A DNA stretch of 64,000 bases from Pectobacterium actinidiae (GTDB taxonomy: Bacteria; Pseudomonadota; Gammaproteobacteria; Enterobacterales; Enterobacteriaceae), in assembly GCF_000803315.1 (NCBI RefSeq), contig NZ_JRMH01000002.1:682001-746000 (forward strand). The letters run 5' to 3'. This document shows, piece after piece, positions 1-64,000 of this stretch. The position numbers and the translations under genes are program-made. The notes beneath the pieces are model-generated. The model worked only from the letters and a program-made list of their open reading frames with translations. It was not told where the DNA came from and made no database searches. The first letter of the stretch is position 1. Every line of letters begins with the position of its first letter.

Positions 1-1
1 G

Positions 2-1573
2 CTGCTGGGTGAAGAACTGATTCCCGGTAAGGTATTGGGTATCGATTCCGCTCGTACTATTCGCGGTCACCGCTTTATGGGGGAAGCTGAATTTACGATC
101 GATAACGCCGAACAGTATCCGCAGATTCTGCTGGAGCGCGGTAAAGTCGTCGCCGACTACGATGCGCGTAAAGCGAAAATCAAAGCCGATGCAGAAGAAG
201 CCGCACGCAAGATTGGTGGTAATGCCGATCTGAGCGACAGCCTGCTGGAAGAAGTCACCTCGCTGGTGGAATGGCCAGTGGTGCTGACTGCGAAATTTGA
301 AGAAAAATTCCTCGCTGTGCCGTCCGAAGCACTGGTTTACACCATGAAAGGTGACCAGAAGTATTTCCCGGTTTACGACAACAGCGGCAATCTGCTGCCT
401 AACTTCATCTTTGTTGCCAATATCGAATCCAAAGATCCACAGCAGATTATTTCCGGTAACGAAAAAGTGGTGCGTCCGCGTCTGGCTGATGCCGAGTTCT
501 TCTTCAATACCGACCGTAAGAAGCGTTTGGAAGATCACTTGCCGCGTCTGGAAACCGTCTTGTTCCAGCAGCAGTTAGGTTCATTGCGCGACAAAACTGA
601 CCGTATTCAGGCGTTGGCTGGCTGGGTTGCTGGTCAGATTGGTGCCGATGTGGATCACGCAAAGCGTGCCGGTCTGCTGTCGAAGTGTGATCTGATGACC
701 AACATGGTGTTCGAATTCACCGACACGCAGGGCGTGATGGGGATGCACTATGCGCGTCATGATGGCGAAGCGGAAGATGTTGCTGTTGCGTTGAATGAGC
801 AGTATCAGCCTCGCTTTGCCGGTGACGAATTACCGTCTTCTGCGGTGGCGTGCGCGCTGGCAATTGCCGACAAGATGGATTCGCTGGCAGGGATTTTTGG
901 CATCGGGCAACACCCGAAAGGCGACAAAGACCCGTTTGCGCTGCGTCGTGCCGCCCTCGGTGTACTGCGCATCATCGTCCAAAAGCGTCTGCCGCTCGAT
1001 TTGCAGACGCTGACCGAAGAAGCCGTGCGTTTGTATGGCGATAAGCTGTCTAACGCCAAGGTTGTGGATGACGTGATTGAGTTCATGCTCGGCCGCTTCC
1101 GCGCCTGGTATCAGGAAGAAGGCCACAGCGTGGATACCATTCAGGCGGTATTGGCGCGTCGTCCTACCCGTCCGGCTGATTTCGATGCCCGCGTGAAAGC
1201 CGTCAGCCACTTCCGTTCACTGGATGCCGCAGCGGCGCTGGCAGCGGCTAACAAGCGTGTTTCCAACATTCTGGCGAAGTCTACCGATACGCTGAATGAG
1301 AGCGTTAACGCTGCCGTATTGAAAGATGCGGCGGAAATTACGCTGGCAACGCACCTTGTCGTGCTGCGTGACAAGCTGACGCCGCTGTTCGCTGAAGGTC
1401 GCTATCAGGAAGCGCTGGTTGAACTGGCCTCATTACGTGAGCCTGTCGATGCATTCTTCGATCAGGTGATGGTCATGGCGGAAGATGAGCAGGTTCGTGT
1501 GAACCGCCTGACGCTGCTGAGCCAACTGCGCGAACTGTTCTTGCAGGTTGCGGATATTTCCGTCCTGCAATAA
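2..1573 (+). CDS. glyS: Glycyl-tRNA synthetase beta subunit (3' part)
   Basis: Beta subunit of the alpha2beta2 glycyl-tRNA synthetase, which charges tRNA-Gly in the cytoplasm. The frame is open from base 2 and the gene starts upstream of the window: 523 residues are visible, against about 689 in E. coli. The sequence contains typical GlyS stretches ([35 protein letters not shown]) and ends in the DALR-like C-terminal helical region ([14 protein letters not shown]). glyQ should lie just upstream. It is followed by a strong intrinsic terminator. Codon use looks like a native core gene and no defect is seen. Confidence 0.97.
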
Positions 1574-1597
1574 CGACGATAGCACCACTATCATCTC

Positions 1598-1637
1598 AGC
1601 CCCCGAATAGGTTTTCCTGTTCGGGGGCTATTTTTTT
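1598..1637 (+). terminator. Intrinsic terminator after glyS
   Basis: A perfect 10-bp stem (AGCCCCCGAA / TTCGGGGGCT) with a 12-nt loop is followed directly by an ATTTTTTT tract, 24 bp after the glyS stop codon. Confidence 0.9.
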
Positions 1638-1853
1638 CTGCATTACAGAACGCCTCACCCCTGTGGTCGCCTCGTGTATCTCGATGCTTGAACAATCGGT
1701 ATTCGTTGTCAAACCTGGCCTATTTCTACACAGCCAGCCTGATTCGACTATGCTTATGTCGTAGAAAATCTTGTCATGGAAAATCCGTCGTCAGCGTGTT
1801 TTGTCTGAGTAAAGCAACGGTTGGCGGGGCAGTAAGCATAACAGGAGTAGGGA

Positions 1854-2570
1854 ATGAAAAGGTTGATGACGTACCGTTCACGCTGGCTACTGCCAGTTCT
1901 GGTTATTTTAGCGGCATTGCAGTTGGCTGCCTGTGGTGATAGCGAAGCCGATCAACGGAAGGCATTCGTTGCGTTCCTGCAAAGCGTACAGTCGCAGCAG
2001 GATGGAAGGCTGCCGACATTGACGGAAGAGCAAAAGAAGAACTTTGGCAATTTTGCCAACGATTATGCGATCTTAACCACCTTTTCTCAGCAGTTTAATC
2101 AGGCGGTGTCCGGCAGTTTAACGCCGATGCTGGGGCAAATTTCCCGTATTCGCGTCCCTAAAGACTATCTGACACAGCGTGATGATCTGCGGCAATCCAT
2201 TGGGACGATGAACCTTTTGAGCCAGCATGTGCAGGCAGCAAAAGTGCAGGCAGACAATGCCCACCGAACGTTAAAACAGCCTGAAGAGGTGCAAATACCC
2301 TATGAGCGGTTGTATGCACGCACGGTACTACAGCCCACCAACGCGCTGTTACCCGCGATTCCGAATGCGATTGCATTTGCACAGAACCTGATTCAGATCG
2401 GTGACTTCCTTCAGGCTCAGGGCGATCAGGCCGTGTTTAATGGCGCGTCTGTGCAATTCCGTACGCCGCAGCAGGTGGCGCAATATAACAGTATGGTGGC
2501 GGCGTTACCCGTGCAGCAGCAGAATGTCATGAATGCGCTCAGAGGGATAAATGGCGTGAATTATCCCTAG
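1854..2570 (+). CDS. yiaF: DUF3053 lipoprotein, YiaF-like
   Basis: A predicted lipoprotein of 238 residues. The N-terminus has basic residues (MKRLMTYRSR), a hydrophobic stretch and a lipobox ending LAAC (Cys about residue 27) followed by GDSEAD, so lipidation is expected; Asp is not directly at +2 (G is), giving no clear inner-membrane retention signal. The rest is a helical Gln-rich domain matching my memory of the DUF3053/YiaF family (FVAFLQSVQSQQDGRLPTL near the start, ALRGINGV near the end). AACAGGAGTAGGG gives a ribosome-binding site just before the ATG. Its role is unknown; in E. coli yiaF also sits near glyS. The family call rests on recognition only. Confidence 0.8.
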   Translation: MKRLMTYRSRWLLPVLVILAALQLAACGDSEADQRKAFVAFLQSVQSQQDGRLPTLTEEQKKNFGNFANDYAILTTFSQQFNQAVSGSLTPMLGQISRIRVPKDYLTQRDDLRQSIGTMNLLSQHVQAAKVQADNAHRTLKQPEEVQIPYERLYARTVLQPTNALLPAIPNAIAFAQNLIQIGDFLQAQGDQAVFNGASVQFRTPQQVAQYNSMVAALPVQQQNVMNALRGINGVNYP

Positions 2571-2662
2571 CAGAGTCCATGTCCCAACGCGTTAACGATG
2601 CGATATGGCGGAGAGGTATTCTGGATAAGATGAACGCGGTTGGTGAGAGGGTGAAAATAAAT

Positions 2663-2678
2663 TGTGATTAACATCACA
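2663..2678. promoter_or_regulatory. CRP site 1 upstream of mtlA
   Basis: TGTGATTAACATCACA is a near-perfect palindromic match to the CRP consensus TGTGA-N6-TCACA. It is the farthest of four such sites in the 436-bp gap before mtlA. E. coli mtl is likewise controlled by several CRP sites. Confidence 0.85.
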
Positions 2679-2706
2679 TAAATAAAACAAAGGCGGGGTT
2701 TGAAAG

Positions 2707-2722
2707 TGTGATTCAAATCACA
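2707..2722. promoter_or_regulatory. CRP site 2 upstream of mtlA
   Basis: TGTGATTCAAATCACA matches TGTGA-N6-TCACA in both half-sites. Its centre is 44 bp downstream of site 1, close to four helical turns, so both sites should face the same side of the DNA. Confidence 0.85.
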
Positions 2723-2779
2723 TATAGGGCGCTGTGTTTGTCTAAAAATCTGTTTAGTTTTTCATTTTTAATGGTTTTT

Positions 2780-2795
2780 TGTGAAGTAAATCACC
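2780..2795. promoter_or_regulatory. CRP site 3 upstream of mtlA
   Basis: TGTGAAGTAAATCACC has a perfect left half-site and one mismatch in the right half-site. It lies between sites 2 and 4 in the mtlA promoter region. Confidence 0.75.
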
Positions 2796-2823
2796 TATTT
2801 GTATCGTTGATGTAGGGTGGTTG

Positions 2824-2839
2824 TGTGATTTTTGTCACA
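2824..2839. promoter_or_regulatory. CRP site 4 upstream of mtlA
   Basis: TGTGATTTTTGTCACA matches both half-sites. It is the CRP site nearest to mtlA (168 bp before the ATG). The remaining leader up to base 3006 shows no ORF and presumably holds the promoter and a long 5' untranslated region. Confidence 0.8.
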
Positions 2840-3006
2840 TTACCGCCGTGGAGTTGCGGTATGAAAACAGCGTGTTAGAGTCCGCGCTGCATACAGTAAT
2901 AATGACGGAAGTATTCTTGTGGTAATCGGTGTTTTATTGCCACTCCGTCTCACGATAATGACCACGCGCTCTTATTGTCAGCGCGTTTCAATAGGGGTGT
3001 GTTTTT

Positions 3007-4917
3007 ATGCTTTCACCAGATATTAAGATCAAAGTGCAAAACTTTGGTCGCTTCCTCAGCAATATGGTGATGCCCAACATTGGCGCCTTTATCGCCTGGG
3101 GTATTATTACCGCGCTGTTTATCCCCACCGGCTGGTTCCCCAATGAAACGTTGGCGAAGCTCGTCGGTCCGATGATTACGTATTTGCTGCCATTGCTGAT
3201 TGGTTATACCGGTGGACGTCTGGTATTCGGTGAGCGTGGTGGTGTCGTGGGTGCCATTACAACGATGGGTGTGATCGTCGGGACCGATATCCCGATGTTC
3301 CTCGGTGCCATGATTGTGGGCCCGTTGGGCGGCTGGACGATCAAACGTTTTGACCGTATGGTCGACGGTAAAATCAAGAGCGGCTTTGAAATGCTGGTCA
3401 ACAACTTCTCTGCCGGTATCATCGGTATGTTGTTGGCAATCCTGTCGTTTTTGGCAATTGGTCCGCTGGTTGAAGTCTTCTCTCAGGTGCTGGCTTCCGG
3501 CGTTAACCTGATGGTACAGAACAACCTGCTGCCGTTTACCTCTATCTTCGTTGAACCGGCGAAAATTCTGTTCCTGAACAACGCCATCAACCACGGTATC
3601 TTCTCACCGCTGGGCATTCAGCAAGCGACGGAAACCGGCAAATCTATTTTCTTCCTGATCGAAGCGAACCCAGGCCCGGGTATGGGCGTGCTGATGGCTT
3701 ACATGTTCTTTGGTCGTGGCAACGCGAAAGAATCAGCACCGGGTGCGGCGATTATCCACTTCCTGGGCGGGATTCACGAAATCTACTTCCCTTACGTGCT
3801 GATGAATCCGCGTCTGATTATCGCGGTGATTCTGGGCGGGATGACCGGCGTGTTTACGCTGAGCGTGCTGGGTGGCGGTTTGGTTTCTCCTGCGTCTCCT
3901 GGCTCCATTTTGGCGGTATTGGCGATGACGCCAAAAGGCGCTTACTTCGCTAACCTTGCGGCTATTGCTGCGGCTTTTGCGGTGTCCTTCATCGTGTCGG
4001 CGATTCTGCTGAAAAGCACGAAGCAAAAAGAAGAAGATCTGAGCGACGCAACGCGCCGCATGCAGGAAATGAAAGCGTCTTCTAAAGGCACGGCGGCGAC
4101 TAACGTCGGTGTCAGCGGTGATATGAGCACTGTGCGTAAAATCATCGTCGCGTGTGACGCCGGTATGGGTTCCAGCGCGATGGGTGCTGGTGTGCTGCGT
4201 AAGAAAGTTCAGGATGCCGGGCTGGCCAATATTTCGGTGACCAACAGCGCGATCAATAGCCTGCCGGACGATGTCGATCTGGTGATTACGCACCGCGATC
4301 TGACCGAGCGTGCGATGCGTCATGCGCCGCAGGCACAGCACATCTCATTGACCAACTTCCTTGATAGCGGTCTGTATAGCGATCTGGCAGCCCGTCTTGT
4401 GGCCGCGCAGGGTGCGGTGAAGTCTGAGGCCGTTGCGACGCCAGCACCTGCTGTTGCCGATGCACAGACTAATCTGTTCCAACTAGGTGCAGGCAATGTG
4501 TTCCTGAATCAGCATGCAACAGACAAAGAGCAGGCAATCCGTTTCGCGGGTGAACAGCTGGTGAAAGGCGGCTATGTTGAGCCTGCGTATGTTGAAGCGA
4601 TGCTGGAACGTGAAAAACTGACGTCCACCTATCTGGGCGAATCGATTGCCGTGCCGCATGGTACGATTGAAGCGAAAGACCGCGTGCTGAAAACGGGCGT
4701 TGTCTTCTGCCAATATCCTGAAGGCGTTCGCTTTGGCGATGAAGAAGATGAGGTTGCGCGTTTGGTTATCGGTATTGCTGCCCGCAACAACGAACATATT
4801 CAGGTCATCACCAGTCTGACCAACGCACTGGATGATGATGCCGTCATTGAACGTCTGGCGCACACCCTGGATGTTCAGGAAGTACTCGACTTACTCTCCG
4901 GTAAAAAGAGTGCCTAA
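3007..4917 (+). CDS. mtlA: Mannitol PTS permease EIICBA
   Basis: Mannitol-specific enzyme II of the phosphotransferase system: it imports D-mannitol across the inner membrane and phosphorylates it to mannitol-1-phosphate. 636 residues (E. coli has 637), in the order EIIC (about 1-340, several membrane segments), EIIB (about 375-470, active-site Cys in CDAGMGSSAMG) and EIIA (about 490-636, active-site His in IAVPHGTIEAKD). All phosphotransfer residues are present. It is the first gene of mtlADR, behind four CRP-like sites. A small hairpin separates it from mtlD. Confidence 0.98.
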   Translation: MLSPDIKIKVQNFGRFLSNMVMPNIGAFIAWGIITALFIPTGWFPNETLAKLVGPMITYLLPLLIGYTGGRLVFGERGGVVGAITTMGVIVGTDIPMFLGAMIVGPLGGWTIKRFDRMVDGKIKSGFEMLVNNFSAGIIGMLLAILSFLAIGPLVEVFSQVLASGVNLMVQNNLLPFTSIFVEPAKILFLNNAINHGIFSPLGIQQATETGKSIFFLIEANPGPGMGVLMAYMFFGRGNAKESAPGAAIIHFLGGIHEIYFPYVLMNPRLIIAVILGGMTGVFTLSVLGGGLVSPASPGSILAVLAMTPKGAYFANLAAIAAAFAVSFIVSAILLKSTKQKEEDLSDATRRMQEMKASSKGTAATNVGVSGDMSTVRKIIVACDAGMGSSAMGAGVLRKKVQDAGLANISVTNSAINSLPDDVDLVITHRDLTERAMRHAPQAQHISLTNFLDSGLYSDLAARLVAAQGAVKSEAVATPAPAVADAQTNLFQLGAGNVFLNQHATDKEQAIRFAGEQLVKGGYVEPAYVEAMLEREKLTSTYLGESIAVPHGTIEAKDRVLKTGVVFCQYPEGVRFGDEEDEVARLVIGIAARNNEHIQVITSLTNALDDDAVIERLAHTLDVQEVLDLLSGKKSA

Positions 4918-4931
4918 TTGATGTGGCTAGT

Positions 4932-4955
4932 GCCGCCTTCGGGCGGCCTCTTTTT
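4932..4955 (+). terminator. Hairpin with short U tract between mtlA and mtlD
   Basis: GCCGCC-TTCG-GGCGGC is a tight stem with a UUCG tetraloop, followed by CTCTTTTTA. It lies inside the operon, so it may cause partial termination or stabilise the 3' end of the mtlA segment. Either role is an inference. Confidence 0.65.
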
Positions 4956-4978
4956 ATGTTTTTTTAAGGTTATGTCTC

Positions 4979-6127
4979 ATGAAAGCATTACATTTTGGCG
5001 CAGGTAATATTGGCCGTGGGTTTATTGGGAAATTGTTGGCCGATGCCAACGTCGAACTGACATTCGCTGACGTCAATCAGCCGCTGTTGGATGCCCTGAA
5101 CAGCCGTAAAAGCTACACGGTGCGGATTGTCGGTGATAACACGCGCATTGATACCGTCAGCAACGTGAGTGCCGTTCATAGCGGCAGCCAGGAGGCCGTC
5201 GCGCTGATCGCCGTAGCCGATCTGGTGACGACCGCTGTGGGGCCGCAGATTCTGGAAAAAATCGCCGGAACTATCGCTCAGGGGCTGGTTAAGCGTCATC
5301 ACGACGGCAATACCCGGCCGTTGAACATTATCGCCTGTGAAAATATGGTGCGTGGCACCAGCCAGTTAAAACAGCATGTGTTGAAACTGCTGCCGGAAGG
5401 CCATCAGGAATGGGTTGTTGAGCATGTGGGGTTCGTGGATTCCGCGGTGGATCGCATCGTGCCGCCTTCCGAAGCTGGTAGCGACGATGTACTGGCGGTG
5501 ACGGTAGAAACCTTCAGCGAATGGATTGTCGATAAAACCCAGTTCTGCGGTGAGCCGCCAGCGATTCCTGGTATGGAACTGACCGATAATCTGATGGCAT
5601 TTGTTGAGCGTAAGCTCTTCACGCTGAACACCGGCCATGCGATTACGGCCTACCTCGGCCAGCAGGCGCGTCATCAAACGATCCGCGATGCGATTCTCGA
5701 TCCGAAAGTCAGAGCCGTGGTCAAAGGCGCAATGGAAGAGAGCGGTGCGGTACTCATCAAGCGCTACGGTTTTGATGCGGATAAGCACGCTGCCTATATC
5801 AACAAGATCCTCAGCCGCTTTGAAAACCCCCATCTGCACGATGATGTAGAGCGCGTTGGCCGTCAGCCGCTGCGCAAGCTGAGTGCAGGCGACCGTTTGA
5901 TCAAGCCGCTGCTTGGCACGCTGGAATACCATTTGCCGCATGACAACCTGATGACTGGCATTGCTGCCGCGATGCATTATCGCAGTGAACAAGATCCGCA
6001 GGCGCTGGAACTGGCTGAGTTAATCCGTACTCAGGGACCGCAGGCGGCGCTGGTGCAGATTTCTGGCCTGGATGCTGACAGCGAGGTTGTCGCGCAAGCA
6101 GTGAATGTGTATAACGCCATGCAGTAA
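4979..6127 (+). CDS. mtlD: Mannitol-1-phosphate 5-dehydrogenase
   Basis: NAD-dependent oxidation of mannitol-1-phosphate to fructose-6-phosphate, the cytoplasmic step after MtlA. 382 residues, the same as E. coli MtlD. An N-terminal Rossmann fold ([17 protein letters not shown]) is followed by the polyol dehydrogenase C-terminal domain, with the conserved catalytic-lysine region in [12 protein letters not shown]. It starts 61 bp after mtlA and is intact. Confidence 0.98.
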
Positions 6128-6280
6128 TCGGCGCGTCTCGTCATCAGGCAGGTGTGGTCTTTTCGACACGGTGTAAGGTATACGGGCGACGTCGGGGATA
6201 GGATGTCGCCACACCTGCCGGTAAGCATGCTGCCGAGATGGGGTAGGCTGCGGGCGGGGTTAAAGGGTCGAGAAGTGACG

Positions 6281-6811
6281 ATGGAAGAAACACAGGCGTT
6301 TGAAAACCGGGTTCTGGAAGCACTGAACTCAGGGAAGACCGTGCGCGACTTTATGCTCTGCGCCGTTGAGCTGCTGGCGGAAGCGGTCAGTATCCTGATG
6401 TTGCAGGTTTTCCGTAAAGACGACTATGCAGTGAAATATGCTGTTGAACCTCTGATGACGGGAACGGGCCCGCTGGGCGACCTTTCCGTGCGCCTGAAAC
6501 TGATTTATGGCCTGGGAATGATCAGCCGTAAAGAGTACGAAGATGCGGAACTGTTAATGGCGCTGGGCGAAGAACTGGCACAGGACGATCGGCATTACCG
6601 TTTTACCGATGATGAAATTCTGGGGCCTGTCGGTGAGCTGCACTGCGTGGCGGCGTTGCCTACACAACCCGCCTTACCGCCGGGGACAGATGCCGTCGAT
6701 CCGCTTCTGGTGAGTATGCAGCAGCAGCGCTATCAACAGATGGTGCGCTCCACGCTGGTGCTATCCCTGACCGCATTGATTGCGCAAATCAGTCTGAAAA
6801 AGGCGTTTTAA
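6281..6811 (+). CDS. mtlR: Mannitol operon repressor MtlR
   Basis: Regulator that lowers mtl expression; the family lacks a classical HTH and may act through protein partners. The start chosen at MEETQAFENRVLEALNSGKT aligns with the conserved part of E. coli MtlR and gives 176 residues (E. coli 195). The frame stays open upstream, and starts at 6152, 6203 or 6224 would add an N-terminal tail, so the start is uncertain. Conserved blocks: VFRKDDYAVKYAVEPL, GPLGDLSVRLKLIYGLG, DDEILGP.ELHCVAALP and ISLKKAF at the end. It lies 153 bp after mtlD. Confidence 0.92.
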   Translation: MEETQAFENRVLEALNSGKTVRDFMLCAVELLAEAVSILMLQVFRKDDYAVKYAVEPLMTGTGPLGDLSVRLKLIYGLGMISRKEYEDAELLMALGEELAQDDRHYRFTDDEILGPVGELHCVAALPTQPALPPGTDAVDPLLVSMQQQRYQQMVRSTLVLSLTALIAQISLKKAF

Positions 6812-6853
6812 TCCCATTCCGCTTTATTACGCCACGGCGTCATGTCTGGCGTT

Positions 6854-6922
6854 TATACTCGTCATCCTTCAAGCGGCATGGGTGTGGCGGGTCTTTCAAC
6901 AACTCGAATTATTTAGCGTATA
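6854..6922. repeat. Internally deleted ERIC element (69 bp)
   Basis: Begins TATACTCGTCATCCTTCAAG and ends CTCGAATTATTTAGCGTATA, the two terminal inverted repeats seen in the full 127-bp ERIC copies at 11346 and 34255. About 58 bp of the conserved centre is missing. It lies between mtlR and yibL and ends 49 bp before the yibL start codon. Confidence 0.85.
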
Positions 6923-6970
6923 GTGTATGCTGTGCCCCGCATTATTCTCCCGTTATATAGGTTATCTTTT

Positions 6971-7333
6971 ATGAAAGAGCAGGAAAAAGCAGAGATCAAA
7001 CGCCTTAGCGACCAATTGGATAAGCTGACGCGTAAGCAGACCACGCTGCTGGAACAAGGTGATGCTGAAGCAATTGCCCTCAATATGGAGGCCTGCGCGA
7101 AGCTAACGGCTGAAATCGAGCGCCTGCGTAACGTGAGAGAACAGAAACTCAGCAAAGAAGCGCAGAAACTGGCGAACCTGCCTTTCAACCGTGCGATTAC
7201 TAAAAAAGAGCAGGCTGATATGGGGACGCTGAAGAAAAGCGTTCGCGGTTTGGTGGTGGTGCACCCGATGACGGCACTGGGGCGCGAGATGGGTTTAAAA
7301 GAGATGACAGGCTTCGCGCCGAAACCATTCTGA
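6971..7333 (+). CDS. yibL: YibL, DUF2810 family protein
   Basis: A 120-residue cytoplasmic protein recognised as YibL, which follows mtlR in E. coli too. Residues 1-75 are strongly charged and helical ([20 protein letters not shown]..., a likely coiled coil); the C-terminal half has the conserved [16 protein letters not shown] and [17 protein letters not shown] blocks. Function is not established; ribosome association has been suggested for the family. The ATG at 6971 was preferred to an in-frame start at 6923, which would place extra residues over the ERIC boundary. A strong terminator follows. Confidence 0.9.
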
Positions 7334-7377
7334 GGTTTCTTCTCTGCGCAACTGATGTTGGTGATAGATTCGTTGAT

Positions 7378-7410
7378 AAAGCCCCTGTTTAACAGGGGCT
7401 TTTTCGTTTT
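7378..7410 (+). terminator. Intrinsic terminator after yibL
   Basis: AAGCCCCTGTT / AACAGGGGCTT form a GC-rich stem with a minimal loop, followed by a T run. On the other strand the A/T flanks could also serve the convergent chemoreceptor gene that ends at 7432. Confidence 0.85.
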
Positions 7411-7431
7411 GCGTACGTTGCGGTGTTGATA

Positions 7432-9324
7432 TTAGCGTGGTGCGTGCAGACGATGCGTTTGGTCGGCAAACGCGATACCCGCTGGGGTATCATCATGCTG
7501 TGCGTTTGCCAGGCGGAAGACGGACACCGCCTGCTTCAGCAGTCTCGCCTGCTCTTCCAGCGAGTCAGCAGCGGCAGAGGATTCTTCCACCAGTGCGGCG
7601 TTCTGCTGCGTGGTGCTGTCCATCTCAACAATCGCCTGACTAACCTGGCTAATTCCCCGGCTTTGCTCATCTGACGCGGTGGCAATTTCCCCCATGATGT
7701 CATGCACCTGCGTAATAGAGGTGACGATATCATTCATCGTTTTACCAGCGTTGCCAACCAGCGTCGCACCGTGTGATACCTGAGTCACTGATTCAGAGAT
7801 CAGGCCTTCGATTTCTTTCGCGGCCTGAGAGCTGCGCTGGGCAAGACTACGAACCTCGCTGGCGACAACGGCAAAACCGCGACCCTGTTCACCGGCGCGG
7901 GCGGCTTCCACCGCGGCGTTCAATGCCAGAATGTTGGTCTGGAAGGCGATGCTGTTGATGACGGACGTGATTTCCGCGATACGTTTAGAACTGTTCTCAA
8001 TCGCTGTCATGGTTTGCACCACGTTATTCACCTGCTCGCCGCCTTGTTTTGCGGTTTGAGATGCGCTGATTGCCAGCTTGTTAGCGTGGTGCGCATTATC
8101 CGCGTTTTGCTTAACTGTTGCGGTAAGCTGCTCCATGCTGGCGGCAGTCTGTTCAACGGCGGCGGCCTGCTGCTCGGTACGTGACGACAGGTCTGTGTTG
8201 CCTGCGACGATCTCGCTGGACGCGTTAGAAATCTGGCTGACACCGACGCGAATGTCATCGATCATATTGTGCAGATTGTCATTCATTTTCGACATCGCAC
8301 TCATCAACTGGCCCAGCTCATCCTTGCGCGTTGTGTTGATGGACATGGTGAGATCGCCTGTTGCGATTTTCTCAGCCATGTTCAGGGTGTTGCCAAGCGG
8401 TGTGGTGATCTGACGTGAAATGAACCAGGAAATCAGCAGACCAAGTAGCAGCGTAATCAATGCTGCAATGCTCATTTGCAGCGTAGCACTGTGAATGTCT
8501 GCCTGTGAGGCGGCCAGCTGATCGCTAAGCAAAGATTTAACGACGTCGTTCAGCTGTCCAGCGACAACCTGCATTTGCCCCGCCTGTGCCATTTCCTCAT
8601 GATAGGCTGGCATATAGGCCAATACTTGTTCTTCATAATTGTTCATGATCGTCAGGACCGGCGCCAGCGTTTCACGCTGTTCAGCAGACAGGCTCTGATA
8701 TAGAAAGGTCAATGACGTTTGCGCCGCGTTGATGGCATCCGTCAGTTTTTCTTCGGATTCTTTGTTGGTAGAAAGTAATAAACCGCGAACATGATAGCGA
8801 ACGGCAATCAGTTTTTGGTTCAGGTCCGAAAGTAATAATTGAAGGGTAGTGCTGTTATTGTCTGTCTTTAATTGATCGTTGAGCTGCTCTAGCGGTTTTT
8901 CTGTTGTTGATATATTCCAGCTTTTTCTGACAGCGTCTTTAGTATTCACTGCATTAATATAACCTTTTTGCTTTTCCTGGTAGCTGGTAATTAATGTAGG
9001 GATATCGGCTATCTTCTTGGCGTCGCTTTCTGGCCAGTTAAATTCTTTTGCTTTTTCAGCAAGTTTACTGATATTGGCAATGTGCTCAATGTTCTTTTTT
9101 ATATCATCAGGATTATAAGTGGTGCCGTATAATGCACGGTAATATTTGGCCTGGTTAATTTCATCATTAATATTGTTGCTTAAATTAACTTTATCAATAC
9201 TCTCTTTCAGCGAACTTATATGCATAATGCCCGCACCGGCAATCACCATGGTCATCAGCAGAATCAGGAAAAAGCCTAATCCTAATTTTTTACCGACTTT
9301 TAAATTATCAAAATTCATCGCCAT
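7432..9324 (-). CDS. Methyl-accepting chemotaxis protein
   Basis: An inner-membrane chemoreceptor of 630 residues. Order: cytoplasmic start ([15 protein letters not shown]), first membrane segment about 13-33, a helical periplasmic four-helix-bundle-type sensor domain about 34-280, second membrane segment about 283-303, HAMP, and a signalling domain with the highly conserved tip ([20 protein letters not shown]) that contacts CheW and CheA. The C-terminus lacks an NWETF-type pentapeptide, so it probably cannot dock CheR or CheB directly. The ligand is unknown. Transcription probably starts from the FliA promoter at 9457-9483. A second ATG two codons in is also possible. Confidence 0.95.
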
Positions 9325-9456
9325 CCCATCCCACCACTCTATCTTATTGAGTCGAATTCACTATCCTGATGCACACTTGCTTAGCGGTGTTAGCATCCCG
9401 GATTACCGCTTACCAAGCCTGTCTTTGCAAAACAACATGATAAAAACCCGCAGTAG

Positions 9457-9483
9457 ATATCGGCACTTTACGCTGAAACTTTA
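9457..9483 (-). promoter_or_regulatory. Sigma-28 (FliA) promoter for the chemoreceptor
   Basis: On the minus strand, TAAAGTTT (9476-9483), an 11-bp spacer and GCCGATAT (9457-9464) match the flagellar consensus TAAAGTTT-N11-GCCGATAA at all but the last base. It lies about 130 bp before the chemoreceptor start codon, so a leader of roughly 120 nt is predicted. Confidence 0.85.
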
Positions 9484-9544
9484 TGCGCCAGTGAGCGAGG
9501 ATAGTCAGCGGATATGAGGTTAGGCGGTAGGGTGGATAATAAAA

Positions 9545-9575
9545 AAACTGGAATAACAGGCTGTTATTCCAGTTT
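9545..9575 (-). terminator. Intrinsic terminator after sodA
   Basis: A perfect 15-bp inverted repeat (AAACTGGAATAACAG / CTGTTATTCCAGTTT) around a single central base, flanked by an A run on the plus strand that becomes a U run on the sodA transcript (minus strand). Confidence 0.85.
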
Positions 9576-9622
9576 ATATTCAAACGCAGAAGCGGCCTGA
9601 TGGTATCAGGCACTCAACGGTT

Positions 9623-10249
9623 TTATTTTTTCGCGCTAGCGAAACGAGCGGCAGCTTCGTCCCAGTTCACTACGTTCCAGAATGCTTTAGCGTAATCCGG
9701 GCGACGGTTCTGGAATTTCAGGTAGTAAGCATGCTCCCAGACATCCAGACCGACGATTGGGTAGCCAGAAGCACCAGAAACAGCTTCACCCATCAGCGGG
9801 CTGTCTTGGTTTGCAGTAGAAACTACGGCCAGTTTGCCGTCGTCTTTCAGTACCAGCCACGCCCAGCCAGAACCGAAGCGGGTTGCTGCTGCTTGCTCAA
9901 ATTTCTCTTTAAATGCATCAACGCTGCCGAAATCACGTTCGATGGCTGCTTTCAGATCGCCAGTCAGCGTCGTGCCTAATTTCAGGCCTTTCCAGAACAG
10001 GCTGTGGTTAGCGTGGCCGCCAGCGTTGTTGCGTAGTGCAGTTCTTTTTTCCGCAGGAACTTTATCCAGTTGAGCGATCAGCTCTTCAACAGACAATTTA
10101 GCCAGTTCAGGCAGAGATTCCAGCGCGGCGTTAGCATTATTGACGTAAGCCTGATGGTGTTTGGAATGGTGAATTTCCATCGTTTCTTTGTCGAAATGCG
10201 GTTCCAGTGCGTCATAAGCATAAGGCAGCGATGGCAGTGAATAACTCAT
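9623..10249 (-). CDS. sodA: Manganese superoxide dismutase
   Basis: Cytoplasmic Mn-dependent enzyme converting superoxide to peroxide and oxygen. 208 residues from [19 protein letters not shown], nearly identical to the start of E. coli SodA. Metal ligands are His (EIHHSKHH), His (NHSLFWKGL) and the DVWEHAYY pair. The start at 10249 is preferred over an in-frame ATG at 10264 because GGAG lies at the right spacing and SodA proteins begin here. A Fur-like site upstream fits the known iron and redox control of sodA. Confidence 0.97.
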
Positions 10250-10332
10250 GTTTAGCATCTCCATGGTAAAAAAAATGTTACGGCACTGTGTTGTTAGTAC
10301 CGCGTAAGCAATACCTTCATTATAGTTAATTA

Positions 10333-10356
10333 AATGATATTGAAAATGATTATTCT
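10333..10356. promoter_or_regulatory. Fur-box-like site upstream of sodA
   Basis: TGATATTGAAAATGATTATTC resembles the Fur box GATAATGATAATCATTATC, with repeated GATAAT/ATTATC-like hexamers. It lies about 85-110 bp before the sodA start codon. sodA is Fur-repressed in E. coli. The match is imperfect. Confidence 0.5.
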
Positions 10357-10484
10357 CGAACAGGTGGCATGAGTCAGATTGCTTTACTTCATGATAACAA
10401 ACGCTTATGTCGTTATTGCACTATGTAAAAACAAATTAATCTATACCCGTCGCCTGCAAAACGCCGTGACGTGGGTGGCGTCTT

Positions 10485-11318
10485 TTACGCGCTTAGACGC
10501 TGCGGATGCGTGTAAATAGTCGCATGTCCCGGTCGACAAAAACCGACCAGCGTCAGGTTGCAGCGCTGTGCGACCTCTACGGCCAGCGAGGTGGCTGCTG
10601 AGACAGCAAACAGGATTTCCACGCCGCACATGGCGGATTTTTGGACCATCTCATAGCTGGCCCGGCTGGAAACCAGCGCAGCGCCTTGTTGCCACCCCTT
10701 TTTCGCTCGGGTGCCTAGCAGTTTATCCAGCGCGACATGGCGGCCGACGTCTTCACTCCCCCCGGACAGCGTGCCGTCTGGCGCGACCCAGCTTGCGGCG
10801 TGAGTGCAACCCGTCACTTGACCGATCTTCTGGACATCGCGCAGCCGCACCAGCGCGTTTTCAAGTTTGCTAAGGGAAAATGTTTGTGTGAAGGGCAGCG
10901 GTGCGATCGGTTTACCGATTTCCGCAAGCTGCTCTACACCACATACGCCGCAGCCTGTGCGGCCATCCATCGCCCGGCGGCGTTCTTTTAGCCCAGAGAA
11001 GCGTCGGCTCGAAAGCTCAATCTGTACTTCGATGCCGTTGCAGGCGGCTTGTACATCAATGCCGTAAATATCTGCCGGTGATTGAATAATGCCTTCAGAT
11101 AAGGAAAATCCGAGAGCGAACTGTTCCAGTTCCTTCGGTGAGGCCATCATGACGACATGCGATATACCGTTATAAACCAACGCAACGGGCACCTCTTCCG
11201 CTAGCCAGTCAGACTGTGGCTGATGCAGCGAATCGGGATGATAGACTGAATGTTGCGTTGCGCCCTCAAGGACGGCATCCGCTGGTAAATGAACCCCTTC
11301 CACCTGAAATACCTGCAT
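10485..11318 (-). CDS. fdhD: Formate dehydrogenase sulfurtransferase FdhD
   Basis: Transfers sulfur from IscS to the molybdenum cofactor of formate dehydrogenases, making them active. 277 residues from [12 protein letters not shown], with the catalytic loop GCGVCG (two cysteines) near residue 120 and the conserved [24 protein letters not shown] and [11 protein letters not shown] blocks. The frame opens upstream to 11357, but that extension runs into an ERIC element; AGGG precedes the ATG at 11318. No formate dehydrogenase gene is in view. Confidence 0.95.
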
Positions 11319-11345
11319 GTTAGTAACCCTGGAAATTAAAAGTAT

Positions 11346-11472
<127 letters not shown>

Positions 11473-11662
11473 CCTCACCGCGCCTGAAGGGATGCGACTT
11501 TTTCTCGCAAGAAACTGTGCGTCAACTCGAAGAGTTGTCTTCTTCTCTGGCCGAATCCTGTCGCTAACCCCATACCCCGTATAGGCTTAATGTAATTGCT
11601 TACTGTTTGCCTCTTTTTTCACGCGGCATGGCCGCTCACTCGGAAATGAAAAGGAGACTGAA

Positions 11663-13198
11663 ATGGCGCACGATAATCTCGAAGGCCGATCCGCATCTGG
11701 CGAGTACGGCTCTCTCAATCTGAAAAAACGCTATGACAATTTTATCGGCGGAGCCTGGGTTCCACCTGATGCGGGTCAGTATTTTGTTAATTTGACGCCA
11801 GTAACGGGTCAACCGCTGTGTGAAGTCGCCAGTTCGTCAACGCGAGATATTGACCACGCGCTGGATGCTGCTCATAAGGCAAAAGCGGAATGGGGTGGTC
11901 TGTCGGTGCAAGATCGCGCGTTGGTGCTTAACCGAATCGCTGACCGTATGGAACAGAATCTTGAGCTGCTGGCGCAAGTGGAAACCTGGGATAATGGTAA
12001 ACCGATACGCGAAACCAGCGGGGCGGATGTGCCGCTGGCGATTGACCACTTTCGCTATTTCGCGGCCTGTATCCGTGCACAAGAAGGGGCGATCAGCGAA
12101 ATCGACGGCGATACCGTGGCCTATCATTTTCATGAACCTCTCGGTGTTGTCGGGCAAATCATTCCCTGGAATTTCCCGCTGCTGATGGCCTGTTGGAAGA
12201 TGGCACCGGCGCTGGCCGCCGGTAACTGTATTGTGCTAAAGCCCGCAAAACTGACGCCGATGTCGGTGTTGATTTTGATGGAACTGATTCAGGATCTGCT
12301 GCCGCCAGGCGTCATCAATGTTGTTAATGGGTCGGGCAGCGAAATTGGTGAATATCTGGCAACGTCGAAACGCGTTGCGAAAGTGGCATTCACCGGATCG
12401 ACCGAGGTGGGTCAGCAGATCATGAGCTATGCGGCGCAGAACGTGACGCCGGTAACGCTGGAGCTGGGTGGCAAATCGCCGAACATCTTCTTTGCCGATG
12501 TGATGGATAAAGAAGACAGCTTCTTTGACAAAGTGCTCGAAGGTTTCACGCTGTTTGCCTTCAATCAGGGAGAGGTCTGTACCTGTCCGAGTCGCGCGCT
12601 GGTGCAGGAATCGATCTACGATCGCTTTATGGAACGGGCAATCAAGCGTGTTGAGGCTATCCGCATTGGTAACCCGCTGGACAGCAAAACCATGATGGGC
12701 GCGCAGGTGTCCGCAGGTCAGCTTGATACCATCCTTAACTACATTGATATCGGTAAGAAAGAGGGCGCACGGGTACTCACGGGCGGTCAGCGTAAGGCAA
12801 TGCCTGGCGGGCTGGCGGAAGGCTACTATCTGGAGCCGACGATATTGTTTGGTAAAAACAGTATGCGTGTCTTCCAGGAGGAGATTTTCGGTCCGGTTCT
12901 GGCGGTCACAACGTTCAAAACGATGGATGACGCGCTGGAGATCGCCAACGATACGGAATACGGGCTGGGCGCTGGCGTGTGGAGCCGTAACGGTAACATC
13001 GCTTACCGAATGGGGCGCGGTATTCAGGCTGGACGCGTCTGGACCAACTGTTATCACGCTTATCCGGCGCATGCGGCGTTTGGGGGCTACAAGCAGTCTG
13101 GTATCGGGCGTGAGAACCATAAAATGATGCTGGAACACTATCAGCAAACCAAGTGCCTATTGGTGAGTTACTCTGATAAGCCGATGGGGCTGTTCTGA
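11663..13198 (+). CDS. aldB: Aldehyde dehydrogenase AldB
   Basis: NAD(P)-dependent oxidation of acetaldehyde and similar aldehydes in the cytoplasm. 511 residues (E. coli AldB 512), with near-identical blocks such as [41 protein letters not shown], the catalytic Glu in LELGGKSPN and the catalytic Cys in [14 protein letters not shown]. The E. coli homologue responds to stationary phase and CRP; no clear site was identified here. AAAAGGAGACTGAAATG gives a strong ribosome-binding site. Monocistronic by position. Confidence 0.96.
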
Positions 13199-13394
13199 TT
13201 CACTAACGCCATGCTGTGCCTACCTTTTCTGGTGAGTGCGCATGGCGTAAACCACTATGGTTTTTCCGTATTAATCCATCCCGATGACTCAGATTCGCCC
13301 GATTGTTGATCACAGGTTGTTGATCGTTGATTGTACCCGTGCTCAACAACGGCTACGCTGTTTTAAGTAGCGCTTTGCTTTCAAGAGGTTGTAC

Positions 13395-14387
13395 ATGAAG
13401 GATAAGATCGGCTGGATTGATAACCTGCGGGCGTTGGCCTGCATGATGGTCGTTCTGATTCATAGCACAACCTACTATATTACCGCAGGCGGCACGCCGG
13501 GCGATGGACACTGGGATGTGGCGAATATCCTGAACTCCGCTTCGCGCGTCTGCGTTCCGCTGTTTTTCATGATCTCGGGTTACTTATTCTTTGGTGAACG
13601 CAGCGCGGGGAAGAAGCATTTTCTGCGTATCGGTTTATGTCTACTTTTCTATAGTACGGTCGCGCTGATTTATATTGCGACGCTCACGCCGATTAACGGT
13701 CTGAATGCACTGCACCATGCGCTACAAAAACCGATCTTTTATCACTTATGGTTTTTCTACGCCATTATCGTGATTTATTTGCTCTCTCCCCTTATTACCA
13801 TCAAGCCGGTATCGGGTAAATATATAGCCGTCTTGATCATCTTGCTGGCCGTTGTCGCCAACCCCAATACGGGGAAGGTGGAGTTTGAAGGCTTTAAATT
13901 ACTGCCTGTGAATCTCTATATTTACGGCGATACGTTTTACTATGTGCTGTATGCCGCGCTGGGGCGTGCCTTAGGCATGTTGGATGTGCCAAAGAAAGTC
14001 GTACTGGCGGCTATCCCATTCTTTGTTGTGTGTGTTGCGCTGGTTGCGTTGGGGACAAAGCACCATACATTATTGAACGATACGTTCACCCAGACGTTTT
14101 ACATCTACTGTGGCCCGCTGGTGTTTCTGGCTGCGGTCAGCCTTCTGGTGGTGTTTAAGCACTACTTTAGCCAGTGGATTTTACCGGGCTTTGCCACCAT
14201 TTCGCGCCATTCGCTGGCGATTTACGGCTTCCACGCGTTGATCATTCACTATCTGCGTACGCATGATGTGATGCTACCCGCTCATCCGGTTTTCGATATC
14301 TTCTATGTCTTCGCTGTCACGCTGGCGGCCAGCCTGCTGCTTTCGATGGCGCTACAGAAAATCGATGTGCGTCGCTGGGTAAGTTGA
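13395..14387 (+). CDS. wecH: O-acetyltransferase WecH
   Basis: An integral-membrane acyltransferase-3 protein that acetylates enterobacterial common antigen in E. coli. 330 residues with about ten membrane segments; conserved blocks WIDNLRALACMMVVLIH, NSASRVCVPLFFMISGYLFFGER and SRHSLAIYGFHALIIH align with WecH. The ATG at 13395 follows AAGAGG by 6 bp; a TTG two codons upstream is less likely. In E. coli wecH lies beside glyQ, so the neighbourhood is rearranged here but still close to glyS. Confidence 0.92.
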   Translation: MKDKIGWIDNLRALACMMVVLIHSTTYYITAGGTPGDGHWDVANILNSASRVCVPLFFMISGYLFFGERSAGKKHFLRIGLCLLFYSTVALIYIATLTPINGLNALHHALQKPIFYHLWFFYAIIVIYLLSPLITIKPVSGKYIAVLIILLAVVANPNTGKVEFEGFKLLPVNLYIYGDTFYYVLYAALGRALGMLDVPKKVVLAAIPFFVVCVALVALGTKHHTLLNDTFTQTFYIYCGPLVFLAAVSLLVVFKHYFSQWILPGFATISRHSLAIYGFHALIIHYLRTHDVMLPAHPVFDIFYVFAVTLAASLLLSMALQKIDVRRWVS

Positions 14388-14480
14388 CCTTTGTCTGGTT
14401 TACCGGACGTATGACATCACCGCAGAAGCGTCGTATCGTGGGTGTTGTTAGGTCGTTATTGAGGCTATTCATCACACGGG

Positions 14481-14506
14481 AAGGCGCGACGGTGCGCGCC
14501 TTATTA
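14481..14506 (+). terminator. Terminator after wecH
   Basis: AAGGCGCG / CGCGCCTT form an 8-bp stem with a 6-nt loop followed by ATTATTA, 94 bp after wecH. A real uninterrupted U run is absent, so strength is doubtful. It could act on both strands, serving the convergent DJ-1 family gene as well. Confidence 0.5.
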
Positions 14507-14521
14507 TTAGGCTGGTGAACG

Positions 14522-15097
14522 TTACGCTGGCACGCGCCAGTAATCGTAATCGATATGTTCAACCTGGAAGTTGGCGTTATTTTTGTCGCCCGTCAGGCGG
14601 GTGGCAATGGTAAAGGCGAAATCGAATGACACGCCCAGCCCTTTACCGCTAATCAGATTGCCGTCTTCCACCACTTTCTCATTAACATAAACGCCATCGG
14701 TCACGTCTTGCCATAAATCCCCGGAACAGACGTAGCGACGCCCTTTCAGCAGTTTGTTACCACCCAGCACGCGTGCGGCTGCGGAACACAGTGGACAGAT
14801 GAGTTTTCCTGCCTCGTCATGGCGGCGGATAAACTCAACAACCATCGGGTTCGCGGCCAGATTCACCGTTCCCTGTGGGCCACCGGGAATAACCACGGCA
14901 TCAAACAGCGTGTCCTGGTTTCTTTCCAGCAGAGCATCGGCAAACATGCGAATGTTGTGATAACTGTATAGCTCCAGTCTGTCATAGCATGACAGCATGG
15001 TGACTTCTATCTTCATACGGTGCAGTACATCAATCACCATAATCGCTTCTGCCTCTTCAAACCCAGGGGCCAGCAGAACGGCGACTTTCTTAGACAT
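14522..15097 (-). CDS. DJ-1/PfpI family protein
   Basis: A 191-residue single-domain protein of the class-I glutamine-amidotransferase-like DJ-1/PfpI superfamily. The conserved Glu is in PGFEEAEA (about residue 15) and the nucleophile-elbow Cys is C104 in CPLCSAAARVL, so the reactive centre is intact. Relatives include chaperones, deglycases and ThiJ/YajL-type stress proteins; the exact activity cannot be told from sequence. The start at MSKKVAVLLAPGF is preferred over an ATG 7 codons upstream. A KdgR-like palindrome lies upstream at 15162. Confidence 0.85.
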   Translation of the reverse strand: MSKKVAVLLAPGFEEAEAIMVIDVLHRMKIEVTMLSCYDRLELYSYHNIRMFADALLERNQDTLFDAVVIPGGPQGTVNLAANPMVVEFIRRHDEAGKLICPLCSAAARVLGGNKLLKGRRYVCSGDLWQDVTDGVYVNEKVVEDGNLISGKGLGVSFDFAFTIATRLTGDKNNANFQVEHIDYDYWRVPA

Positions 15098-15161
15098 AGC
15101 ATCTCCAGCAATATGCAAGGGAAGGTGTTAACCGCAAGAGGATAGCAAAGAAACATCGAAA

Positions 15162-15182
15162 AAATGAAACGATGTTTTATTA
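15162..15182. promoter_or_regulatory. Possible KdgR operator
   Basis: AAATGAAACGATGTTTTATTA resembles the KdgR consensus of soft-rot bacteria (roughly AAATGAAACAnTGTTTCATTT), with a complete TGAAAC half and a TGTTTTA half. It lies 65 bp upstream of the DJ-1 family gene. An overlapping inverted repeat (AAACATCG...CGATGTTT, 15151-15177) could instead form a hairpin. Confidence 0.4.
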
Positions 15183-15348
15183 ATGTCGAGTGGGTCGCGT
15201 AAACGGTTTTTGCTGCTTAGCTTAAAGAGAAGATGGCGCTATACTTGCTAACTTGGTCGTGAATTGGCCGCAAATTTTTTTGCACGAAAGCATGACTCTT
15301 CTCTTCCTGTCCCGCCAAAAAGATGTTTAAATTATCACTCACTTATTT

Positions 15349-15362
15349 TGCATAAATATGCA
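15349..15362. promoter_or_regulatory. ARG box upstream of argG
   Basis: TGCATAAATATGCA is a perfect 14-bp palindrome fitting the ArgR consensus TGAATwwwwATTCA at most positions. It lies about 150 bp before the argG start codon. The rest of the 390-bp gap between 15119 and 15509 shows no ORF and should hold the argG promoter. Confidence 0.65.
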
Positions 15363-15455
15363 TTTGTGAGCGTGTCGATGTTGGTCATCGACCAGCCCGC
15401 CTGATGTAGGATGTACACAGGGTTCGAATGCTCACGAATGTATGGCGTAACATAA

Positions 15456-16856
<1,401 letters not shown>

Positions 16857-16876
16857 CGCACAGATTGAGTAATATA

Positions 16877-16913
16877 AAAATCCGGAATCGTCTCGCGCTT
16901 CCGGATTTTTTTT
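16877..16913 (+). terminator. Intrinsic terminator after argG
   Basis: AATCCGGAA / TTCCGGATT stem with an 11-nt loop followed by a run of eight T residues, 20 bp after the argG stop codon. Confidence 0.9.
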
Positions 16914-17124
16914 ACCTGCTTATCATATGTTTATATTGGATTTCTCGCGTTGTCTTTTTGTGTGTGAACTCTTGCTGACAATGCGGGTTGCATCTGTACA
17001 ACCGTCGTAGAAAGGAACAGAATATCTATAAATAATCAGCCAGGATAATAATCTGAAGGCGAAGGATCTGTGGGATGATGTATCGTTTTTTGAGGTTATG
17101 TATTAACTTTTCAATGGAGGAAAA

Positions 17125-17775
17125 ATGTTAGAGATATTCGATGTAAATCACACCTTGTTGTCAGAAACGAAATCAGAAGAGCTATTTACCCTCAGAAAAG
17201 AGACGTTTAAAGATCGACTGAATTGGGCCGTGCAATGTACTGATGGAATGGAATTTGATCAGTATGATAATAATAACACGACTTATCTTTTTGGCATGAA
17301 AGATAACACCGTTATCTGTAGTCTGAGATTTATTGAAACAAAATACCCTAACATGATTACCGGGACATTTTTTCCTTACTTCAAGGAGATAAATATTCCT
17401 GAAGGTAATTACCTGGAATCTAGTCGGTTTTTTGTCGATAAATCTCGAGCGAAAGATATCTTAGGCAATGATTACCCAATTAGTTCGATGTTGTTTCTTT
17501 CGATGATTAATTACTCAAGGGATAAAGGCTATGATGGAATATATACGATAGTGAGCCATCCTATGCTGACGATATTAAAGCGCTCTGGCTGGGGGATTCG
17601 CGTGGTCGAACAAGGTTTGTCAGAAAAGGAAGAAAGAGTGTATTTGGTTTTTCTTCCCGTCGATGATGAGAATCAGGAAGCGTTGGCTCGTCGTATTAAC
17701 CGCAAAGGGACATTTATGAGCGATGAATTGAAGCAGTGGCCTCTAAGGGTGCCTGCTGCTATTGCACAGGCTTGA
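17125..17775 (+). CDS. expI: Acyl-homoserine-lactone synthase (LuxI family)
   Basis: Makes the N-acyl-homoserine lactone quorum signal from S-adenosylmethionine and acyl-ACP; in Pectobacterium it drives plant cell-wall-degrading enzyme production. 216 residues with every LuxI signature residue in place: R24, F28, W34, D45, D48, R68, F82, E98 and R101 (ESSRFFVD). It resembles the ExpI/CarI group, but whether the product is 3-oxo-C6 or 3-oxo-C8 cannot be decided by eye. TGGAGG precedes the ATG. Its 3' end overlaps expR by 17 bp, tail to tail. Confidence 0.97.
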   Translation: MLEIFDVNHTLLSETKSEELFTLRKETFKDRLNWAVQCTDGMEFDQYDNNNTTYLFGMKDNTVICSLRFIETKYPNMITGTFFPYFKEINIPEGNYLESSRFFVDKSRAKDILGNDYPISSMLFLSMINYSRDKGYDGIYTIVSHPMLTILKRSGWGIRVVEQGLSEKEERVYLVFLPVDDENQEALARRINRKGTFMSDELKQWPLRVPAAIAQA

Positions 17776-18487
17776 TGAGCTGTAACTCAACGCCGAGCCT
17801 GATGGCATGCTTGGCATTCAGGACGCCAAGTTTTTTCACAACGTTGCCGATATGAAATTTTACCGTGCTGGTTTTGATACCGAGAATAATCGCAACTTCC
17901 AGATAGGTTTTACCCATACTGGCCCAGTAAAGGATTTCATTTTCTCGCTGAGAAAAGATTTCCTTATTATTTAATTGTTTTTTACTTTCAATCATCTCCC
18001 TGCAAAGGGAGATGATTTTTTCATATGCATCAATTAATAGCATCTGAAAGGTGTCTTTTTTCTCTTCAATGAATGCATCAACATCATCTGGATATGAGCT
18101 GTCCACGATAATCGATAGCATAGCTAGATTGTCGCCATGATCGTGAAGTACAAAAGTATATCCGTTGATAATATTATATTTCTTAGAGAGATCGAATATC
18201 TTGGCAAGCTGTAGTCGCGTGTTAATAACCAAGCTTTTCTCCCAAGAGAAAGGCGATATTTTATTAAATGAAGCAAGAACAACAGGGTCAATATGCTGGT
18301 ATTTATTTTCTTTATAGAGGTTAACCCATTCATCGGGATAACTGGAAATAATGATCATCTCAGAGGGGTTTTTCTTATTCAAAACCATAAATGAGAATTT
18401 TACGCCATCGTAGTGGTCCAGATTTTCATTAAAATGACCTTTGATTACTCTGCTTATTATTTCGCTGCTGGAGAATAATGGCGACAT
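17759..18487 (-). CDS. expR: LuxR-family quorum-sensing regulator ExpR
   Basis: AHL receptor and DNA-binding regulator paired with ExpI. 242 residues: N-terminal autoinducer-binding domain (about 20-160, with W.NLY.....IDPVV and PFSW typical of LuxR ligand pockets) and C-terminal LuxR HTH (about 173-235: FSQRENEILYWASMGKT, VKFHIGNVVKKLGVLNAKHA). In Pectobacterium such receptors often act as repressors in the absence of signal; that role is inferred from the family. It is convergent with expI and the two coding regions overlap, so antisense coupling of the transcripts is possible. Confidence 0.96.
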   Translation of the reverse strand: MSPLFSSSEIISRVIKGHFNENLDHYDGVKFSFMVLNKKNPSEMIIISSYPDEWVNLYKENKYQHIDPVVLASFNKISPFSWEKSLVINTRLQLAKIFDLSKKYNIINGYTFVLHDHGDNLAMLSIIVDSSYPDDVDAFIEEKKDTFQMLLIDAYEKIISLCREMIESKKQLNNKEIFSQRENEILYWASMGKTYLEVAIILGIKTSTVKFHIGNVVKKLGVLNAKHAIRLGVELQLIKPVQ

Positions 18488-18830
18488 CTCATGACCTCAG
18501 TCTGAAGAATCAACATCCTTGTAACGGAAAAGTATATACCTACACCTGTACCTAAGTCTAATTGTTATGGGGGAATGAAAAAACATACAATCGAACGACA
18601 AGTTAAGGGCGTAAAGTAAAAGAAATAACGCTCTGGATAAGCGTGATGACTGGCTAACATCAGGGAATGCGAATTAAGCGAGATTTATCAGCAATATAAT
18701 AAAATTCTTCTTACCGTTCTATGGCCTGTATTGTTACAGGCCGCCAGATGCCCAAGTTAATTAATTCCATCAATGCGGCTATTTCGCGAATAACCCCCGA
18801 CTTTGATATTGTTATCCTCTTCGCTATACC
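18488..18830. other. Intergenic region upstream of expR
   Basis: 343 bp without a convincing gene, holding the expR promoter (leftward) and the 3' end of the pectin methylesterase transcript. A perfect 8-bp stem with a TTGT loop (GGCCTGTA...TACAGGCC, 18723-18742) may mark the end of that transcript but lacks a U run. ACCTACACCTGTACCT near 18537-18552 faintly recalls a lux-box half-site; this is not strong enough to call. Confidence 0.5.
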
Positions 18831-20033
18831 TCACACCTCGTCGATATTGCGGTATTCCCACAGCCGATTGAAATGCACATCGTCGAGATTGCGGGCTGAA
18901 TCCGCGTTACCCGCAAAGGGTCGTGCGGTCGTTGCCGCAGCTCCCCACGGCTGTTCTCTGTCATAGCTGGCGTCAATCGTGCTGTCGCGAATCACTAACT
19001 GGCCGTTTGCCGTTTGACCCGGCTGATATCCCGTCTGCCTTGCTCCCTGATCCCAGGCGCGACCCAGTTTGGCCTTTCTTTCTCCACTGAAGCCTTTGTC
19101 GCCCGTAAAACGACACGCCACTGCCAGAAAGCCGTACTGCACCCACGGCATGCTATCAGGCGCGAAGACATGAATATCTTTCGCACCACGGCTGGAAACG
19201 GTATGAAAGTGGACACGCTCAAATACTGCGGTCGCGCGCCCAAAAACGTAATCGACATCGCCTTCAATGTAGCTGTCTTTAATGTAGGCCCGGCTATAGC
19301 GATCCGTGACGTACTCATTCTGGAGGTTACTGGTATTGACGAAAAACGTATCCTGGCGACCGATGAGGCGAACCTGTTCAAGCTGTATCTTGTCGCCGTC
19401 GGTGCGTAGTGCCACGGCCTGATGCGCACGACTATCCACTGAATCCAGTAGCGTATTCACCACAGTGAGATTCTTCATTTGGAAATTGTCGCTCTGCGAC
19501 CAGACCACGGCGGAAAAAATGGTATCAATCGTCGCGTTCGGCTTTGACGCACAGAGATCGTACAGGTACCACGCAGGGTCGCCGGATTGATACTCACCGC
19601 GTGAGTTCACCGTTTCCCGGTAGGTTGCTGGTGAAAACATCGAATCCAGCGCGAGTTGAATCACGACGTCGTTCGGTTGTTCTCCCGCCCCAAATAGCGT
19701 GAGTGGTGGCGCATCGGCGGGGATGTAGACCGTGCCGGTATAGATGCCTGGCAGCAATTTAATCTCAATGCGTGCCCGATCCTGCTGCGCTCGCAGCGCG
19801 GCGTTCACCGCCTGTTGAACATGAGCGTATGTTGCGCCATCCACCCCCACCTGCGGCCCGACAACCCACGGCGTCGCCGGATCGACCTCAATCGGTGTGG
19901 GCTGCCAGACATCAGCTTCAGTCTGGTCATCGTGCCCGCGCAGCGTGAAATAGTGCGGGAGCGTGAAGCGATTCGCTTCCTGCTCGGAGAGGATGGGGCG
20001 ATGAACCGTGCCGGGGTAGGTCGTCTTTGTCAT
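18831..20033 (-). CDS. Pectin methylesterase (family CE8), no signal peptide
   Basis: A right-handed beta-helix carbohydrate esterase that removes methyl groups from pectin. 400 residues, with CE8 motifs in order: GATYAHVQQAVNAAL, QAVALRTDGD, GRQDTFF (acid/base Asp), YIEGDVDYVFGRA (nucleophile Asp) and LGRAWD (Arg). It resembles the YbhC/PemB branch. Unlike those it has no visible signal peptide or lipobox: the protein begins MTKTTYPGTVHRPIL and a TAG stop lies in frame just upstream, so it looks cytoplasmic, perhaps acting on short methylated oligogalacturonides. It is 21 bp downstream of glpM and beside the quorum-sensing pair. Confidence 0.92.
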   Translation of the reverse strand: MTKTTYPGTVHRPILSEQEANRFTLPHYFTLRGHDDQTEADVWQPTPIEVDPATPWVVGPQVGVDGATYAHVQQAVNAALRAQQDRARIEIKLLPGIYTGTVYIPADAPPLTLFGAGEQPNDVVIQLALDSMFSPATYRETVNSRGEYQSGDPAWYLYDLCASKPNATIDTIFSAVVWSQSDNFQMKNLTVVNTLLDSVDSRAHQAVALRTDGDKIQLEQVRLIGRQDTFFVNTSNLQNEYVTDRYSRAYIKDSYIEGDVDYVFGRATAVFERVHFHTVSSRGAKDIHVFAPDSMPWVQYGFLAVACRFTGDKGFSGERKAKLGRAWDQGARQTGYQPGQTANGQLVIRDSTIDASYDREQPWGAAATTARPFAGNADSARNLDDVHFNRLWEYRNIDEV

Positions 20034-20054
20034 GATCTTATCCTAGTAAAGAAG

Positions 20055-20396
20055 CTAATTCCCCTGATACCACGTCCAGATTTTCACCAACAATGCCGCA
20101 GAGACACTCCAACACACGACGGCCGCGAGCAGTGCCTGTGGCAATTTCATCCACGCGGTAAAGTAATAAAGTGAAATGAGATAAACCAGATAAGGAATCA
20201 CGGACCAGATGCCAAACAGGATGGTGGCGCGCAGCGCTTCCAGCCCGCGTTCGGTGCCAACGATGTAATGTGCGATCAGCGCGAAGGTGGGAAATAGCGG
20301 CACGAGCCCGGCAATATAATAATTTCGGCTTTTCGCCAGGACGCTAATGAGCAATACGATCAGTGCGCCGATAACCGATTTAATAAACAATGACAT
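20055..20396 (-). CDS. glpM: GlpM-family inner-membrane protein
   Basis: A 113-residue hydrophobic protein with about four membrane segments, closely resembling E. coli GlpM (KNYYIAGLIPLFPTFALIAHYIV appears here almost unchanged from residue 24). Its function is poorly known; GlpM has been linked to alginate or envelope phenotypes in other bacteria. It is transcribed leftward and lies 21 bp upstream of the pectin methylesterase, so the two may be co-transcribed. It is divergent from the lipid-like operon that starts at 20595. Confidence 0.88.
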   Translation of the reverse strand: MSLFIKSVIGALIVLLISVLAKSRNYYIAGLVPLFPTFALIAHYIVGTERGLEALRATILFGIWSVIPYLVYLISLYYFTAWMKLPQALLAAVVCWSVSAALLVKIWTWYQGN

Positions 20397-20594
20397 AAGT
20401 AGAACTTCTGGCCTAATTTAGTACCGTGAATGAACAGAGAATAGCGAAAAAGCATTGGGATGGAATAGTGCGATCGCACAGCTTAAGATTTCAATTCGTG
20501 GTGATTTCGTTATTCTTAGCAGCAGAATGAATAAATACTGTACGTGATAGCCTGCTCAGTACAGCTAAAACGATAATGAATCTGAAAAGGATTG

Positions 20595-21611
20595 ATGTTG
20601 AAGACGCAAAGTCATGCATTTACTCAGGGATTGGTTCCACTCAAGATTATTTCTACCGGCAGCGCGCTTCCTGCGCAGCGGGTGACGTCGGCTGAATTAG
20701 ATGTGCGGCTCAATAAGCCTGCGGGCTATGTCGAAAGCCGTTCAGGCATTATCTATCGTCACCATGCCGATAATCATGCTAGTCAGGCTGAACTCGGTGT
20801 GGTGGCGTTAAATGACGCACTGGCGCGGGGAATGATTCCACCGGCGTCAATCGATCTGCTGTTGTTTGCTTCTGCCATTCCGATCCAGGCGCTGCCTTAT
20901 AGCGCCAGCCATTTATTAAAGGCGTCGTCTCTGCCAAAAGGGACGGCCTGTTTCGATATTAACAGCAGCTGCGTCAGTTTTATTTCTGCACTTCAGGTGG
21001 CGGCAGGCTTGCTGAATACCGGCGCTTATCGGCGCATTGCCATTGTCTCTACTGAACTGGCCTCACGCGGGATCGACTGGGATGACGAAGAGTCGTCGCT
21101 GATTTTTGGCGATGGTGCGGCGTGCGCCATTGTTGAACGCGGTGATGGGCGTTGCGGGATTGCGGCGTGTCTGCTGGAAACCTATCCGAAGGGCAGCGAA
21201 CTGTGCCAAATCCGCGCAGGTGGCACCTTGCGTAACCCGCGTGCGGGGATGGAACTGCATGATTTTCTGTTCCACATGCAGGGAAAACGGCTGTTCAGGC
21301 AGGCGTCTGCCTTAATTGAAGGCTATCTGCAACGGCTGCTGGATGCCAGTGGCTATTCGCTGGAGCAGATGGCGGCGGTGGTTCCCCATCAGGCCAGTCA
21401 CCTGTCGCTGGAACATATGCGTAAGCGGCTGGCGATCCCGACGGAAAGGCTGATTGATATTTATCGCTATCACGGTAATCAGGTTGCGGCCTCGATTCCG
21501 ACGGCACTACATCATGCCATTGTGACGCAACGCCTGCCTGAAGGTGAACCCGCGATGCTGGTCGGTACGGCCGCCGGGTTGACGCTGGGCGGGATGGTAT
21601 TGATTCCATGA
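20595..21611 (+). CDS. Beta-ketoacyl-ACP synthase III / OleA-like thiolase-fold enzyme
   Basis: First gene of a seven-gene operon. 338 residues of the FabH/OleA thiolase-fold family with an intact Cys-His-Asn triad: C126 (DINSSCVSF), H265 (VVPHQAS) and N295 (YHGNQVAASIP). The FGDGAACAIV and GTAAGLTLGG motifs of the family are present. The chain likely condenses an acyl thioester with either malonyl-ACP (FabH mode) or a second acyl chain (OleA mode); sequence alone does not decide. The ATG at 20595 follows AAAGG; a TTG one codon earlier is possible. The next gene overlaps by ATGA. Confidence 0.9.
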   Translation: MLKTQSHAFTQGLVPLKIISTGSALPAQRVTSAELDVRLNKPAGYVESRSGIIYRHHADNHASQAELGVVALNDALARGMIPPASIDLLLFASAIPIQALPYSASHLLKASSLPKGTACFDINSSCVSFISALQVAAGLLNTGAYRRIAIVSTELASRGIDWDDEESSLIFGDGAACAIVERGDGRCGIAACLLETYPKGSELCQIRAGGTLRNPRAGMELHDFLFHMQGKRLFRQASALIEGYLQRLLDASGYSLEQMAAVVPHQASHLSLEHMRKRLAIPTERLIDIYRYHGNQVAASIPTALHHAIVTQRLPEGEPAMLVGTAAGLTLGGMVLIP

Positions 21612-22636
21612 GGGTCTTCGTCACGGGCGCAACCAGCGGATTGGGACGTAACGCGGTGGAATGGCTGCTTCAGGCCGGACATCAGGTGCTGGCCTGTGGG
21701 CGCGATTGCACCGTGGGTCAGCAGCTTGAAGCGCTGGGTGCGCAGTTCGCCCGCATTGATTTGGTGGAAACGCCGGTAGAGCAGTTTCGAACGCTGATGG
21801 CGGGCTGCGACGTGGTCTGGCACTGTGCTGCGAAATCATCACCGTGGGGGCAGTATGCTGATTTTTACCAGAATAATACTGAGGTAACGGCGCGACTGGC
21901 GGAAGCCGCCGGTCAACTGGGTATCCCGCGCGTTGTGCATATCTCCACGCCTGCGATTTATTTTGATTACCAACATCACCTGAATATTGATGAACGCTAC
22001 CGCGCGGCGCGTTTTGCCAATCACTATGCGCAGACCAAGTTTTTGGCCGAGGAGCGGCTTCAGGCGCTAGCGTCACGCTACCCGCAAACCACCTATGTCA
22101 TCCTGCGTCCGCGTGGCCTGTTTGGCCCACATGACCGTGTGATTCTGCCGCGTATTCTGGAGCAAATCGCGGTGGGTGGCGGCGTGCTGCGGCTTCCGCG
22201 CGGTGGCGAAGCGCTGCTGGATCTGACGTTTGTCGGCAACGTAGTCGAAGCGATGGCGCTCGCCAGCCAGCGCACGGGGCTGGTTTCTGGTTCGGCCTAC
22301 AACATCACCAATCATGAGCCGGCACGCCTTGCAGATATGCTCCAGCAACTGCTGATTGGTCAGTTGGGCATGAATTATCGTGTTAAGGCGGTGCCGTATC
22401 CGTTGCTGCATGTGGTGGCTGGTGGCATGGAACTGTTCTCGTGGTTTAGCCGCAAAGAGCCCCTACTGACGCGCTACAGCGCAGGCGCGGTGAATTTCGA
22501 TATGACGCTCAGCGCAGAGAAAGCGCAGCAAGAGCTGGGTTATCAGCCACGTTTTTCCCTCCAGCAGGGCATCGAGTTAACCGGTAGCTGGTTCAAAACA
22601 CATCTTGCGCAGCGGAGCACTGACGGACATGGCTAA
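21608..22636 (+). CDS. NAD(P)-dependent epimerase/3-beta-HSD family (OleD-like)
   Basis: An extended short-chain dehydrogenase of 342 residues. The Rossmann motif VTGATSGLGRNAVEWL is at residues 5-20 and the catalytic YxxxK is YAQTK (about residue 139), with STPAIYF just before. RPRGLFGPHD and LDLTFVGNVVEA are typical of the 3-beta-hydroxysteroid dehydrogenase/OleD branch, so reduction of a beta-keto product of the preceding synthase to a beta-hydroxy acid is a reasonable guess. It starts at an ATGA overlap with the synthase and overlaps the next gene by 8 bp. Confidence 0.88.
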   Translation: MRVFVTGATSGLGRNAVEWLLQAGHQVLACGRDCTVGQQLEALGAQFARIDLVETPVEQFRTLMAGCDVVWHCAAKSSPWGQYADFYQNNTEVTARLAEAAGQLGIPRVVHISTPAIYFDYQHHLNIDERYRAARFANHYAQTKFLAEERLQALASRYPQTTYVILRPRGLFGPHDRVILPRILEQIAVGGGVLRLPRGGEALLDLTFVGNVVEAMALASQRTGLVSGSAYNITNHEPARLADMLQQLLIGQLGMNYRVKAVPYPLLHVVAGGMELFSWFSRKEPLLTRYSAGAVNFDMTLSAEKAQQELGYQPRFSLQQGIELTGSWFKTHLAQRSTDGHG

Positions 22637-23435
22637 TATTTCGACGTTTGAAGTAGGATACTGCCTGCATCCAGGCTGCATGGCGCTGCGCGGTGCGGGA
22701 TGGAAAGTGTGCCGTTTTCCGGCGCGGGTCTGGATGCTGGAAAGTCAGGGTAAGCGCTGGCTTTGGGATACCGGTTATGCCCAGCATTTTACCGATGCTA
22801 CGCGTTCCGGCCTGTTCCAACTGTACCGTAGAATGACGCCGGTGCATTTTGAAACGAAAGACGCGCTGATTCATCAGCTACACGCGCAGGGCATTCAGCC
22901 TGCCGATATCGACGGCCTGATCATCTCCCATTTTCACGGCGACCATATCGCGGGGCTGCGGGATTTCCCTTCCGTGCCGTTTATCTGTTCGGCGCTGGGC
23001 TGGCAGCAGACGCGAAACCTGCGTGGTTTCGCAGCGTTGAAGCGGGCGTTTGTCCCTGCGCTGATCCCTGAACAATTTGAGCAGGCGCTCCAGTTTGTTG
23101 AGAACTTCCCACTTACCGATCTGCCAGCCGAGCTGGCACCGTTTACGCAAGGCTACGCGCTACCCGGTAGCGATAAAGAGATTGTGCTGGTGCCGTTGCC
23201 CGGCCACGCAGTCGGACACCTCGGCGCGTTTGTTCTGACTGAAAACGGCTGGGTGCTGCTGGCAAGCGATGCCGCCTGGTCGCCGCACAGCTATCGTGAA
23301 GGTCGCGGACCGTCGCGGTTGGCGAATCTGGTGATGGATGATCCACAAGCCTATTACCACACGCTGGACCAACTGCACCAGTTGCACCTGAACGGACAGG
23401 TCGAGATTCGGTTGTGTCACGAGGGCGACCTATGA
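22629..23435 (+). CDS. Metallo-beta-lactamase-fold hydrolase
   Basis: 268 residues. The dinuclear zinc signature is H101-F-H103-G-D105-H106 (SHFHGDH), followed by a His in PLPGHAVGHLG and the bridging Asp in LLASDAAWSP. Members hydrolyse thioesters, lactones or other acyl bonds. Here it may release or proof-read an acyl intermediate of the pathway. AHL-lactonase activity is imaginable given the neighbouring quorum genes, but nothing specific supports it. The ATG at 22629 (MANISTFEVGY) is preferred over one 8 codons upstream (22605). Confidence 0.88.
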   Translation: MANISTFEVGYCLHPGCMALRGAGWKVCRFPARVWMLESQGKRWLWDTGYAQHFTDATRSGLFQLYRRMTPVHFETKDALIHQLHAQGIQPADIDGLIISHFHGDHIAGLRDFPSVPFICSALGWQQTRNLRGFAALKRAFVPALIPEQFEQALQFVENFPLTDLPAELAPFTQGYALPGSDKEIVLVPLPGHAVGHLGAFVLTENGWVLLASDAAWSPHSYREGRGPSRLANLVMDDPQAYYHTLDQLHQLHLNGQVEIRLCHEGDL

Positions 23436-24718
23436 TTCCGCTGATGACGATCTGGCACTATTTCCGCGCCAGACGCCTCACCTTTGCCACCCGTCAGGCG
23501 CTTGAACGCCATCAGCAGCGTCAGCTTTCTCGTTTTGCACGGCGGGTGCTGGCGCGTAGCCCCTATTTTCGTCCTTACTGCCAGCTGCCGATTACCTCCT
23601 GGCCGACGATGGACAAAGCCGTAATGATGGCCGAATTCGATCGGATGAACACCGCCGGGCTTAAGCGGGATGACTTGCTTGCTTGCGCCCGTCGCAGTGA
23701 AGTGGATCGAGACTTCACGCCGAATGTGAACGGGTTTAGCGTCGGGCTGTCGTCAGGCACGTCTGGTCAGCGTGGTCTGTTTGTCGTCAGCCCGCGCGAA
23801 CAGCAGATTTGGGCAGGGGGAATGCTGGCGAAAATGCTGCCGGACGGTTTACGCGCCGGTGAACGGGTCGCGCTGTTTCTGCGGGCGGATAACAACCTGT
23901 ATCACAGTGTCGATAACCGCTGGCTCAGCCTATCGTTTTACGATCTCTTCGCGCCGTTTTCCGGCCATTTTCCGCGGCTGGAAGCGTGGTCGCCGTCCAT
24001 TATCGTCGCCCCCGCACAGGTGCTGCGCGAGCTGGCGCTGGCGGTACTGCGCGGTGAATTGCGCCTGTCGGTCAAAAAGGTGATTTCCGTGGCTGAGGTG
24101 TTGGAGCCGCAGGATAAGCAACTGTTACAGCAGGTCTTCGGGCAAGTAGGGGAAGTGTATCAGGCAACGGAAGGCTTTCTGGCATCGACCTGCGAACATG
24201 GCACGCTGCATCTCAACGAAGAATTTATTCACATTGAGCCGCAGTGGCTGGATGACACACGCTTTACGCCCATCATTACCGATTTCACCCGCAGCACGCA
24301 GCCGATTGTGCGCTATCGGCTGGATGATGTGCTGGTCAAACAGCAGGAACCCTGTGCATGTGGCCGCGTGACGATGGCGATTGCCCGTATTGAAGGGCGC
24401 AGCGATGACAGCCTGAGATTGCCGAACCACAGTGGTGAAACTCAGACCGTGTTTGCCGATCTCTGTAGTCGGATTATCGCTAACGCGCTGCCGCTGCATG
24501 CCGATTATCGGCTGATACAGCAGGGAGACGTGACGCTGCATTTATCCGCTGCGTGCAGTTTGCCGGAGTTGGAAGGCTGTCGGGATAGCCTGTCGCAGCA
24601 GTTTGCGTTACAGGGCATTGATGTGTCGCGGCTATGGTGGCAATTAACCGCGGGCGAGATCGCGCCGGAATTTACGCAAAAGCGCAGGCGTATTACCCGT
24701 TTGAAGGGGGAAGCATGA
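23432..24718 (+). CDS. F390 synthetase/PaaK-type adenylating ligase
   Basis: 428 residues of the adenylate-forming superfamily, nearest to the proteins often annotated F390-synthetase-related or PaaK-like. The phosphate-binding loop is GLSSGTSGQRGLFVVSP (about 108-124). YQATEGFLAST and VRYRLDDVL correspond to the substrate-pocket and ATP-ribose-binding motifs, and CACGR is typical of this branch. It should activate a carboxylate as an acyl-AMP and perhaps form a thioester. Methanogen F390 itself is irrelevant here. Start and stop overlap both neighbours as ATGA. Confidence 0.82.
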   Translation: MIPLMTIWHYFRARRLTFATRQALERHQQRQLSRFARRVLARSPYFRPYCQLPITSWPTMDKAVMMAEFDRMNTAGLKRDDLLACARRSEVDRDFTPNVNGFSVGLSSGTSGQRGLFVVSPREQQIWAGGMLAKMLPDGLRAGERVALFLRADNNLYHSVDNRWLSLSFYDLFAPFSGHFPRLEAWSPSIIVAPAQVLRELALAVLRGELRLSVKKVISVAEVLEPQDKQLLQQVFGQVGEVYQATEGFLASTCEHGTLHLNEEFIHIEPQWLDDTRFTPIITDFTRSTQPIVRYRLDDVLVKQQEPCACGRVTMAIARIEGRSDDSLRLPNHSGETQTVFADLCSRIIANALPLHADYRLIQQGDVTLHLSAACSLPELEGCRDSLSQQFALQGIDVSRLWWQLTAGEIAPEFTQKRRRITRLKGEA

Positions 24719-25371
24719 GGCGATCTCCTCAACACACGCTGCTATTGCGGCTGAAGGCGCTGCTCTTCGGCTGGGGAACGGTTGGGGTGGTGTATCAACT
24801 GAGCGCGCAGTTTCAGGGGCAGGGAACGGTGCTGCCGACGTCACTTGTTGATGAATGGATTTCCTTTAGCGCCTCGGCTATCTGGCTGTATCTCTCCTTT
24901 TTCATCATCGTGCCGCTGTCTTATTTATCCTGTCCGATGGCGCGTTTGGGGGGGCTACGTCAGGCAACGCAGCTTACTGCCGTGATGGCGGGCGTGGTAT
25001 ACCTGATTTTTCCGACCACGATGGTGTATCCACAGGTTGTCGGGGACGATCTTTCCACTCGTGTGCTACAGCTATTGCTGCGCATCGACTCGCCACAGAA
25101 TTGCCTGCCCTCGCTGCATATTGCGCTAACGGTGCTGGCTGTATGGGCGATGAGCGACGGCCAGCAGAAGGTGAAAACGGGCTTTTATCTTCTCTGGGGT
25201 GTCGCGATTGCCTTTTCCATCCTGCAACTGCGACGCCACCTGTTCATCGATCTGGTGACTGGCGCGATGCTAGCGGGAATCACCGGATGGGTCTTTCTGT
25301 ACCGCCGGGGGGCAGTAAAGGCGATTTCCCCAGCGGCTCCGCTGCCTAACGATAAGCGCCATCAGGAATGA
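24715..25371 (+). CDS. PAP2-family membrane phosphatase
   Basis: 218 residues with several membrane segments. The PAP2 (type 2 phosphatidic acid phosphatase) core is reduced but recognisable: LPSLHIALTVLAVWA (catalytic His of motif 2) and RRHLFIDLVTG (motif 3, HxxxD). It probably removes phosphate from a lipid-like substrate at the membrane, or moves an alcohol intermediate out. A longer in-frame start (24634) would run far into the ligase gene; the ATGA overlap at 24715 is the natural start. Confidence 0.85.
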   Translation: MRRSPQHTLLLRLKALLFGWGTVGVVYQLSAQFQGQGTVLPTSLVDEWISFSASAIWLYLSFFIIVPLSYLSCPMARLGGLRQATQLTAVMAGVVYLIFPTTMVYPQVVGDDLSTRVLQLLLRIDSPQNCLPSLHIALTVLAVWAMSDGQQKVKTGFYLLWGVAIAFSILQLRRHLFIDLVTGAMLAGITGWVFLYRRGAVKAISPAAPLPNDKRHQE

Positions 25372-25375
25372 AATC

Positions 25376-26491
25376 ATGATCGATTTGGCATTACCGATAG
25401 TCCTCATGTTAGTTGTGGTGGTTGGCGAAGCGCTGATTTTGCAGTGGATGCAGCGTGAGAAGGTGAACTGGCACGATGTGGTTTTCAACCTGAATTCAGG
25501 GCATATCATGCTGTGGCTTTTCCGCAGTGTGGAAATTTTTTGCTATGGCTATGTCGCAGCGCATTTCAGCTTGGGTTGGGTAGAAACCTGGCCGCCAGTG
25601 TTAATGTGGCTGTTCGCGATACTCGCCTGGGATTTTGGTTTTTATTGGCTACATCGCCTGCACCATACCTTTGGCGTGCTGTGGGCGGTGCATGTGGTGC
25701 ATCATCAGGGCGAGCATTTCAATCTGTCGTTGGGCGTGCGTAACTCGTGGTATTCCTCGCTGACCTCCATTCCGTTCTTCCTGATTCTGGCGCTGCTCGG
25801 CGTCCCGCTGTACGTATTCGTCACCGTTTCCATCCTGCATTACAGCGTTCAGCTCTTTAACCATAACGCGATGACGCCCAAACTGGGCTGGCTGGAAAAG
25901 GTGCTGGTGACGCCAGCACACCATCGGGTACACCATGTGAATGACCGCGCCTACGCCGATAAGAATTTCGGCGGCACCTTTATTTTTTGGGACAAACTGT
26001 TTGGCAGTTTTTGTCCACAGCTGCCTGATACGCCTTTCCGCTACGGGGCAGGCAGAGAAACCCCCTCGAAAAACCCGTTTTGGGCCAGCAACCAACCTTT
26101 TATGTCGTACCTGAAATTGTCGGTGCGCCGTACGGGTCAGGCGACGTTTCACTGTACGCCAGTGGCGCTGATTGCCGGTGCGATGTTGCTGTTTTCACTG
26201 GTAGTGGGCTACGTCTATCTGTATGGCTACGGCTATGATTCCGCCAACCTGTCGCAGGCGGCGCTCTTCCTGCTGTTGGTCGCCGGTGCGGTCGCGCTGG
26301 GCGGGATTTCCGAAGGGCGACGCTGGGGTATTTACATCTGGCTGCTGGTGGGGCTGCTATTCCCCGCTGTGTTTCTCGTCTATCTGGGCTGGGAAGCGCT
26401 CTATTGGAAGATAGCCATGCTGACGCTGATGATCCACGGGCTGGCAATGGCAATCGGCTGGGGCCGACACCCGATTGTCGAGGAAGAGTAA
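25376..26491 (+). CDS. Sterol desaturase / fatty acid hydroxylase superfamily
   Basis: A 371-residue membrane di-iron enzyme. The histidine boxes are intact: HRLHH (93-97), HVVHHQGEHFN (106-116) and HHRVHH (182-187). Hydrophobic segments flank the boxes, and a further C-terminal hydrophobic part (about 255-345) makes it longer than simple hydroxylases. It likely hydroxylates or desaturates an acyl or isoprenoid chain at the membrane. True sterol chemistry is unlikely in this organism. It starts 4 bp after the PAP2 gene and its stop shares a base with the next ATG (TAATG). Confidence 0.9.
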   Translation: MIDLALPIVLMLVVVVGEALILQWMQREKVNWHDVVFNLNSGHIMLWLFRSVEIFCYGYVAAHFSLGWVETWPPVLMWLFAILAWDFGFYWLHRLHHTFGVLWAVHVVHHQGEHFNLSLGVRNSWYSSLTSIPFFLILALLGVPLYVFVTVSILHYSVQLFNHNAMTPKLGWLEKVLVTPAHHRVHHVNDRAYADKNFGGTFIFWDKLFGSFCPQLPDTPFRYGAGRETPSKNPFWASNQPFMSYLKLSVRRTGQATFHCTPVALIAGAMLLFSLVVGYVYLYGYGYDSANLSQAALFLLLVAGAVALGGISEGRRWGIYIWLLVGLLFPAVFLVYLGWEALYWKIAMLTLMIHGLAMAIGWGRHPIVEEE

Positions 26492-27588
26492 TGCTCGCAC
26501 CGCTAAAGCCTCTGCGCTATGAACAAGGTCGCGATCTGGCGTTGCATCGGGCGCTGATTAAAGCCGCGAATGACTATCTGGCAGCAACGGGCGATCACCG
26601 TTTTGCCAACGCCGGGTTTATCGGCAAGATGCTGTTTCTGGTGGCGTTGTGTCTGACGTTTTATGGTTTCAGTCTCTTGCAGACGACGCTGTGGGGCTTT
26701 GCGTGCTGTTACTTTGGCTTTATTTTTACCGCCATGTTTCTGGCGGTGAATGTGGTGCATGATGCCTCGCACAACGTCTTTTTCCGGCGGCCGTGGGCGA
26801 ATCGCCTGCTCAATATCGTGGTGAGTATTCCGCTCGGCATGGATTCCGACTGCTGGCGAGTGCGGCATGTGATTTTTCATCATGCGCATGTGAATGTGCA
26901 GCACTACGATCTCGATATTGAAGAGAACGGCGTCTTGCGGCAGTCCCCTTATCATCGGTTTCGCGGTTTTATGCGCGCCCAGCGCTACTACTGGCCGCTG
27001 GTGGCGTCGCTGACCTTTCCCTGCATCATTTGGTTTTTTGACTGGATAGATCGTGCGGGGAAAACGCAGGTGACGCGAAATATGACGCTTCAAGGCGTGA
27101 AGGGCTGGGGCGTTTTCCTGCTTTCCAAAGTGCTACATGCCTTATTGGCGCTGGCTATTCCTTACTGGCTGCTGTCGCCAACTCCCGTCGGTTTTGGCTC
27201 ACTGCTACTGGTTTACCTGCTGAGCCAAATGCTGTCATCGCTGATTTTTGTCGTCCTGATTCTGGGGTCGCACTGGGCAAAAGGGACATTCTATCAGGCA
27301 CCGGAAGACGGTCTGTTCAGGCATGGTCGCTATCAGCACGTGTTTTCCACCACGGTGGACTGGACTACCCGCCCTGCCTGGCTCGGTTACTGGCTGGGAC
27401 AGCTCAATATGCATCTGACCCACCATATTTTCCCCAACTGGAATCACCGGCACTATCCCGCACTGTCGAAAATCATTGCGGATATTGCCCCGCGTTACGG
27501 CATTGATTACCAATGTATTACGCTGAAATCGATTCTGATTGAGCAACAACGCTTTCTTAAAAAGATGGGCAATGGCAGCAAAAAATAG
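26491..27588 (+). CDS. Membrane fatty acid desaturase
   Basis: 365 residues, last gene of the seven-gene operon. Three di-iron histidine boxes are visible: HDASH (90-94), HVIFHHAHVN with HH at about 130 and HLTHHIFPNWNHRHYP near residue 310, separated by membrane segments. It resembles acyl-lipid or acyl-CoA desaturases that put double bonds in long acyl chains. With the hydroxylase next door it suggests that a long chain is oxidised at two places. Start by TAATG coupling with the upstream gene. The next gene begins 60 bp later and looks independent. Confidence 0.9.
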   Translation: MLAPLKPLRYEQGRDLALHRALIKAANDYLAATGDHRFANAGFIGKMLFLVALCLTFYGFSLLQTTLWGFACCYFGFIFTAMFLAVNVVHDASHNVFFRRPWANRLLNIVVSIPLGMDSDCWRVRHVIFHHAHVNVQHYDLDIEENGVLRQSPYHRFRGFMRAQRYYWPLVASLTFPCIIWFFDWIDRAGKTQVTRNMTLQGVKGWGVFLLSKVLHALLALAIPYWLLSPTPVGFGSLLLVYLLSQMLSSLIFVVLILGSHWAKGTFYQAPEDGLFRHGRYQHVFSTTVDWTTRPAWLGYWLGQLNMHLTHHIFPNWNHRHYPALSKIIADIAPRYGIDYQCITLKSILIEQQRFLKKMGNGSKK

Positions 27589-27648
27589 CCCGTTATCTCT
27601 ATTTATTAATAAGTTAGATTTTCATCTGTATTCAAGGAGCGAGACTTC

Positions 27649-28578
27649 ATGCGTTATTTATCTCTGGCCGTTTCATCCCTGCTGTTCTTTTTTACTTCGT
27701 CCGTCTGGGCGATGGATTGCAGCAAGGCCAGTACAGACACCGAGAAAATGATTTGTGCCAGCAGCCGTTTACAGCAGCTTGATGCAGTATTAAACAAGGC
27801 CTATCAGGGGTACGTGAAAAAAGAAGACAAAGCGCAAGCGCGTCAGGAGCAGCGCGCGTGGCTGGCCGAGCGTGACCGCTGCAAGGATGAGGTTTGTTTG
27901 GGGAATGAGATGGTTTCCCGTATTCAGGCGCTTTCCGGCAGTGAAAATATCTCCCTGATTACGCAGGCCTCAGGCCAGTGGGACTTCGTTCTCAGCGTGG
28001 CGACGTGCGATCTCGATACCTCTTATTCAATCTGTGAAGGCGCTGGCACGCTGGATATTTTTAAGAAAGGGCGCGGTGAGCTATTCCAGCGTATCACGAT
28101 GGAAAACCTGTTCATCGAGCTGAACAAGAAAGGGGAAGTGACAGCGAATCTGGTCGAGGTCTACGGTGAGAACAACAGTGGGCTGGTGATTGATGACGCT
28201 AACTTCGACCATCATGCGGATATCATGCTGCGTAATGGCAATAACGGTGCTTACGGCGGGCCGTCTTACGACGTCTACCTGTTTGATGTGGAAAAGCAGC
28301 AGTTCACCCAGAATGCGCCGCTGACCGAGCTAGCCAGTTCTAATCTCGGCCTGTTCGAAATCGATGAGAAAAGTAAGACCATCACGACGTTTACCAAAAG
28401 TGGCTGCTGCTGGCACCAATGGTCTACCTACCAGATGGCGAATAATAAACCTGTCCTGATTGTCGAAACCACGGAAGCCTACTCCGAAGAAAAACAGGCG
28501 ATGGTAGCCACAACCCGCGAGTTGGTGGGTGGCAAGTGGAAGGTGAAGGAAGAGATAGTAAAAGTCGACGAGCAGTAA
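27649..28578 (+). CDS. LprI N-terminal-domain periplasmic protein
   Basis: 309 residues, exported: signal peptide MRYLSLAVSSLLFFFTSSVWA then MDCSKAS. Residues about 22-95 match the LprI-N domain (DUF1311, lysozyme-inhibitor-like): DCSKASTDTEKMICAS, LNKAYQ, QRAWLAERDRC. The rest is a beta-rich domain with D.NFDHHADIMLRNG.NGAYGG, as in FG-GAP/XAC2610-like proteins. It may inhibit a lysozyme or bind a cell-wall ligand, which is inference. AAGGAGCGAG precedes the ATG. It follows the lipid-like operon by 60 bp but has its own signal and no clear link to it. Confidence 0.82.
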   Translation: MRYLSLAVSSLLFFFTSSVWAMDCSKASTDTEKMICASSRLQQLDAVLNKAYQGYVKKEDKAQARQEQRAWLAERDRCKDEVCLGNEMVSRIQALSGSENISLITQASGQWDFVLSVATCDLDTSYSICEGAGTLDIFKKGRGELFQRITMENLFIELNKKGEVTANLVEVYGENNSGLVIDDANFDHHADIMLRNGNNGAYGGPSYDVYLFDVEKQQFTQNAPLTELASSNLGLFEIDEKSKTITTFTKSGCCWHQWSTYQMANNKPVLIVETTEAYSEEKQAMVATTRELVGGKWKVKEEIVKVDEQ

Positions 28579-28595
28579 AATTTCCCTGCTTCACA

Positions 28596-28627
28596 GACAG
28601 ACGCCGTAGCTGAATGCGGCGTCTGTC
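28596..28627 (+). terminator. Hairpin after the LprI-N gene
   Basis: A perfect 11-bp stem (GACAGACGCCG / CGGCGTCTGTC) with a 10-nt loop, 18 bp past the stop codon. There is no T run after it, so it may be a transcript-end stabiliser or a Rho-dependent 3' end. Confidence 0.55.
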
Positions 28628-28867
28628 ATCGCCCCGCTCATTCCCACTCTGCCGTTATTCCCCTGCATTCTCCGATACTTTGCAAAAGTGTTACGTCAGG
28701 CATTCTCAACATGACTTTTTTGCCACTTGCTAGACAGAGATGGCAGCCATGAAAAGGCAAATGCAGTGCAGATCGCGCAGCATGGCAAAACTTCACAAAA
28801 AAGACGTGTTTTATTAACAACTCGTTTATGCGTTGTATTCTCTAACCCTACTTTGGAGATGCCTGAC

Positions 28868-30307
28868 ATGAGCACCACCCAAAAACGTATGTACATCAAC
28901 GGTGAGTTTGTTGAAAACAGAAGCGGGAAGTGGATTGATGTAGTGAACCCGGCCACAGAGCAGGTTATTTCACAGATCCCGGAAGGTTCCGCTGACGACG
29001 CAAAGAGAGCGATAGAGGCGGCAGAGGCCGCACAGCCAGGCTGGGAAGCGCTGCCTGCGGTTGAGCGCGGCGTCTGGCTGCACAAGATTGCTGATGGCAT
29101 CCGTGAGCGCGAAGCCGAACTGACCGACACTATCATCGCAGAAGGCGGTAAAACGCACGGCCTGGCGCAGACGGAAGTGCTATTCACCGCTGACTATCTC
29201 GACTACATGGCGGAGTGGGCGCGCCGTTACGAAGGCGAGATTATTCAGAGTGATCGCCCGAATGAAAATATCTTCGTCTTCCGCAAAGCGATTGGCGTCA
29301 CGACCGGGATTCTGCCATGGAACTTCCCCTTCTTCCTGATTGCGCGCAAAGCGGCACCGGCGCTGATCACCGGCAATACCATCGTCATCAAACCGAGTGA
29401 AATCACCCCCAATAACGCGGTGATCTTCGCCGAAATTATTCACAAGATTGGTCTGCCGAAAGGCGTCATCAATTTCGTTACTGGCTATGGCCCAACGGTA
29501 GGGCAAGAGCTGGCTGCTAACCCGAAAGTCGGGATGGTCAGCCTGACCGGCAGCGTGGCGGCAGGGATTGCCACCATGACGGCGGCGGCGCAGAACGTGA
29601 CGAAGGTATCGCTGGAACTGGGTGGCAAAGCCCCCGCCATCGTGATGGATGACGCCGATCTCGATCTGGCCGTGAAAGCGATTGTCAGCTCTCGCGTTAT
29701 CAACAGCGGGCAGGTGTGTAACTGTGCCGAGCGTGTTTACGTGCAGAAGGGCATCTACGACGAATTCATCTCCCGTATTAAAGCGGCGATGGAGCAGGTG
29801 ACCTTCGGTAACACGGCGGAGAAAAAAGCGCTGGATATGGGGCCATTAATCAGTGCAGCGGCGCTACAGCGTGTGGAAGACAAGGTGGCAAAAGCGGTAT
29901 CACAAGGTGCGAAAGTGCTGCTTGGCGGACAGCGTGAAAGCGGTACGGGCTATTTCTACCCGCCAACGTTGCTGGTGGATGTGAAACAAGAGATGCCGAT
30001 CATGCACGAAGAGGTGTTTGGTCCAGTGTTGCCCGTCGCGACTTTCGACACGCTGGAAGAGGCAATTACGATGGCGAACGATAGCGAATATGGCCTGACG
30101 TCGTCGATCTATACTCAGAATATCAACACCGCGATGAAGGCGTTGAAAGGGCTGAAATTCGGCGAAACCTACATCAACCGTGAGAACTTTGAGGCGATGC
30201 AGGGCTTCCATGCGGGCTGGCGTAAATCCGGCGTGGGTGGGGCGGACGGCAAGCATGGCTTGCAGGAATATCTGCAAACGCATGTCGCGTACCTTCAATT
30301 TCACTAA
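28868..30307 (+). CDS. aldA: Lactaldehyde dehydrogenase AldA
   Basis: NAD-dependent oxidation of lactaldehyde and glycolaldehyde to lactate and glycolate. 479 residues, same length as E. coli AldA and very similar throughout (MYINGEFV start, IQSDRP.ENIF.F, GVTTGILPWNFPFFLIARK, catalytic LELGGKAPAIVMDDADL and Cys in GQVCNCAERVYVQKG). The ATG at 28868 was taken over a much longer in-frame start at 28727, because the family begins here and GGAG precedes it. lldD follows 72 bp later, so the aldehyde-to-lactate product can feed the next enzyme. Confidence 0.96.
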   Translation: MSTTQKRMYINGEFVENRSGKWIDVVNPATEQVISQIPEGSADDAKRAIEAAEAAQPGWEALPAVERGVWLHKIADGIREREAELTDTIIAEGGKTHGLAQTEVLFTADYLDYMAEWARRYEGEIIQSDRPNENIFVFRKAIGVTTGILPWNFPFFLIARKAAPALITGNTIVIKPSEITPNNAVIFAEIIHKIGLPKGVINFVTGYGPTVGQELAANPKVGMVSLTGSVAAGIATMTAAAQNVTKVSLELGGKAPAIVMDDADLDLAVKAIVSSRVINSGQVCNCAERVYVQKGIYDEFISRIKAAMEQVTFGNTAEKKALDMGPLISAAALQRVEDKVAKAVSQGAKVLLGGQRESGTGYFYPPTLLVDVKQEMPIMHEEVFGPVLPVATFDTLEEAITMANDSEYGLTSSIYTQNINTAMKALKGLKFGETYINRENFEAMQGFHAGWRKSGVGGADGKHGLQEYLQTHVAYLQFH

Positions 30308-30379
30308 AAGCAGTTCCAGTAACAGTCATGCCACTGACCATAACAGTGGCACAAACAAGAAGAAGGATGGGAAAGGACG

Positions 30380-31540
30380 ATGATCATCTCTGCTTCAACG
30401 GACTACCGGGCGGCGGCGCAGCGTAAGCTGCCGCCGTTTCTTTTCCACTACATTGATGGTGGGGCGTATAACGAGCATACGCTCAGGCGTAATACGGCCG
30501 ATCTGGCAGATATCGCGCTGCGCCAGCGTATCCTGAAAAATATGTCTGACCTGAGTCTGGAGACGCAGTTATTTGGCGAAAAACTGGCGATGCCAGTGGT
30601 GCTAGCTCCCGTTGGCCTGACCGGTATGTATGCCCGACGGGGCGAAGTGCAGGCCGCGCGTGCGGCCGAACAGAAAGGCATCCCGTTTACCTTATCTACC
30701 GTTTCTGTCTGCCCGATTGAGGAGGTTGCGCCTGCAATCAACCGCCCGATGTGGTTCCAGCTCTATGTGTTAAAAGATCGTGGTTTTATGCGCAATGCGC
30801 TGGAGCGGGCGCAGGCTGCCGGGGTCAAGACGCTAGTATTCACTGTAGATATGCCGACACCAGGTGCCCGCTATCGTGACGCACATTCCGGCATGAGTGG
30901 GCCGAACGCGGCGGCGCGCCGTATTTTGCAGGCGATAACGCATCCACAGTGGGCGTGGGATGTTGGCCTGAACGGTAAGCCGCACGATTTGGGTAACGTG
31001 TCTGCCTATCGTGGTACGCCGACGACGCTGGAAGACTATATTGGCTGGCTTGCAGCGAATTTCGATCCCTCTATTTCGTGGCAGGATTTGGCGTGGATCC
31101 GCGAGATGTGGAAAGGGCCGATGATCATCAAAGGCATTCTCGACCCGGAAGATGCCAAAGAAGCGGTAAAGTTCGGTGCAGACGGCATCGTCGTCTCCAA
31201 TCACGGCGGTCGCCAGTTGGACGGCGTGTTGTCGACGGCACATGCGCTGCCAGCCATCGCCGATGCAGTGAAAGGTGATATCACCATTCTGGCGGATTCC
31301 GGTATTCGTACCGGATTGGATGTCGTGCGCATGATTGCGTTGGGCGCGGATGGCGTGATGCTTGGACGCGCGTTTGTCTACGCGCTGGCAGCAGCGGGCG
31401 AAGCGGGTGTGGTTAACCTGTTGAACCTGATCGAGAAAGAGATGCGTGTGGCGATGACGCTCACGGGTGCTAAATCTATTGCCGATATCACCACGGATTC
31501 ACTGGTGCAGGCCACCCAGCGGCGATTAGATGGCCTGTAA
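30380..31540 (+). CDS. lldD: L-lactate dehydrogenase (FMN, quinone-linked)
   Basis: Membrane-associated FMN enzyme oxidising L-lactate to pyruvate and feeding electrons to the respiratory chain. 386 residues of the alpha-hydroxy-acid oxidase family: [37 protein letters not shown], the active-site His-Arg in [10 protein letters not shown] and the FMN-phosphate loop [12 protein letters not shown]. It lies directly after aldA on the same strand, so lactate made from lactaldehyde could be consumed at once. No lldP or lldR neighbours are present, unlike the E. coli lld operon. Confidence 0.95.
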
Positions 31541-31646
31541 GAACGAATCACGTGGTGAGAGTCACGCGCCGCGTGATGGCTTTTGAACCTTCCTCTGAAC
31601 GTTGATAACCTTTACGGGATAGGACAACGTTGGGGAAGCTAAGTGA

Positions 31647-32147
31647 ATGGGCAAGCGCACGATTGCCGTGGTGGATTACGATCCACAATGGGTGATGAAT
31701 TACGCAACAGAGGCGAGTGCGATAGCGAAGGCGCTCGGTGACGTTGCGGTGAGCATCCACCATATTGGTAGCACGGCCGTGCCGGGGTTATCCGCTAAAC
31801 CGGTGATTGATATGCTGCTGGAGGTGGTTTCGCTGTCCGATTTGGACAGGTTGGATCACGTCATGGTCGATTTGGGCTATCGCCCCCGCGGCGAAAATGG
31901 GATAGCGGGGCGTCGTTACTACACCAAGGGCGGTGACGCTCGTACTCACCATCTTCACGCCTTCGTGGTGGGTGACGAACCTATTCAGCGACATTTGGCT
32001 TTTCGTGATTATCTCCGGGTGAATCCTGACGTGTGTGCGGAATATGCGGCAATAAAGCGCGCTGCTGCGCTGGCATGTGACAACGATGCTGCGGTGTATA
32101 GTCAGCTAAAAAATGACTTTATTGCCACACATGAGGCACGAATATAG
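31647..32147 (+). CDS. GrpB-family (UPF0157) protein
   Basis: 166 residues, single domain of the GrpB/UPF0157 family, distantly related to nucleotidyltransferases. The family signature is clear: HHIGSTAVPGLSAKPVIDMLLEV, with GSTAVPG and two acidic residues near D. It then has HHLHAFVVGD. and HLAFRDYLR. Function unknown. GGGAAGC precedes the ATG. No link to the neighbours is visible. Confidence 0.88.
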   Translation: MGKRTIAVVDYDPQWVMNYATEASAIAKALGDVAVSIHHIGSTAVPGLSAKPVIDMLLEVVSLSDLDRLDHVMVDLGYRPRGENGIAGRRYYTKGGDARTHHLHAFVVGDEPIQRHLAFRDYLRVNPDVCAEYAAIKRAAALACDNDAAVYSQLKNDFIATHEARI

Positions 32148-32240
32148 CCGGTTGCTCAGCATCAGACGTTTTTTCCTGTATTGCAAATGTCCCACTTCGT
32201 TCTATATTTCGAGGGCAGATTGAACGAAGGGGAAATCGTT

Positions 32241-33455
32241 GTGAATATTAAAGGGCTTACGAAGGGATTCTTCATCCTTATCTTATTTGTCGTTACGCTG
32301 GCGTTTTTTGACATACTGGCGCCGTATTATTCCGCCATTTTATGGGCGGCAGTGCTGGCCATCATCTTCCATCCGCTGAAAAGCAAGATTCGGCAAAAAT
32401 TAAACGATCGCAACGGTGTGGCCTCGCTGCTCACCGTCCTGATCATCTTCCTGATCGTATTCATCCCATTAGGGGTGATCGTTTCCTCATTGGTAGTTGA
32501 AATTAATGAGGTGTATACACGATTACAGGACAGTAACACACGGTTCCCGGTGGTGCTGGCGGAGTTGCTTCAGCATCTGCCGAGGTGGGCGCGGCATTTC
32601 CTAGCGGAACACAATCTGGATAACGCCGCCAAAATACAGCAGGAGCTGTCTCAGGTTGCGCTGAAAGGCGGGCAATATCTGGCAGGAAGCGTGCTCCTGA
32701 TCGGCAAAGGAACGTTCACCTTCTTTATTGGTTTCGGGGTGATGCTCTACCTGCTCTTTTTCCTCCTGAAAGATGGTTCCTATCTGGTGAACCTGATTCT
32801 CGAATCGCTGCCGTTGTCCACCCATGTTAAGCACCATTTGCTGGTGAAGTTCGCCGCCGTATCCCGGGCGACCGTCAAAGGTACCGTAGTCGTGGCGATT
32901 GTGCAGGGTACACTGGGCGGCATTGCCTTCTCTATCGCAGGGATAGAAGGCAGTCTGCTGTGGGGCTCGCTGATGGCGTTCCTGTCGCTGATTCCTGCCG
33001 TGGGTTCGGCGATTATCTGGGTACCTGCTGCTATCTTCCTGTTCGCGACGGATATGCTGTGGCAAGCCATCTTCATCGTCGCATTCTTCGTCTTGGTGAT
33101 TGGGCTGGTGGACAATATTCTGCGTCCGCTATTGGTAGGGAAAGACACCAAAATGCCGGACTACCTGATTCTGATCGCTACGCTGGGCGGTATGGAAATC
33201 TACGGTATCAACGGTTTTGTGATTGGTCCGCTGATTGCGGCGCTGTTCATCGCCTGCTGGAATATTCTCTCTGGGCGTGACAATCAGGAGAATATTGAGG
33301 GTATCGACGAAGATTTTATTGAGGAAGGTCGCCTTTACGCGAGTACGATCAACTCTGAGGGTGCCGATGTTGTGGTGAGCCAGCCGTCGGATGACAAAAC
33401 GGCAACAGAGCAGACGGTGGAAAACCCTGGCACACAGAATAAGAAGGTAGAGTGA
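32241..33455 (+). CDS. AI-2E-family (PerM-like) membrane transporter
   Basis: 404 residues with about seven to eight membrane segments. The AI-2E/UPF0118 fold is clear: PYYSAILWAAVLAIIFHPL in the first hairpin, a helical periplasmic insert (about 90-150), then GTFTFFIGFGVMLYLLFFLLKDG and the conserved PAVGSAIIWVPAAI, NILRPLLVGKDTKMPDYLILIATLGG. Roles vary: signal export or sodium-proton exchange have been proposed. A 60-residue acidic tail ends the protein. The likely start is a GTG at 32241 with GAAGGGG 9 bp upstream rather than an ATG 20 codons earlier. Confidence 0.88.
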   Translation: MNIKGLTKGFFILILFVVTLAFFDILAPYYSAILWAAVLAIIFHPLKSKIRQKLNDRNGVASLLTVLIIFLIVFIPLGVIVSSLVVEINEVYTRLQDSNTRFPVVLAELLQHLPRWARHFLAEHNLDNAAKIQQELSQVALKGGQYLAGSVLLIGKGTFTFFIGFGVMLYLLFFLLKDGSYLVNLILESLPLSTHVKHHLLVKFAAVSRATVKGTVVVAIVQGTLGGIAFSIAGIEGSLLWGSLMAFLSLIPAVGSAIIWVPAAIFLFATDMLWQAIFIVAFFVLVIGLVDNILRPLLVGKDTKMPDYLILIATLGGMEIYGINGFVIGPLIAALFIACWNILSGRDNQENIEGIDEDFIEEGRLYASTINSEGADVVVSQPSDDKTATEQTVENPGTQNKKVE

Positions 33456-33465
33456 GCCGCTTGCG

Positions 33466-33828
33466 TTAAGTCCAAATCTCTTGCCCCTCGGGCGTGATCC
33501 ACACGACGCCTGCGGGGGCTTTGGCTAAGAACCAAAGGCCAAATTCGTCTACATCATCACATTCATCAGTGGAGACATCGGGTGGAAAGGCATTGCGGAG
33601 TTGATCAACCTGATGTTTCGGTTCGCCTTGCAGATAATCTCCCTTGCTGGCGAGCCTGATTTGCCCTGTGGAGATGAGCCGTTCCAGTAGCGTAAAAAAC
33701 AGTGCCTGACGTTGGTCGTACGTCCTAGGGTTGCTCCGACATTCCATCGCAATATGTTGCCATATCGCACCCATCGACAGCCCGTATGCGCTGGTCGTTA
33801 CCGCATCAAAAATGTCGTCGTCGTTCAT
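33466..33828 (-). CDS. DUF596-like small protein
   Basis: 120 residues, cytoplasmic, acidic. The N-terminus (MNDDDIFDAVTTSAYGLSMGAIWQHIAMECRS) fits my recollection of the DUF596 family. The C-terminus ends WFLAKAPAGVVWITPEGQEIWT. No catalytic motif is visible. Small orphan proteins like this are often immunity proteins of contact-dependent or polymorphic toxins, but no toxin gene is near. AAGGGAAAG precedes the ATG. It is 28 bp downstream of the next gene on the same strand, so they probably share a transcript. Confidence 0.7.
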   Translation of the reverse strand: MNDDDIFDAVTTSAYGLSMGAIWQHIAMECRSNPRTYDQRQALFFTLLERLISTGQIRLASKGDYLQGEPKHQVDQLRNAFPPDVSTDECDDVDEFGLWFLAKAPAGVVWITPEGQEIWT

Positions 33829-33856
33829 CTTTCCCTTTTTTCAGAATCCCACGTTG

Positions 33857-34243
33857 CTATCGTGTAGGCTCAAAGGCATTGAGCTCATGGCTCCACGGAA
33901 TCACACAATCGTCAACCGCGACATACCATTCACAGTGTGCAAGGGCACCACGAATCTCGGATAAACACTGACACCAGTGTTGCACGCCAGTCACGATGGC
34001 ATCCTCATCGTTGTCGGGAAGTTTAGTTGAACCGGAGAACACGATCCCCTTTCTGAACACGTTACCGATTTTTACATTGAGGGCGAAATCAAAAGATTCC
34101 CAGTTCAGGCCTTCTCCGGTCGTCAGATAGTTCTCAATTTGGTCATTAACGGAATGGCGTTGGACGATCTCCTTCACGGCAGATATCTCTGTCTGGCTCA
34201 GGGATTTTTTACGTCGAGCGGTGTAATAGAGCGAAATTGCCAT
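33857..34243 (-). CDS. Hypothetical protein, orphan
   Basis: 128 residues, not recognised. No signal peptide or membrane segment. The middle has NWESFDFALNVKIGNVFRKGIVFSGSTKLPD and the end WYVAVDDCVIPWSHELNAFEPTR; mixed alpha/beta is likely. The ATG at 34243 has GAGG at good spacing. The frame continues upstream into the ERIC at 34255, so a longer start is unlikely. It is the upstream partner of the DUF596-like gene. Its 5' end abuts the ERIC, so any promoter must lie in or beyond that repeat. Confidence 0.65.
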   Translation of the reverse strand: MAISLYYTARRKKSLSQTEISAVKEIVQRHSVNDQIENYLTTGEGLNWESFDFALNVKIGNVFRKGIVFSGSTKLPDNDEDAIVTGVQHWCQCLSEIRGALAHCEWYVAVDDCVIPWSHELNAFEPTR

Positions 34244-34254
34244 GTTGCCTCGTT

Positions 34255-34381
34255 TATACCCGTCATACTTCAAGCTGCTTGTGCGTTGGCTGCCCTTACT
34301 CACCCCAGTCACTTACTGGTGTAAGCTCCTGGGGATTCGCGCAGTTGCCGCCTTCACGCAACTCGAATTATTTAGGGTATA
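34255..34381. repeat. Full-length ERIC element (127 bp)
   Basis: 127 bp bounded by TATACCCGTCATACTTCAAG and CTCGAATTATTTAGGGTATA. The centre contains the classic ERIC core (CTCACCCCAGTCACTTACT and GTAAGCTCCTGGGGATTC). It ends 11 bp before the start codon of the leftward orphan gene, so it should be transcribed as that gene's leader. Confidence 0.95.
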
Positions 34382-34482
34382 TTAATAGTGTTTAAGGTGA
34401 GAAAATTACAGCTTTAATTCTCGAATAAAAAACGACGCCAAATAATCAGGAAGTTCTGATTTTATAAAGATAGGGGATGGTG

Positions 34483-35028
34483 ATGTTGGGGAAAACGCTT
34501 CTGATCGGAATGAGTGTGGCATTACTCAGTGGATGTTCGGTTGCAACGTATAGTAATAAGCTTCAGGACTATCAGGGAACGGATCGTGTTGGTATGACAT
34601 TTGATAACCGTAACCTTGACTATATTCGCATTTATCCGACGACCGACCGATGTATTAATATTGATGCACCAGAAAATGGCTACACCAATAATGCATTTGG
34701 GTTCCAAACTAAACTCAATAATAAAGAACTCGGCTTCCCGGCTATTCCAGAGACGCCAACGATGATCCGTGAATTTTGGGTCAGCGCGCAGCATAATATT
34801 GCGGTCAGAATGATTGCAGACAATGGCGGATTTAGTACCGTGACGTTTAAACCCGTAGTGGGGAATTACTATTATGTTACTGGTAAATTTGTTGATGCTT
34901 ATTCGCCACGCCGCATTGAAGTCTACGAAGTATTCAAGACTGAAAAAGGCTACTACGATCGCCGACCTGTCAAAGATTTGATGCTGAAGAACTGCGGCCA
35001 GTTTACTTCCAGAATACAGAAATTTTAA
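34483..35028 (+). CDS. Hypothetical lipoprotein
   Basis: 181 residues. Signal of the lipoprotein type: MLGKTLLIGMSVALLSGC, lipobox LSGC with Cys18, then SVAT (no Asp at +2, so outer-membrane sorting is expected). The mature part is a beta-rich domain with no recognised fold: NNKELGFPAIPETPTMIREFWVS..., VGNYYYVTGKFVDAY. AGGGG lies 6 bp before the ATG at 34483; an ATG two codons earlier is too close to it. A hairpin terminator follows. Function unknown. Confidence 0.75.
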   Translation: MLGKTLLIGMSVALLSGCSVATYSNKLQDYQGTDRVGMTFDNRNLDYIRIYPTTDRCINIDAPENGYTNNAFGFQTKLNNKELGFPAIPETPTMIREFWVSAQHNIAVRMIADNGGFSTVTFKPVVGNYYYVTGKFVDAYSPRRIEVYEVFKTEKGYYDRRPVKDLMLKNCGQFTSRIQKF

Positions 35029-35037
35029 TACCATCTT

Positions 35038-35067
35038 CGGCCAGACATGGACCCGCCTGGCCGTTTT
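35038..35067 (+). terminator. Terminator between convergent lipoprotein genes
   Basis: CGGCCAG / CTGGCCG form a 7-bp stem with a 12-nt loop followed by TTTT. It lies between two convergent lipoprotein genes and may serve both. Confidence 0.7.
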
Positions 35068-35075
35068 CATCGACC

Positions 35076-35633
35076 TTAGGTCAACTGCTTTCCGGAAAAC
35101 GTACCGGCATACCAGGCATCCATCACCGACAGCAGGTTTTTCACTTCCTCGATAGTCAGGCCATAAGAATCAGCCGTTTGATGAGGTTTAACGACGAGCA
35201 TCGGAACATCGGCACGCGTATGCAAATAATCGAACTGATATTCCACCTCGGTGTTGTAAAACAGGGTTCCGCCTACGTTTCCGGCCTTACGTAGCTGCTT
35301 GATCTGTTTATCTTGCGCGTTTGGATCTTGTGCCCAAATCAGGAAATCACGTAGCGGCTGCGTCTGGCGGGCAAAGTCATCACGCGTGAAGCCGAAATAG
35401 GCATAGCGCTTTCCTACCACTAACGCAATTTTGCTTTTATCGTCCGTAATCCTGACGTTAAAAGCACGTTTATCTACGGTACAGTCGCGAAACTGCGGCT
35501 TGTACTCACAGGCGGAAAGATTCTTGGCTTCATACACTTCATAAAGCCGCATTGTGGCGTATTTATCGAAGGTGGTGAGCGCCTGACAGCCGGTTAAGGC
35601 AAGAAGGATGAGCGGGAGGACGAGGTAACGCAT
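35076..35633 (-). CDS. Hypothetical lipoprotein
   Basis: 185 residues. Lipoprotein signal MRYLVLPLILLALTGC (Cys16) with QALT after it, so outer-membrane sorting is expected. The mature part contains ACEYKPQFRDCTVDKRAF (two cysteines) and VEYQFDYLHTRADVPMLVVKPH; it is not recognised. It is convergent with the other lipoprotein. A stretch of non-assigned but open reading frame (35663-35839) lies between it and the Fic gene. Confidence 0.72.
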   Translation of the reverse strand: MRYLVLPLILLALTGCQALTTFDKYATMRLYEVYEAKNLSACEYKPQFRDCTVDKRAFNVRITDDKSKIALVVGKRYAYFGFTRDDFARQTQPLRDFLIWAQDPNAQDKQIKQLRKAGNVGGTLFYNTEVEYQFDYLHTRADVPMLVVKPHQTADSYGLTIEEVKNLLSVMDAWYAGTFSGKQLT

Positions 35634-35839
35634 GACGGTTTTTCCCTATTTTGTTGCACTTATCATCGGTCATGCAGTGCTTCGATGGTATGGCCGTGGC
35701 GCTGCATGATGAGAGCAAAGTCGGCGTCTAGCTTGGTATTTTGGTGATCTTTGGATACTGTTTTGCCGCTCGCCACTATTACGTTTCTGTCCTGACGAGT
35801 AACTCCTATCGATTCGCTGCGATTCTTCCGTTTATTCAA

Positions 35840-37255
35840 TTATTTTTTCCACTCAATAAACATTTTTTCTGTAATGCCAAGTCCAACGATTGAGCCAACA
35901 TGAAGTTGAGCTAAATCACTGAGTGTCATGGCAATAAATTTATCGGCAGAAGGAATGTCATTTTCTGCACAGTATTTCTCAAGATATTGTTCTGCAAGCT
36001 GTTCATTAAGATTTTCCCGGATAATATTCCCCATCGCCACTTTTCGTGCCACACGATGTTGTATGCGATAAATATCAATTTCGCCAATCGACTCTTTTAC
36101 TACATCATATTGTTCGCAAGATCTCGTATAGGCCCATTTGAACAACTCCAAAGCGGGCAGGAGCTCATTGGTTTCATAGAAGTACAGCAATGCTTTAAAG
36201 TAATCCTCTTGCGGTACATCAATAAAACTTAACGGGCAAAAATTGTGCTTAATAAAAGGGATATTGCAGGATAATCGAGCGGTTCGCTTGTTTACGTCTT
36301 CAAAGGCTTGTAGATACGATAAATGAATGAATAAGAAAAAGCTCTGTTCAAATGGGTCGTGGATTTGTTCTGCTTTGCGTAGTAATAGAGAGAAGTATTC
36401 TTCGAGTTGATGGGGGTTGTTTAGCGGAAAATAGGCCGATTTTCCAATAGAGACTTCTATCTGCCTGATGTTACCGCATGCTTTGGGATTGGCGAGTAAA
36501 TCTTGCGAAAGCAGGGCGTGAATATTTCTGATTGTAAAGGGATTAATTATTATCTCTTCGGCATTTTCAATTAAAAATTCAATCGCTTCTTTGTGGTTCA
36601 TGATCATGATGGTTTCTTCATGAACTTTACCATCGGCTGTCAGCCCCTGTTCTATGAGTTTTTGTGTATCAAGCTTGGAGTAGGTATTACCTTCTAGTCG
36701 ACTAGAGTTATAGGACAAATCAATGAGTAGACGTTGACTAATATTCCTCGCATAAGTCCCTGCTGCTAGTGTGCCATCAAATCGTTTCCCCATTTTCGAC
36801 AGCGTCGTTTGTATCTGATTCGGCAGGTACTGAGTTACGTTGGGTAAATAATTATCCAAAATATCAAATTGATAGCTGGATTTTTTACGTGCATACGAAG
36901 GCGTATCTAAATAGGCGAGCTGTGAGATAGCCTCTTTGGAAAAGATGGGGTGATTGTCCTCATCTGCACGTATTGTCCTTATGTTGTTATCGATAGTGTC
37001 CTTATCGAATGACTTAAGGACACGCAATGAAGATGAATTGTCCTTATTTGCATAATATTTAGTATTGCGTTTTTCCCCTACCGTCACGATCTGCCCGTCG
37101 TCGTACAGCTCTTTAAGTCGGCGCTGTAGTTTTTTCTTATTTATTGAAAATAATAATAATTCTTCAATTTCGCCCAGGCTTTTTGCTTCATAGAACTGAA
37201 GCATTGCTTTCAAAATTGATGTTTTTTCTTGCTGTATACGATTGTCTTGGCTCAT
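35840..37255 (-). CDS. Fic-domain protein with N-terminal HTH, catalytic His replaced
   Basis: 471 residues from MSQDNRIQQEK. Residues about 12-68 look like a winged helix (ILKAMLQFYEAKSLGEIEELL... LQRRLKELYDDGQIVTVG). An inhibitory alpha-inh motif S184-SRL-E188-G (family (S/T)xxxE(G/N)) precedes the Fic core, the class-II arrangement. The active-site motif is Q316-AFEDVNKRTAR, where normal Fic proteins have HPFxDGNGRxxR; the catalytic His is a Gln, so AMP transfer should be weak or lost, which would favour a DNA-binding regulatory role. Nine copies of a TGTCCTTAT motif lie over its start and N-terminal coding region. Codon use is AT-rich, suggesting transfer. Confidence 0.85.
   Translation of the reverse strand: MSQDNRIQQEKTSILKAMLQFYEAKSLGEIEELLLFSINKKKLQRRLKELYDDGQIVTVGEKRNTKYYANKDNSSSLRVLKSFDKDTIDNNIRTIRADEDNHPIFSKEAISQLAYLDTPSYARKKSSYQFDILDNYLPNVTQYLPNQIQTTLSKMGKRFDGTLAAGTYARNISQRLLIDLSYNSSRLEGNTYSKLDTQKLIEQGLTADGKVHEETIMIMNHKEAIEFLIENAEEIIINPFTIRNIHALLSQDLLANPKACGNIRQIEVSIGKSAYFPLNNPHQLEEYFSLLLRKAEQIHDPFEQSFFLFIHLSYLQAFEDVNKRTARLSCNIPFIKHNFCPLSFIDVPQEDYFKALLYFYETNELLPALELFKWAYTRSCEQYDVVKESIGEIDIYRIQHRVARKVAMGNIIRENLNEQLAEQYLEKYCAENDIPSADKFIAMTLSDLAQLHVGSIVGLGITEKMFIEWKK
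36955..37047. repeat. Motif cluster A in the Fic coding region (5 copies)
   Basis: Plus-strand TGTCCTTAT at 36974, 36997 and 37039, TGTCCTCAT at 36955 (one mismatch), and inverted TTAAGGACA at 37014 (one mismatch). Steps are 19, 23, 17 and 25 bp, 84 in total over four steps, close to four times 21. They encode N70-K-D, D84-K-D, I92-R-T and D98-E-D of the Fic protein. Confidence 0.85.
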
Positions 37256-37259
37256 TTTT

Positions 37260-37354
37260 ATAAGGACAGAATAGTAGTCGGTGTCTCTAAACGTAGTAGA
37301 GATAAGGACAAAATTCAAGCCAATAAGGACAATTCATAGAAGGTTTGTCCTTAT
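37260..37354. repeat. Motif cluster B upstream of the Fic gene (4 exact copies)
   Basis: Plus-strand ATAAGGACA at 37260, 37302 and 37323, and inverted TGTCCTTAT at 37346. Start-to-start steps are 42, 21 and 23 bp, so all lie on about the same face of the helix. The copy nearest the gene ends 5 bp from the start codon, where a ribosome-binding site would normally be. Confidence 0.88.
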
Positions 37355-37374
37355 TAGGATCGGATAGAGACAGT

Positions 37375-37677
37375 TTAGGTGAGGTTTGCGGTGCGAACTG
37401 ATGCCGTCTGTTCGCTGAGTGCCATCAGCGCAGGGATCAGGTGCGCATAAGTACTGAGGTAGGTGCTGAGTTGTTGAAGGTGTTCTGTGGTGATTTCTTC
37501 AGTCAGTGATTCGCTAACATACTGTAAACCGTGGCACAACCCTTCAACCGACTCAGCGGCGATTGCGCTGAGATCGTCACGCTGAGCATGACTAAGATGA
37601 TCAACGGGTAGTGAAGCGATGAGATCTCGAAAAATAGTGATGGAACTCTCGGTAATGGCAGCATTTATCGTAGTCAT
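37375..37677 (-). CDS. Small hypothetical protein
   Basis: 100 residues, all-alpha by composition, acidic, Ser/Thr-rich (MTTINAAITESSITIFRDLIASLPVDHLSHAQRDDLSAIAAESVEG...). No signal or known domain was recognised. AAGGAGGATCGCC gives an unusually strong ribosome-binding site before the ATG, supporting expression. It lies upstream of the Fic gene on the same strand, but the motif cluster at 37260-37354 in between suggests separate transcripts. Confidence 0.65.
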   Translation of the reverse strand: MTTINAAITESSITIFRDLIASLPVDHLSHAQRDDLSAIAAESVEGLCHGLQYVSESLTEEITTEHLQQLSTYLSTYAHLIPALMALSEQTASVRTANLT

Positions 37678-38021
37678 TGGCGATCCTCCTTGAAAGTCAG
37701 TGTCGCCAATTGTCGATGCTTTTTACAGGTTCAGATACTATGAGTTTCGGAACGTCTCATTTTATTTAAAAATAAATTTATTGTACGAAAATATATATTA
37801 AAACATTGAAAGTAAAGTGATGATGGCGGAGTCATTAAATGCCACAAGCCCTATGTGAAGGTAGCCAAAAGTTCTATGCTTTCTAGCTGATTGGATTAAA
37901 GTAAACTTTAACTAATAATATATCTATCATGAGTTTTAGATATGTGATTCATGATGATTAAATAGAATACTCTCTTGATTTGTCAAAATTATCTATCGAT
38001 TTAAGACAGGAGTAAATTACT
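37678..38021. other. AT-rich intergenic region
   Basis: 344 bp between the divergent small hypothetical gene and the exported Cys-rich protein. No ORF or named repeat is visible. It must carry the promoters for both genes. The base composition (many A/T runs) differs from the core genes around it. Confidence 0.6.
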
Positions 38022-38384
38022 ATGAATATCTCTAAAATTTTCCGATCATTATTAGTTTCCTCTGTTTTTATTTTTACATCTACCGTTGCGCATGCGGGCT
38101 ATCTGGATTTTTCATCAAACTGGAATGCAGTAAGCACTGTAGACATGAGTAAAAGTTCAGCTGGAAACATTGTTTCGCAATGCCCAACGATCAGTGCTTA
38201 TTCCAACATGGCGGGGTCGACAACAGGTGCGATGGTTGTTGCTGGTCCCCATACTACAGCAACGGATAAGAACATGCATTTAACGGTGAGGCTGTATAAA
38301 AATAATAAGCATGAGAAGTCATGTCATGTTTATATTAATACTAAGCAGCAGTACACTAGCTGCAATTGTGAATATACATCCTGA
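38022..38384 (+). CDS. Small exported Cys-containing protein
   Basis: 120 residues. Clear Sec signal MNISKIFRSLLVSSVFIFTSTVAHA with cleavage before G26, leaving about 95 residues with four Cys (QCPTI, SCHVY and CNCEY), probably two disulfides in the periplasm or outside the cell. Not recognised. GACAGGAG lies 8-10 bp before the ATG. Alone on its strand in an AT-rich accessory strip; a long hairpin follows. Possible roles (small effector, envelope or inhibitor protein) are guesses. Confidence 0.7.
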   Translation: MNISKIFRSLLVSSVFIFTSTVAHAGYLDFSSNWNAVSTVDMSKSSAGNIVSQCPTISAYSNMAGSTTGAMVVAGPHTTATDKNMHLTVRLYKNNKHEKSCHVYINTKQQYTSCNCEYTS

Positions 38385-38402
38385 TTTTACATTATTTAAA
38401 AT

Positions 38403-38485
38403 TAGCAACCCATCCTGTTCATTTTAGAAAATATCAATTCAATCATCATTATTAAATTGATGAATTTGATATGGACGGGTTGCTA
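38403..38485. repeat. Long imperfect inverted repeat / hairpin
   Basis: Outer arms TAGCAACCCATCC (38403-38415) and GGACGGGTTGCTA (38473-38485) pair with one mismatch; an inner AT-rich pair (ATATCAA.../...TTGATAT) extends it. ATTTATTAATTTTTT follows, so it may terminate transcription of the small exported protein gene. Confidence 0.6.
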
Positions 38486-38669
38486 TATTTATTAATTTTT
38501 TCTGAGTAATAATCTTAATTTATCGAACAAAAATAATATTGATTTTTAAATCACCGATTTAATAACTCTACAGCGTAAAACTGCCATGAATAAGTTTTTA
38601 AATGATAAAAAGGTGTTCGGTTAATTACCTGAGAGTGAATTTCGGTAATACATGTTAGACGATGATAGT

Positions 38670-38697
38670 AAAAAAATGCCCTGAAAACAAGGCATTA
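38670..38697 (-). terminator. Intrinsic terminator after yicC
   Basis: On the minus strand, AATGCCTTG...CAGGGCATT forms a short stem followed by a seven-T run. It is 28 bp past the yicC stop codon. Confidence 0.7.
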
Positions 38698-38724
38698 TAT
38701 GAACGGTTTAAGCGATATGAAACG

Positions 38725-39588
38725 TCACTCAATATTTTGGATCTGTTCCCGCATTTGCTCGATCAGCACTTTCAACTCGATGGCTGACGCGGTGACGTCG
38801 GCGTTGATGGATTTCGAGGCCAGCGTGTTCGATTCGCGGTTGAATTCCTGCATCATGAAGTCGAGGCGGCGGCCGACGGCTTCTTCTTTTTTCAGGATTT
38901 TGTAGGTTTCTTTGACGTGAGCGTCGAGGCGGTCAAGTTCTTCGGCGACGTCGACGCGCTGCGCCATCAGCACCAGTTCCTGTTCCAGACGGTTATTTTC
39001 CAGCTGTACCTGCGCATCCTCCAGCTTGCTTTGCAGGCGCTCGCGCTGCCATAGCAGGATGTTTGGCATCTGGGCGCGGACTTTGACGACTTCGGCGCTG
39101 ACGCCAGCCAGACGCTGTTCGATCAGCCCTTTCAGCGCGTTGCCTTCGCTTTCTCGGGCGGCGATGAAGTCATCCAGCGCGCCTTCCAGTGCTACCAGCA
39201 GTTCAGCGCTGATCGCATCCAGATCCTGTTCTTCCGCCGACATCACGCCAGGCCAGCGCAGAATATCAACCGGGTTGATTTCCCCTTCGTCGCTCTGCAT
39301 TTTGACCCAGTTGGCAGCATTAACCAGCTGTTTCGCCAGCTTTTCATTCAGGATCAGCGCACTTTGCGCACTCGGGTCGAGTTCAAAACGCAGGTTGCAT
39401 TCGATCTTTCCACGGGTCAAGCGGGCGCGGATGCGCTCACGCGCGACGGGTTCGAGGCTGCGGAATTGTTCCGGTAAACGAAGATAGGTTTCCAGATAGC
39501 GCTGGTTAACGGAACGCAGTTCCCAGGCTGCGCTTCCCCAGTTGCCCTTGATTTCTCGGCGGGCGTAAGCGGTCATGCTGCGAATCAT
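38725..39588 (-). CDS. yicC: YicC-family endoribonuclease
   Basis: 287 residues, the length of E. coli YicC, an RNase of the YloC/YicC family linked to small-RNA decay. The N-terminus MIRSMTAYARREI is conserved, as are the middle RWPGVMSAEEQ and the C-terminal LKKEEAVGRRLDFMMQEFNRESNTLASKS block. The ATG at 39588 was chosen over one 7 codons earlier. In E. coli yicC lies next to rph, divergently; here the two are separated by about 10.7 kb of peptide-utilisation genes. Confidence 0.95.
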   Translation of the reverse strand: MIRSMTAYARREIKGNWGSAAWELRSVNQRYLETYLRLPEQFRSLEPVARERIRARLTRGKIECNLRFELDPSAQSALILNEKLAKQLVNAANWVKMQSDEGEINPVDILRWPGVMSAEEQDLDAISAELLVALEGALDDFIAARESEGNALKGLIEQRLAGVSAEVVKVRAQMPNILLWQRERLQSKLEDAQVQLENNRLEQELVLMAQRVDVAEELDRLDAHVKETYKILKKEEAVGRRLDFMMQEFNRESNTLASKSINADVTASAIELKVLIEQMREQIQNIE

Positions 39589-39685
39589 TGGTGCATACCT
39601 GTAAAGCAAATGATGAGGGGATTATAGCGTTGAGTCCCGCGCAGGGGATAGGAAAAACCGTCCGTGGCATGGCGTCTGTCGTGAA

Positions 39686-40594
39686 TCAGGCAGCGTAAAG
39701 CAGTGTCTCGTTCTGTCTGGCGATCTCGCGACAGCGATTTTTCATCATCTGTTTCAGCTGTAGCGTCGCCTGTGACTGTGGGTTGTCGCGGCGACTGATT
39801 AGCGTGACTTCAAAAGGCAGCGGCTGATCGATAGGGACAATTTTGAGCTGGTCGGCATAGCGACAGGCGGTAAAGAGATCGACGATGCCTGCACCGCCAC
39901 CCGCCAGCACCATGTCGGCAATCACCGAGTAGGTTTTGATGTAGAGCGACGCCGCTGGTTGTAGCGCTTTGTCGCGCAGTGCGCGGTGTACCACCTGGCC
40001 GAGCGGGTCCTGATGCTGCATCATCAGCAGATTGTTGTTGCACAGCCATTCCAGCGAGACAGGGCCGTTTATCGGGCTGTCTTTCGGCAGCAGGGCAACC
40101 ATCGTGGACTGGAACAGCGGTTCTGCCAACAGTTCGGACGGCACCTGCTGACCAAAGATCAGCGCGAAATCGAGCTGGTTTTGCAGGATGTTCTGGCACA
40201 GCGTGCTGAAGTGCTCGGTTACCAGTTCCACGTTAACCGAGGCGGCCTGCTTATGAAATTCCACCAGCGTCGGTGCCACGATCATTTGCCCGAACGCGTG
40301 TGCCGCGCCAAGCCGTACGGAGTGTGCCTTGCTGGTTTTGATTTGTTCGGTGAGCGAACTGATGCTTTGCAGATGGCTGAAAAGCTCCTGTACTTTCGGT
40401 ATCAGGCGTAGCCCTTCTTCGGTGGCGATCATTCCCTGTGTGCGACGTTCAAACAGGGAAAAACCGAGCTGCTGCTCTGCGTGATTCAATACCCGGCTGA
40501 CGTTCGGCTGAGAGACGTTGAGCAATCGGGCGGCGCCGCTGATGGTGCCTGCCTGAACAATGGCCTGGAAGATTTCAATATGGCGTAATCGCAT
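39686..40594 (-). CDS. LysR-family transcriptional regulator
   Basis: 302 residues: winged HTH at 1-62 (MRLRHIEIFQAIVQAGTISGAARLLNVSQPNVSRVL, FERRTQGM) and a ligand-binding domain from about 90 (VRLGAAHAFGQMIVAPTLVEF). Resembles regulators of amino-acid use. It lies about 200 bp downstream of the isoaspartyl-peptidase gene on the same strand, so it may control the peptide-uptake cluster or be autonomous. The start was taken at MRLRH rather than 18 codons earlier. Confidence 0.9.
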   Translation of the reverse strand: MRLRHIEIFQAIVQAGTISGAARLLNVSQPNVSRVLNHAEQQLGFSLFERRTQGMIATEEGLRLIPKVQELFSHLQSISSLTEQIKTSKAHSVRLGAAHAFGQMIVAPTLVEFHKQAASVNVELVTEHFSTLCQNILQNQLDFALIFGQQVPSELLAEPLFQSTMVALLPKDSPINGPVSLEWLCNNNLLMMQHQDPLGQVVHRALRDKALQPAASLYIKTYSVIADMVLAGGGAGIVDLFTACRYADQLKIVPIDQPLPFEVTLISRRDNPQSQATLQLKQMMKNRCREIARQNETLLYAA

Positions 40595-40792
40595 GGTTGC
40601 AGGCTCCGGCTGATGCTTTCTAATGAGCATCGTATGAGTAATAACCAAAAAGTCTGCAATTATTACGCCAGGTTATAAGGCCGTGATGAATGGTCGATAG
40701 ATAAGCGATGAGACGGTTTTGTGCACTATTTTGATGCCCAATATTGGTGCGTTGCACCTATGTTGGGCGTTCTGTTTCGATGTGCTGGCAAG

Positions 40793-41740
40793 TTAACGAT
40801 AGATATCGGCGATGGGTTCTTCTCCCACGTAGCCATAGCCGCGGTACATCCCCTCGCTGTTGAACGGCAGGGCAATGTTGCCGGCTTTGTCCACGGCAAT
40901 CATCCCGCCGCTGCCGTCCATCTGAACCAGTTTTTCCATCACCACGCGATCGCTGGCCTGTTGTAGCGTCAGCCCAGCGTATTCCATTAGTGCGGAGACA
41001 TCATAGGCAGCGACGGCGCGCATAAAGACTTCGCCGGTGCCGGTGCAGGAAACCGCCACTGTCTGGTTATTGGCGTAGCAACCCGCGCCGATAATGGGGC
41101 TATCGCCCACGCGTCCTGCCTGTTTGTTGGTCATGCCGCCCGTTGAGGTTGCCGCAGCGAGGTTGCCCGCACTGTCCAGTGCTACTGCGCCCACGGTGCC
41201 GAATTTGCGGTCGGGATCGATAGGGTCACTCTGGCCGTCATGGTCAAGGATGACGCGGCCTGAGCCTGCCTGTGCGTTATGCAACTGCTGACGGCGTTCT
41301 TCAGTGGAGAAAAATGCAGGTTCAACCCTTTCCAGACCGTGCTGCTGTGCAAAGGCTTCCGCACCGTCGGCGGTAAACATCACATGCGGGCTGGCTTCGA
41401 GTACGGTACGCGCGGCCATAATCGGGTTACGGATATGGCTGACGCAGCTCACCGCACCGGCATCCAGCGAGCGTCCGTCCATGATGCTGGCGTCCAGTTC
41501 GTGGGTTTCTGCGTGGGTGAAGACCGAGCCGTGTCCGGCGTTGAATAACGGGCACTCTTCCAGCAGACGGACGGCTTCCGTCACCGCATCCAGCGCGCTG
41601 CCGTTTTCAGCCAGAATACGCTGTCCGCTGGCGACAATCTCGGACAGCGCGGCCAGATAGCGCTGTTCTTTTTCAGCGCTCATAGCCGAGCGGGTCAGCG
41701 CACCTGCGCCACCGTGGATCACAATCACGGGTTTCGTCAT
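40793..41740 (-). CDS. iaaA: Isoaspartyl peptidase / L-asparaginase
   Basis: Ntn-hydrolase (family T2) that splits beta-aspartyl dipeptides and asparagine. 315 residues, precursor cleaved into alpha and beta chains before the catalytic Thr in FGTVGAVALDSAGNLAAATSTGG. Other blocks: VIHGGAGA at the start and NAGHGSVFT. The ATG at 41740 was chosen (MTKPVIVIHGG); the longer frame would overlap the next gene. Last of the peptidase genes in the gsi-like cluster, fitting degradation of damaged or D-containing peptides brought in by it. Confidence 0.93.
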   Translation of the reverse strand: MTKPVIVIHGGAGALTRSAMSAEKEQRYLAALSEIVASGQRILAENGSALDAVTEAVRLLEECPLFNAGHGSVFTHAETHELDASIMDGRSLDAGAVSCVSHIRNPIMAARTVLEASPHVMFTADGAEAFAQQHGLERVEPAFFSTEERRQQLHNAQAGSGRVILDHDGQSDPIDPDRKFGTVGAVALDSAGNLAAATSTGGMTNKQAGRVGDSPIIGAGCYANNQTVAVSCTGTGEVFMRAVAAYDVSALMEYAGLTLQQASDRVVMEKLVQMDGSGGMIAVDKAGNIALPFNSEGMYRGYGYVGEEPIADIYR

Positions 41741-41798
41741 GCGATAAATTCTCTTTTCAAGCGGTTTACGCCCCAGAATAGCGGCGGATAAACCGGAA

Positions 41799-42623
41799 TC
41801 AGTTTTGCGTTGTCGCCAGATAGGAAAAAGCACCCAGCAGGCTGGTGATTTCTCGCATGCTCTGCGCGGTATAACCTACGGTTATAGCATCCAAACGTTC
41901 AATGTTCGGCAGCAGACAGAATAGATCGGCCAGTACCGGTTTTGCCACCATCAGTTCGAGGCGATAGGGTGCCTGAATCCGCGAATTCAGCGTACGGTGT
42001 GCTTTTTCCACCGCCGCTTTTGCCGCGTCACGAATCACCTGACGCGCCTGTTCGGTGCTGAGGGATTCCGCTGCGTGCTGTGAAATGGCGCGTTTGACGC
42101 AAGCGTAGTCAGTCGCAGGGTAGTAGCGGGCGATCCAACTCTGGAGCGTGTCGTCACCGCTAACCAACCACAGTGGCGTTTTTTGTTCTACGCCCGCGGC
42201 GGCGTAGATGTCGCTCTCGCCCATGATTTCACCGTTGATGCGCACGCGGTAGAAAGCACGACCGTTGATGGTATGCGATAACACGCCAAACTCACCCGCC
42301 GCGCTGTGATAACCGATGAACATCAGGCCATCGAATTGCTGCTGCTCTAATCCTTCTACCATCGAATAGCCGCGCGGTTTGCCTTGTACCAACCGGGCGC
42401 GGGCGTCGATGTTTTCCGCACGCAGATTGACCATCGCCGCGTGGCTGTCGGCGACCACCACCTCTGTTGCGCCACCTGCGAATGCGCCGTCGATGGCGGC
42501 ATTCACTTCCTGCTCCATCAGGCCGCGTGCCAGTTGGTATTCCGCGGTGCCGGGGCTGCACTGCTCCGGGCGCATCACGCCAGCGATACCTTCAATATCA
42601 GCAGAGATAAACACTTTCATCAT
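41799..42623 (-). CDS. M55-family D-aminopeptidase (DppA-like)
   Basis: 274 residues. Zinc D-aminopeptidase of the DppA family, which releases N-terminal D-amino acids (D-Ala-D-Ala in Bacillus). Metal-binding residues: D.EGIAGV (residues 9-15), DSHAAMVNL (about 58-66), YHSAAGEFGVLSHT and the C-terminal E-rich part. An ATGATG pair leaves the start open by one codon; AGGA is at good spacing. It lies between the P1 peptidase and iaaA genes, giving three peptidases in a row. Confidence 0.9.
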   Translation of the reverse strand: MMKVFISADIEGIAGVMRPEQCSPGTAEYQLARGLMEQEVNAAIDGAFAGGATEVVVADSHAAMVNLRAENIDARARLVQGKPRGYSMVEGLEQQQFDGLMFIGYHSAAGEFGVLSHTINGRAFYRVRINGEIMGESDIYAAAGVEQKTPLWLVSGDDTLQSWIARYYPATDYACVKRAISQHAAESLSTEQARQVIRDAAKAAVEKAHRTLNSRIQAPYRLELMVAKPVLADLFCLLPNIERLDAITVGYTAQSMREITSLLGAFSYLATTQN

Positions 42624-42646
42624 CAGTTTCCTACGGGAGAATTTGC

Positions 42647-43723
42647 TTATGGATAAAGAGTCGCAGCCAGCCGATCCAACGCCTGTGGCAGCGTTGGGCG
42701 ATGATGGCCGCGAAAACCGGTCACGGCGTCAGCCTGAAGCATGGCGTCGAGCACCGCGTGTTCGGTGGCGTCGGCGGCGGCGCTTAACAGCGGTTCAAGC
42801 TGTGCATCCTCCGGCGGCTGTGGCTGTGGACAGGTCGAGAAGGCGACGGCGATATCGCCGGAACCGTGTCCCCAGTAGCTGCCGAGCCGTCCTAATCCTG
42901 CGCCCGCACGTTTGGCGATGCGTTTGAGCTGACGGGCGTCAAGCGGGGCATCTGTCGCCATGATAATGATGATCGATCCCGCGTCCTGCTGTGGAGCGAG
43001 CTCCGGCAGGATAGGCGCAATGGCATCGCCCATCTGCACGCCGTCCAGCGTCAGTGAGGAAAGCGTGCCGAAATTTGCCAGTACCAGCACGCCGAGTGTA
43101 GCGTTTAATTCGGGGATCAGACGCGATGCGGTGCCGATGCCGCCTTTCAGGCTAAAACAGCTCATGCCACGTCCAGCACCGACGCTGCCACGAGCGAAAC
43201 TGCCTGCTGCTGCATCCAGCGCTTGTCGCGCCATGTGTTCCGTCACCGCCAGCGCCTGAATGTCGTTCAGCCAGCCGTCGTTGCACTCCAGCGCCAGCGG
43301 GTTCACCGTCGGCAGCGTGCGTCCTAGCTCAGGGTTACGGGAAATGGCATCGCGCACCAGCGCGGTAAACAGCGTGCCGGCTGCCAGCGTATTGCTGAGC
43401 AGGATGGGCGTTTGCAGCAGCCCCAACTCCTCAATTTGTACTAGTCCGACGGGTTTGGCGAAGCCGTTGAGCACCGCCGCGCCGCAGGGCAGCGGGCGGG
43501 TAAACAGATTCTCACCGGGCGGCACAATCGCCGTGACGCCGGTTTGCACTTCGCCCGCTGCCAGCGTGCAGTGGCCGACGCGCACGCCTGCCACATCGCT
43601 AATGCGGTTATGCGGCCCGCTGGCTGAGCGCGGCGTACCCAATTGCCGCGTCGTTTTCCAGCGTTGTAGCAATAGAGCCTGCTGCTGCTGTTGATAGTCG
43701 TTCATCGGGTGATCGCCGTGCAT
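42647..43723 (-). CDS. P1-family (DmpA-like) aminopeptidase
   Basis: 358 residues of the self-processing L-aminopeptidase/D-Ala-esterase/amidase family. The nucleophile Ser is in WGHGSGDIAVAFST, where the chain is cleaved; earlier blocks are ISDVAGVRVGHCTL and FSLKGGIGTASRL. It should release N-terminal residues, including D-Ala, from short peptides. AGGAAGG precedes the ATG at 43723; a second in-frame ATG 6 codons later lacks one. The gene starts 8 bp after the permease stop codon, so it belongs to the transporter operon. Confidence 0.92.
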   Translation of the reverse strand: MHGDHPMNDYQQQQQALLLQRWKTTRQLGTPRSASGPHNRISDVAGVRVGHCTLAAGEVQTGVTAIVPPGENLFTRPLPCGAAVLNGFAKPVGLVQIEELGLLQTPILLSNTLAAGTLFTALVRDAISRNPELGRTLPTVNPLALECNDGWLNDIQALAVTEHMARQALDAAAGSFARGSVGAGRGMSCFSLKGGIGTASRLIPELNATLGVLVLANFGTLSSLTLDGVQMGDAIAPILPELAPQQDAGSIIIIMATDAPLDARQLKRIAKRAGAGLGRLGSYWGHGSGDIAVAFSTCPQPQPPEDAQLEPLLSAAADATEHAVLDAMLQADAVTGFRGHHRPTLPQALDRLAATLYP

Positions 43724-43731
43724 CGCCTTCC

Positions 43732-44631
43732 TCAGCTTTTCAGTTTGGGATCGAGCGTATCACGCAGCGCATCCCCGAGCAGGTTAAACGCCAGCACGGT
43801 GAAGAAAATTGCCAGACCGGGGAACACGCTGACGTGCCAGGCACCTGCCATCATCAAACTGCGGCTCATCGCCAGAATATTGCCCCATTCCGGTACATCC
43901 GGCTCTGGGCCGAGGCCGATGAAGCTCAGCCCTGCCGCAGTCAGGATGCTGGTGCCGATACGCATGGTGAAATAGACGATCACATTAGGCAGCGTGCCTG
44001 GCAGGATGTGGCGCATCAGTACGATGCGATCCGGCGCACCGGCGCAGCGTACCGCTTCCACATAGGCCGCCTGTTTCAGCGACAGCGTAGAGGCTCGCAC
44101 GATGCGGGCGAAGACGGGAACGCTGAAGACCGCAACGGCGATAATCACGTTATTCAGGCCAGGACCGAGGATCGCGACGACTGCAATGGCCAGCAGCATA
44201 CCGGGGAAGGCGAACAGCACGTCGGAACCGCGCATGATCAGCGTATCCACCCAGCGGCCATAGTAGCCTGCTAGCAGACCGAGCACGATGCCGACCAGCA
44301 TGCCCAGCGTGACGGAAAAGATACCGATGTATAACGAGATACGTGCGCCATAGATAATACGGCTCATCACATCACGACCGAGATCGTCGGTGCCCATCCA
44401 GTGCGCCGCTGAAGGCGGGGAAGCCAGCGATACCCAATCTGGCTCCATCGGGTTCCACGGTGCCAGCCAGGGGGCGAAAATCGCGACCAGTACCAGCAGC
44501 AGAACGAAGCTGCTGGACACCAGCGCCATCGGGTTACGGATAAAGACCTGAACGAAATCGCGCCACGGCGAACGTATCGTCTCTTCATCAAGCGTGGCTA
44601 CGGCCACGACGGGTTCGGAAGGGAGGTTCAT
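43732..44631 (-). CDS. gsiD: Peptide ABC transporter permease GsiD
   Basis: 299 residues with about six membrane segments, DppC/OppC/GsiD type: N-terminal OppC_N-like segment, then the BPD transport loop. The EAA loop is EAVRCAGAPDRIVLMRHILPGTLPN. Very close to E. coli GsiD in the C-terminal half (AIFFTVLAFNLLGDALRDTLDPKLK). Forms the membrane channel with GsiC. In E. coli the Gsi system imports glutathione; here it sits with D-aminopeptidases, so other short peptides may be the substrates. Confidence 0.94.
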   Translation of the reverse strand: MNLPSEPVVAVATLDEETIRSPWRDFVQVFIRNPMALVSSSFVLLLVLVAIFAPWLAPWNPMEPDWVSLASPPSAAHWMGTDDLGRDVMSRIIYGARISLYIGIFSVTLGMLVGIVLGLLAGYYGRWVDTLIMRGSDVLFAFPGMLLAIAVVAILGPGLNNVIIAVAVFSVPVFARIVRASTLSLKQAAYVEAVRCAGAPDRIVLMRHILPGTLPNVIVYFTMRIGTSILTAAGLSFIGLGPEPDVPEWGNILAMSRSLMMAGAWHVSVFPGLAIFFTVLAFNLLGDALRDTLDPKLKS

Positions 44632-44639
44632 CGTGTCTC

Positions 44640-45560
44640 CTAACGTAGGCGAATCGCCGGATTGACCACCGCGTACAGCAGGTCCACCAACAGGTTAATG
44701 ACAATAAATTCAAACACGAACAGCATCACCAGCGCCTGAATAACGGGCTGATCCTGCGTCTTGATCGATTCAATCAGCAGCCAACCCAGACCCGGCCAGC
44801 TAAATACGCTCTCGACCACGATGGAGCCACCGAGCAGGAAGCCAAATTGCAGCCCGAGCATGGTGATGACCGGGATCAGTGCGTTACGCATCACATGCTT
44901 CCAGGTGACTAGCCGATTGCGCAGCCCCTTGGAACGAGCGGTGCGGACGTAGTCTTCCTGTGCGACTTCCAGAAACGCGGAGCGGGTAAAGCGCGCCATG
45001 ACGGCGGCTACCGATGCCCCGAGCGTCAGCGCGGGCAGAATGATGTCGCTGGGCTGATTAAAACCGCTGACGGAAAAGACGCCGAACGGCATAGCCACAA
45101 ATTGAATCAGCAGCAGGCCGAGCCAGAATGGCGGCATGGAAATCCCGCCGACGGCAAAGCTCATCAGCGTCCAGTCCTGCCATTTGCCCCGCTTGAGCGC
45201 GGACACCACGCCGATCAGCAGGCCAAGCAGCACCGACCAGACGAAGCCTGCCAACGCCAGCCACATGGTGGGCATAAAGCTCTTGCTGATGACGTCGATG
45301 ACCGGCTGCTGCGTACGGTACGTCACCCCCAGATCGCCGCTGAATAAGCCGCCGATCCAGTTGATATACTGCTGCGGCAGCGGGTCGTTCAATCCTAGCT
45401 GCTGACGGGCGGCTTCCACCGCCTCAATCGTCGCATCAGCCCCTGCGTAAATACGTGCCGGGTCACCCGGCAACAGCTTGATAAAACCGAACACTAACAG
45501 GGAGACCACCAGTAGAACCGGGATCATTTCCAGCAAACGTCGGACGATATAAGCAAACAT
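44640..45560 (-). CDS. gsiC: Peptide ABC transporter permease GsiC
   Basis: 306 residues, DppB/OppB/GsiC-type permease: RRLLEMIPVLLVVSLLVFGFIKLLPGDPA at the start, EAA loop EDYVRTARSKGLRNRLVTWKHVMRNALIPV and the end LLYAVVNPAIRLR. About six membrane segments. Partner of GsiD. It lies between the binding-protein gene (18 bp upstream) and gsiD (8 bp downstream) and is clearly co-transcribed. Confidence 0.94.
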   Translation of the reverse strand: MFAYIVRRLLEMIPVLLVVSLLVFGFIKLLPGDPARIYAGADATIEAVEAARQQLGLNDPLPQQYINWIGGLFSGDLGVTYRTQQPVIDVISKSFMPTMWLALAGFVWSVLLGLLIGVVSALKRGKWQDWTLMSFAVGGISMPPFWLGLLLIQFVAMPFGVFSVSGFNQPSDIILPALTLGASVAAVMARFTRSAFLEVAQEDYVRTARSKGLRNRLVTWKHVMRNALIPVITMLGLQFGFLLGGSIVVESVFSWPGLGWLLIESIKTQDQPVIQALVMLFVFEFIVINLLVDLLYAVVNPAIRLR

Positions 45561-45578
45561 GGCGTTCTCCCTGACCGG

Positions 45579-47120
45579 TTACTTAAATTCAGCCTGATCG
45601 AAGATCAGTGAGCCATCTGCCAGCATGTACACGCCGTCGAGGTTCTTGGTTTTACCGACGATGTTGTCCGGCGTTCCCAGGAAGACGACTGGCGCATCCT
45701 GCCAAATTTGGCGCTGTGCATCGGCGTAAGCGGCGGCACGTTTGTCGGCATCGGCGGTGGCCAGACCGGCGGTAATCGCTTTATCCGCTACCGGGTTGCT
45801 GTAGTAGGAGACGTTGTACGCGACTGGCACCCAGGATTCGGTGGCAAACAGTGGACGCAGCGCCCAGTCAGCATCACCCGTGGATGGAGACCAGCCGTTA
45901 TAGAACAGGTCAAATTCGGCATCTTTCGGATCTTTCACGCCAAACAGCTTGGCGTTACGCATCCCTGAATCCATCGGCGTGACGGTGACTTTGACGCCAA
46001 CCTGCTCTAACTGTTGTTTGAAGAACTGCGCGCTACGGATGTAGTCGGTGCGGTTCGTCGTCCACAGCTTCAGGCTCAGGCCGTTGGCGTAGCCCGCTTC
46101 TTTCAGCAGCGCCTTGGCTTTCTCTGGGTTATAGGTGTAGTTCGGTGAACTCTGGCGTGCGAAGAACTGGACGTCCGGTGCCATTGCAGAGGAAGCTGGA
46201 ACACCCATGCCAGCGAAGCCGACTTTCAGCCAGATGTCGCGGTTGATGGCGTAGTTAAGCGCCTGACGTACGCGGATGTCGTTAAGCGGCGGACGCAGGT
46301 TGTTCATCGCCAACCAGAATTGATAAATACTCGGGTCACGTTGAATCGCCAGCTTGCTGTCGCTTTGTACGGTGGCGATCAGATCGGAAGGCAGTGGATA
46401 CACGGCATCGACCTGACCGGATTTCAGCGAGGCCACGCGAGTGGAGTCTTCCGGCGTCGGGTAGAAGGTCACGCTGTCGACTTTCGGCCAGCCTTTCTGC
46501 CAGTAGTTGTCGAATTTCACCAGTTTCACGTCTTTACCCTGCTGCCATTCGGTGAATTTGAATGGGCCAGTACCGACAGGGTGCACGCGCAGCTGTGCTT
46601 CATCCGGGTATTTTTTCAGCGCTTCTGGGCTGTGCATGACGGCGGACGGGTGCGCCAGCGTGTTGACAAAGGCGCCGAAAGATTTATTCAGCTCGATTTT
46701 GACCTGAGTCGGTGACAGCACGGTAACGGTTTGCACCATGTTAAACAGGCTGTTGCGCTTCAGGCCTTTGCTCTGGTCGGCCAGACGGTCGAGGTTGGCT
46801 TTAACGGCGTCGGCGTTGAACGGTGCACCATCCTGGAAGGTGATGCCTTCGCGCAGGGTAACGACGAATTCAGTCGCCGTGTCGTTGCTGGTATAACCTG
46901 TTGCCAGACGCGGCACCAGCTTCATTTTATTATCGAACTGGAACAGACGTTCGAAGATGCCACTCTGAATGGAGTAGCTCAGCGTGTCCGACGTATCGTG
47001 CGGATCGAGCCCGGTGATATCGGCATAGATGGAAATGCGAAGGTCTTGCGCCTGGGCAACAGCCGCCAGACACAGTGAGAGCCCGAGGGCAACGGCGGAG
47101 CGGCGAACGAATGGCTTCAT
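45579..47120 (-). CDS. gsiB: Periplasmic peptide-binding protein GsiB
   Basis: 513 residues of the SBP family 5. Signal peptide MKPFVRRSAVALGLSLCLAAVAQA then QDLRIS. Conserved motifs: ITGLDPHDTSDTLSYSIQSGIFERLFQFD, TEFVVTLREGITFQDGAPFNADAVKANLDR and the TGPFKFTEW region. Binds the substrate in the periplasm and delivers it to GsiCD. It follows gsiA by 94 bp. Resembles E. coli GsiB (glutathione binding); the ligand here is not certain. Confidence 0.94.
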   Translation of the reverse strand: MKPFVRRSAVALGLSLCLAAVAQAQDLRISIYADITGLDPHDTSDTLSYSIQSGIFERLFQFDNKMKLVPRLATGYTSNDTATEFVVTLREGITFQDGAPFNADAVKANLDRLADQSKGLKRNSLFNMVQTVTVLSPTQVKIELNKSFGAFVNTLAHPSAVMHSPEALKKYPDEAQLRVHPVGTGPFKFTEWQQGKDVKLVKFDNYWQKGWPKVDSVTFYPTPEDSTRVASLKSGQVDAVYPLPSDLIATVQSDSKLAIQRDPSIYQFWLAMNNLRPPLNDIRVRQALNYAINRDIWLKVGFAGMGVPASSAMAPDVQFFARQSSPNYTYNPEKAKALLKEAGYANGLSLKLWTTNRTDYIRSAQFFKQQLEQVGVKVTVTPMDSGMRNAKLFGVKDPKDAEFDLFYNGWSPSTGDADWALRPLFATESWVPVAYNVSYYSNPVADKAITAGLATADADKRAAAYADAQRQIWQDAPVVFLGTPDNIVGKTKNLDGVYMLADGSLIFDQAEFK

Positions 47121-47214
47121 GGTTATCTCTCCTGGTCAGCAATGAACGTGTGTTGTGAATACAGTGTGTTTTCTGGCTATTTTTCGTGTTGCTTTTTTAT
47201 AACTACATCGTGTT

Positions 47215-49134
47215 TCAGGCTGCCGATTCGTTGTCGGCGACCCAGTGCTGCGGCGCGACCTCGCGGTAGCGCGTTTTGGCGACGGTCTCACCTGCTTTAC
47301 GCAAAGGTGAGGGGATTTCGCTATCGTCAAACTGGCGTGCGCCGCGACGGGTTGGGTCGGCAATGGGAACCGAGGCCAACAGGCGGCGGGTATACGGGTG
47401 CTGCGGGTCGTTAAACACCGACTGGCGCGGGCCGATCTCCACAATCTGGCCGAGGTACATCACCGCGACGCGGTTGGCGATACGCTCGACAACGGCCATA
47501 TCGTGCGAGATGAAAATCCACGACACACCCGTTTTCTTCTGGAGATCCATCATCAGGTTGACGACCTGTGCCTGAATCGATACATCGAGTGCCGAAACGG
47601 CTTCGTCAGCAATGATGACCTGCGGCTGTAGCGCCATCGCGCGGGCAATCGCGATACGCTGACGCTGTCCGCCGGAAAACTCGTGCGGATAACGCCGAGC
47701 ATGTTCTGGCAGCAGGCCGACGCTTTTTAACAGCGCCTGCACCTGTGGTGTCGCTTCTTCCAGCGATTTCACCAGCCCGTGCAGTAGCAGCGGTTCCGCA
47801 ATGGTGAAGCCTACCGTCAGGCGCGGGTTGAGCGAGGCATACGGGTCTTGAAACACCATCTGCATTTCCCGGCGCAGCGGCTGGAAATCACGCTCTTTCA
47901 TCTGCGAGATTTCGTTGCCCTGAAAATGGATGCTTTCGGCTTGGCTCTGTACCAGGCGCAGCAGGGCGCGTCCGGTGGTGGACTTGCCGCAGCCGCTTTC
48001 ACCGACGATAGCCAGCGTTTCGCCCGGCCAGACGTTGAAATCGATCTGTTCTACCGCGTGAACGTGGTGGGTGATAGTGGATAAAATCCCGCTGCGCATG
48101 GGGTAATACACGCTCAGTCCGCGAATATCCAACAGCGGCTCAGCGTCATAGCGGGCGGTAACCTGTTCACTATTTTCCGGATCGGCAGCCTGTCCCAGTA
48201 AAGGAAAGCGCTTCGGCCAGAGGCTATCGCGCATGTCGCCCAGCTTCGGTACGGCGGCCAGCAGCGACTGGGTATAAGCGTGTTGCGGTGCGGCAAAAAT
48301 CTGTTCGACAGTGCCTTGCTCCACGATCTCGCCGCGATACATCACCACCACGCGATCGGCGATTTCCGCTACTACGCCCATATCGTGCGTAATAAACAGC
48401 ACCGCCATGTCGCTCTGCTGTTGCAGGTCGCGCAGGATTTGCAGGATGCGTGCCTGTACGGTGACGTCCAGCGCGGTGGTCGGCTCATCGGCAATCAACA
48501 GCTGTGGATCGCAGGCCAGCGCCTGTGCAATCATCACGCGCTGACGCATCCCGCCAGACAGCGAGTGCGGATAGCTTTTCATCACGCGATCGACGTCTGC
48601 GATACGCACTTTGTGCAGCAGCTCACGGGCTTTTTTGTCCGCACTGGCGGCATCGCAGATTTTGTGGTCAAGCAGGGCTTCGGTAAGCTGATCGCCAACT
48701 TTCAGCACCGGGTTGAGCGACGTCATCGGCTCCTGGAAAATCATGGCGAGATCGCGACCGCGTAGCTTACGACGTGCTTCCGCTTTCATACTCAGCAGGT
48801 CATGCTGCTTGCCGTCGCGTGCGGTGAAGCGGAGCGCACCGCGTTCGATGTTGGCAGAGTCCGCCAGCAACCCCATCACGGCGAGTGACGTTACGGACTT
48901 GCCTGAACCACTTTCGCCGACCACGGCGACCACTTCCCCTTTATTCACGGTAAAGGAAATGCCTTTGAGCGCCTGATGCGTGCCGGAGCGACCGCTAAAG
49001 CTGACGCTCAGATCGTCGATTTCCAGTACAGGTCTGGGGGCGTTACCGGGTGCTGTGGCGGCACCCGCGTGCATGATATCCGTCATGGTCACTCCGGTTG
49101 AGGGTTGGATGGTTACTGCGGTTGATTGCGTCAT
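47215..49134 (-). CDS. gsiA: Peptide ABC transporter ATPase GsiA (two ATPase domains)
   Basis: 639 residues, two ABC ATPase domains in one chain as in E. coli GsiA (623). Domain 1 (about 40-290): Walker A GESGSGKSV, signature LSGGMRQRV, Walker B LLIADEPTTALD. Domain 2 (about 340-600): Walker A GESGCGKST, signature FSGGQRQRI, Walker B VIIADEAVSALD. The start at 49134 (MTQSTAV) overlaps the epimerase stop codon as ATGA. An internal Met 16 codons later is an alternative. A longer frame upstream overlaps the epimerase gene and is a shadow. Confidence 0.94.
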   Translation of the reverse strand: MTQSTAVTIQPSTGVTMTDIMHAGAATAPGNAPRPVLEIDDLSVSFSGRSGTHQALKGISFTVNKGEVVAVVGESGSGKSVTSLAVMGLLADSANIERGALRFTARDGKQHDLLSMKAEARRKLRGRDLAMIFQEPMTSLNPVLKVGDQLTEALLDHKICDAASADKKARELLHKVRIADVDRVMKSYPHSLSGGMRQRVMIAQALACDPQLLIADEPTTALDVTVQARILQILRDLQQQSDMAVLFITHDMGVVAEIADRVVVMYRGEIVEQGTVEQIFAAPQHAYTQSLLAAVPKLGDMRDSLWPKRFPLLGQAADPENSEQVTARYDAEPLLDIRGLSVYYPMRSGILSTITHHVHAVEQIDFNVWPGETLAIVGESGCGKSTTGRALLRLVQSQAESIHFQGNEISQMKERDFQPLRREMQMVFQDPYASLNPRLTVGFTIAEPLLLHGLVKSLEEATPQVQALLKSVGLLPEHARRYPHEFSGGQRQRIAIARAMALQPQVIIADEAVSALDVSIQAQVVNLMMDLQKKTGVSWIFISHDMAVVERIANRVAVMYLGQIVEIGPRQSVFNDPQHPYTRRLLASVPIADPTRRGARQFDDSEIPSPLRKAGETVAKTRYREVAPQHWVADNESAA

Positions 49135-50099
49135 AGCCAAATTCGGCCAAGGTTGTAGGTCAGATAAGGCGAGCTGTCGGCAGCTAGCCAAATAGGGCCA
49201 TCGAGATCGACGTGCTCGGCATCGGCGGCGACGGGCAGGGCGGCTTCCATCGCCATCGACGAGCCCAGCGTGCAGCCGACCATAATGCGCAGGCCGTGAA
49301 AGTGGGCTTCGCGTACCATCGCCAGCGCTTCGGTCAGCCCGCCACACTTGTCCAGCTTGATGTTGATCATGTCGTAACGACGACGCAGCCCGACGATGTC
49401 ACCGCTGTGGCGGCAGCTTTCATCCGCACAGATGGGAATCGGATGGGAAAAACGCTGTAAATCCTCGTCCTTATCCACAGGAAGCGGTTGTTCGATCATG
49501 GCGACCTGATAAGGCAGCAGAGCCGTGGACAGGCTATGTAAATCCAGCCCGCTCCAGCTTGCTCTCGCGTCGATAATCAATTTGGCGTTAGGCGCGACGG
49601 CACGAATGGCGGCGACCTTCTCCAGAATCAGCTCGCGATCCAGTTTGATTTTCAGCAGCAGGGCGCCGTGAGATACGGCATTGGATGCGGCGGCGGCCAT
49701 TTTCTCCACGCTATCGAGCGCCAACGTTTGCGCACAGACCACGGACGTGGGGGGATGAATGCCGATACGTTGCCACAACGTCTGTTTTTCCAATGCGGTG
49801 TTGAGCCGCCACAGGGCGCAGTCCAGCGCATTTCTGGCCGCACCCGGCGATAAGTCTTTCTGGAGCTGTTCGATGGTCAGGCCGTGTTCTATAGCCTCAC
49901 GGACCGCAGAGAGCTGGCGACATACGCTGTCGGCGGACTCGCCATAATGGGCGACTGGCGTACACTCGCCTTGTCCAATAAATCCTTTTTCTTCCAATGC
50001 GACGCGGATAACGGTAACCGCGCGACGCGTGCCGTTATCAACCGCCATAGGACGGGCTAGTGGCAGATTGACCGTTTCAATTTGCATATGCCGCATCAT
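49131..50099 (-). CDS. ycjG: L-Ala-D/L-Glu (dipeptide) epimerase
   Basis: 322 residues of the enolase superfamily (AEE type). Motifs: KIKLD (catalytic Lys pair, about 150), IIDARASW (first metal Asp), MIEQPLP (second ligand), CADESC (third) and INIKLDKCGG (second catalytic Lys). E. coli has DANESW where this has DARASW; the first Asp is kept. It converts L-Ala-D-Glu to L-Ala-L-Glu for murein recycling. First gene of the gsi-like operon, which points to cell-wall-derived or D-containing peptides as the substrates. Confidence 0.88.
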   Translation of the reverse strand: MMRHMQIETVNLPLARPMAVDNGTRRAVTVIRVALEEKGFIGQGECTPVAHYGESADSVCRQLSAVREAIEHGLTIEQLQKDLSPGAARNALDCALWRLNTALEKQTLWQRIGIHPPTSVVCAQTLALDSVEKMAAAASNAVSHGALLLKIKLDRELILEKVAAIRAVAPNAKLIIDARASWSGLDLHSLSTALLPYQVAMIEQPLPVDKDEDLQRFSHPIPICADESCRHSGDIVGLRRRYDMINIKLDKCGGLTEALAMVREAHFHGLRIMVGCTLGSSMAMEAALPVAADAEHVDLDGPIWLAADSSPYLTYNLGRIWL

Positions 50100-50258
50100 G
50101 ATTTTCTCTCATCAACGCTCAAGGGATGAACGGACTATTTCATGATGCATCATCACTGACGAATACTTGTTCATCAGTAGGGTATAACCTCAGGTTATAT
50201 CCTAAGTTCAAGGTATGGCTTTCTGATGCCGCTTTCCCGCAACGCGAAGGATTTCGTG

Positions 50259-50264
50259 TATAAT
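50259..50264 (+). promoter_or_regulatory. rph: -10 element of the rph promoter
   Basis: A perfect TATAAT preceded by TG (CGTGTATAATACG), 36 bp before the rph start codon. No good -35 box is visible at 17 bp, so this may rely on the TG or on upstream elements. Confidence 0.6.
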
Positions 50265-50300
50265 ACGCGCCAGTTTTCATTGACCCACCGGAGATGAGCC

Positions 50301-51017
50301 ATGCGCCCAACAGGCCGAAGTGCACAGCAAGTACGTCCCCTCAAATTGACCCGTCATTACACAAAACACGCCGAAGGTTCTGTTTTAGTCGAATTTGGCG
50401 ATACCAAAGTGTTATGCAATGCCACGGTAGAAGAGGGTGTTCCGCGCTTTCTGAAAGGTCAGGGGCAAGGATGGGTCACCGCCGAATACGGTATGCTACC
50501 GCGTGCGACGCACAGCCGTAACGCGCGTGAAGCCGCCAAAGGCAAGCAGGGCGGGCGGACGCTGGAGATTCAGCGCCTGATTGCGCGTTCCCTGCGTGCG
50601 GCTATCGACCTGAAAGTGCTCGGCGAATACACCATTACGCTCGACTGCGATGTCTTGCAGGCGGACGGTGGCACGCGTACAGCGTCCATCACCGGTGCCT
50701 GCGTAGCGCTGGCCGATGCACTGAACCAGATGGTCGCCAAGGGTAAGTTGAAAAAGAACCCGATGAAAGGCATGGTCGCGGCAGTTTCCGTCGGCATCGT
50801 GAACGGCGAAGCGCTATGCGATCTGGAATACGTGGAAGATTCCGCTGCGGAAACCGACATGAATGTGGTCATGACCGAAGACGGCCGCATGATTGAAGTG
50901 CAGGGCACAGCCGAAGGCGAGCCGTTCAGCCACGAAGAATTACTCACCCTGCTGGCGTTAGCCCGAGGGGGAATTGATACCATCGTTCAGGCGCAGAAAG
51001 CGGCCTTAATCGATTGA
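50301..51017 (+). CDS. rph: RNase PH
   Basis: Phosphorolytic 3'-5' exoribonuclease that trims tRNA 3' ends. 238 residues, full length; it does not have the frameshift of E. coli K-12. Blocks: [35 protein letters not shown], the catalytic [19 protein letters not shown] and [14 protein letters not shown]. It precedes pyrE with a hairpin/U-tract attenuator between them, as in other enterobacteria. Confidence 0.98.
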
Positions 51018-51023
51018 TTTTAT

Positions 51024-51048
51024 AAGCGACCAATTGGTCGCTTTTTTT
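51024..51048 (+). terminator. pyrE attenuator
   Basis: AAGCGACC-AATT-GGTCGCTT, a perfect 8-bp stem, is followed by a run of T residues, 6 bp past the rph stop codon. In E. coli the pyrE attenuator senses UTP through coupled translation of rph. The arrangement here is the same. Confidence 0.85.
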
Positions 51049-51110
51049 ATGTCTGACCAACAGTGTCTAATTAACAACGTGATTAACCCGTAAGACTAGG
51101 AGATGCAGTA

Positions 51111-51752
51111 ATGAAAGCCTACCAGCGCCAGTTTATTGAGTTTGCACTCAGCAAGCAGGTATTGAAGTTCGGCGAGTTCACCCTGAAATCCGGGCGTATC
51201 AGTCCCTATTTCTTCAACGCCGGGCTGTTTAATACCGGGCGCGATCTGGCCTTACTGGGGCGTTTTTATGCGGAAGCCCTGGTTGATTCTGGCGTGGCGT
51301 TTGATTTGCTGTTCGGGCCAGCTTACAAAGGCATTCCGATTGCGACTACTGCTGCGGTCGCGTTGGCAGAACACCACGATCGCGACCTGCCGTACTGCTT
51401 CAACCGTAAAGAAGCTAAAGACCACGGTGAGGGCGGCAGCCTGGTCGGTAGCCCGTTACAGGGCCGCGTGATGCTGGTGGATGACGTGATTACGGCGGGT
51501 ACGGCGATTCGTGAATCAATGGAGATCATCGGTGCGCACGGCGCGACGCTGGCGGGGGTGATGATTGCGCTGGATCGTCAGGAACGCGGTCGTGCCGATC
51601 TGTCTGCGATTCAGGAAGTCGAGCGAGACTATCAGTGCAAGGTGATTTCGATTATTACGTTAACGGATTTGATTGCTTATCTGGCGGAAAAACCGGAGAT
51701 GGCAGCGCATCTGGATGCGGTGAAAGCCTATCGTGAGCAGTACGGGATTTAA
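51111..51752 (+). CDS. pyrE: Orotate phosphoribosyltransferase
   Basis: Makes OMP from orotate and PRPP in pyrimidine synthesis. 213 residues, like E. coli PyrE. Blocks: [46 protein letters not shown] and the PRPP loop [16 protein letters not shown]. Start ATG preceded by AGGAG. Expression probably tuned by the upstream attenuator. Confidence 0.98.
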
Positions 51753-51765
51753 CGTGTGACTCAGG

Positions 51766-51797
51766 AACCCGCCAGAAGAGAATATCTGGCGGGTTTT
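51766..51797 (+). terminator. Terminator between convergent pyrE and slmA
   Basis: AACCCGCCAGA / TCTGGCGGGTT form a perfect 11-bp stem with an 8-nt loop followed by TTTT. Likely bidirectional, ending both pyrE and the convergent slmA. Confidence 0.85.
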
Positions 51798-51815
51798 AAT
51801 ATCTAAGGGAGGCGT

Positions 51816-52412
51816 TTAGTTCAGCTGTGCCGCCAACAGCGGCCAGCGGGTGTCGAATTCCTGCGTCGGACGATAGCGGAATTCAGAGCGAATGAAGCGC
51901 GACAACATCCCTTCGCAAAACGCTAACAGCTGGCTAGCCAACAGCGTTTCATCATGCTGGAAACCTTTTCCATCGCGTAGCTTGTGTTCGCGCAATACCT
52001 GACGCAACTGCGATTCAATACGCTCAAACAGCTGGTTTATACGTCCCTGCAAGCGATCCTGTTCAAACATCAGCGCGTGACCGGTCATGATACGAGTCAG
52101 ACCCGGATTCCGTTCCGCAAACCCTAAAATAAGCAGCAAAATCAGACGAAGACGATTAAACGTTTCTTTTTCGTCTTGCAGAATCAGGTTAATGCGGGTG
52201 GTCAGACTATCCTCAATAAATTCAATCAGGCTATCAAACATCCGCGTTTTACTGGGGAAATGCCGGTAGAGCGCCGCTTCGGACACGCCAACGTTCGCAG
52301 CCAGTTTTGCCGTGGTGATGCGTTGGCTACCGTCGCTGGATTCCAGCATCTGTGCCAGCGCCTGCAAAATTTCCTCGCGGCGATTCCTTTTCGTATTTTC
52401 TTTTTCTGCCAT
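51816..52412 (-). CDS. slmA: Nucleoid occlusion factor SlmA
   Basis: TetR-family protein that binds nucleoid DNA and blocks FtsZ ring assembly over the chromosome. 198 residues from [16 protein letters not shown], matching E. coli SlmA over the whole length ([53 protein letters not shown]). The frame opens 23 codons further upstream but the family start is at 52412. Usual position between pyrE and dut. Confidence 0.97.
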
Positions 52413-52524
52413 GTCTGAAAAGACCCTTGCTAAATATTTGACTGACAAGCACCCGGTAGCGCCACAGTCGCGATAGCACACTGTGGCTTATAGGAATTTT
52501 TACACTATGGGTGGCTGGATCGCG

Positions 52525-52980
52525 TTAGCTACGGCCGGAGTGGCCGAAGCCGCCTTCTCCACGTTCGCTGCCGACGAAATCTTCGACCAGATTGAATTCG
52601 GCCTGAACAACGGGCACAAAAACCATCTGCGCGATGCGTTCGCCCGGTTCAACCGTAAACGTTTGTTGACCACGGTTCCAGACGGAAACCATCAGTTGTC
52701 CCTGATAGTCCGAATCAATCAGCCCCACCAGATTCCCCAGCACCACGCCGTGCTTATGGCCTAGCCCTGAGCGGGGCAGGATAACCGCCGCTAGCCCGGT
52801 ATCGGCAATGTGAATCGCCAGCCCGGTTGGGATCAGGGTGGTTTCCCCTGCTTTGAGTTCAATCGCCTGATCCAGACAGGCACGCAGATCGAGCCCAGCA
52901 GAACCTGGAGTGGCATAGGTTGGTAACGGAAATTGCTGTCCAACGCGTGGGTCAACAATCTTAACGTCGATTTTTTTCAT
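52525..52980 (-). CDS. dut: dUTP diphosphatase
   Basis: Cleaves dUTP to dUMP and keeps uracil out of DNA. 151 residues. The five dUTPase motifs are visible: [48 protein letters not shown] and the C-terminal [11 protein letters not shown]. The start is taken at the second Met (MKKIDVKI); the first, one codon upstream, is equally close. Its 5' end overlaps the 3' end of coaBC by about 20 bp. Confidence 0.97.
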
Positions 52981-54208
52981 CATAACGGCTGATAATCTCG
53001 TCGATTAATTTTTGGCCAAGCAGACGCTTGTCGCACTGCGGCAACGGCGTGTCACCACCTTGCCAAAAAAGGTGTAACGCATTGGTTTCACTGTTAAAAC
53101 CATGCCCGGAAAGAGAGACGTTGTTCGCGCAAATCAGATCCAGCTTTTTACGCGCCAGTTTTTGTCGGGCGTATTCTTCCACATTCTGGGTTTCGGCAGC
53201 AAACCCGACAACATAAGGACGATTTTTCGTCATGGCTGCGACACCGGCGATAATATCTGGATTTTTGACCAGAGTGAGAGTCATTTCATCGCCCTGCTGA
53301 TTCTGTTTTTTTATCTTCTCATCGGCGATGTGTTTGGCGCGATAGTCGGCAACCGCAGCACAGCCGATAACAATGTGCTGCTGTGACGCGTGATCCATCA
53401 CTGCGCGTTCCATCTCTAACGCGCTGCCGACGTCAATGCGTTTGACGCCCTGCGGTGTGGCGAGCGAAACCGGGCCGCTTACCAGTGTGACATTTGCACC
53501 ACGGGCAGCAGCGGCTTGTGCGATAGCAAAGCCCATTTTCCCGGAGCTGTGGTTGGTGATAAAGCGAACGGGATCCAGCGCTTCTCTCGTTGGTCCGGCG
53601 GTGACCAGAATGTTCAGATGTTGCAGATCGTTGATGGCAGAAAAATGACGCTGTGCCAGCCCGACAATCTCCATTGGGTCGATCATGCGGCCTGGCCCAA
53701 CGTCGCCACACGCCTGACTGCCGCTATCCGGCCCCCAAATTGGTAAACCGCGTGCGGCCAGCGTGCTCAGGTTGTCCTGCGTGGGCTCTGCGCGATACAT
53801 CTGCTGATTCATCGCAGGGACAACGGCGATAGGGGCAGAGGTCGCGAGGCAAATGGTGGTCAGTAGGTCGTTCGCCATGCCAGCAGCGACTCGGGCGATC
53901 AGATCGGCGGTGGCTGGGGCGAGAATGACTAAATCAGCCCATTTCCCCAGCTCGATGTGACCCATTGAGGCTTCCGCCGCAGGGTCGAGCAGGTCGTCTG
54001 ATACCGGGTAGCCGGAGACAGCTTGCAGCGTCAACGGAGTGATAAAAGCTTTAGCTGCAGAGGTCATGACAACTCGTACGTCAGCTCCACCATCGCGCAG
54101 GCGTCGCACCAGTTCCGGGCACTTATACGCGGCAATGCCGCCGCTGATACCCAGCACGATTCGTTTGCCGGAGAGTGCATTCAGGCTGGAAAATTCCGTC
54201 ATCATCAT
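52961..54208 (-). CDS. coaBC: CoaBC phosphopantothenoylcysteine synthetase/decarboxylase
   Basis: Bifunctional coenzyme A biosynthesis enzyme. About 415 residues: N-terminal CoaC (FMN decarboxylase; [55 protein letters not shown]) and C-terminal CoaB (CTP-dependent ligase; [36 protein letters not shown]). Three adjacent ATG codons (54202, 54205, 54208) leave the exact start open by two residues. Divergent from radC, partner of dut. Confidence 0.97.
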
Positions 54209-54302
54209 GGTCCGATTGAAAGTCAGAAGATGCGGCATTTTACCATAACCTTGCGGGCAGATAGGAATCTTAAGGTCTTTGTCGTGTTTTCCCTAAGAAG
54301 AT

Positions 54303-54318
54303 TGCGAAGCGCTTCGCA
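54303..54318. repeat. 16-bp perfect palindrome between coaBC and radC
   Basis: TGCGAAGCGCTTCGCA is a perfect palindrome in the divergent coaBC-radC spacer. Stem-forming or operator role; nothing specific known. Confidence 0.5.
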
Positions 54319-54391
54319 GCCTTTTATCGCAAGTGTCGTCCTGTTTTTACGGGCGTGGCATGATGCCGTCGAGTGGTATAGGGAGAAGGTG

Positions 54392-55057
54392 ATGGGCTGG
54401 GAAAAGGGATTGGCACCGCGTGAAAAACTGGTGCGTTTAGGGGCTGAGTCACTGACGGATGTTGAATTACTGGCGATTTTTTTGCGCACGGGGTTGCCGG
54501 GCGTACATGTGATGCAACTGGCAGAGGATTTACTGGCACATTTTGGGTCGCTTTACCAACTAATGGCGGCGGACCAGTCCGCGTTCCATAGTGCCAAAGG
54601 TGTTGGAATATCAAAATATACGCAGATCAAGGCGATCGCCGAGCTGTCGCGGAGGCTGTTTTTCTCTCGCCTGGCGAAAGAGGACGCCATGCTGAACCCG
54701 GAAGCGACCGGTCAATATTTACAGTTGCTGCTGTCCCGGCGTGAACGTGAAGTTTTTTTAGTTCTATTTTTGGACAATCAGCACCACGTTATTCGCCATC
54801 AGGAGATGTTTGTTGGTACGATTAACAGCGTGGAAGTCCACCCGCGTGAAATTGTGCGTGAAGCGCTAAAGGCAAATGCTGCCGCGCTGATTCTGGCGCA
54901 TAATCATCCGTCGGGAAAAGCGGAGCCGAGTCAGGCTGACCGTGCGATAACCGAACAGATTGTCAAAGCCTGTCTGTTAATGGAGATCCGCGTGCTCGAT
55001 CATTTGGTCATTGGGCATGGCGAATACGTTTCTTTTGCCGAACGCGGCTGGATTTAA
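54392..55057 (+). CDS. radC: RadC-family protein (JAMM/MPN+ domain)
   Basis: 221 residues: N-terminal helix-hairpin-helix-like part ([26 protein letters not shown]) and a JAMM metal-binding domain ([28 protein letters not shown], then the Asp in SQADRAI). Once thought a repair protein; the biochemical role is unclear. The family starts at [12 protein letters not shown] (54392), with GGGAGAAGG just before it; a longer frame back to 54023 overlaps coaBC on the other strand and is not credible. Confidence 0.92.
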
Positions 55058-55100
55058 CAGATATTTCCGCGATCCAATGGGATCTTTAGCTGTTCGGGAC

Positions 55101-55129
55101 TTGAGCACTTACGCTTCAGAGCGTATACT
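55101..55129 (+). promoter_or_regulatory. Sigma-70 promoter of rpmBG
   Basis: TTGAGC (55101-55106), a 17-bp spacer and TATACT (55124-55129) form a good sigma-70 promoter. A 150-nt leader with a long inverted repeat (55163-55229) precedes rpmB. Confidence 0.65.
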
Positions 55130-55162
55130 ACGCCACCTTTGAGAATCTTGGGTGTGGCGTTA

Positions 55163-55229
55163 AGAGCCTATCTCAGCAGGTTTATCCTGATGACAGAGTC
55201 TTTTCAGTGAAGTTGCTGAGATGGGCTCT
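55163..55229. repeat. Long inverted repeat in the rpmB leader
   Basis: AGAGCCTATCTCAGCA (55163-55178) and TGCTGAGATGGGCTCT (55214-55229) are complementary with one G-U-type mismatch, spaced by 35 nt. In the RNA this would form a 16-bp stem before rpmB. It could be a regulatory leader or a small dispersed repeat. Confidence 0.65.
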
Positions 55230-55273
55230 AAAGCCTGACGAGGCGGCCAAACCCTATACGAAGCTCGAGCTGA

Positions 55274-55531
<258 letters not shown>

Positions 55532-55539
55532 GGAACTGA

Positions 55540-55710
<171 letters not shown>

Positions 55711-55726
55711 TTTCTGCTTCTCGATG

Positions 55727-55754
55727 AAAACCCGGCCTTGGTCGGGTTTTTTTT
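55727..55754 (+). terminator. Intrinsic terminator after rpmG
   Basis: AAAACCCGGCC / GGTCGGGTTTT type stem followed by a run of eight T, 17 bp after the rpmG stop codon. Confidence 0.88.
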
Positions 55755-55923
55755 CGCCATATGCCAGTCAGCGCATCGATTTAGGTTAACGGTTTTGTAT
55801 TAAATACGGCGGGTAAAATACGCCAATAGTTATCCTGTTTCCCGCCGCATTCCCTGTCTTACGGGTTATCACAGATGGTATCCTGCTGTTTACTAACGTA
55901 GCCACCTTTATCAGGAGACGCAC

Positions 55924-56733
55924 ATGCCTGAATTACCTGAGGTTGAAACCAGTCGTCGGGGAATTTCACCGTACCTTGTCGATCACACCATCCTTTATGC
56001 TGAAGTGAGGAACTCGCGCCTGCGCTGGCCGGTATCCGCTGAGATTCTTTCGCTGAGTGATGAACCTGTGCTCAGTGTGCGTCGACGAGCAAAGTATCTG
56101 CTGATTGAGTTGACTCGCGGCTGGATTATTGTGCATCTCGGTATGTCTGGCAGCCTGCGGGTATTGCCGGAATATAGCGAGCCGGAGAAACACGATCATG
56201 TTGATTTGGTGATGGACAGCGGCAAGGTGCTGCGTTATACCGACCCTCGGCGCTTTGGTGCCTGGCTGTGGACGGCTAATCCGGAAACCTGCTCGGTATT
56301 GGCGCATCTTGGGCCAGAACCGTTAGAGGCGGAATTCTCTGCTGATTATCTTTATCAGGCTTCACGCGGTAAAAAGACGGCAATTAAACAGTGGATTATG
56401 GACAACAAAGTCGTTGTCGGCGTAGGCAATATTTACGCGAGCGAATCGCTTTTTGCTGCGGGCATCCATCCTGACAGAACGGCCGGATCGTTAAATGAAA
56501 ACGATGCAGCTATATTGGTGGGCGTGATTAAACAGGTGCTACAGCTTTCGATTGAGCAGGGGGGCACGACGCTGCGTGACTTTTTGCAATCAGATGGCAA
56601 ACCCGGTTATTTCGCGCAGGAGCTGCGCGTCTATGGCCGTAACGGTGAACCTTGTCGGACGTGCGGAACGCTGATAGAAATCGCGAAGCATGGGCAGCGC
56701 AGCACATTTTTCTGTCGTCGCTGTCAGAAGTAA
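55924..56733 (+). CDS. mutM: Formamidopyrimidine-DNA glycosylase
   Basis: Removes 8-oxoguanine and ring-opened purines from DNA (bifunctional glycosylase/AP lyase). 269 residues. Catalytic Pro2-Glu3 after the Met (MPELPEVE), Lys in [11 protein letters not shown], helix-two-turn-helix around [12 protein letters not shown], and a C-terminal zinc finger CRTCG...CRRCQ. AGGAGACGCAC precedes the ATG. In E. coli, rpmBG-mutM order is the same. Confidence 0.97.
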
Positions 56734-56773
56734 TCCTTTTATAGCCTAAATATAAAAATCTTCAGAGGGTATT

Positions 56774-57763
56774 ATGAGTCGTGTGGATATCAGCGTCATT
56801 GTTCCAATATATAATTGCGAAGAGTACATAGAGCCTCTTTTTTCGTCGTTGCTTGCTCAGGATAATGTCTCTTTTGAAATTATTGCGATCAATGATGGTT
56901 CCACTGATAGCAGTCTTTTGAAGTTGAATGAGATAGGCAAATTGGCTACGAATTTGATTATTGTAAGCCAGGAAAATAAAGGGTTATCTGAAGCGAGAAA
57001 TACAGGGATTCGGCACGCGAATGGGGAGTGGATTGCATTTGTTGATGGCGATGACTGGTTGGAAAAAGATACGCTATCGACATGGCTTGGGAAAGCTGAG
57101 GAGCAACGCCTCGACCTCTTGATAGGTAATGGTTTCAAGTTTAGTGAAAACCCGGAACAAGAAATAAAAGAACCTATTCAGACGAAACAACCATGGGGTG
57201 AGGTAATCAGCGGCGATGAATGGGTTATTCGTGGTGTACAACATAATGAATGGTGCCACTTTGCCTGGTTGCAGCTCATACGTCGCGATATTATCTTATT
57301 GAATAATTTGAATTTTATTCCAGATATGATGCATGAGGATATTCTATGGACGGCGAATTTGGCGCTGGTAGCCAAGCGCGTCGGTTTCTGTGAAAAGATG
57401 GGTTATGGTTATCGCGTTGGTAATACTCATTCGATCACAAAGTCATCATCCGTTGAGAAAATAGCACGCAGAGCAAACAGCTATATTGACATCATGCAGG
57501 GCTTGATTTCTATCGCGACTCAGAAAAAAGATAACGTTACTTTAAATAAAGCATTAATTCGTCATGCTAATCGAGAGAGTCGCCATCTTTTCGGGCTTTT
57601 GCGTAAAAAAATATCATCGCCTGATGTTCGGCAGCAGCTAGCTAGAAAATTTATCGCTACAGGTATTGGTGGGAATTTATTCAAGGGAATGCAGTCATTT
57701 AATGACTTTTGGTATGCCCTGCGTTTTTATTTTACGATTTATCTATATTCAAAGAAAAAATAA
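56774..57763 (+). CDS. Family 2 glycosyltransferase
   Basis: 329 residues, GT-A fold: ISVIVPIYNCEEYIEPLFSSLL at the start, INDGSTD, SEARNTGIRHANGEWIAFVDGDDWLE (DXD-type DGDD). The acceptor is unknown; a C-terminal amphipathic or membrane-near stretch (FWYALRFYFTIYLYSKKK) hints at a membrane-bound acceptor such as LPS core. It sits between mutM and coaD, where waa-type genes are found in related bacteria; base composition is more AT-rich than its neighbours. Convergent with coaD, only 5 bp apart. Confidence 0.85.
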   Translation: MSRVDISVIVPIYNCEEYIEPLFSSLLAQDNVSFEIIAINDGSTDSSLLKLNEIGKLATNLIIVSQENKGLSEARNTGIRHANGEWIAFVDGDDWLEKDTLSTWLGKAEEQRLDLLIGNGFKFSENPEQEIKEPIQTKQPWGEVISGDEWVIRGVQHNEWCHFAWLQLIRRDIILLNNLNFIPDMMHEDILWTANLALVAKRVGFCEKMGYGYRVGNTHSITKSSSVEKIARRANSYIDIMQGLISIATQKKDNVTLNKALIRHANRESRHLFGLLRKKISSPDVRQQLARKFIATGIGGNLFKGMQSFNDFWYALRFYFTIYLYSKKK

Positions 57764-57768
57764 TTTCT

Positions 57769-58269
<501 letters not shown>

Positions 58270-58296
58270 TCATTCACGGTATTGGTAGCTACTGTT

Positions 58297-59574
58297 TTAC
58301 TGTGTCCGCTGGGGCAAATAAGGTTCCAGTAGTGTAAGCAGCATCTGTAGTGCGCCCTGGTTTTGGTGTAACACTTCCACGGCGTGTCGACCATAGTAAA
58401 GACGATAGTCTTCGTCAGCGAGCAGTTTCCCTACTTCTTTTCCAAGGGAGTCTGCATCGGTCACAGTAATCAGCCCGTCGGCCTGATCGAGTTTGTTGCA
58501 GATGTCTTTGAAATTGAAAGTGTGTGGCCCCATCAACACTGGAATAGCATGAGCTGCCGCTTCTAGTGGATTATGTCCGCCGCGTTCAACCAAACTCCCA
58601 CCGACAAACGCCAGATCGGCGATGCCATATAACAGCATCAGCTCGCCCATGGTGTCCCCAATAACCACCTGTGTATTCGCAGAAGGCTGCTCGCCACTGC
58701 TGCGCAGCGTGTAGGTGAAGCCCAGATTTTCTGCCAGCGCTTGTGTGGTGGAGAAGCGTTCTGGGTGGCGAGGTACAAGAATGAGCAATAAGTCAGGGTA
58801 GGTAGCAAGCAGCTGTCGGTGAGCGGCCAGAACGATTGCTTCTTCACCTTCGTGAGTACTGGTGGCGATCCATACCGGACGGTGTGGTGCCCATTGCCGA
58901 CGTAATGTAATGGCTCGTGCCGCCAGTTCTGGCGTCACGGAGATATCAAATTTGAGGCTACCGGTCACTTTCAGGCTGGATCGCTTCAGACCAAGATCGA
59001 TAAATCGATTACCATCTTCCTGATTCTGTGCGGCGACGAGGGTAATACGCCGCAAGATATGGCGCATTAATTTGCCGATCTTTTTATAGCCAGCCGCGGA
59101 ACGTTCTGACAGCCGGGCATTCGCAATAACCAACGGAATTTCGCGTTTATGCAGCTCCGCTATCAGGTTCGGCCATAGCTCGGTTTCCATAATGATGACG
59201 ATTTTCGGACGAACCTGGTCAAAAAAGCGTTTTAAGGCACAGGGCAAATCGTAAGGCAGGTAAACGTGATAGACCGTGTCGCCAAAAGCGGAACGCACGC
59301 GCTCGGAACCGGTTGGCGTCATGGTTGTTACCGTGATCGGCAGGTTGGGATAACGATGGCGCAGCGCTCTGACTAAGGGAATAGCAGCCAGCGTTTCCCC
59401 CACCGACACCGAATGCAGCATGATGCCATCGGGTTTGACCTTCTCCGCACAAAAACCGTAACGTTCACCCCAACGCCGACGATAGGCAGGAGCTTTGCGA
59501 CCACGAAGCCACAAGCGAAGCCAAATCAACGGTTGGATGAGGTACAGGATAATGGTGTAGAGAGTTTGTAGCAT
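58297..59574 (-). CDS. waaA: Kdo transferase WaaA
   Basis: Adds two Kdo residues to lipid IVA at the start of LPS core synthesis, on the inner face of the inner membrane. 425 residues: membrane anchor at 1-25, then the GT-B fold with GVSVGETLAAIPLVRAL-type segment (HSVSVGETLAAIPLVRALR), PKIVIIMETELWPNLI, TSTHEGEEA, and VGGSLVERGGHNPLEAAA. Head of a waaA-coaD pair. A 370-bp gap separates it from waaE upstream. Confidence 0.97.
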   Translation of the reverse strand: MLQTLYTIILYLIQPLIWLRLWLRGRKAPAYRRRWGERYGFCAEKVKPDGIMLHSVSVGETLAAIPLVRALRHRYPNLPITVTTMTPTGSERVRSAFGDTVYHVYLPYDLPCALKRFFDQVRPKIVIIMETELWPNLIAELHKREIPLVIANARLSERSAAGYKKIGKLMRHILRRITLVAAQNQEDGNRFIDLGLKRSSLKVTGSLKFDISVTPELAARAITLRRQWAPHRPVWIATSTHEGEEAIVLAAHRQLLATYPDLLLILVPRHPERFSTTQALAENLGFTYTLRSSGEQPSANTQVVIGDTMGELMLLYGIADLAFVGGSLVERGGHNPLEAAAHAIPVLMGPHTFNFKDICNKLDQADGLITVTDADSLGKEVGKLLADEDYRLYYGRHAVEVLHQNQGALQMLLTLLEPYLPQRTQ

Positions 59575-59944
59575 AAGGTTTACGGTTATCAGTTATCGCT
59601 GGGGTGATTTTATCGGGTTAGTGCGGATAAGGCTATTTGTAAAACGGCTGTTGTTTATTCCTTTGCCGATTTTCCTGAAAATTGCTGGTAGAGGCGCACA
59701 TGACCCTAATCGTTGAGTCTGGTACGGGATAAGCAGGACAACCGGGCGAACCGGAAGATCTGACTATATCCACAGATATCTTACTTATAGAGACGTTTTT
59801 ATCTATTTGGAATTTTCACGGAAGATTAAGTATGCTTTTAGTGTATATCTGATGGATTTTTTAGGTGTTTTCATCTCTGTATCATACTTGGTAAAAGATT
59901 AAATCATATTTAATAACATCAGTGTCTTATTATAATCGTAATTT
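59575..59944. other. Intergenic region between waaE and waaA
   Basis: 370 bp with no credible ORF, repeat or RNA. It should carry the waaA promoter and the waaE 3' end. The part nearest waaE (59810-59944) is very AT-rich and grades into the next locus, so it may mark the edge of an acquired segment. Confidence 0.5.
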
Positions 59945-60712
59945 TTATTTCTTATTCTTATTAAACGACCACAATGCTGTATACTTATTAAATGTATATT
60001 GGGCGTTAACAAATGCGAGCAGGAGTCCTTGTTTTCCATCCAAAAAACCTGCTCGGAATATCCAGGTTTTTAAGAATGAAAATATGGAGTGAGTAAGTAT
60101 CTCAGAATAGCGGCAAGATATTTCTCTCTCATGACGTTCTCTTGCCCACGCAACAGCATAGCGCAGCTGTTTTTTCTGGAATGCTGAGAAATCACGACAG
60201 GTTAAATGTTTAAGATCGCCAGCCAGGTGCTGAATAGGAGCGTCGCCACAATCCAATGATTCATGTACATTGTTATCATTGTACTTATAGTGTTTATTTG
60301 CGTAGAGGCGGATAACTTTATCAGGATACCACCCGCTATGCTTCATAAAGCGACCAAGAAAGAGATTTTTTCGAGCGCAAGAGTAAACGATTTTATCATC
60401 TAGGTTGGGTTTGAGTAACACGCTTTCAATGGATTGGCGCAGCTCGGGCGTCATTCTTTCATCGGCATCAATAAAGAATATATAGTCTCCGCTAGCATAA
60501 CCCTGCGCACGCTGCCTTTGCTTACCATATCCCGGCCAGTCATTGTGTTGATAGACTTTTGCACCGTATTGATGTGCGATCTCTACAGTGTTATCTGTGC
60601 TGCCAGAATCGACTACAATGATTTCATCTGCCCACGAGATAGATTGTAGACACTCCTCTATTAGTTCGGATTCGTTTTTTGTAATGATCCCAATAGACAG
60701 ATATTTTCTCAT
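59945..60712 (-). CDS. waaE: LPS core glycosyltransferase WaaE (GT2)
   Basis: 255 residues. WaaE of Klebsiella/Serratia adds beta-1,4-glucose to heptose I. The GT-A blocks are [72 protein letters not shown] (DAD motif) and the typical [32 protein letters not shown]. Lies upstream of waaA, as in related enterobacteria. More AT-rich than waaA; it heads toward the AT-rich glycosyltransferases beyond. Confidence 0.92.
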
Positions 60713-60731
60713 TTCTTTCCTTATGATGAAG

Positions 60732-61634
60732 TTATATTAATTTCAGTCTATGGGTTGGGCAATTATTTTTTATATTAAAAATAGATCTAGGATGACATTT
60801 TCTTAACACAAACATAGTCATATTATATGTTGTTACTAAGTTGTTTTTCATCCTAATAAAATCTCTAAGAATAACCCAGAGAGTACTGATTGAGCCTTTC
60901 TTCTGATATGCAATCCGGGAAAATAGCTTAAAGTAAGACAACTCTATCTGCCTAAATTCACTTCTTGATTCGTTAGGATCTAATAGTGCGAAAGAGTGAC
61001 ATATTTTATTTTTACAGCAAACAGTTATTCTGGGTGATGGTTCCATTGCATTAAATATTTTAAAGAAATCACAATCGATTCCATAAAATCCCAGTCTTTC
61101 TTCAAAGACATATTTTCGATATTCTATAATTCTATTTGTAACACTCTTGGATAAGGTAATACCAGACATCACTGTCTCTATTTTCTCATTGATAAAACCT
61201 TCGGTGACTATTTTTTCACCATTTTCAGTTTTATATGGATGCGTTTGAGTCATTTTTCCATTTATATCACAATAAATTTTAGGTATTATAATGTCTGTAT
61301 TTTCATAGAGCTTGTTATCAAAAAATTCTTCAGGTAGTCCTGAATCCTGATCTAATATTGTGATGTAGTCATAGTCTATATCTTTAATAAAATGATTGTA
61401 TATCTTGGAGAGTGATACGTTTCTCATATCCTGAAATATATCAACTTTTATATTTAAACTTGAACAAAGAGAGAAAAATACTTCTATATCTTTTTCTTCC
61501 AGTTTTACAGGGCCGTTGTTCCATATTTTCAAGGTGAGTTTAATGTTGTTAAGTCGATTCATTAAAATACTTTGCAACGTATCTGATTTTGAAAGACTCA
61601 CATTGTATAAGACAACAACGGCAGTTATATTCAT
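60732..61634 (-). CDS. Family 2 glycosyltransferase A (rhamnosyltransferase-like)
   Basis: 300 residues. GT2 start [21 protein letters not shown], then LKIWNNGP, and the ILDQDSG motif (the LDQDS of RfbF/RfbN-type rhamnosyltransferases, in place of DXD). It shares IWNNGP, Q.RN.SLSKIYN and ILDQD with the next gene, so the pair is a diverged tandem duplication. Very AT-rich. Function in LPS core or outer polysaccharide assembly is inferred; donor and acceptor are unknown. Confidence 0.82.
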
Positions 61635-61672
61635 TTTTATAAAAGTCCGATCAGTAGAGTTTCAATGAGTGT

Positions 61673-62572
61673 CTATAATTTAAATATTACCGTTGGTTCT
61701 TTATTTTTTTCGATACTATATTTAGATCTCGGGTGATTTCCGGTTAATACACAAGAGACAATTTTTAAAGTGCTTTTGTAACTACAGCGAGATTTTATAG
61801 AAAACTTCAGAGCGTGAAAAAGATTTTTCACTATATTGGTTTTCTTCTGTTTGTGCACTCTTCTTAAAATTAGTGCGAGTCCATGCTCTAATTTTGCAGT
61901 TTCTTTCATTTTTTTATAATTTACCCCATAACCAGATAGATTATGGTGTATTTTACCTACGCACTTTCCTTTTATAAAATTGAAGTCATTCAGATTAAAT
62001 AAAAAACTATGATCTGCCAAGTAAAATGCATATGCCTCATCAAACATGAAGCCATACTTGTTTATTACTTTTTCACATAGCGAGTGGGAAATGGCAATCC
62101 CTGAGCCACAAGTTAACATATTATTAGCGTTAAAATCACCGGAGGGAATAATTTCTAATGAATTACTATAAACCGGAGAGTCAAGTTGATTATTATTATT
62201 TTCTAAATATATTGCTGGGCAGATTAATTCGTATTCTTTGTTTTCCAAGATATTAGAGAAAAAATCTGTAGATATCTTTGTATCTTGATCTAATATAGCA
62301 AAAAAATCAAAGGGTTCTTTTTCTATAATTAAATTGTAGATCTTGCTTAAAGAAATATTTCTTATGTCTTGATAAATAATCGTCGATATTTTTCTAGTTT
62401 TACACTCAGATATGTAATTATCTATATCTTCTTTTTTTAATAGATTAGGCCCGTTGTTCCATATGATGATATTTAATTTAATATCTTTCTGGTTTGAATT
62501 AAATATTGCTTTTATGGTTTGTGATTCCATAAGTGCTGAGTTATATATAACAACAATTGCATTTATCAACAT
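61673..62572 (-). CDS. Family 2 glycosyltransferase B, paralogue of A
   Basis: 299 residues. Same architecture as the neighbouring GT2: INAIVVIYNSALMESQTIKA at the start, IIIWNNGPNLL, QDIRNISLSKIYNLII and AILDQDTK. Overall identity looks like 25-35 percent by eye. Very AT-rich, 38 bp upstream of gene A. Probably acts on a related but different linkage of the same oligosaccharide. The DXD-type residues are present as DQD. Confidence 0.82.
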   Translation of the reverse strand: MLINAIVVIYNSALMESQTIKAIFNSNQKDIKLNIIIWNNGPNLLKKEDIDNYISECKTRKISTIIYQDIRNISLSKIYNLIIEKEPFDFFAILDQDTKISTDFFSNILENKEYELICPAIYLENNNNQLDSPVYSNSLEIIPSGDFNANNMLTCGSGIAISHSLCEKVINKYGFMFDEAYAFYLADHSFLFNLNDFNFIKGKCVGKIHHNLSGYGVNYKKMKETAKLEHGLALILRRVHKQKKTNIVKNLFHALKFSIKSRCSYKSTLKIVSCVLTGNHPRSKYSIEKNKEPTVIFKL

Positions 62573-62822
62573 ATTAACTCTTATAGTCGAATTGTTCAGA
62601 TAAGGAATAGCGCATTTTCAATTATAATGGGCACTATTGATAAATAATTTTATATTGAGAGGTGCTCGTTACTCACCAGTAAAAACAACGTTTAACTATT
62701 AACTCTAAATAGCTTTGTATGATAGCGCACACTGGCAGGCTGTGGCCCTCTGTCAGTGCTGGCCTTGCACAATGAGAAGTGAAGCATTAATGTACGAAGT
62801 TATTTATTCTAATTAACTACTA
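62573..62822. other. Intergenic gap with a GC-richer patch
   Basis: 250 bp between the glycosyltransferase genes. No ORF was found. A GC-richer patch at about 62725-62780 (CACTGGCAGGC...TCAGTGCTGGCC) can fold on itself and stands out in this AT-rich area; it might be a relic of a mobile element or of a lost gene. No named element was recognised. Confidence 0.4.
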
Positions 62823-63767
62823 TTAAAATTTTTCATCGGGAACTAAATTCTTCCCAGGCAGATTATATAAATACCTATCTTTAGGTGGATGCCCATCTCG
62901 GCAAAACTTGGTCACTGCTGAAATTGATGTAAATGTCGACATGTCAGTACCGATGAATATATCGCTGCGTGCTGCAATTTCAAAATCAATGATCGATGCT
63001 TCTAATGCATTTTTAGGGCTGAACTCATTCTCGGTAGTTGTATTTTTCTCTTTTAGTTTTAACCCAAATCCATCTCTTGCTAAATTTTCTATATCTTCGA
63101 ATGAGCAAGTTAAAGCACTTTTATCATAGGTAATATAAAGTGTTTTTAGAGAGGGTAAGGTTTTTTTTATTTTACTAAATATGTGATTGCAGCGATCCAA
63201 TGGTGTTGAGTTAACCTCATTGGGTTTTTTCTCCCAGGAGTCTTCAATGTCTAACGGCCAATCGCTCTCTATGCGTAATTGACAAACGGCATCATATGGA
63301 CGTGCATGAGAAATAAAATACTCTATCTTTTCTTCCATGTATTTAGATGGTATTAAATATTTAAAAAAATCGGCTACTATATCTCGGTGTTCATAGTTTT
63401 TATTTTTTATAAATTCATTGACGATAGATTCGCCTTTGAAAAATAGTTTGTCAGGATTGAGTTTTTTTCCTGTATATCGAGAAGTGATATAATTATTTAT
63501 TTTTATATTATATTTTTCAAAGAAAGTATTTATTGAAATTTTATCGAAGACTGTGAAGAGATCTATATCTCTATGAAAAAATTTGTATGTATAAGAAAAG
63601 TAGAATCTATCTCGCAGATTATTTTTGCTTTTATTAGCAATGAAATTAATGAAATAAGGCAGTGCTATGGGGCTGTTTTTTTCTATAGCTTCAATTAACA
63701 GGGCGAGAAAGATCATTTTTTGATTGTTTAATCCACCACCGGTTCTTTTTAGAAATAATGTCTTCAT
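62823..63767 (-). CDS. Putative fucosyltransferase-like glycosyltransferase
   Basis: 314 residues. Residues 7-16 (KRTGGGLNNQ) and the C-terminal EIAARSDIFIGTDMSTFTS match the nucleotide-binding layout of GDP-fucose-dependent GT-B enzymes (families 11, 23, 65 and relatives): R.GG.NNQ at the N-terminus, and a conserved SD.FIG...STF near the end. A helical middle part is unique. Only these two blocks carry the assignment, so donor and acceptor remain open. Extremely AT-rich; likely acquired. Confidence 0.55.
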   Translation of the reverse strand: MKTLFLKRTGGGLNNQKMIFLALLIEAIEKNSPIALPYFINFIANKSKNNLRDRFYFSYTYKFFHRDIDLFTVFDKISINTFFEKYNIKINNYITSRYTGKKLNPDKLFFKGESIVNEFIKNKNYEHRDIVADFFKYLIPSKYMEEKIEYFISHARPYDAVCQLRIESDWPLDIEDSWEKKPNEVNSTPLDRCNHIFSKIKKTLPSLKTLYITYDKSALTCSFEDIENLARDGFGLKLKEKNTTTENEFSPKNALEASIIDFEIAARSDIFIGTDMSTFTSISAVTKFCRDGHPPKDRYLYNLPGKNLVPDEKF

Positions 63768-63816
63768 TATTTACATTCCTGATTTTATATTTTTTATGAT
63801 TTGATATGGTAGTGAT

Positions 63817-63999
63817 TTATTTTGATGATAATTTTTTATAAAAATATTTAAGATAGCTAAGAATACCGGGAAAAATAAATTTTTTATGGAATTGATGCTT
63901 AGCACAATATCTCATATTGCTCGTAGTCGTTGCTTGCAGTAAGGGAGCGTGATTCCACGGTGATGCGCTTTTTGCATCAAGAAAATACTCCGTGCAAGG
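63817..63999 (-). CDS. C-terminal end of a gene leaving the window
   Basis: The minus-strand frame is open from 63999 down to a TAA stop at 63817-63819: 60 codons reading PCTEYFLDAKSASPWNHAP and so on, with a basic, aromatic tail (FIFPGILSYLKYFYKKLSSK). The composition looks coding and the tail is like that of membrane-near glycosyltransferases. The start lies beyond the window, so the product is unknown. It ends 49 bp upstream of the fucosyltransferase-like gene on the same strand. Confidence 0.5.
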   Translation of the reverse strand, partial: PCTEYFLDAKSASPWNHAPLLQATTTSNMRYCAKHQFHKKFIFPGILSYLKYFYKKLSSK

Positions 64000-64000
64000 G

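Follow-up and report, generated by a model that had tools for sequence, protein, structure and literature searches.

The Ole pathway brings together a thiolase-fold synthase, an OleD-like short-chain reductase, an ATP-dependent ligase and a hydrolase, and the same classes of enzyme are found in the Pectobacterium actinidiae cluster described here. The nearest solved relatives of its ketosynthase (KS) are MxnB and CorB, presumably alpha-pyrone ketosynthases, with which it has Gln98 in common. Sphingolipid tailoring is carried out by IPC synthase/Aur1, SMSr, FA_hydroxylase, desaturase and GT21 glucosyltransferase, and members of the same superfamilies occur in the membrane tail of the cluster and in the glycosyl tails of related loci. 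The adenylate-forming enzyme (AF) is a member of TIGR02304, a model that names a protein and not a pathway, and whose family line makes no mention of a four-gene core or of swapping tails.

Every enzyme family in the cluster is already known. No description of their combination or modular use, and no pathway assigned to the gene set, was found in open-licence PMC text, in agreement with the preliminary description, which knew of no characterised cluster with these seven genes; subscription papers lie mostly outside that scope, and prior work may exist. The strings in passages of PMC5230779 that appear to name ECA0110-0112 are KEGG pathway ids such as eca01100, and were discarded. A coenzyme F390 synthetase is reported in Acinetobacter phenol data (PMC5501837), in passages that mention no such cluster. 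Passages of PMC10991766 list secondary-metabolite clusters of P. betavasculorum, including one of beta-lactone type, with genes not stated there; these may include the present cluster.

Layout of the cluster and its membrane tail

The window analysed is a stretch of 64,000 nucleotides of the P. actinidiae genome. The cluster within it consists of the following genes:

20595..21611, + strand: KS, FabH/MxnB-type condensing enzyme, core gene 1 (Cys126-His265-Asn295)
21608..22636, + strand: SDR, extended short-chain reductase, core gene 2, nearest named family OleD (Y140-x3-K144)
22629..23435, + strand: MBL, metallo-beta-lactamase-fold hydrolase, core gene 3, with a complete two-metal site (H101/H103/D105/H106/H193/D214/H264)
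23432..24718, + strand: AF, adenylate-forming enzyme TIGR02304, core gene 4 (P-loop 107-112, Lys417)
24715..25371, + strand: PAP2_3-family membrane enzyme, with motifs PSLH (132-135) and RHxxxD (174-179)
25376..26491, + strand: STD, FA_hydroxylase (sterol-desaturase superfamily) membrane enzyme, with His-rich motifs
26491..27588, + strand: FAD, membrane fatty acid desaturase, orthologous to FAD2, the second of the two desaturases in relatives

The seven head-to-tail genes of the preliminary description are confirmed by the open reading frames and their overlapping or nearly touching ends. There are 4-base overlaps at the KS/SDR, MBL/AF and AF/PAP2 junctions, an 8-base overlap at SDR/MBL (MBL has an alternative TTG start at 22605), a 4-base gap at PAP2/STD and TAATG at STD/FAD. 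The enzyme families named there were matched by Pfam and NCBIfam, which give a thiolase fold for KS (PF08541/PF08545), and MBL fold, PAP2_3, FA_hydroxylase and FA_desaturase for the others. The cluster is more than a chance arrangement, because the gene order recurs in other genera and because dN/dS is 0.022-0.217 for all seven genes when compared with three Pectobacterium relatives (L030, L037 and L039); no internal stops occur within the stretches compared. Promoter and terminator scans of 20000-28000 were uninformative: a single promoter-like site was returned, compared with 5.2 in shuffled sequence, and 15 terminator-like sites compared with 9.4, of which 14 are on the + strand and fall within genes.

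The best matches of the predicted PAP2 model in a fold comparison are inositol-phosphorylceramide synthase, SMSr and Aur1, with phosphatases nearly tied. Profile searches against the PDB returned only LpxE (E 0.42) for PAP2, and nothing at E 0.1 for the desaturases. The His-rich motifs of STD are invariant across 13 aligned sequences.

Two desaturases are present in 10 of the 11 named Pectobacterium loci, and one in the P. actinidiae cluster and in L032. The P. actinidiae FAD matches the FAD2 of L030 at 95% and its FAD1 at 48%, and a genome search found no FAD1 elsewhere in P. actinidiae. The P. actinidiae cluster has lost FAD1, the first of the two tandem desaturases. Because the GAGGA(AGA) stretch at its desaturase junction is also found at both ends of FAD1 in L030, a deletion between short repeats is suggested. 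The losses in P. actinidiae and L032 look independent, because L030, whose synthase is the closest to the P. actinidiae KS in the tree described below, keeps both desaturases.

A four-gene core with alternative tails

A contig scan gave 24 named loci, of which 11 are from Pectobacterium, 5 from Pseudomonas and 3 from Serratia, with one each from Rahnella, Erwinia, Dechloromonas, Budvicia and Enterobacteriaceae B14. In 23 of these the genes run KS-SDR-MBL-AF-PAP2-STD-FAD, and Budvicia has SDR-MBL-AF only; in L043 KS is split over two open reading frames. The genes are thus linked in most of the loci read, rather than usually unlinked. The seven-gene unit stands for P. actinidiae itself, but 17 of the 24 named relatives carry eight genes, with two tandem desaturases, and conservation extends furthest for the first four genes; the other three make up one of several alternative tails.

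The core KS-SDR-MBL-AF is found in Proteobacteria, Bacillota and Fusobacteriota. In a table of 69 loci, which leaves out L119 as well as L111-L113, whose AF matches are weak and near which no further core gene was detected, KS is present in 66, SDR in 69, MBL in 68 and AF in 69; after merging of duplicates (L046/L064, L047/L071, L048/L063 and L053/L076) the counts are 63/65, 65/65, 64/65 and 65/65 distinct loci. Pairwise distances of the four proteins rise together across loci, in a distance test that left out 18 of the 69. Shared ancestry of the hosts accounts for some of this in-step divergence, but the 16 distant loci span three phyla.

The genes that follow the core vary. Among 26 regions around family matches, 16 have the full membrane module and 9 do not, while L074 reaches the contig end after STD. 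The series SDR2-GT21-small protein-GT1 is found in 8 of the 26 (L065 lacks a call for the small protein), and its sugar enzymes are of GT21 (HpnI-like) type and near the macrolide-glycosyltransferase type, both below cut-offs in Pfam and NCBIfam. In L072 and L073 only the core is present, whereas L078 and L079 are disrupted and, as judged by eye, surrounded by transposase-like open reading frames. Beside the core are found a divergently read sulfotransferase (Paracoccus L116 and L146, Ketogulonicigenium L120), ATP-grasp and GNAT (Paenibacillus L117, Paraburkholderia L122), ATP-grasp (Pontibacillus L118), GNAT-Rieske and ATP-grasp (Shinella L144, Rhizobium L145), Rieske and ATP-grasp (L110, L138, L139), DUF3419, which we take to be a BtaA-like aminocarboxypropyl transferase (Rhizobium L125), and GT21 (Fusobacterium L124). 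A search of the P. actinidiae genome for a GT21 gene, which had no positive control, was empty. The conserved unit is a four-gene core with intact active sites, joined in different loci to alternative tail modules.

TIGR02304 matches occur in 27 of 198 genomes of the same bacterial family (26 above cut-off), and AF is present in 23 of 25 Pectobacterium genomes, that of P. actinidiae included. In the class-level set 2 of 369 genomes are above the cut-off, one being that of P. actinidiae, and 87 of the 89 matching genomes are below it; in the phylum-level set the count is 7 of 398, again with the P. actinidiae genome included. A control genome, Deinobacterium chartae, also has a match above cut-off. 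Of 5426 complete E. coli genomes, a collection weighted towards clinical strains, 672 (~12%) carry a relative of the operon, and in 671 of them a match spans 80% or more of the query. Carriers include the probiotic strain Nissle 1917, ABU 83972, NRG 857C and strains labelled Seattle 1946 and ST131. The E. coli proteins (L115) are 54-69% identical to those of P. actinidiae, and the operon (L126) lies between narI and the tRNA-Tyr/purU side.

No high-identity match to the P. actinidiae operon was found in the plasmid collection. AF relatives, near or distant, are encoded by 64 plasmid records, many of them being distant PaaK-like ligases. The core forms one run in 14 of 16 chosen plasmid hits (two with ATP-grasp inserted, one reordered, and that in L121 judged from the spacing of matches); in the other two, KS and SDR are apart from MBL-AF (L142), or AF is alone in 21 kb (L119, a P. 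amygdali megaplasmid). A phage origin was rejected, AF having no match in 50,697 phage records.

Identity of the core enzymes

The preliminary description proposed an OleA-like synthase with an intact C126-H265-N295 triad. The triad is correct, and is invariant in 53/53 cluster synthases. The OleA-like identity is not upheld. The catalytic Glu of OleA is taken here to lie 26 residues before the active Cys, and in the alignment this position is Leu in 44 of the 53 cluster KS, Ile in 9 and Glu in none. Glu is present in the OleA of L130, a KSIII gene called OleA from its linkage to an over-cut-off OleD ~4 kb away. MxnB and CorB likewise have no Glu here, and Gln98, present in all 53 cluster KS and in MxnB and CorB, is missing from the four FabH rows and from OleA. 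Against solved structures, KS scores 156 bits to 4v2p (presumably MxnB), 142 to 4yuc (CorB), up to 140 to FabH and 33 to 3row, which we take to be OleA.

A maximum-likelihood tree was made of 60 rows, after removal of 14 of the 67 KS rows as near copies, second copies or fragments (L043, L079, L142, L064, L071, L063, L031, L033-L035, L037, L038, L050 and L062). The 53 core KS form a single group (91/86), joined to MxnB/CorB at 99/93 and standing beside that clade, not within it; only seven outside rows were included and the program warned of long branches. FabH forms a separate group (98/94), and the single sampled OleA is far outside on a very long branch. An identity as OleA was therefore rejected on the missing Glu, the 33 bits to 3row and the tree. 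Housekeeping FabH was also rejected: KS scores 189.5 bits to TIGR00747 (FabH), below the cut-off of 292.1, it lies outside the FabH group in the sampled tree, and the only other KSIII found in the genome, its own FabH encoded elsewhere, is 28% identical to it.

The other three core enzymes have complete active sites, counted in 63 loci (L043, L079, L142, L064, L071, L063 and L076 were left out). The OleD-like reductase of the preliminary description stands: the best named families for SDR are two OleD models (165.5 and 163.2 bits), though these scores are short of the cut-off of 580. SDR shares 32% identity with the OleD of L130, its closest solved protein is a sterol-4-carboxylate 3-dehydrogenase, and its Tyr and Lys are kept in 63/63. 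In MBL all seven metal ligands are kept in 63/63, and the solved proteins nearest to it are acyl-homoserine lactonases and pyridoxolactonase. AF matches TIGR02304 ('F390 synthetase-related protein') at 576.4 bits, above the curated cut-off of 251.9, which bears out the earlier view that the ligase is of another family than OleC. Its P-loop Ser107 and Gly109, Glu247 and Asp299 are present in 63/63 and Lys417 in 62/63. The closest solved protein is PaaK (31 bits), and PaaK-type relatives of AF activate free acids. In the ole loci L130-L132, where OleB and OleC were named by eye, AF and MBL matched nothing with an E value under 0.4, the best being 0.43 and 0.50.

Predicted product and comparison with known systems

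On this basis we propose the following pathway. KS would use a fatty acyl thioester to form a single carbon-carbon bond, by Cys attack and a His/Asn-assisted Claisen condensation, as in FabH and MxnB/CorB. SDR would reduce the 3-keto group to a 3-hydroxyl, MBL would hydrolyse the thioester (or a lactone), and AF would convert the free acid to an acyl-adenylate again, letting the chain be passed on. In a tail of the P. actinidiae type, FA_hydroxylase and desaturase would oxidise the chain, and the PAP2_3 protein may put a phospho-head group onto a lipid alcohol, or take phosphate off it, as with sphingolipid synthases acting on ceramide. In other bacteria the core stands beside predicted sugar, sulfate, aminocarboxypropyl or amino-acid-type head-group enzymes. 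That the operon makes a dedicated, decorated membrane or secreted lipid, with a predicted head group on a KS-derived backbone, is a reading that we hold to be evenly balanced. A more specific proposal is put forward tentatively, and we consider it rather less probable: that the core makes an undescribed bacterial lipid backbone, a KS-built hydroxylated chain standing in for ceramide, with interchangeable head groups that would be phospho (PAP2_3), sugar (GT21), sulfate, aminocarboxypropyl (DUF3419) or of amino-acid type.

A different chemistry would be an Ole pathway rebuilt from other families, in which KS couples two fatty chains head to head, SDR acts as OleD, AF closes a beta-lactone and MBL opens or decarboxylates it, the tail then oxidising a long-chain olefin, beta-lactone or branched acid. 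In its favour, one conserved block holds all four Ole activity classes, OleD models are the best for SDR, and MxnB and CorB, which also have no Glu, join two chains. This is nevertheless unlikely, given the absence of the OleA Glu in 53/53, the distance of KS from the sampled OleA, the lack of AF or MBL matches in the ole loci, and partners (PAP2, DUF3419 and glycosyltransferases) that olefins do not need. It is similarly doubtful that a FabH-type extension yields a modified free fatty acid or short hydroxy acid, as a signal or antibiotic, with AF activating a starter, KS extending it once with malonyl-ACP, SDR reducing, MBL releasing and PAP2 as an ordinary lipid phosphatase. The intact decarboxylative C-H-N triad, the lactonases closest to MBL, the free-acid activation by PaaK relatives and the near tie of phosphatases in the PAP2 comparison fit this, but it leaves unexplained the recurrence of head-group-type enzymes in unrelated tails, and the KS group is separate from FabH.

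The preliminary description also suggested quorum control from the neighbourhood, and a Pectobacterium virulence metabolite under ExpI/ExpR would agree with the presence of AF in most of the genus. The adjacency itself stands, in 11 of 12 Pectobacterium loci, but the stretches read around the 57 other loci contain no expI/expR. There is no good lux box in the 200 bases upstream (best 6/10 positions here, and 5 to 8 in ten relatives), and the upstream region varies within Pectobacterium. A perfect ACCTG-N6-CAGGT at 23386-23401 was rejected as a lux box, being inside the MBL gene and kept in 7 of 12 Pectobacterium loci. A conserved quorum linkage was therefore rejected, the case from the neighbourhood is weak, and control of such a metabolite by ExpI/ExpR is very improbable.

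If the decorated-lipid reading is true, this is a pathway in at least three phyla and ~12% of complete E. coli genomes with no product found in print. If the ceramide stand-in is also correct, soft-rot bacteria, Pseudomonas, Serratia, many E. coli, Rhizobiaceae, Bacillota and Fusobacterium would all possess a pseudo-sphingolipid system; the modular tails predict a common backbone with differing head groups. The operon is present in E. coli Nissle 1917, a probiotic laboratory strain, and the product can therefore be sought by gene removal there.

Compared with the Ole pathway, the cluster has a synthase without the OleA Glu, placed elsewhere in the tree, and a ligase and hydrolase from other families (OleB is an alpha/beta hydrolase, whereas MBL has the metallo-beta-lactamase fold), as well as extra membrane and head-group enzymes. 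It differs from MxnB/CorB in having no polyketide assembly line, in its other partners and in the long branch between them. In contrast to sphingolipid systems, the backbone would be made by a ketosynthase, and no serine palmitoyltransferase-like open reading frame was seen in the cluster. The head-group and membrane enzyme types are shared, and the tail thus resembles a sphingolipid tailoring kit, predicted to act on a ketosynthase-made backbone.

Desaturase loss and a palindrome in the MBL gene

The first of the two tandem desaturase genes found in relatives (FAD1) has been lost cleanly from the window, as seen when positions 26440–26600 are compared with positions 13010–14300 of the Pectobacterium locus L030, and the junction carries a short GAGGA repeat. 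FAD1 is also missing from Pectobacterium locus L032, and the two losses are apparently independent events. Inside the gene for the metallo-β-lactamase fold protein (MBL) is a perfect palindrome, ACCTG-N6-CAGGT (23386–23401), which is conserved in 7 of the 12 Pectobacterium loci.

Neighbouring quorum-sensing genes and a low-GC stretch

The quorum-sensing genes expI/expR upstream of the operon fall into two classes among the Pectobacterium loci (L030–L039, L050, and L062). The identity of expI to that of the window is 94–98% in one class and 73–74% in the other, and the same operon adjoins both. A low-GC stretch at 56774–63767 (30–34% past 60 kb) contains glycosyltransferase-like genes, adjoining coaD- and waaA-like genes (names assigned by eye), and is probably a variable LPS region.

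Core genes outside Pectobacterium

In E. coli KE48 (L115), the operon copy sits on a 386-kb record that is labelled as a plasmid and also contains narGHJI, galU, and hns; this record may be a misjoined piece of chromosome or a large chromosomal capture.

On the Pseudomonas megaplasmid pBASL58 (L142), MBL and the adenylate-forming enzyme (AF) are separated from the synthase (KS) and reductase (SDR), amid small hypothetical genes, while on pMPPla107 (L119), also a Pseudomonas megaplasmid, AF occurs without other core genes within the stretch read. The Fusobacterium vincentii locus (L124) is a single run, SDR-GT21-small protein-SDR-MBL-AF-KS, in which GT21 is a glycosyltransferase and the first SDR was identified by eye.
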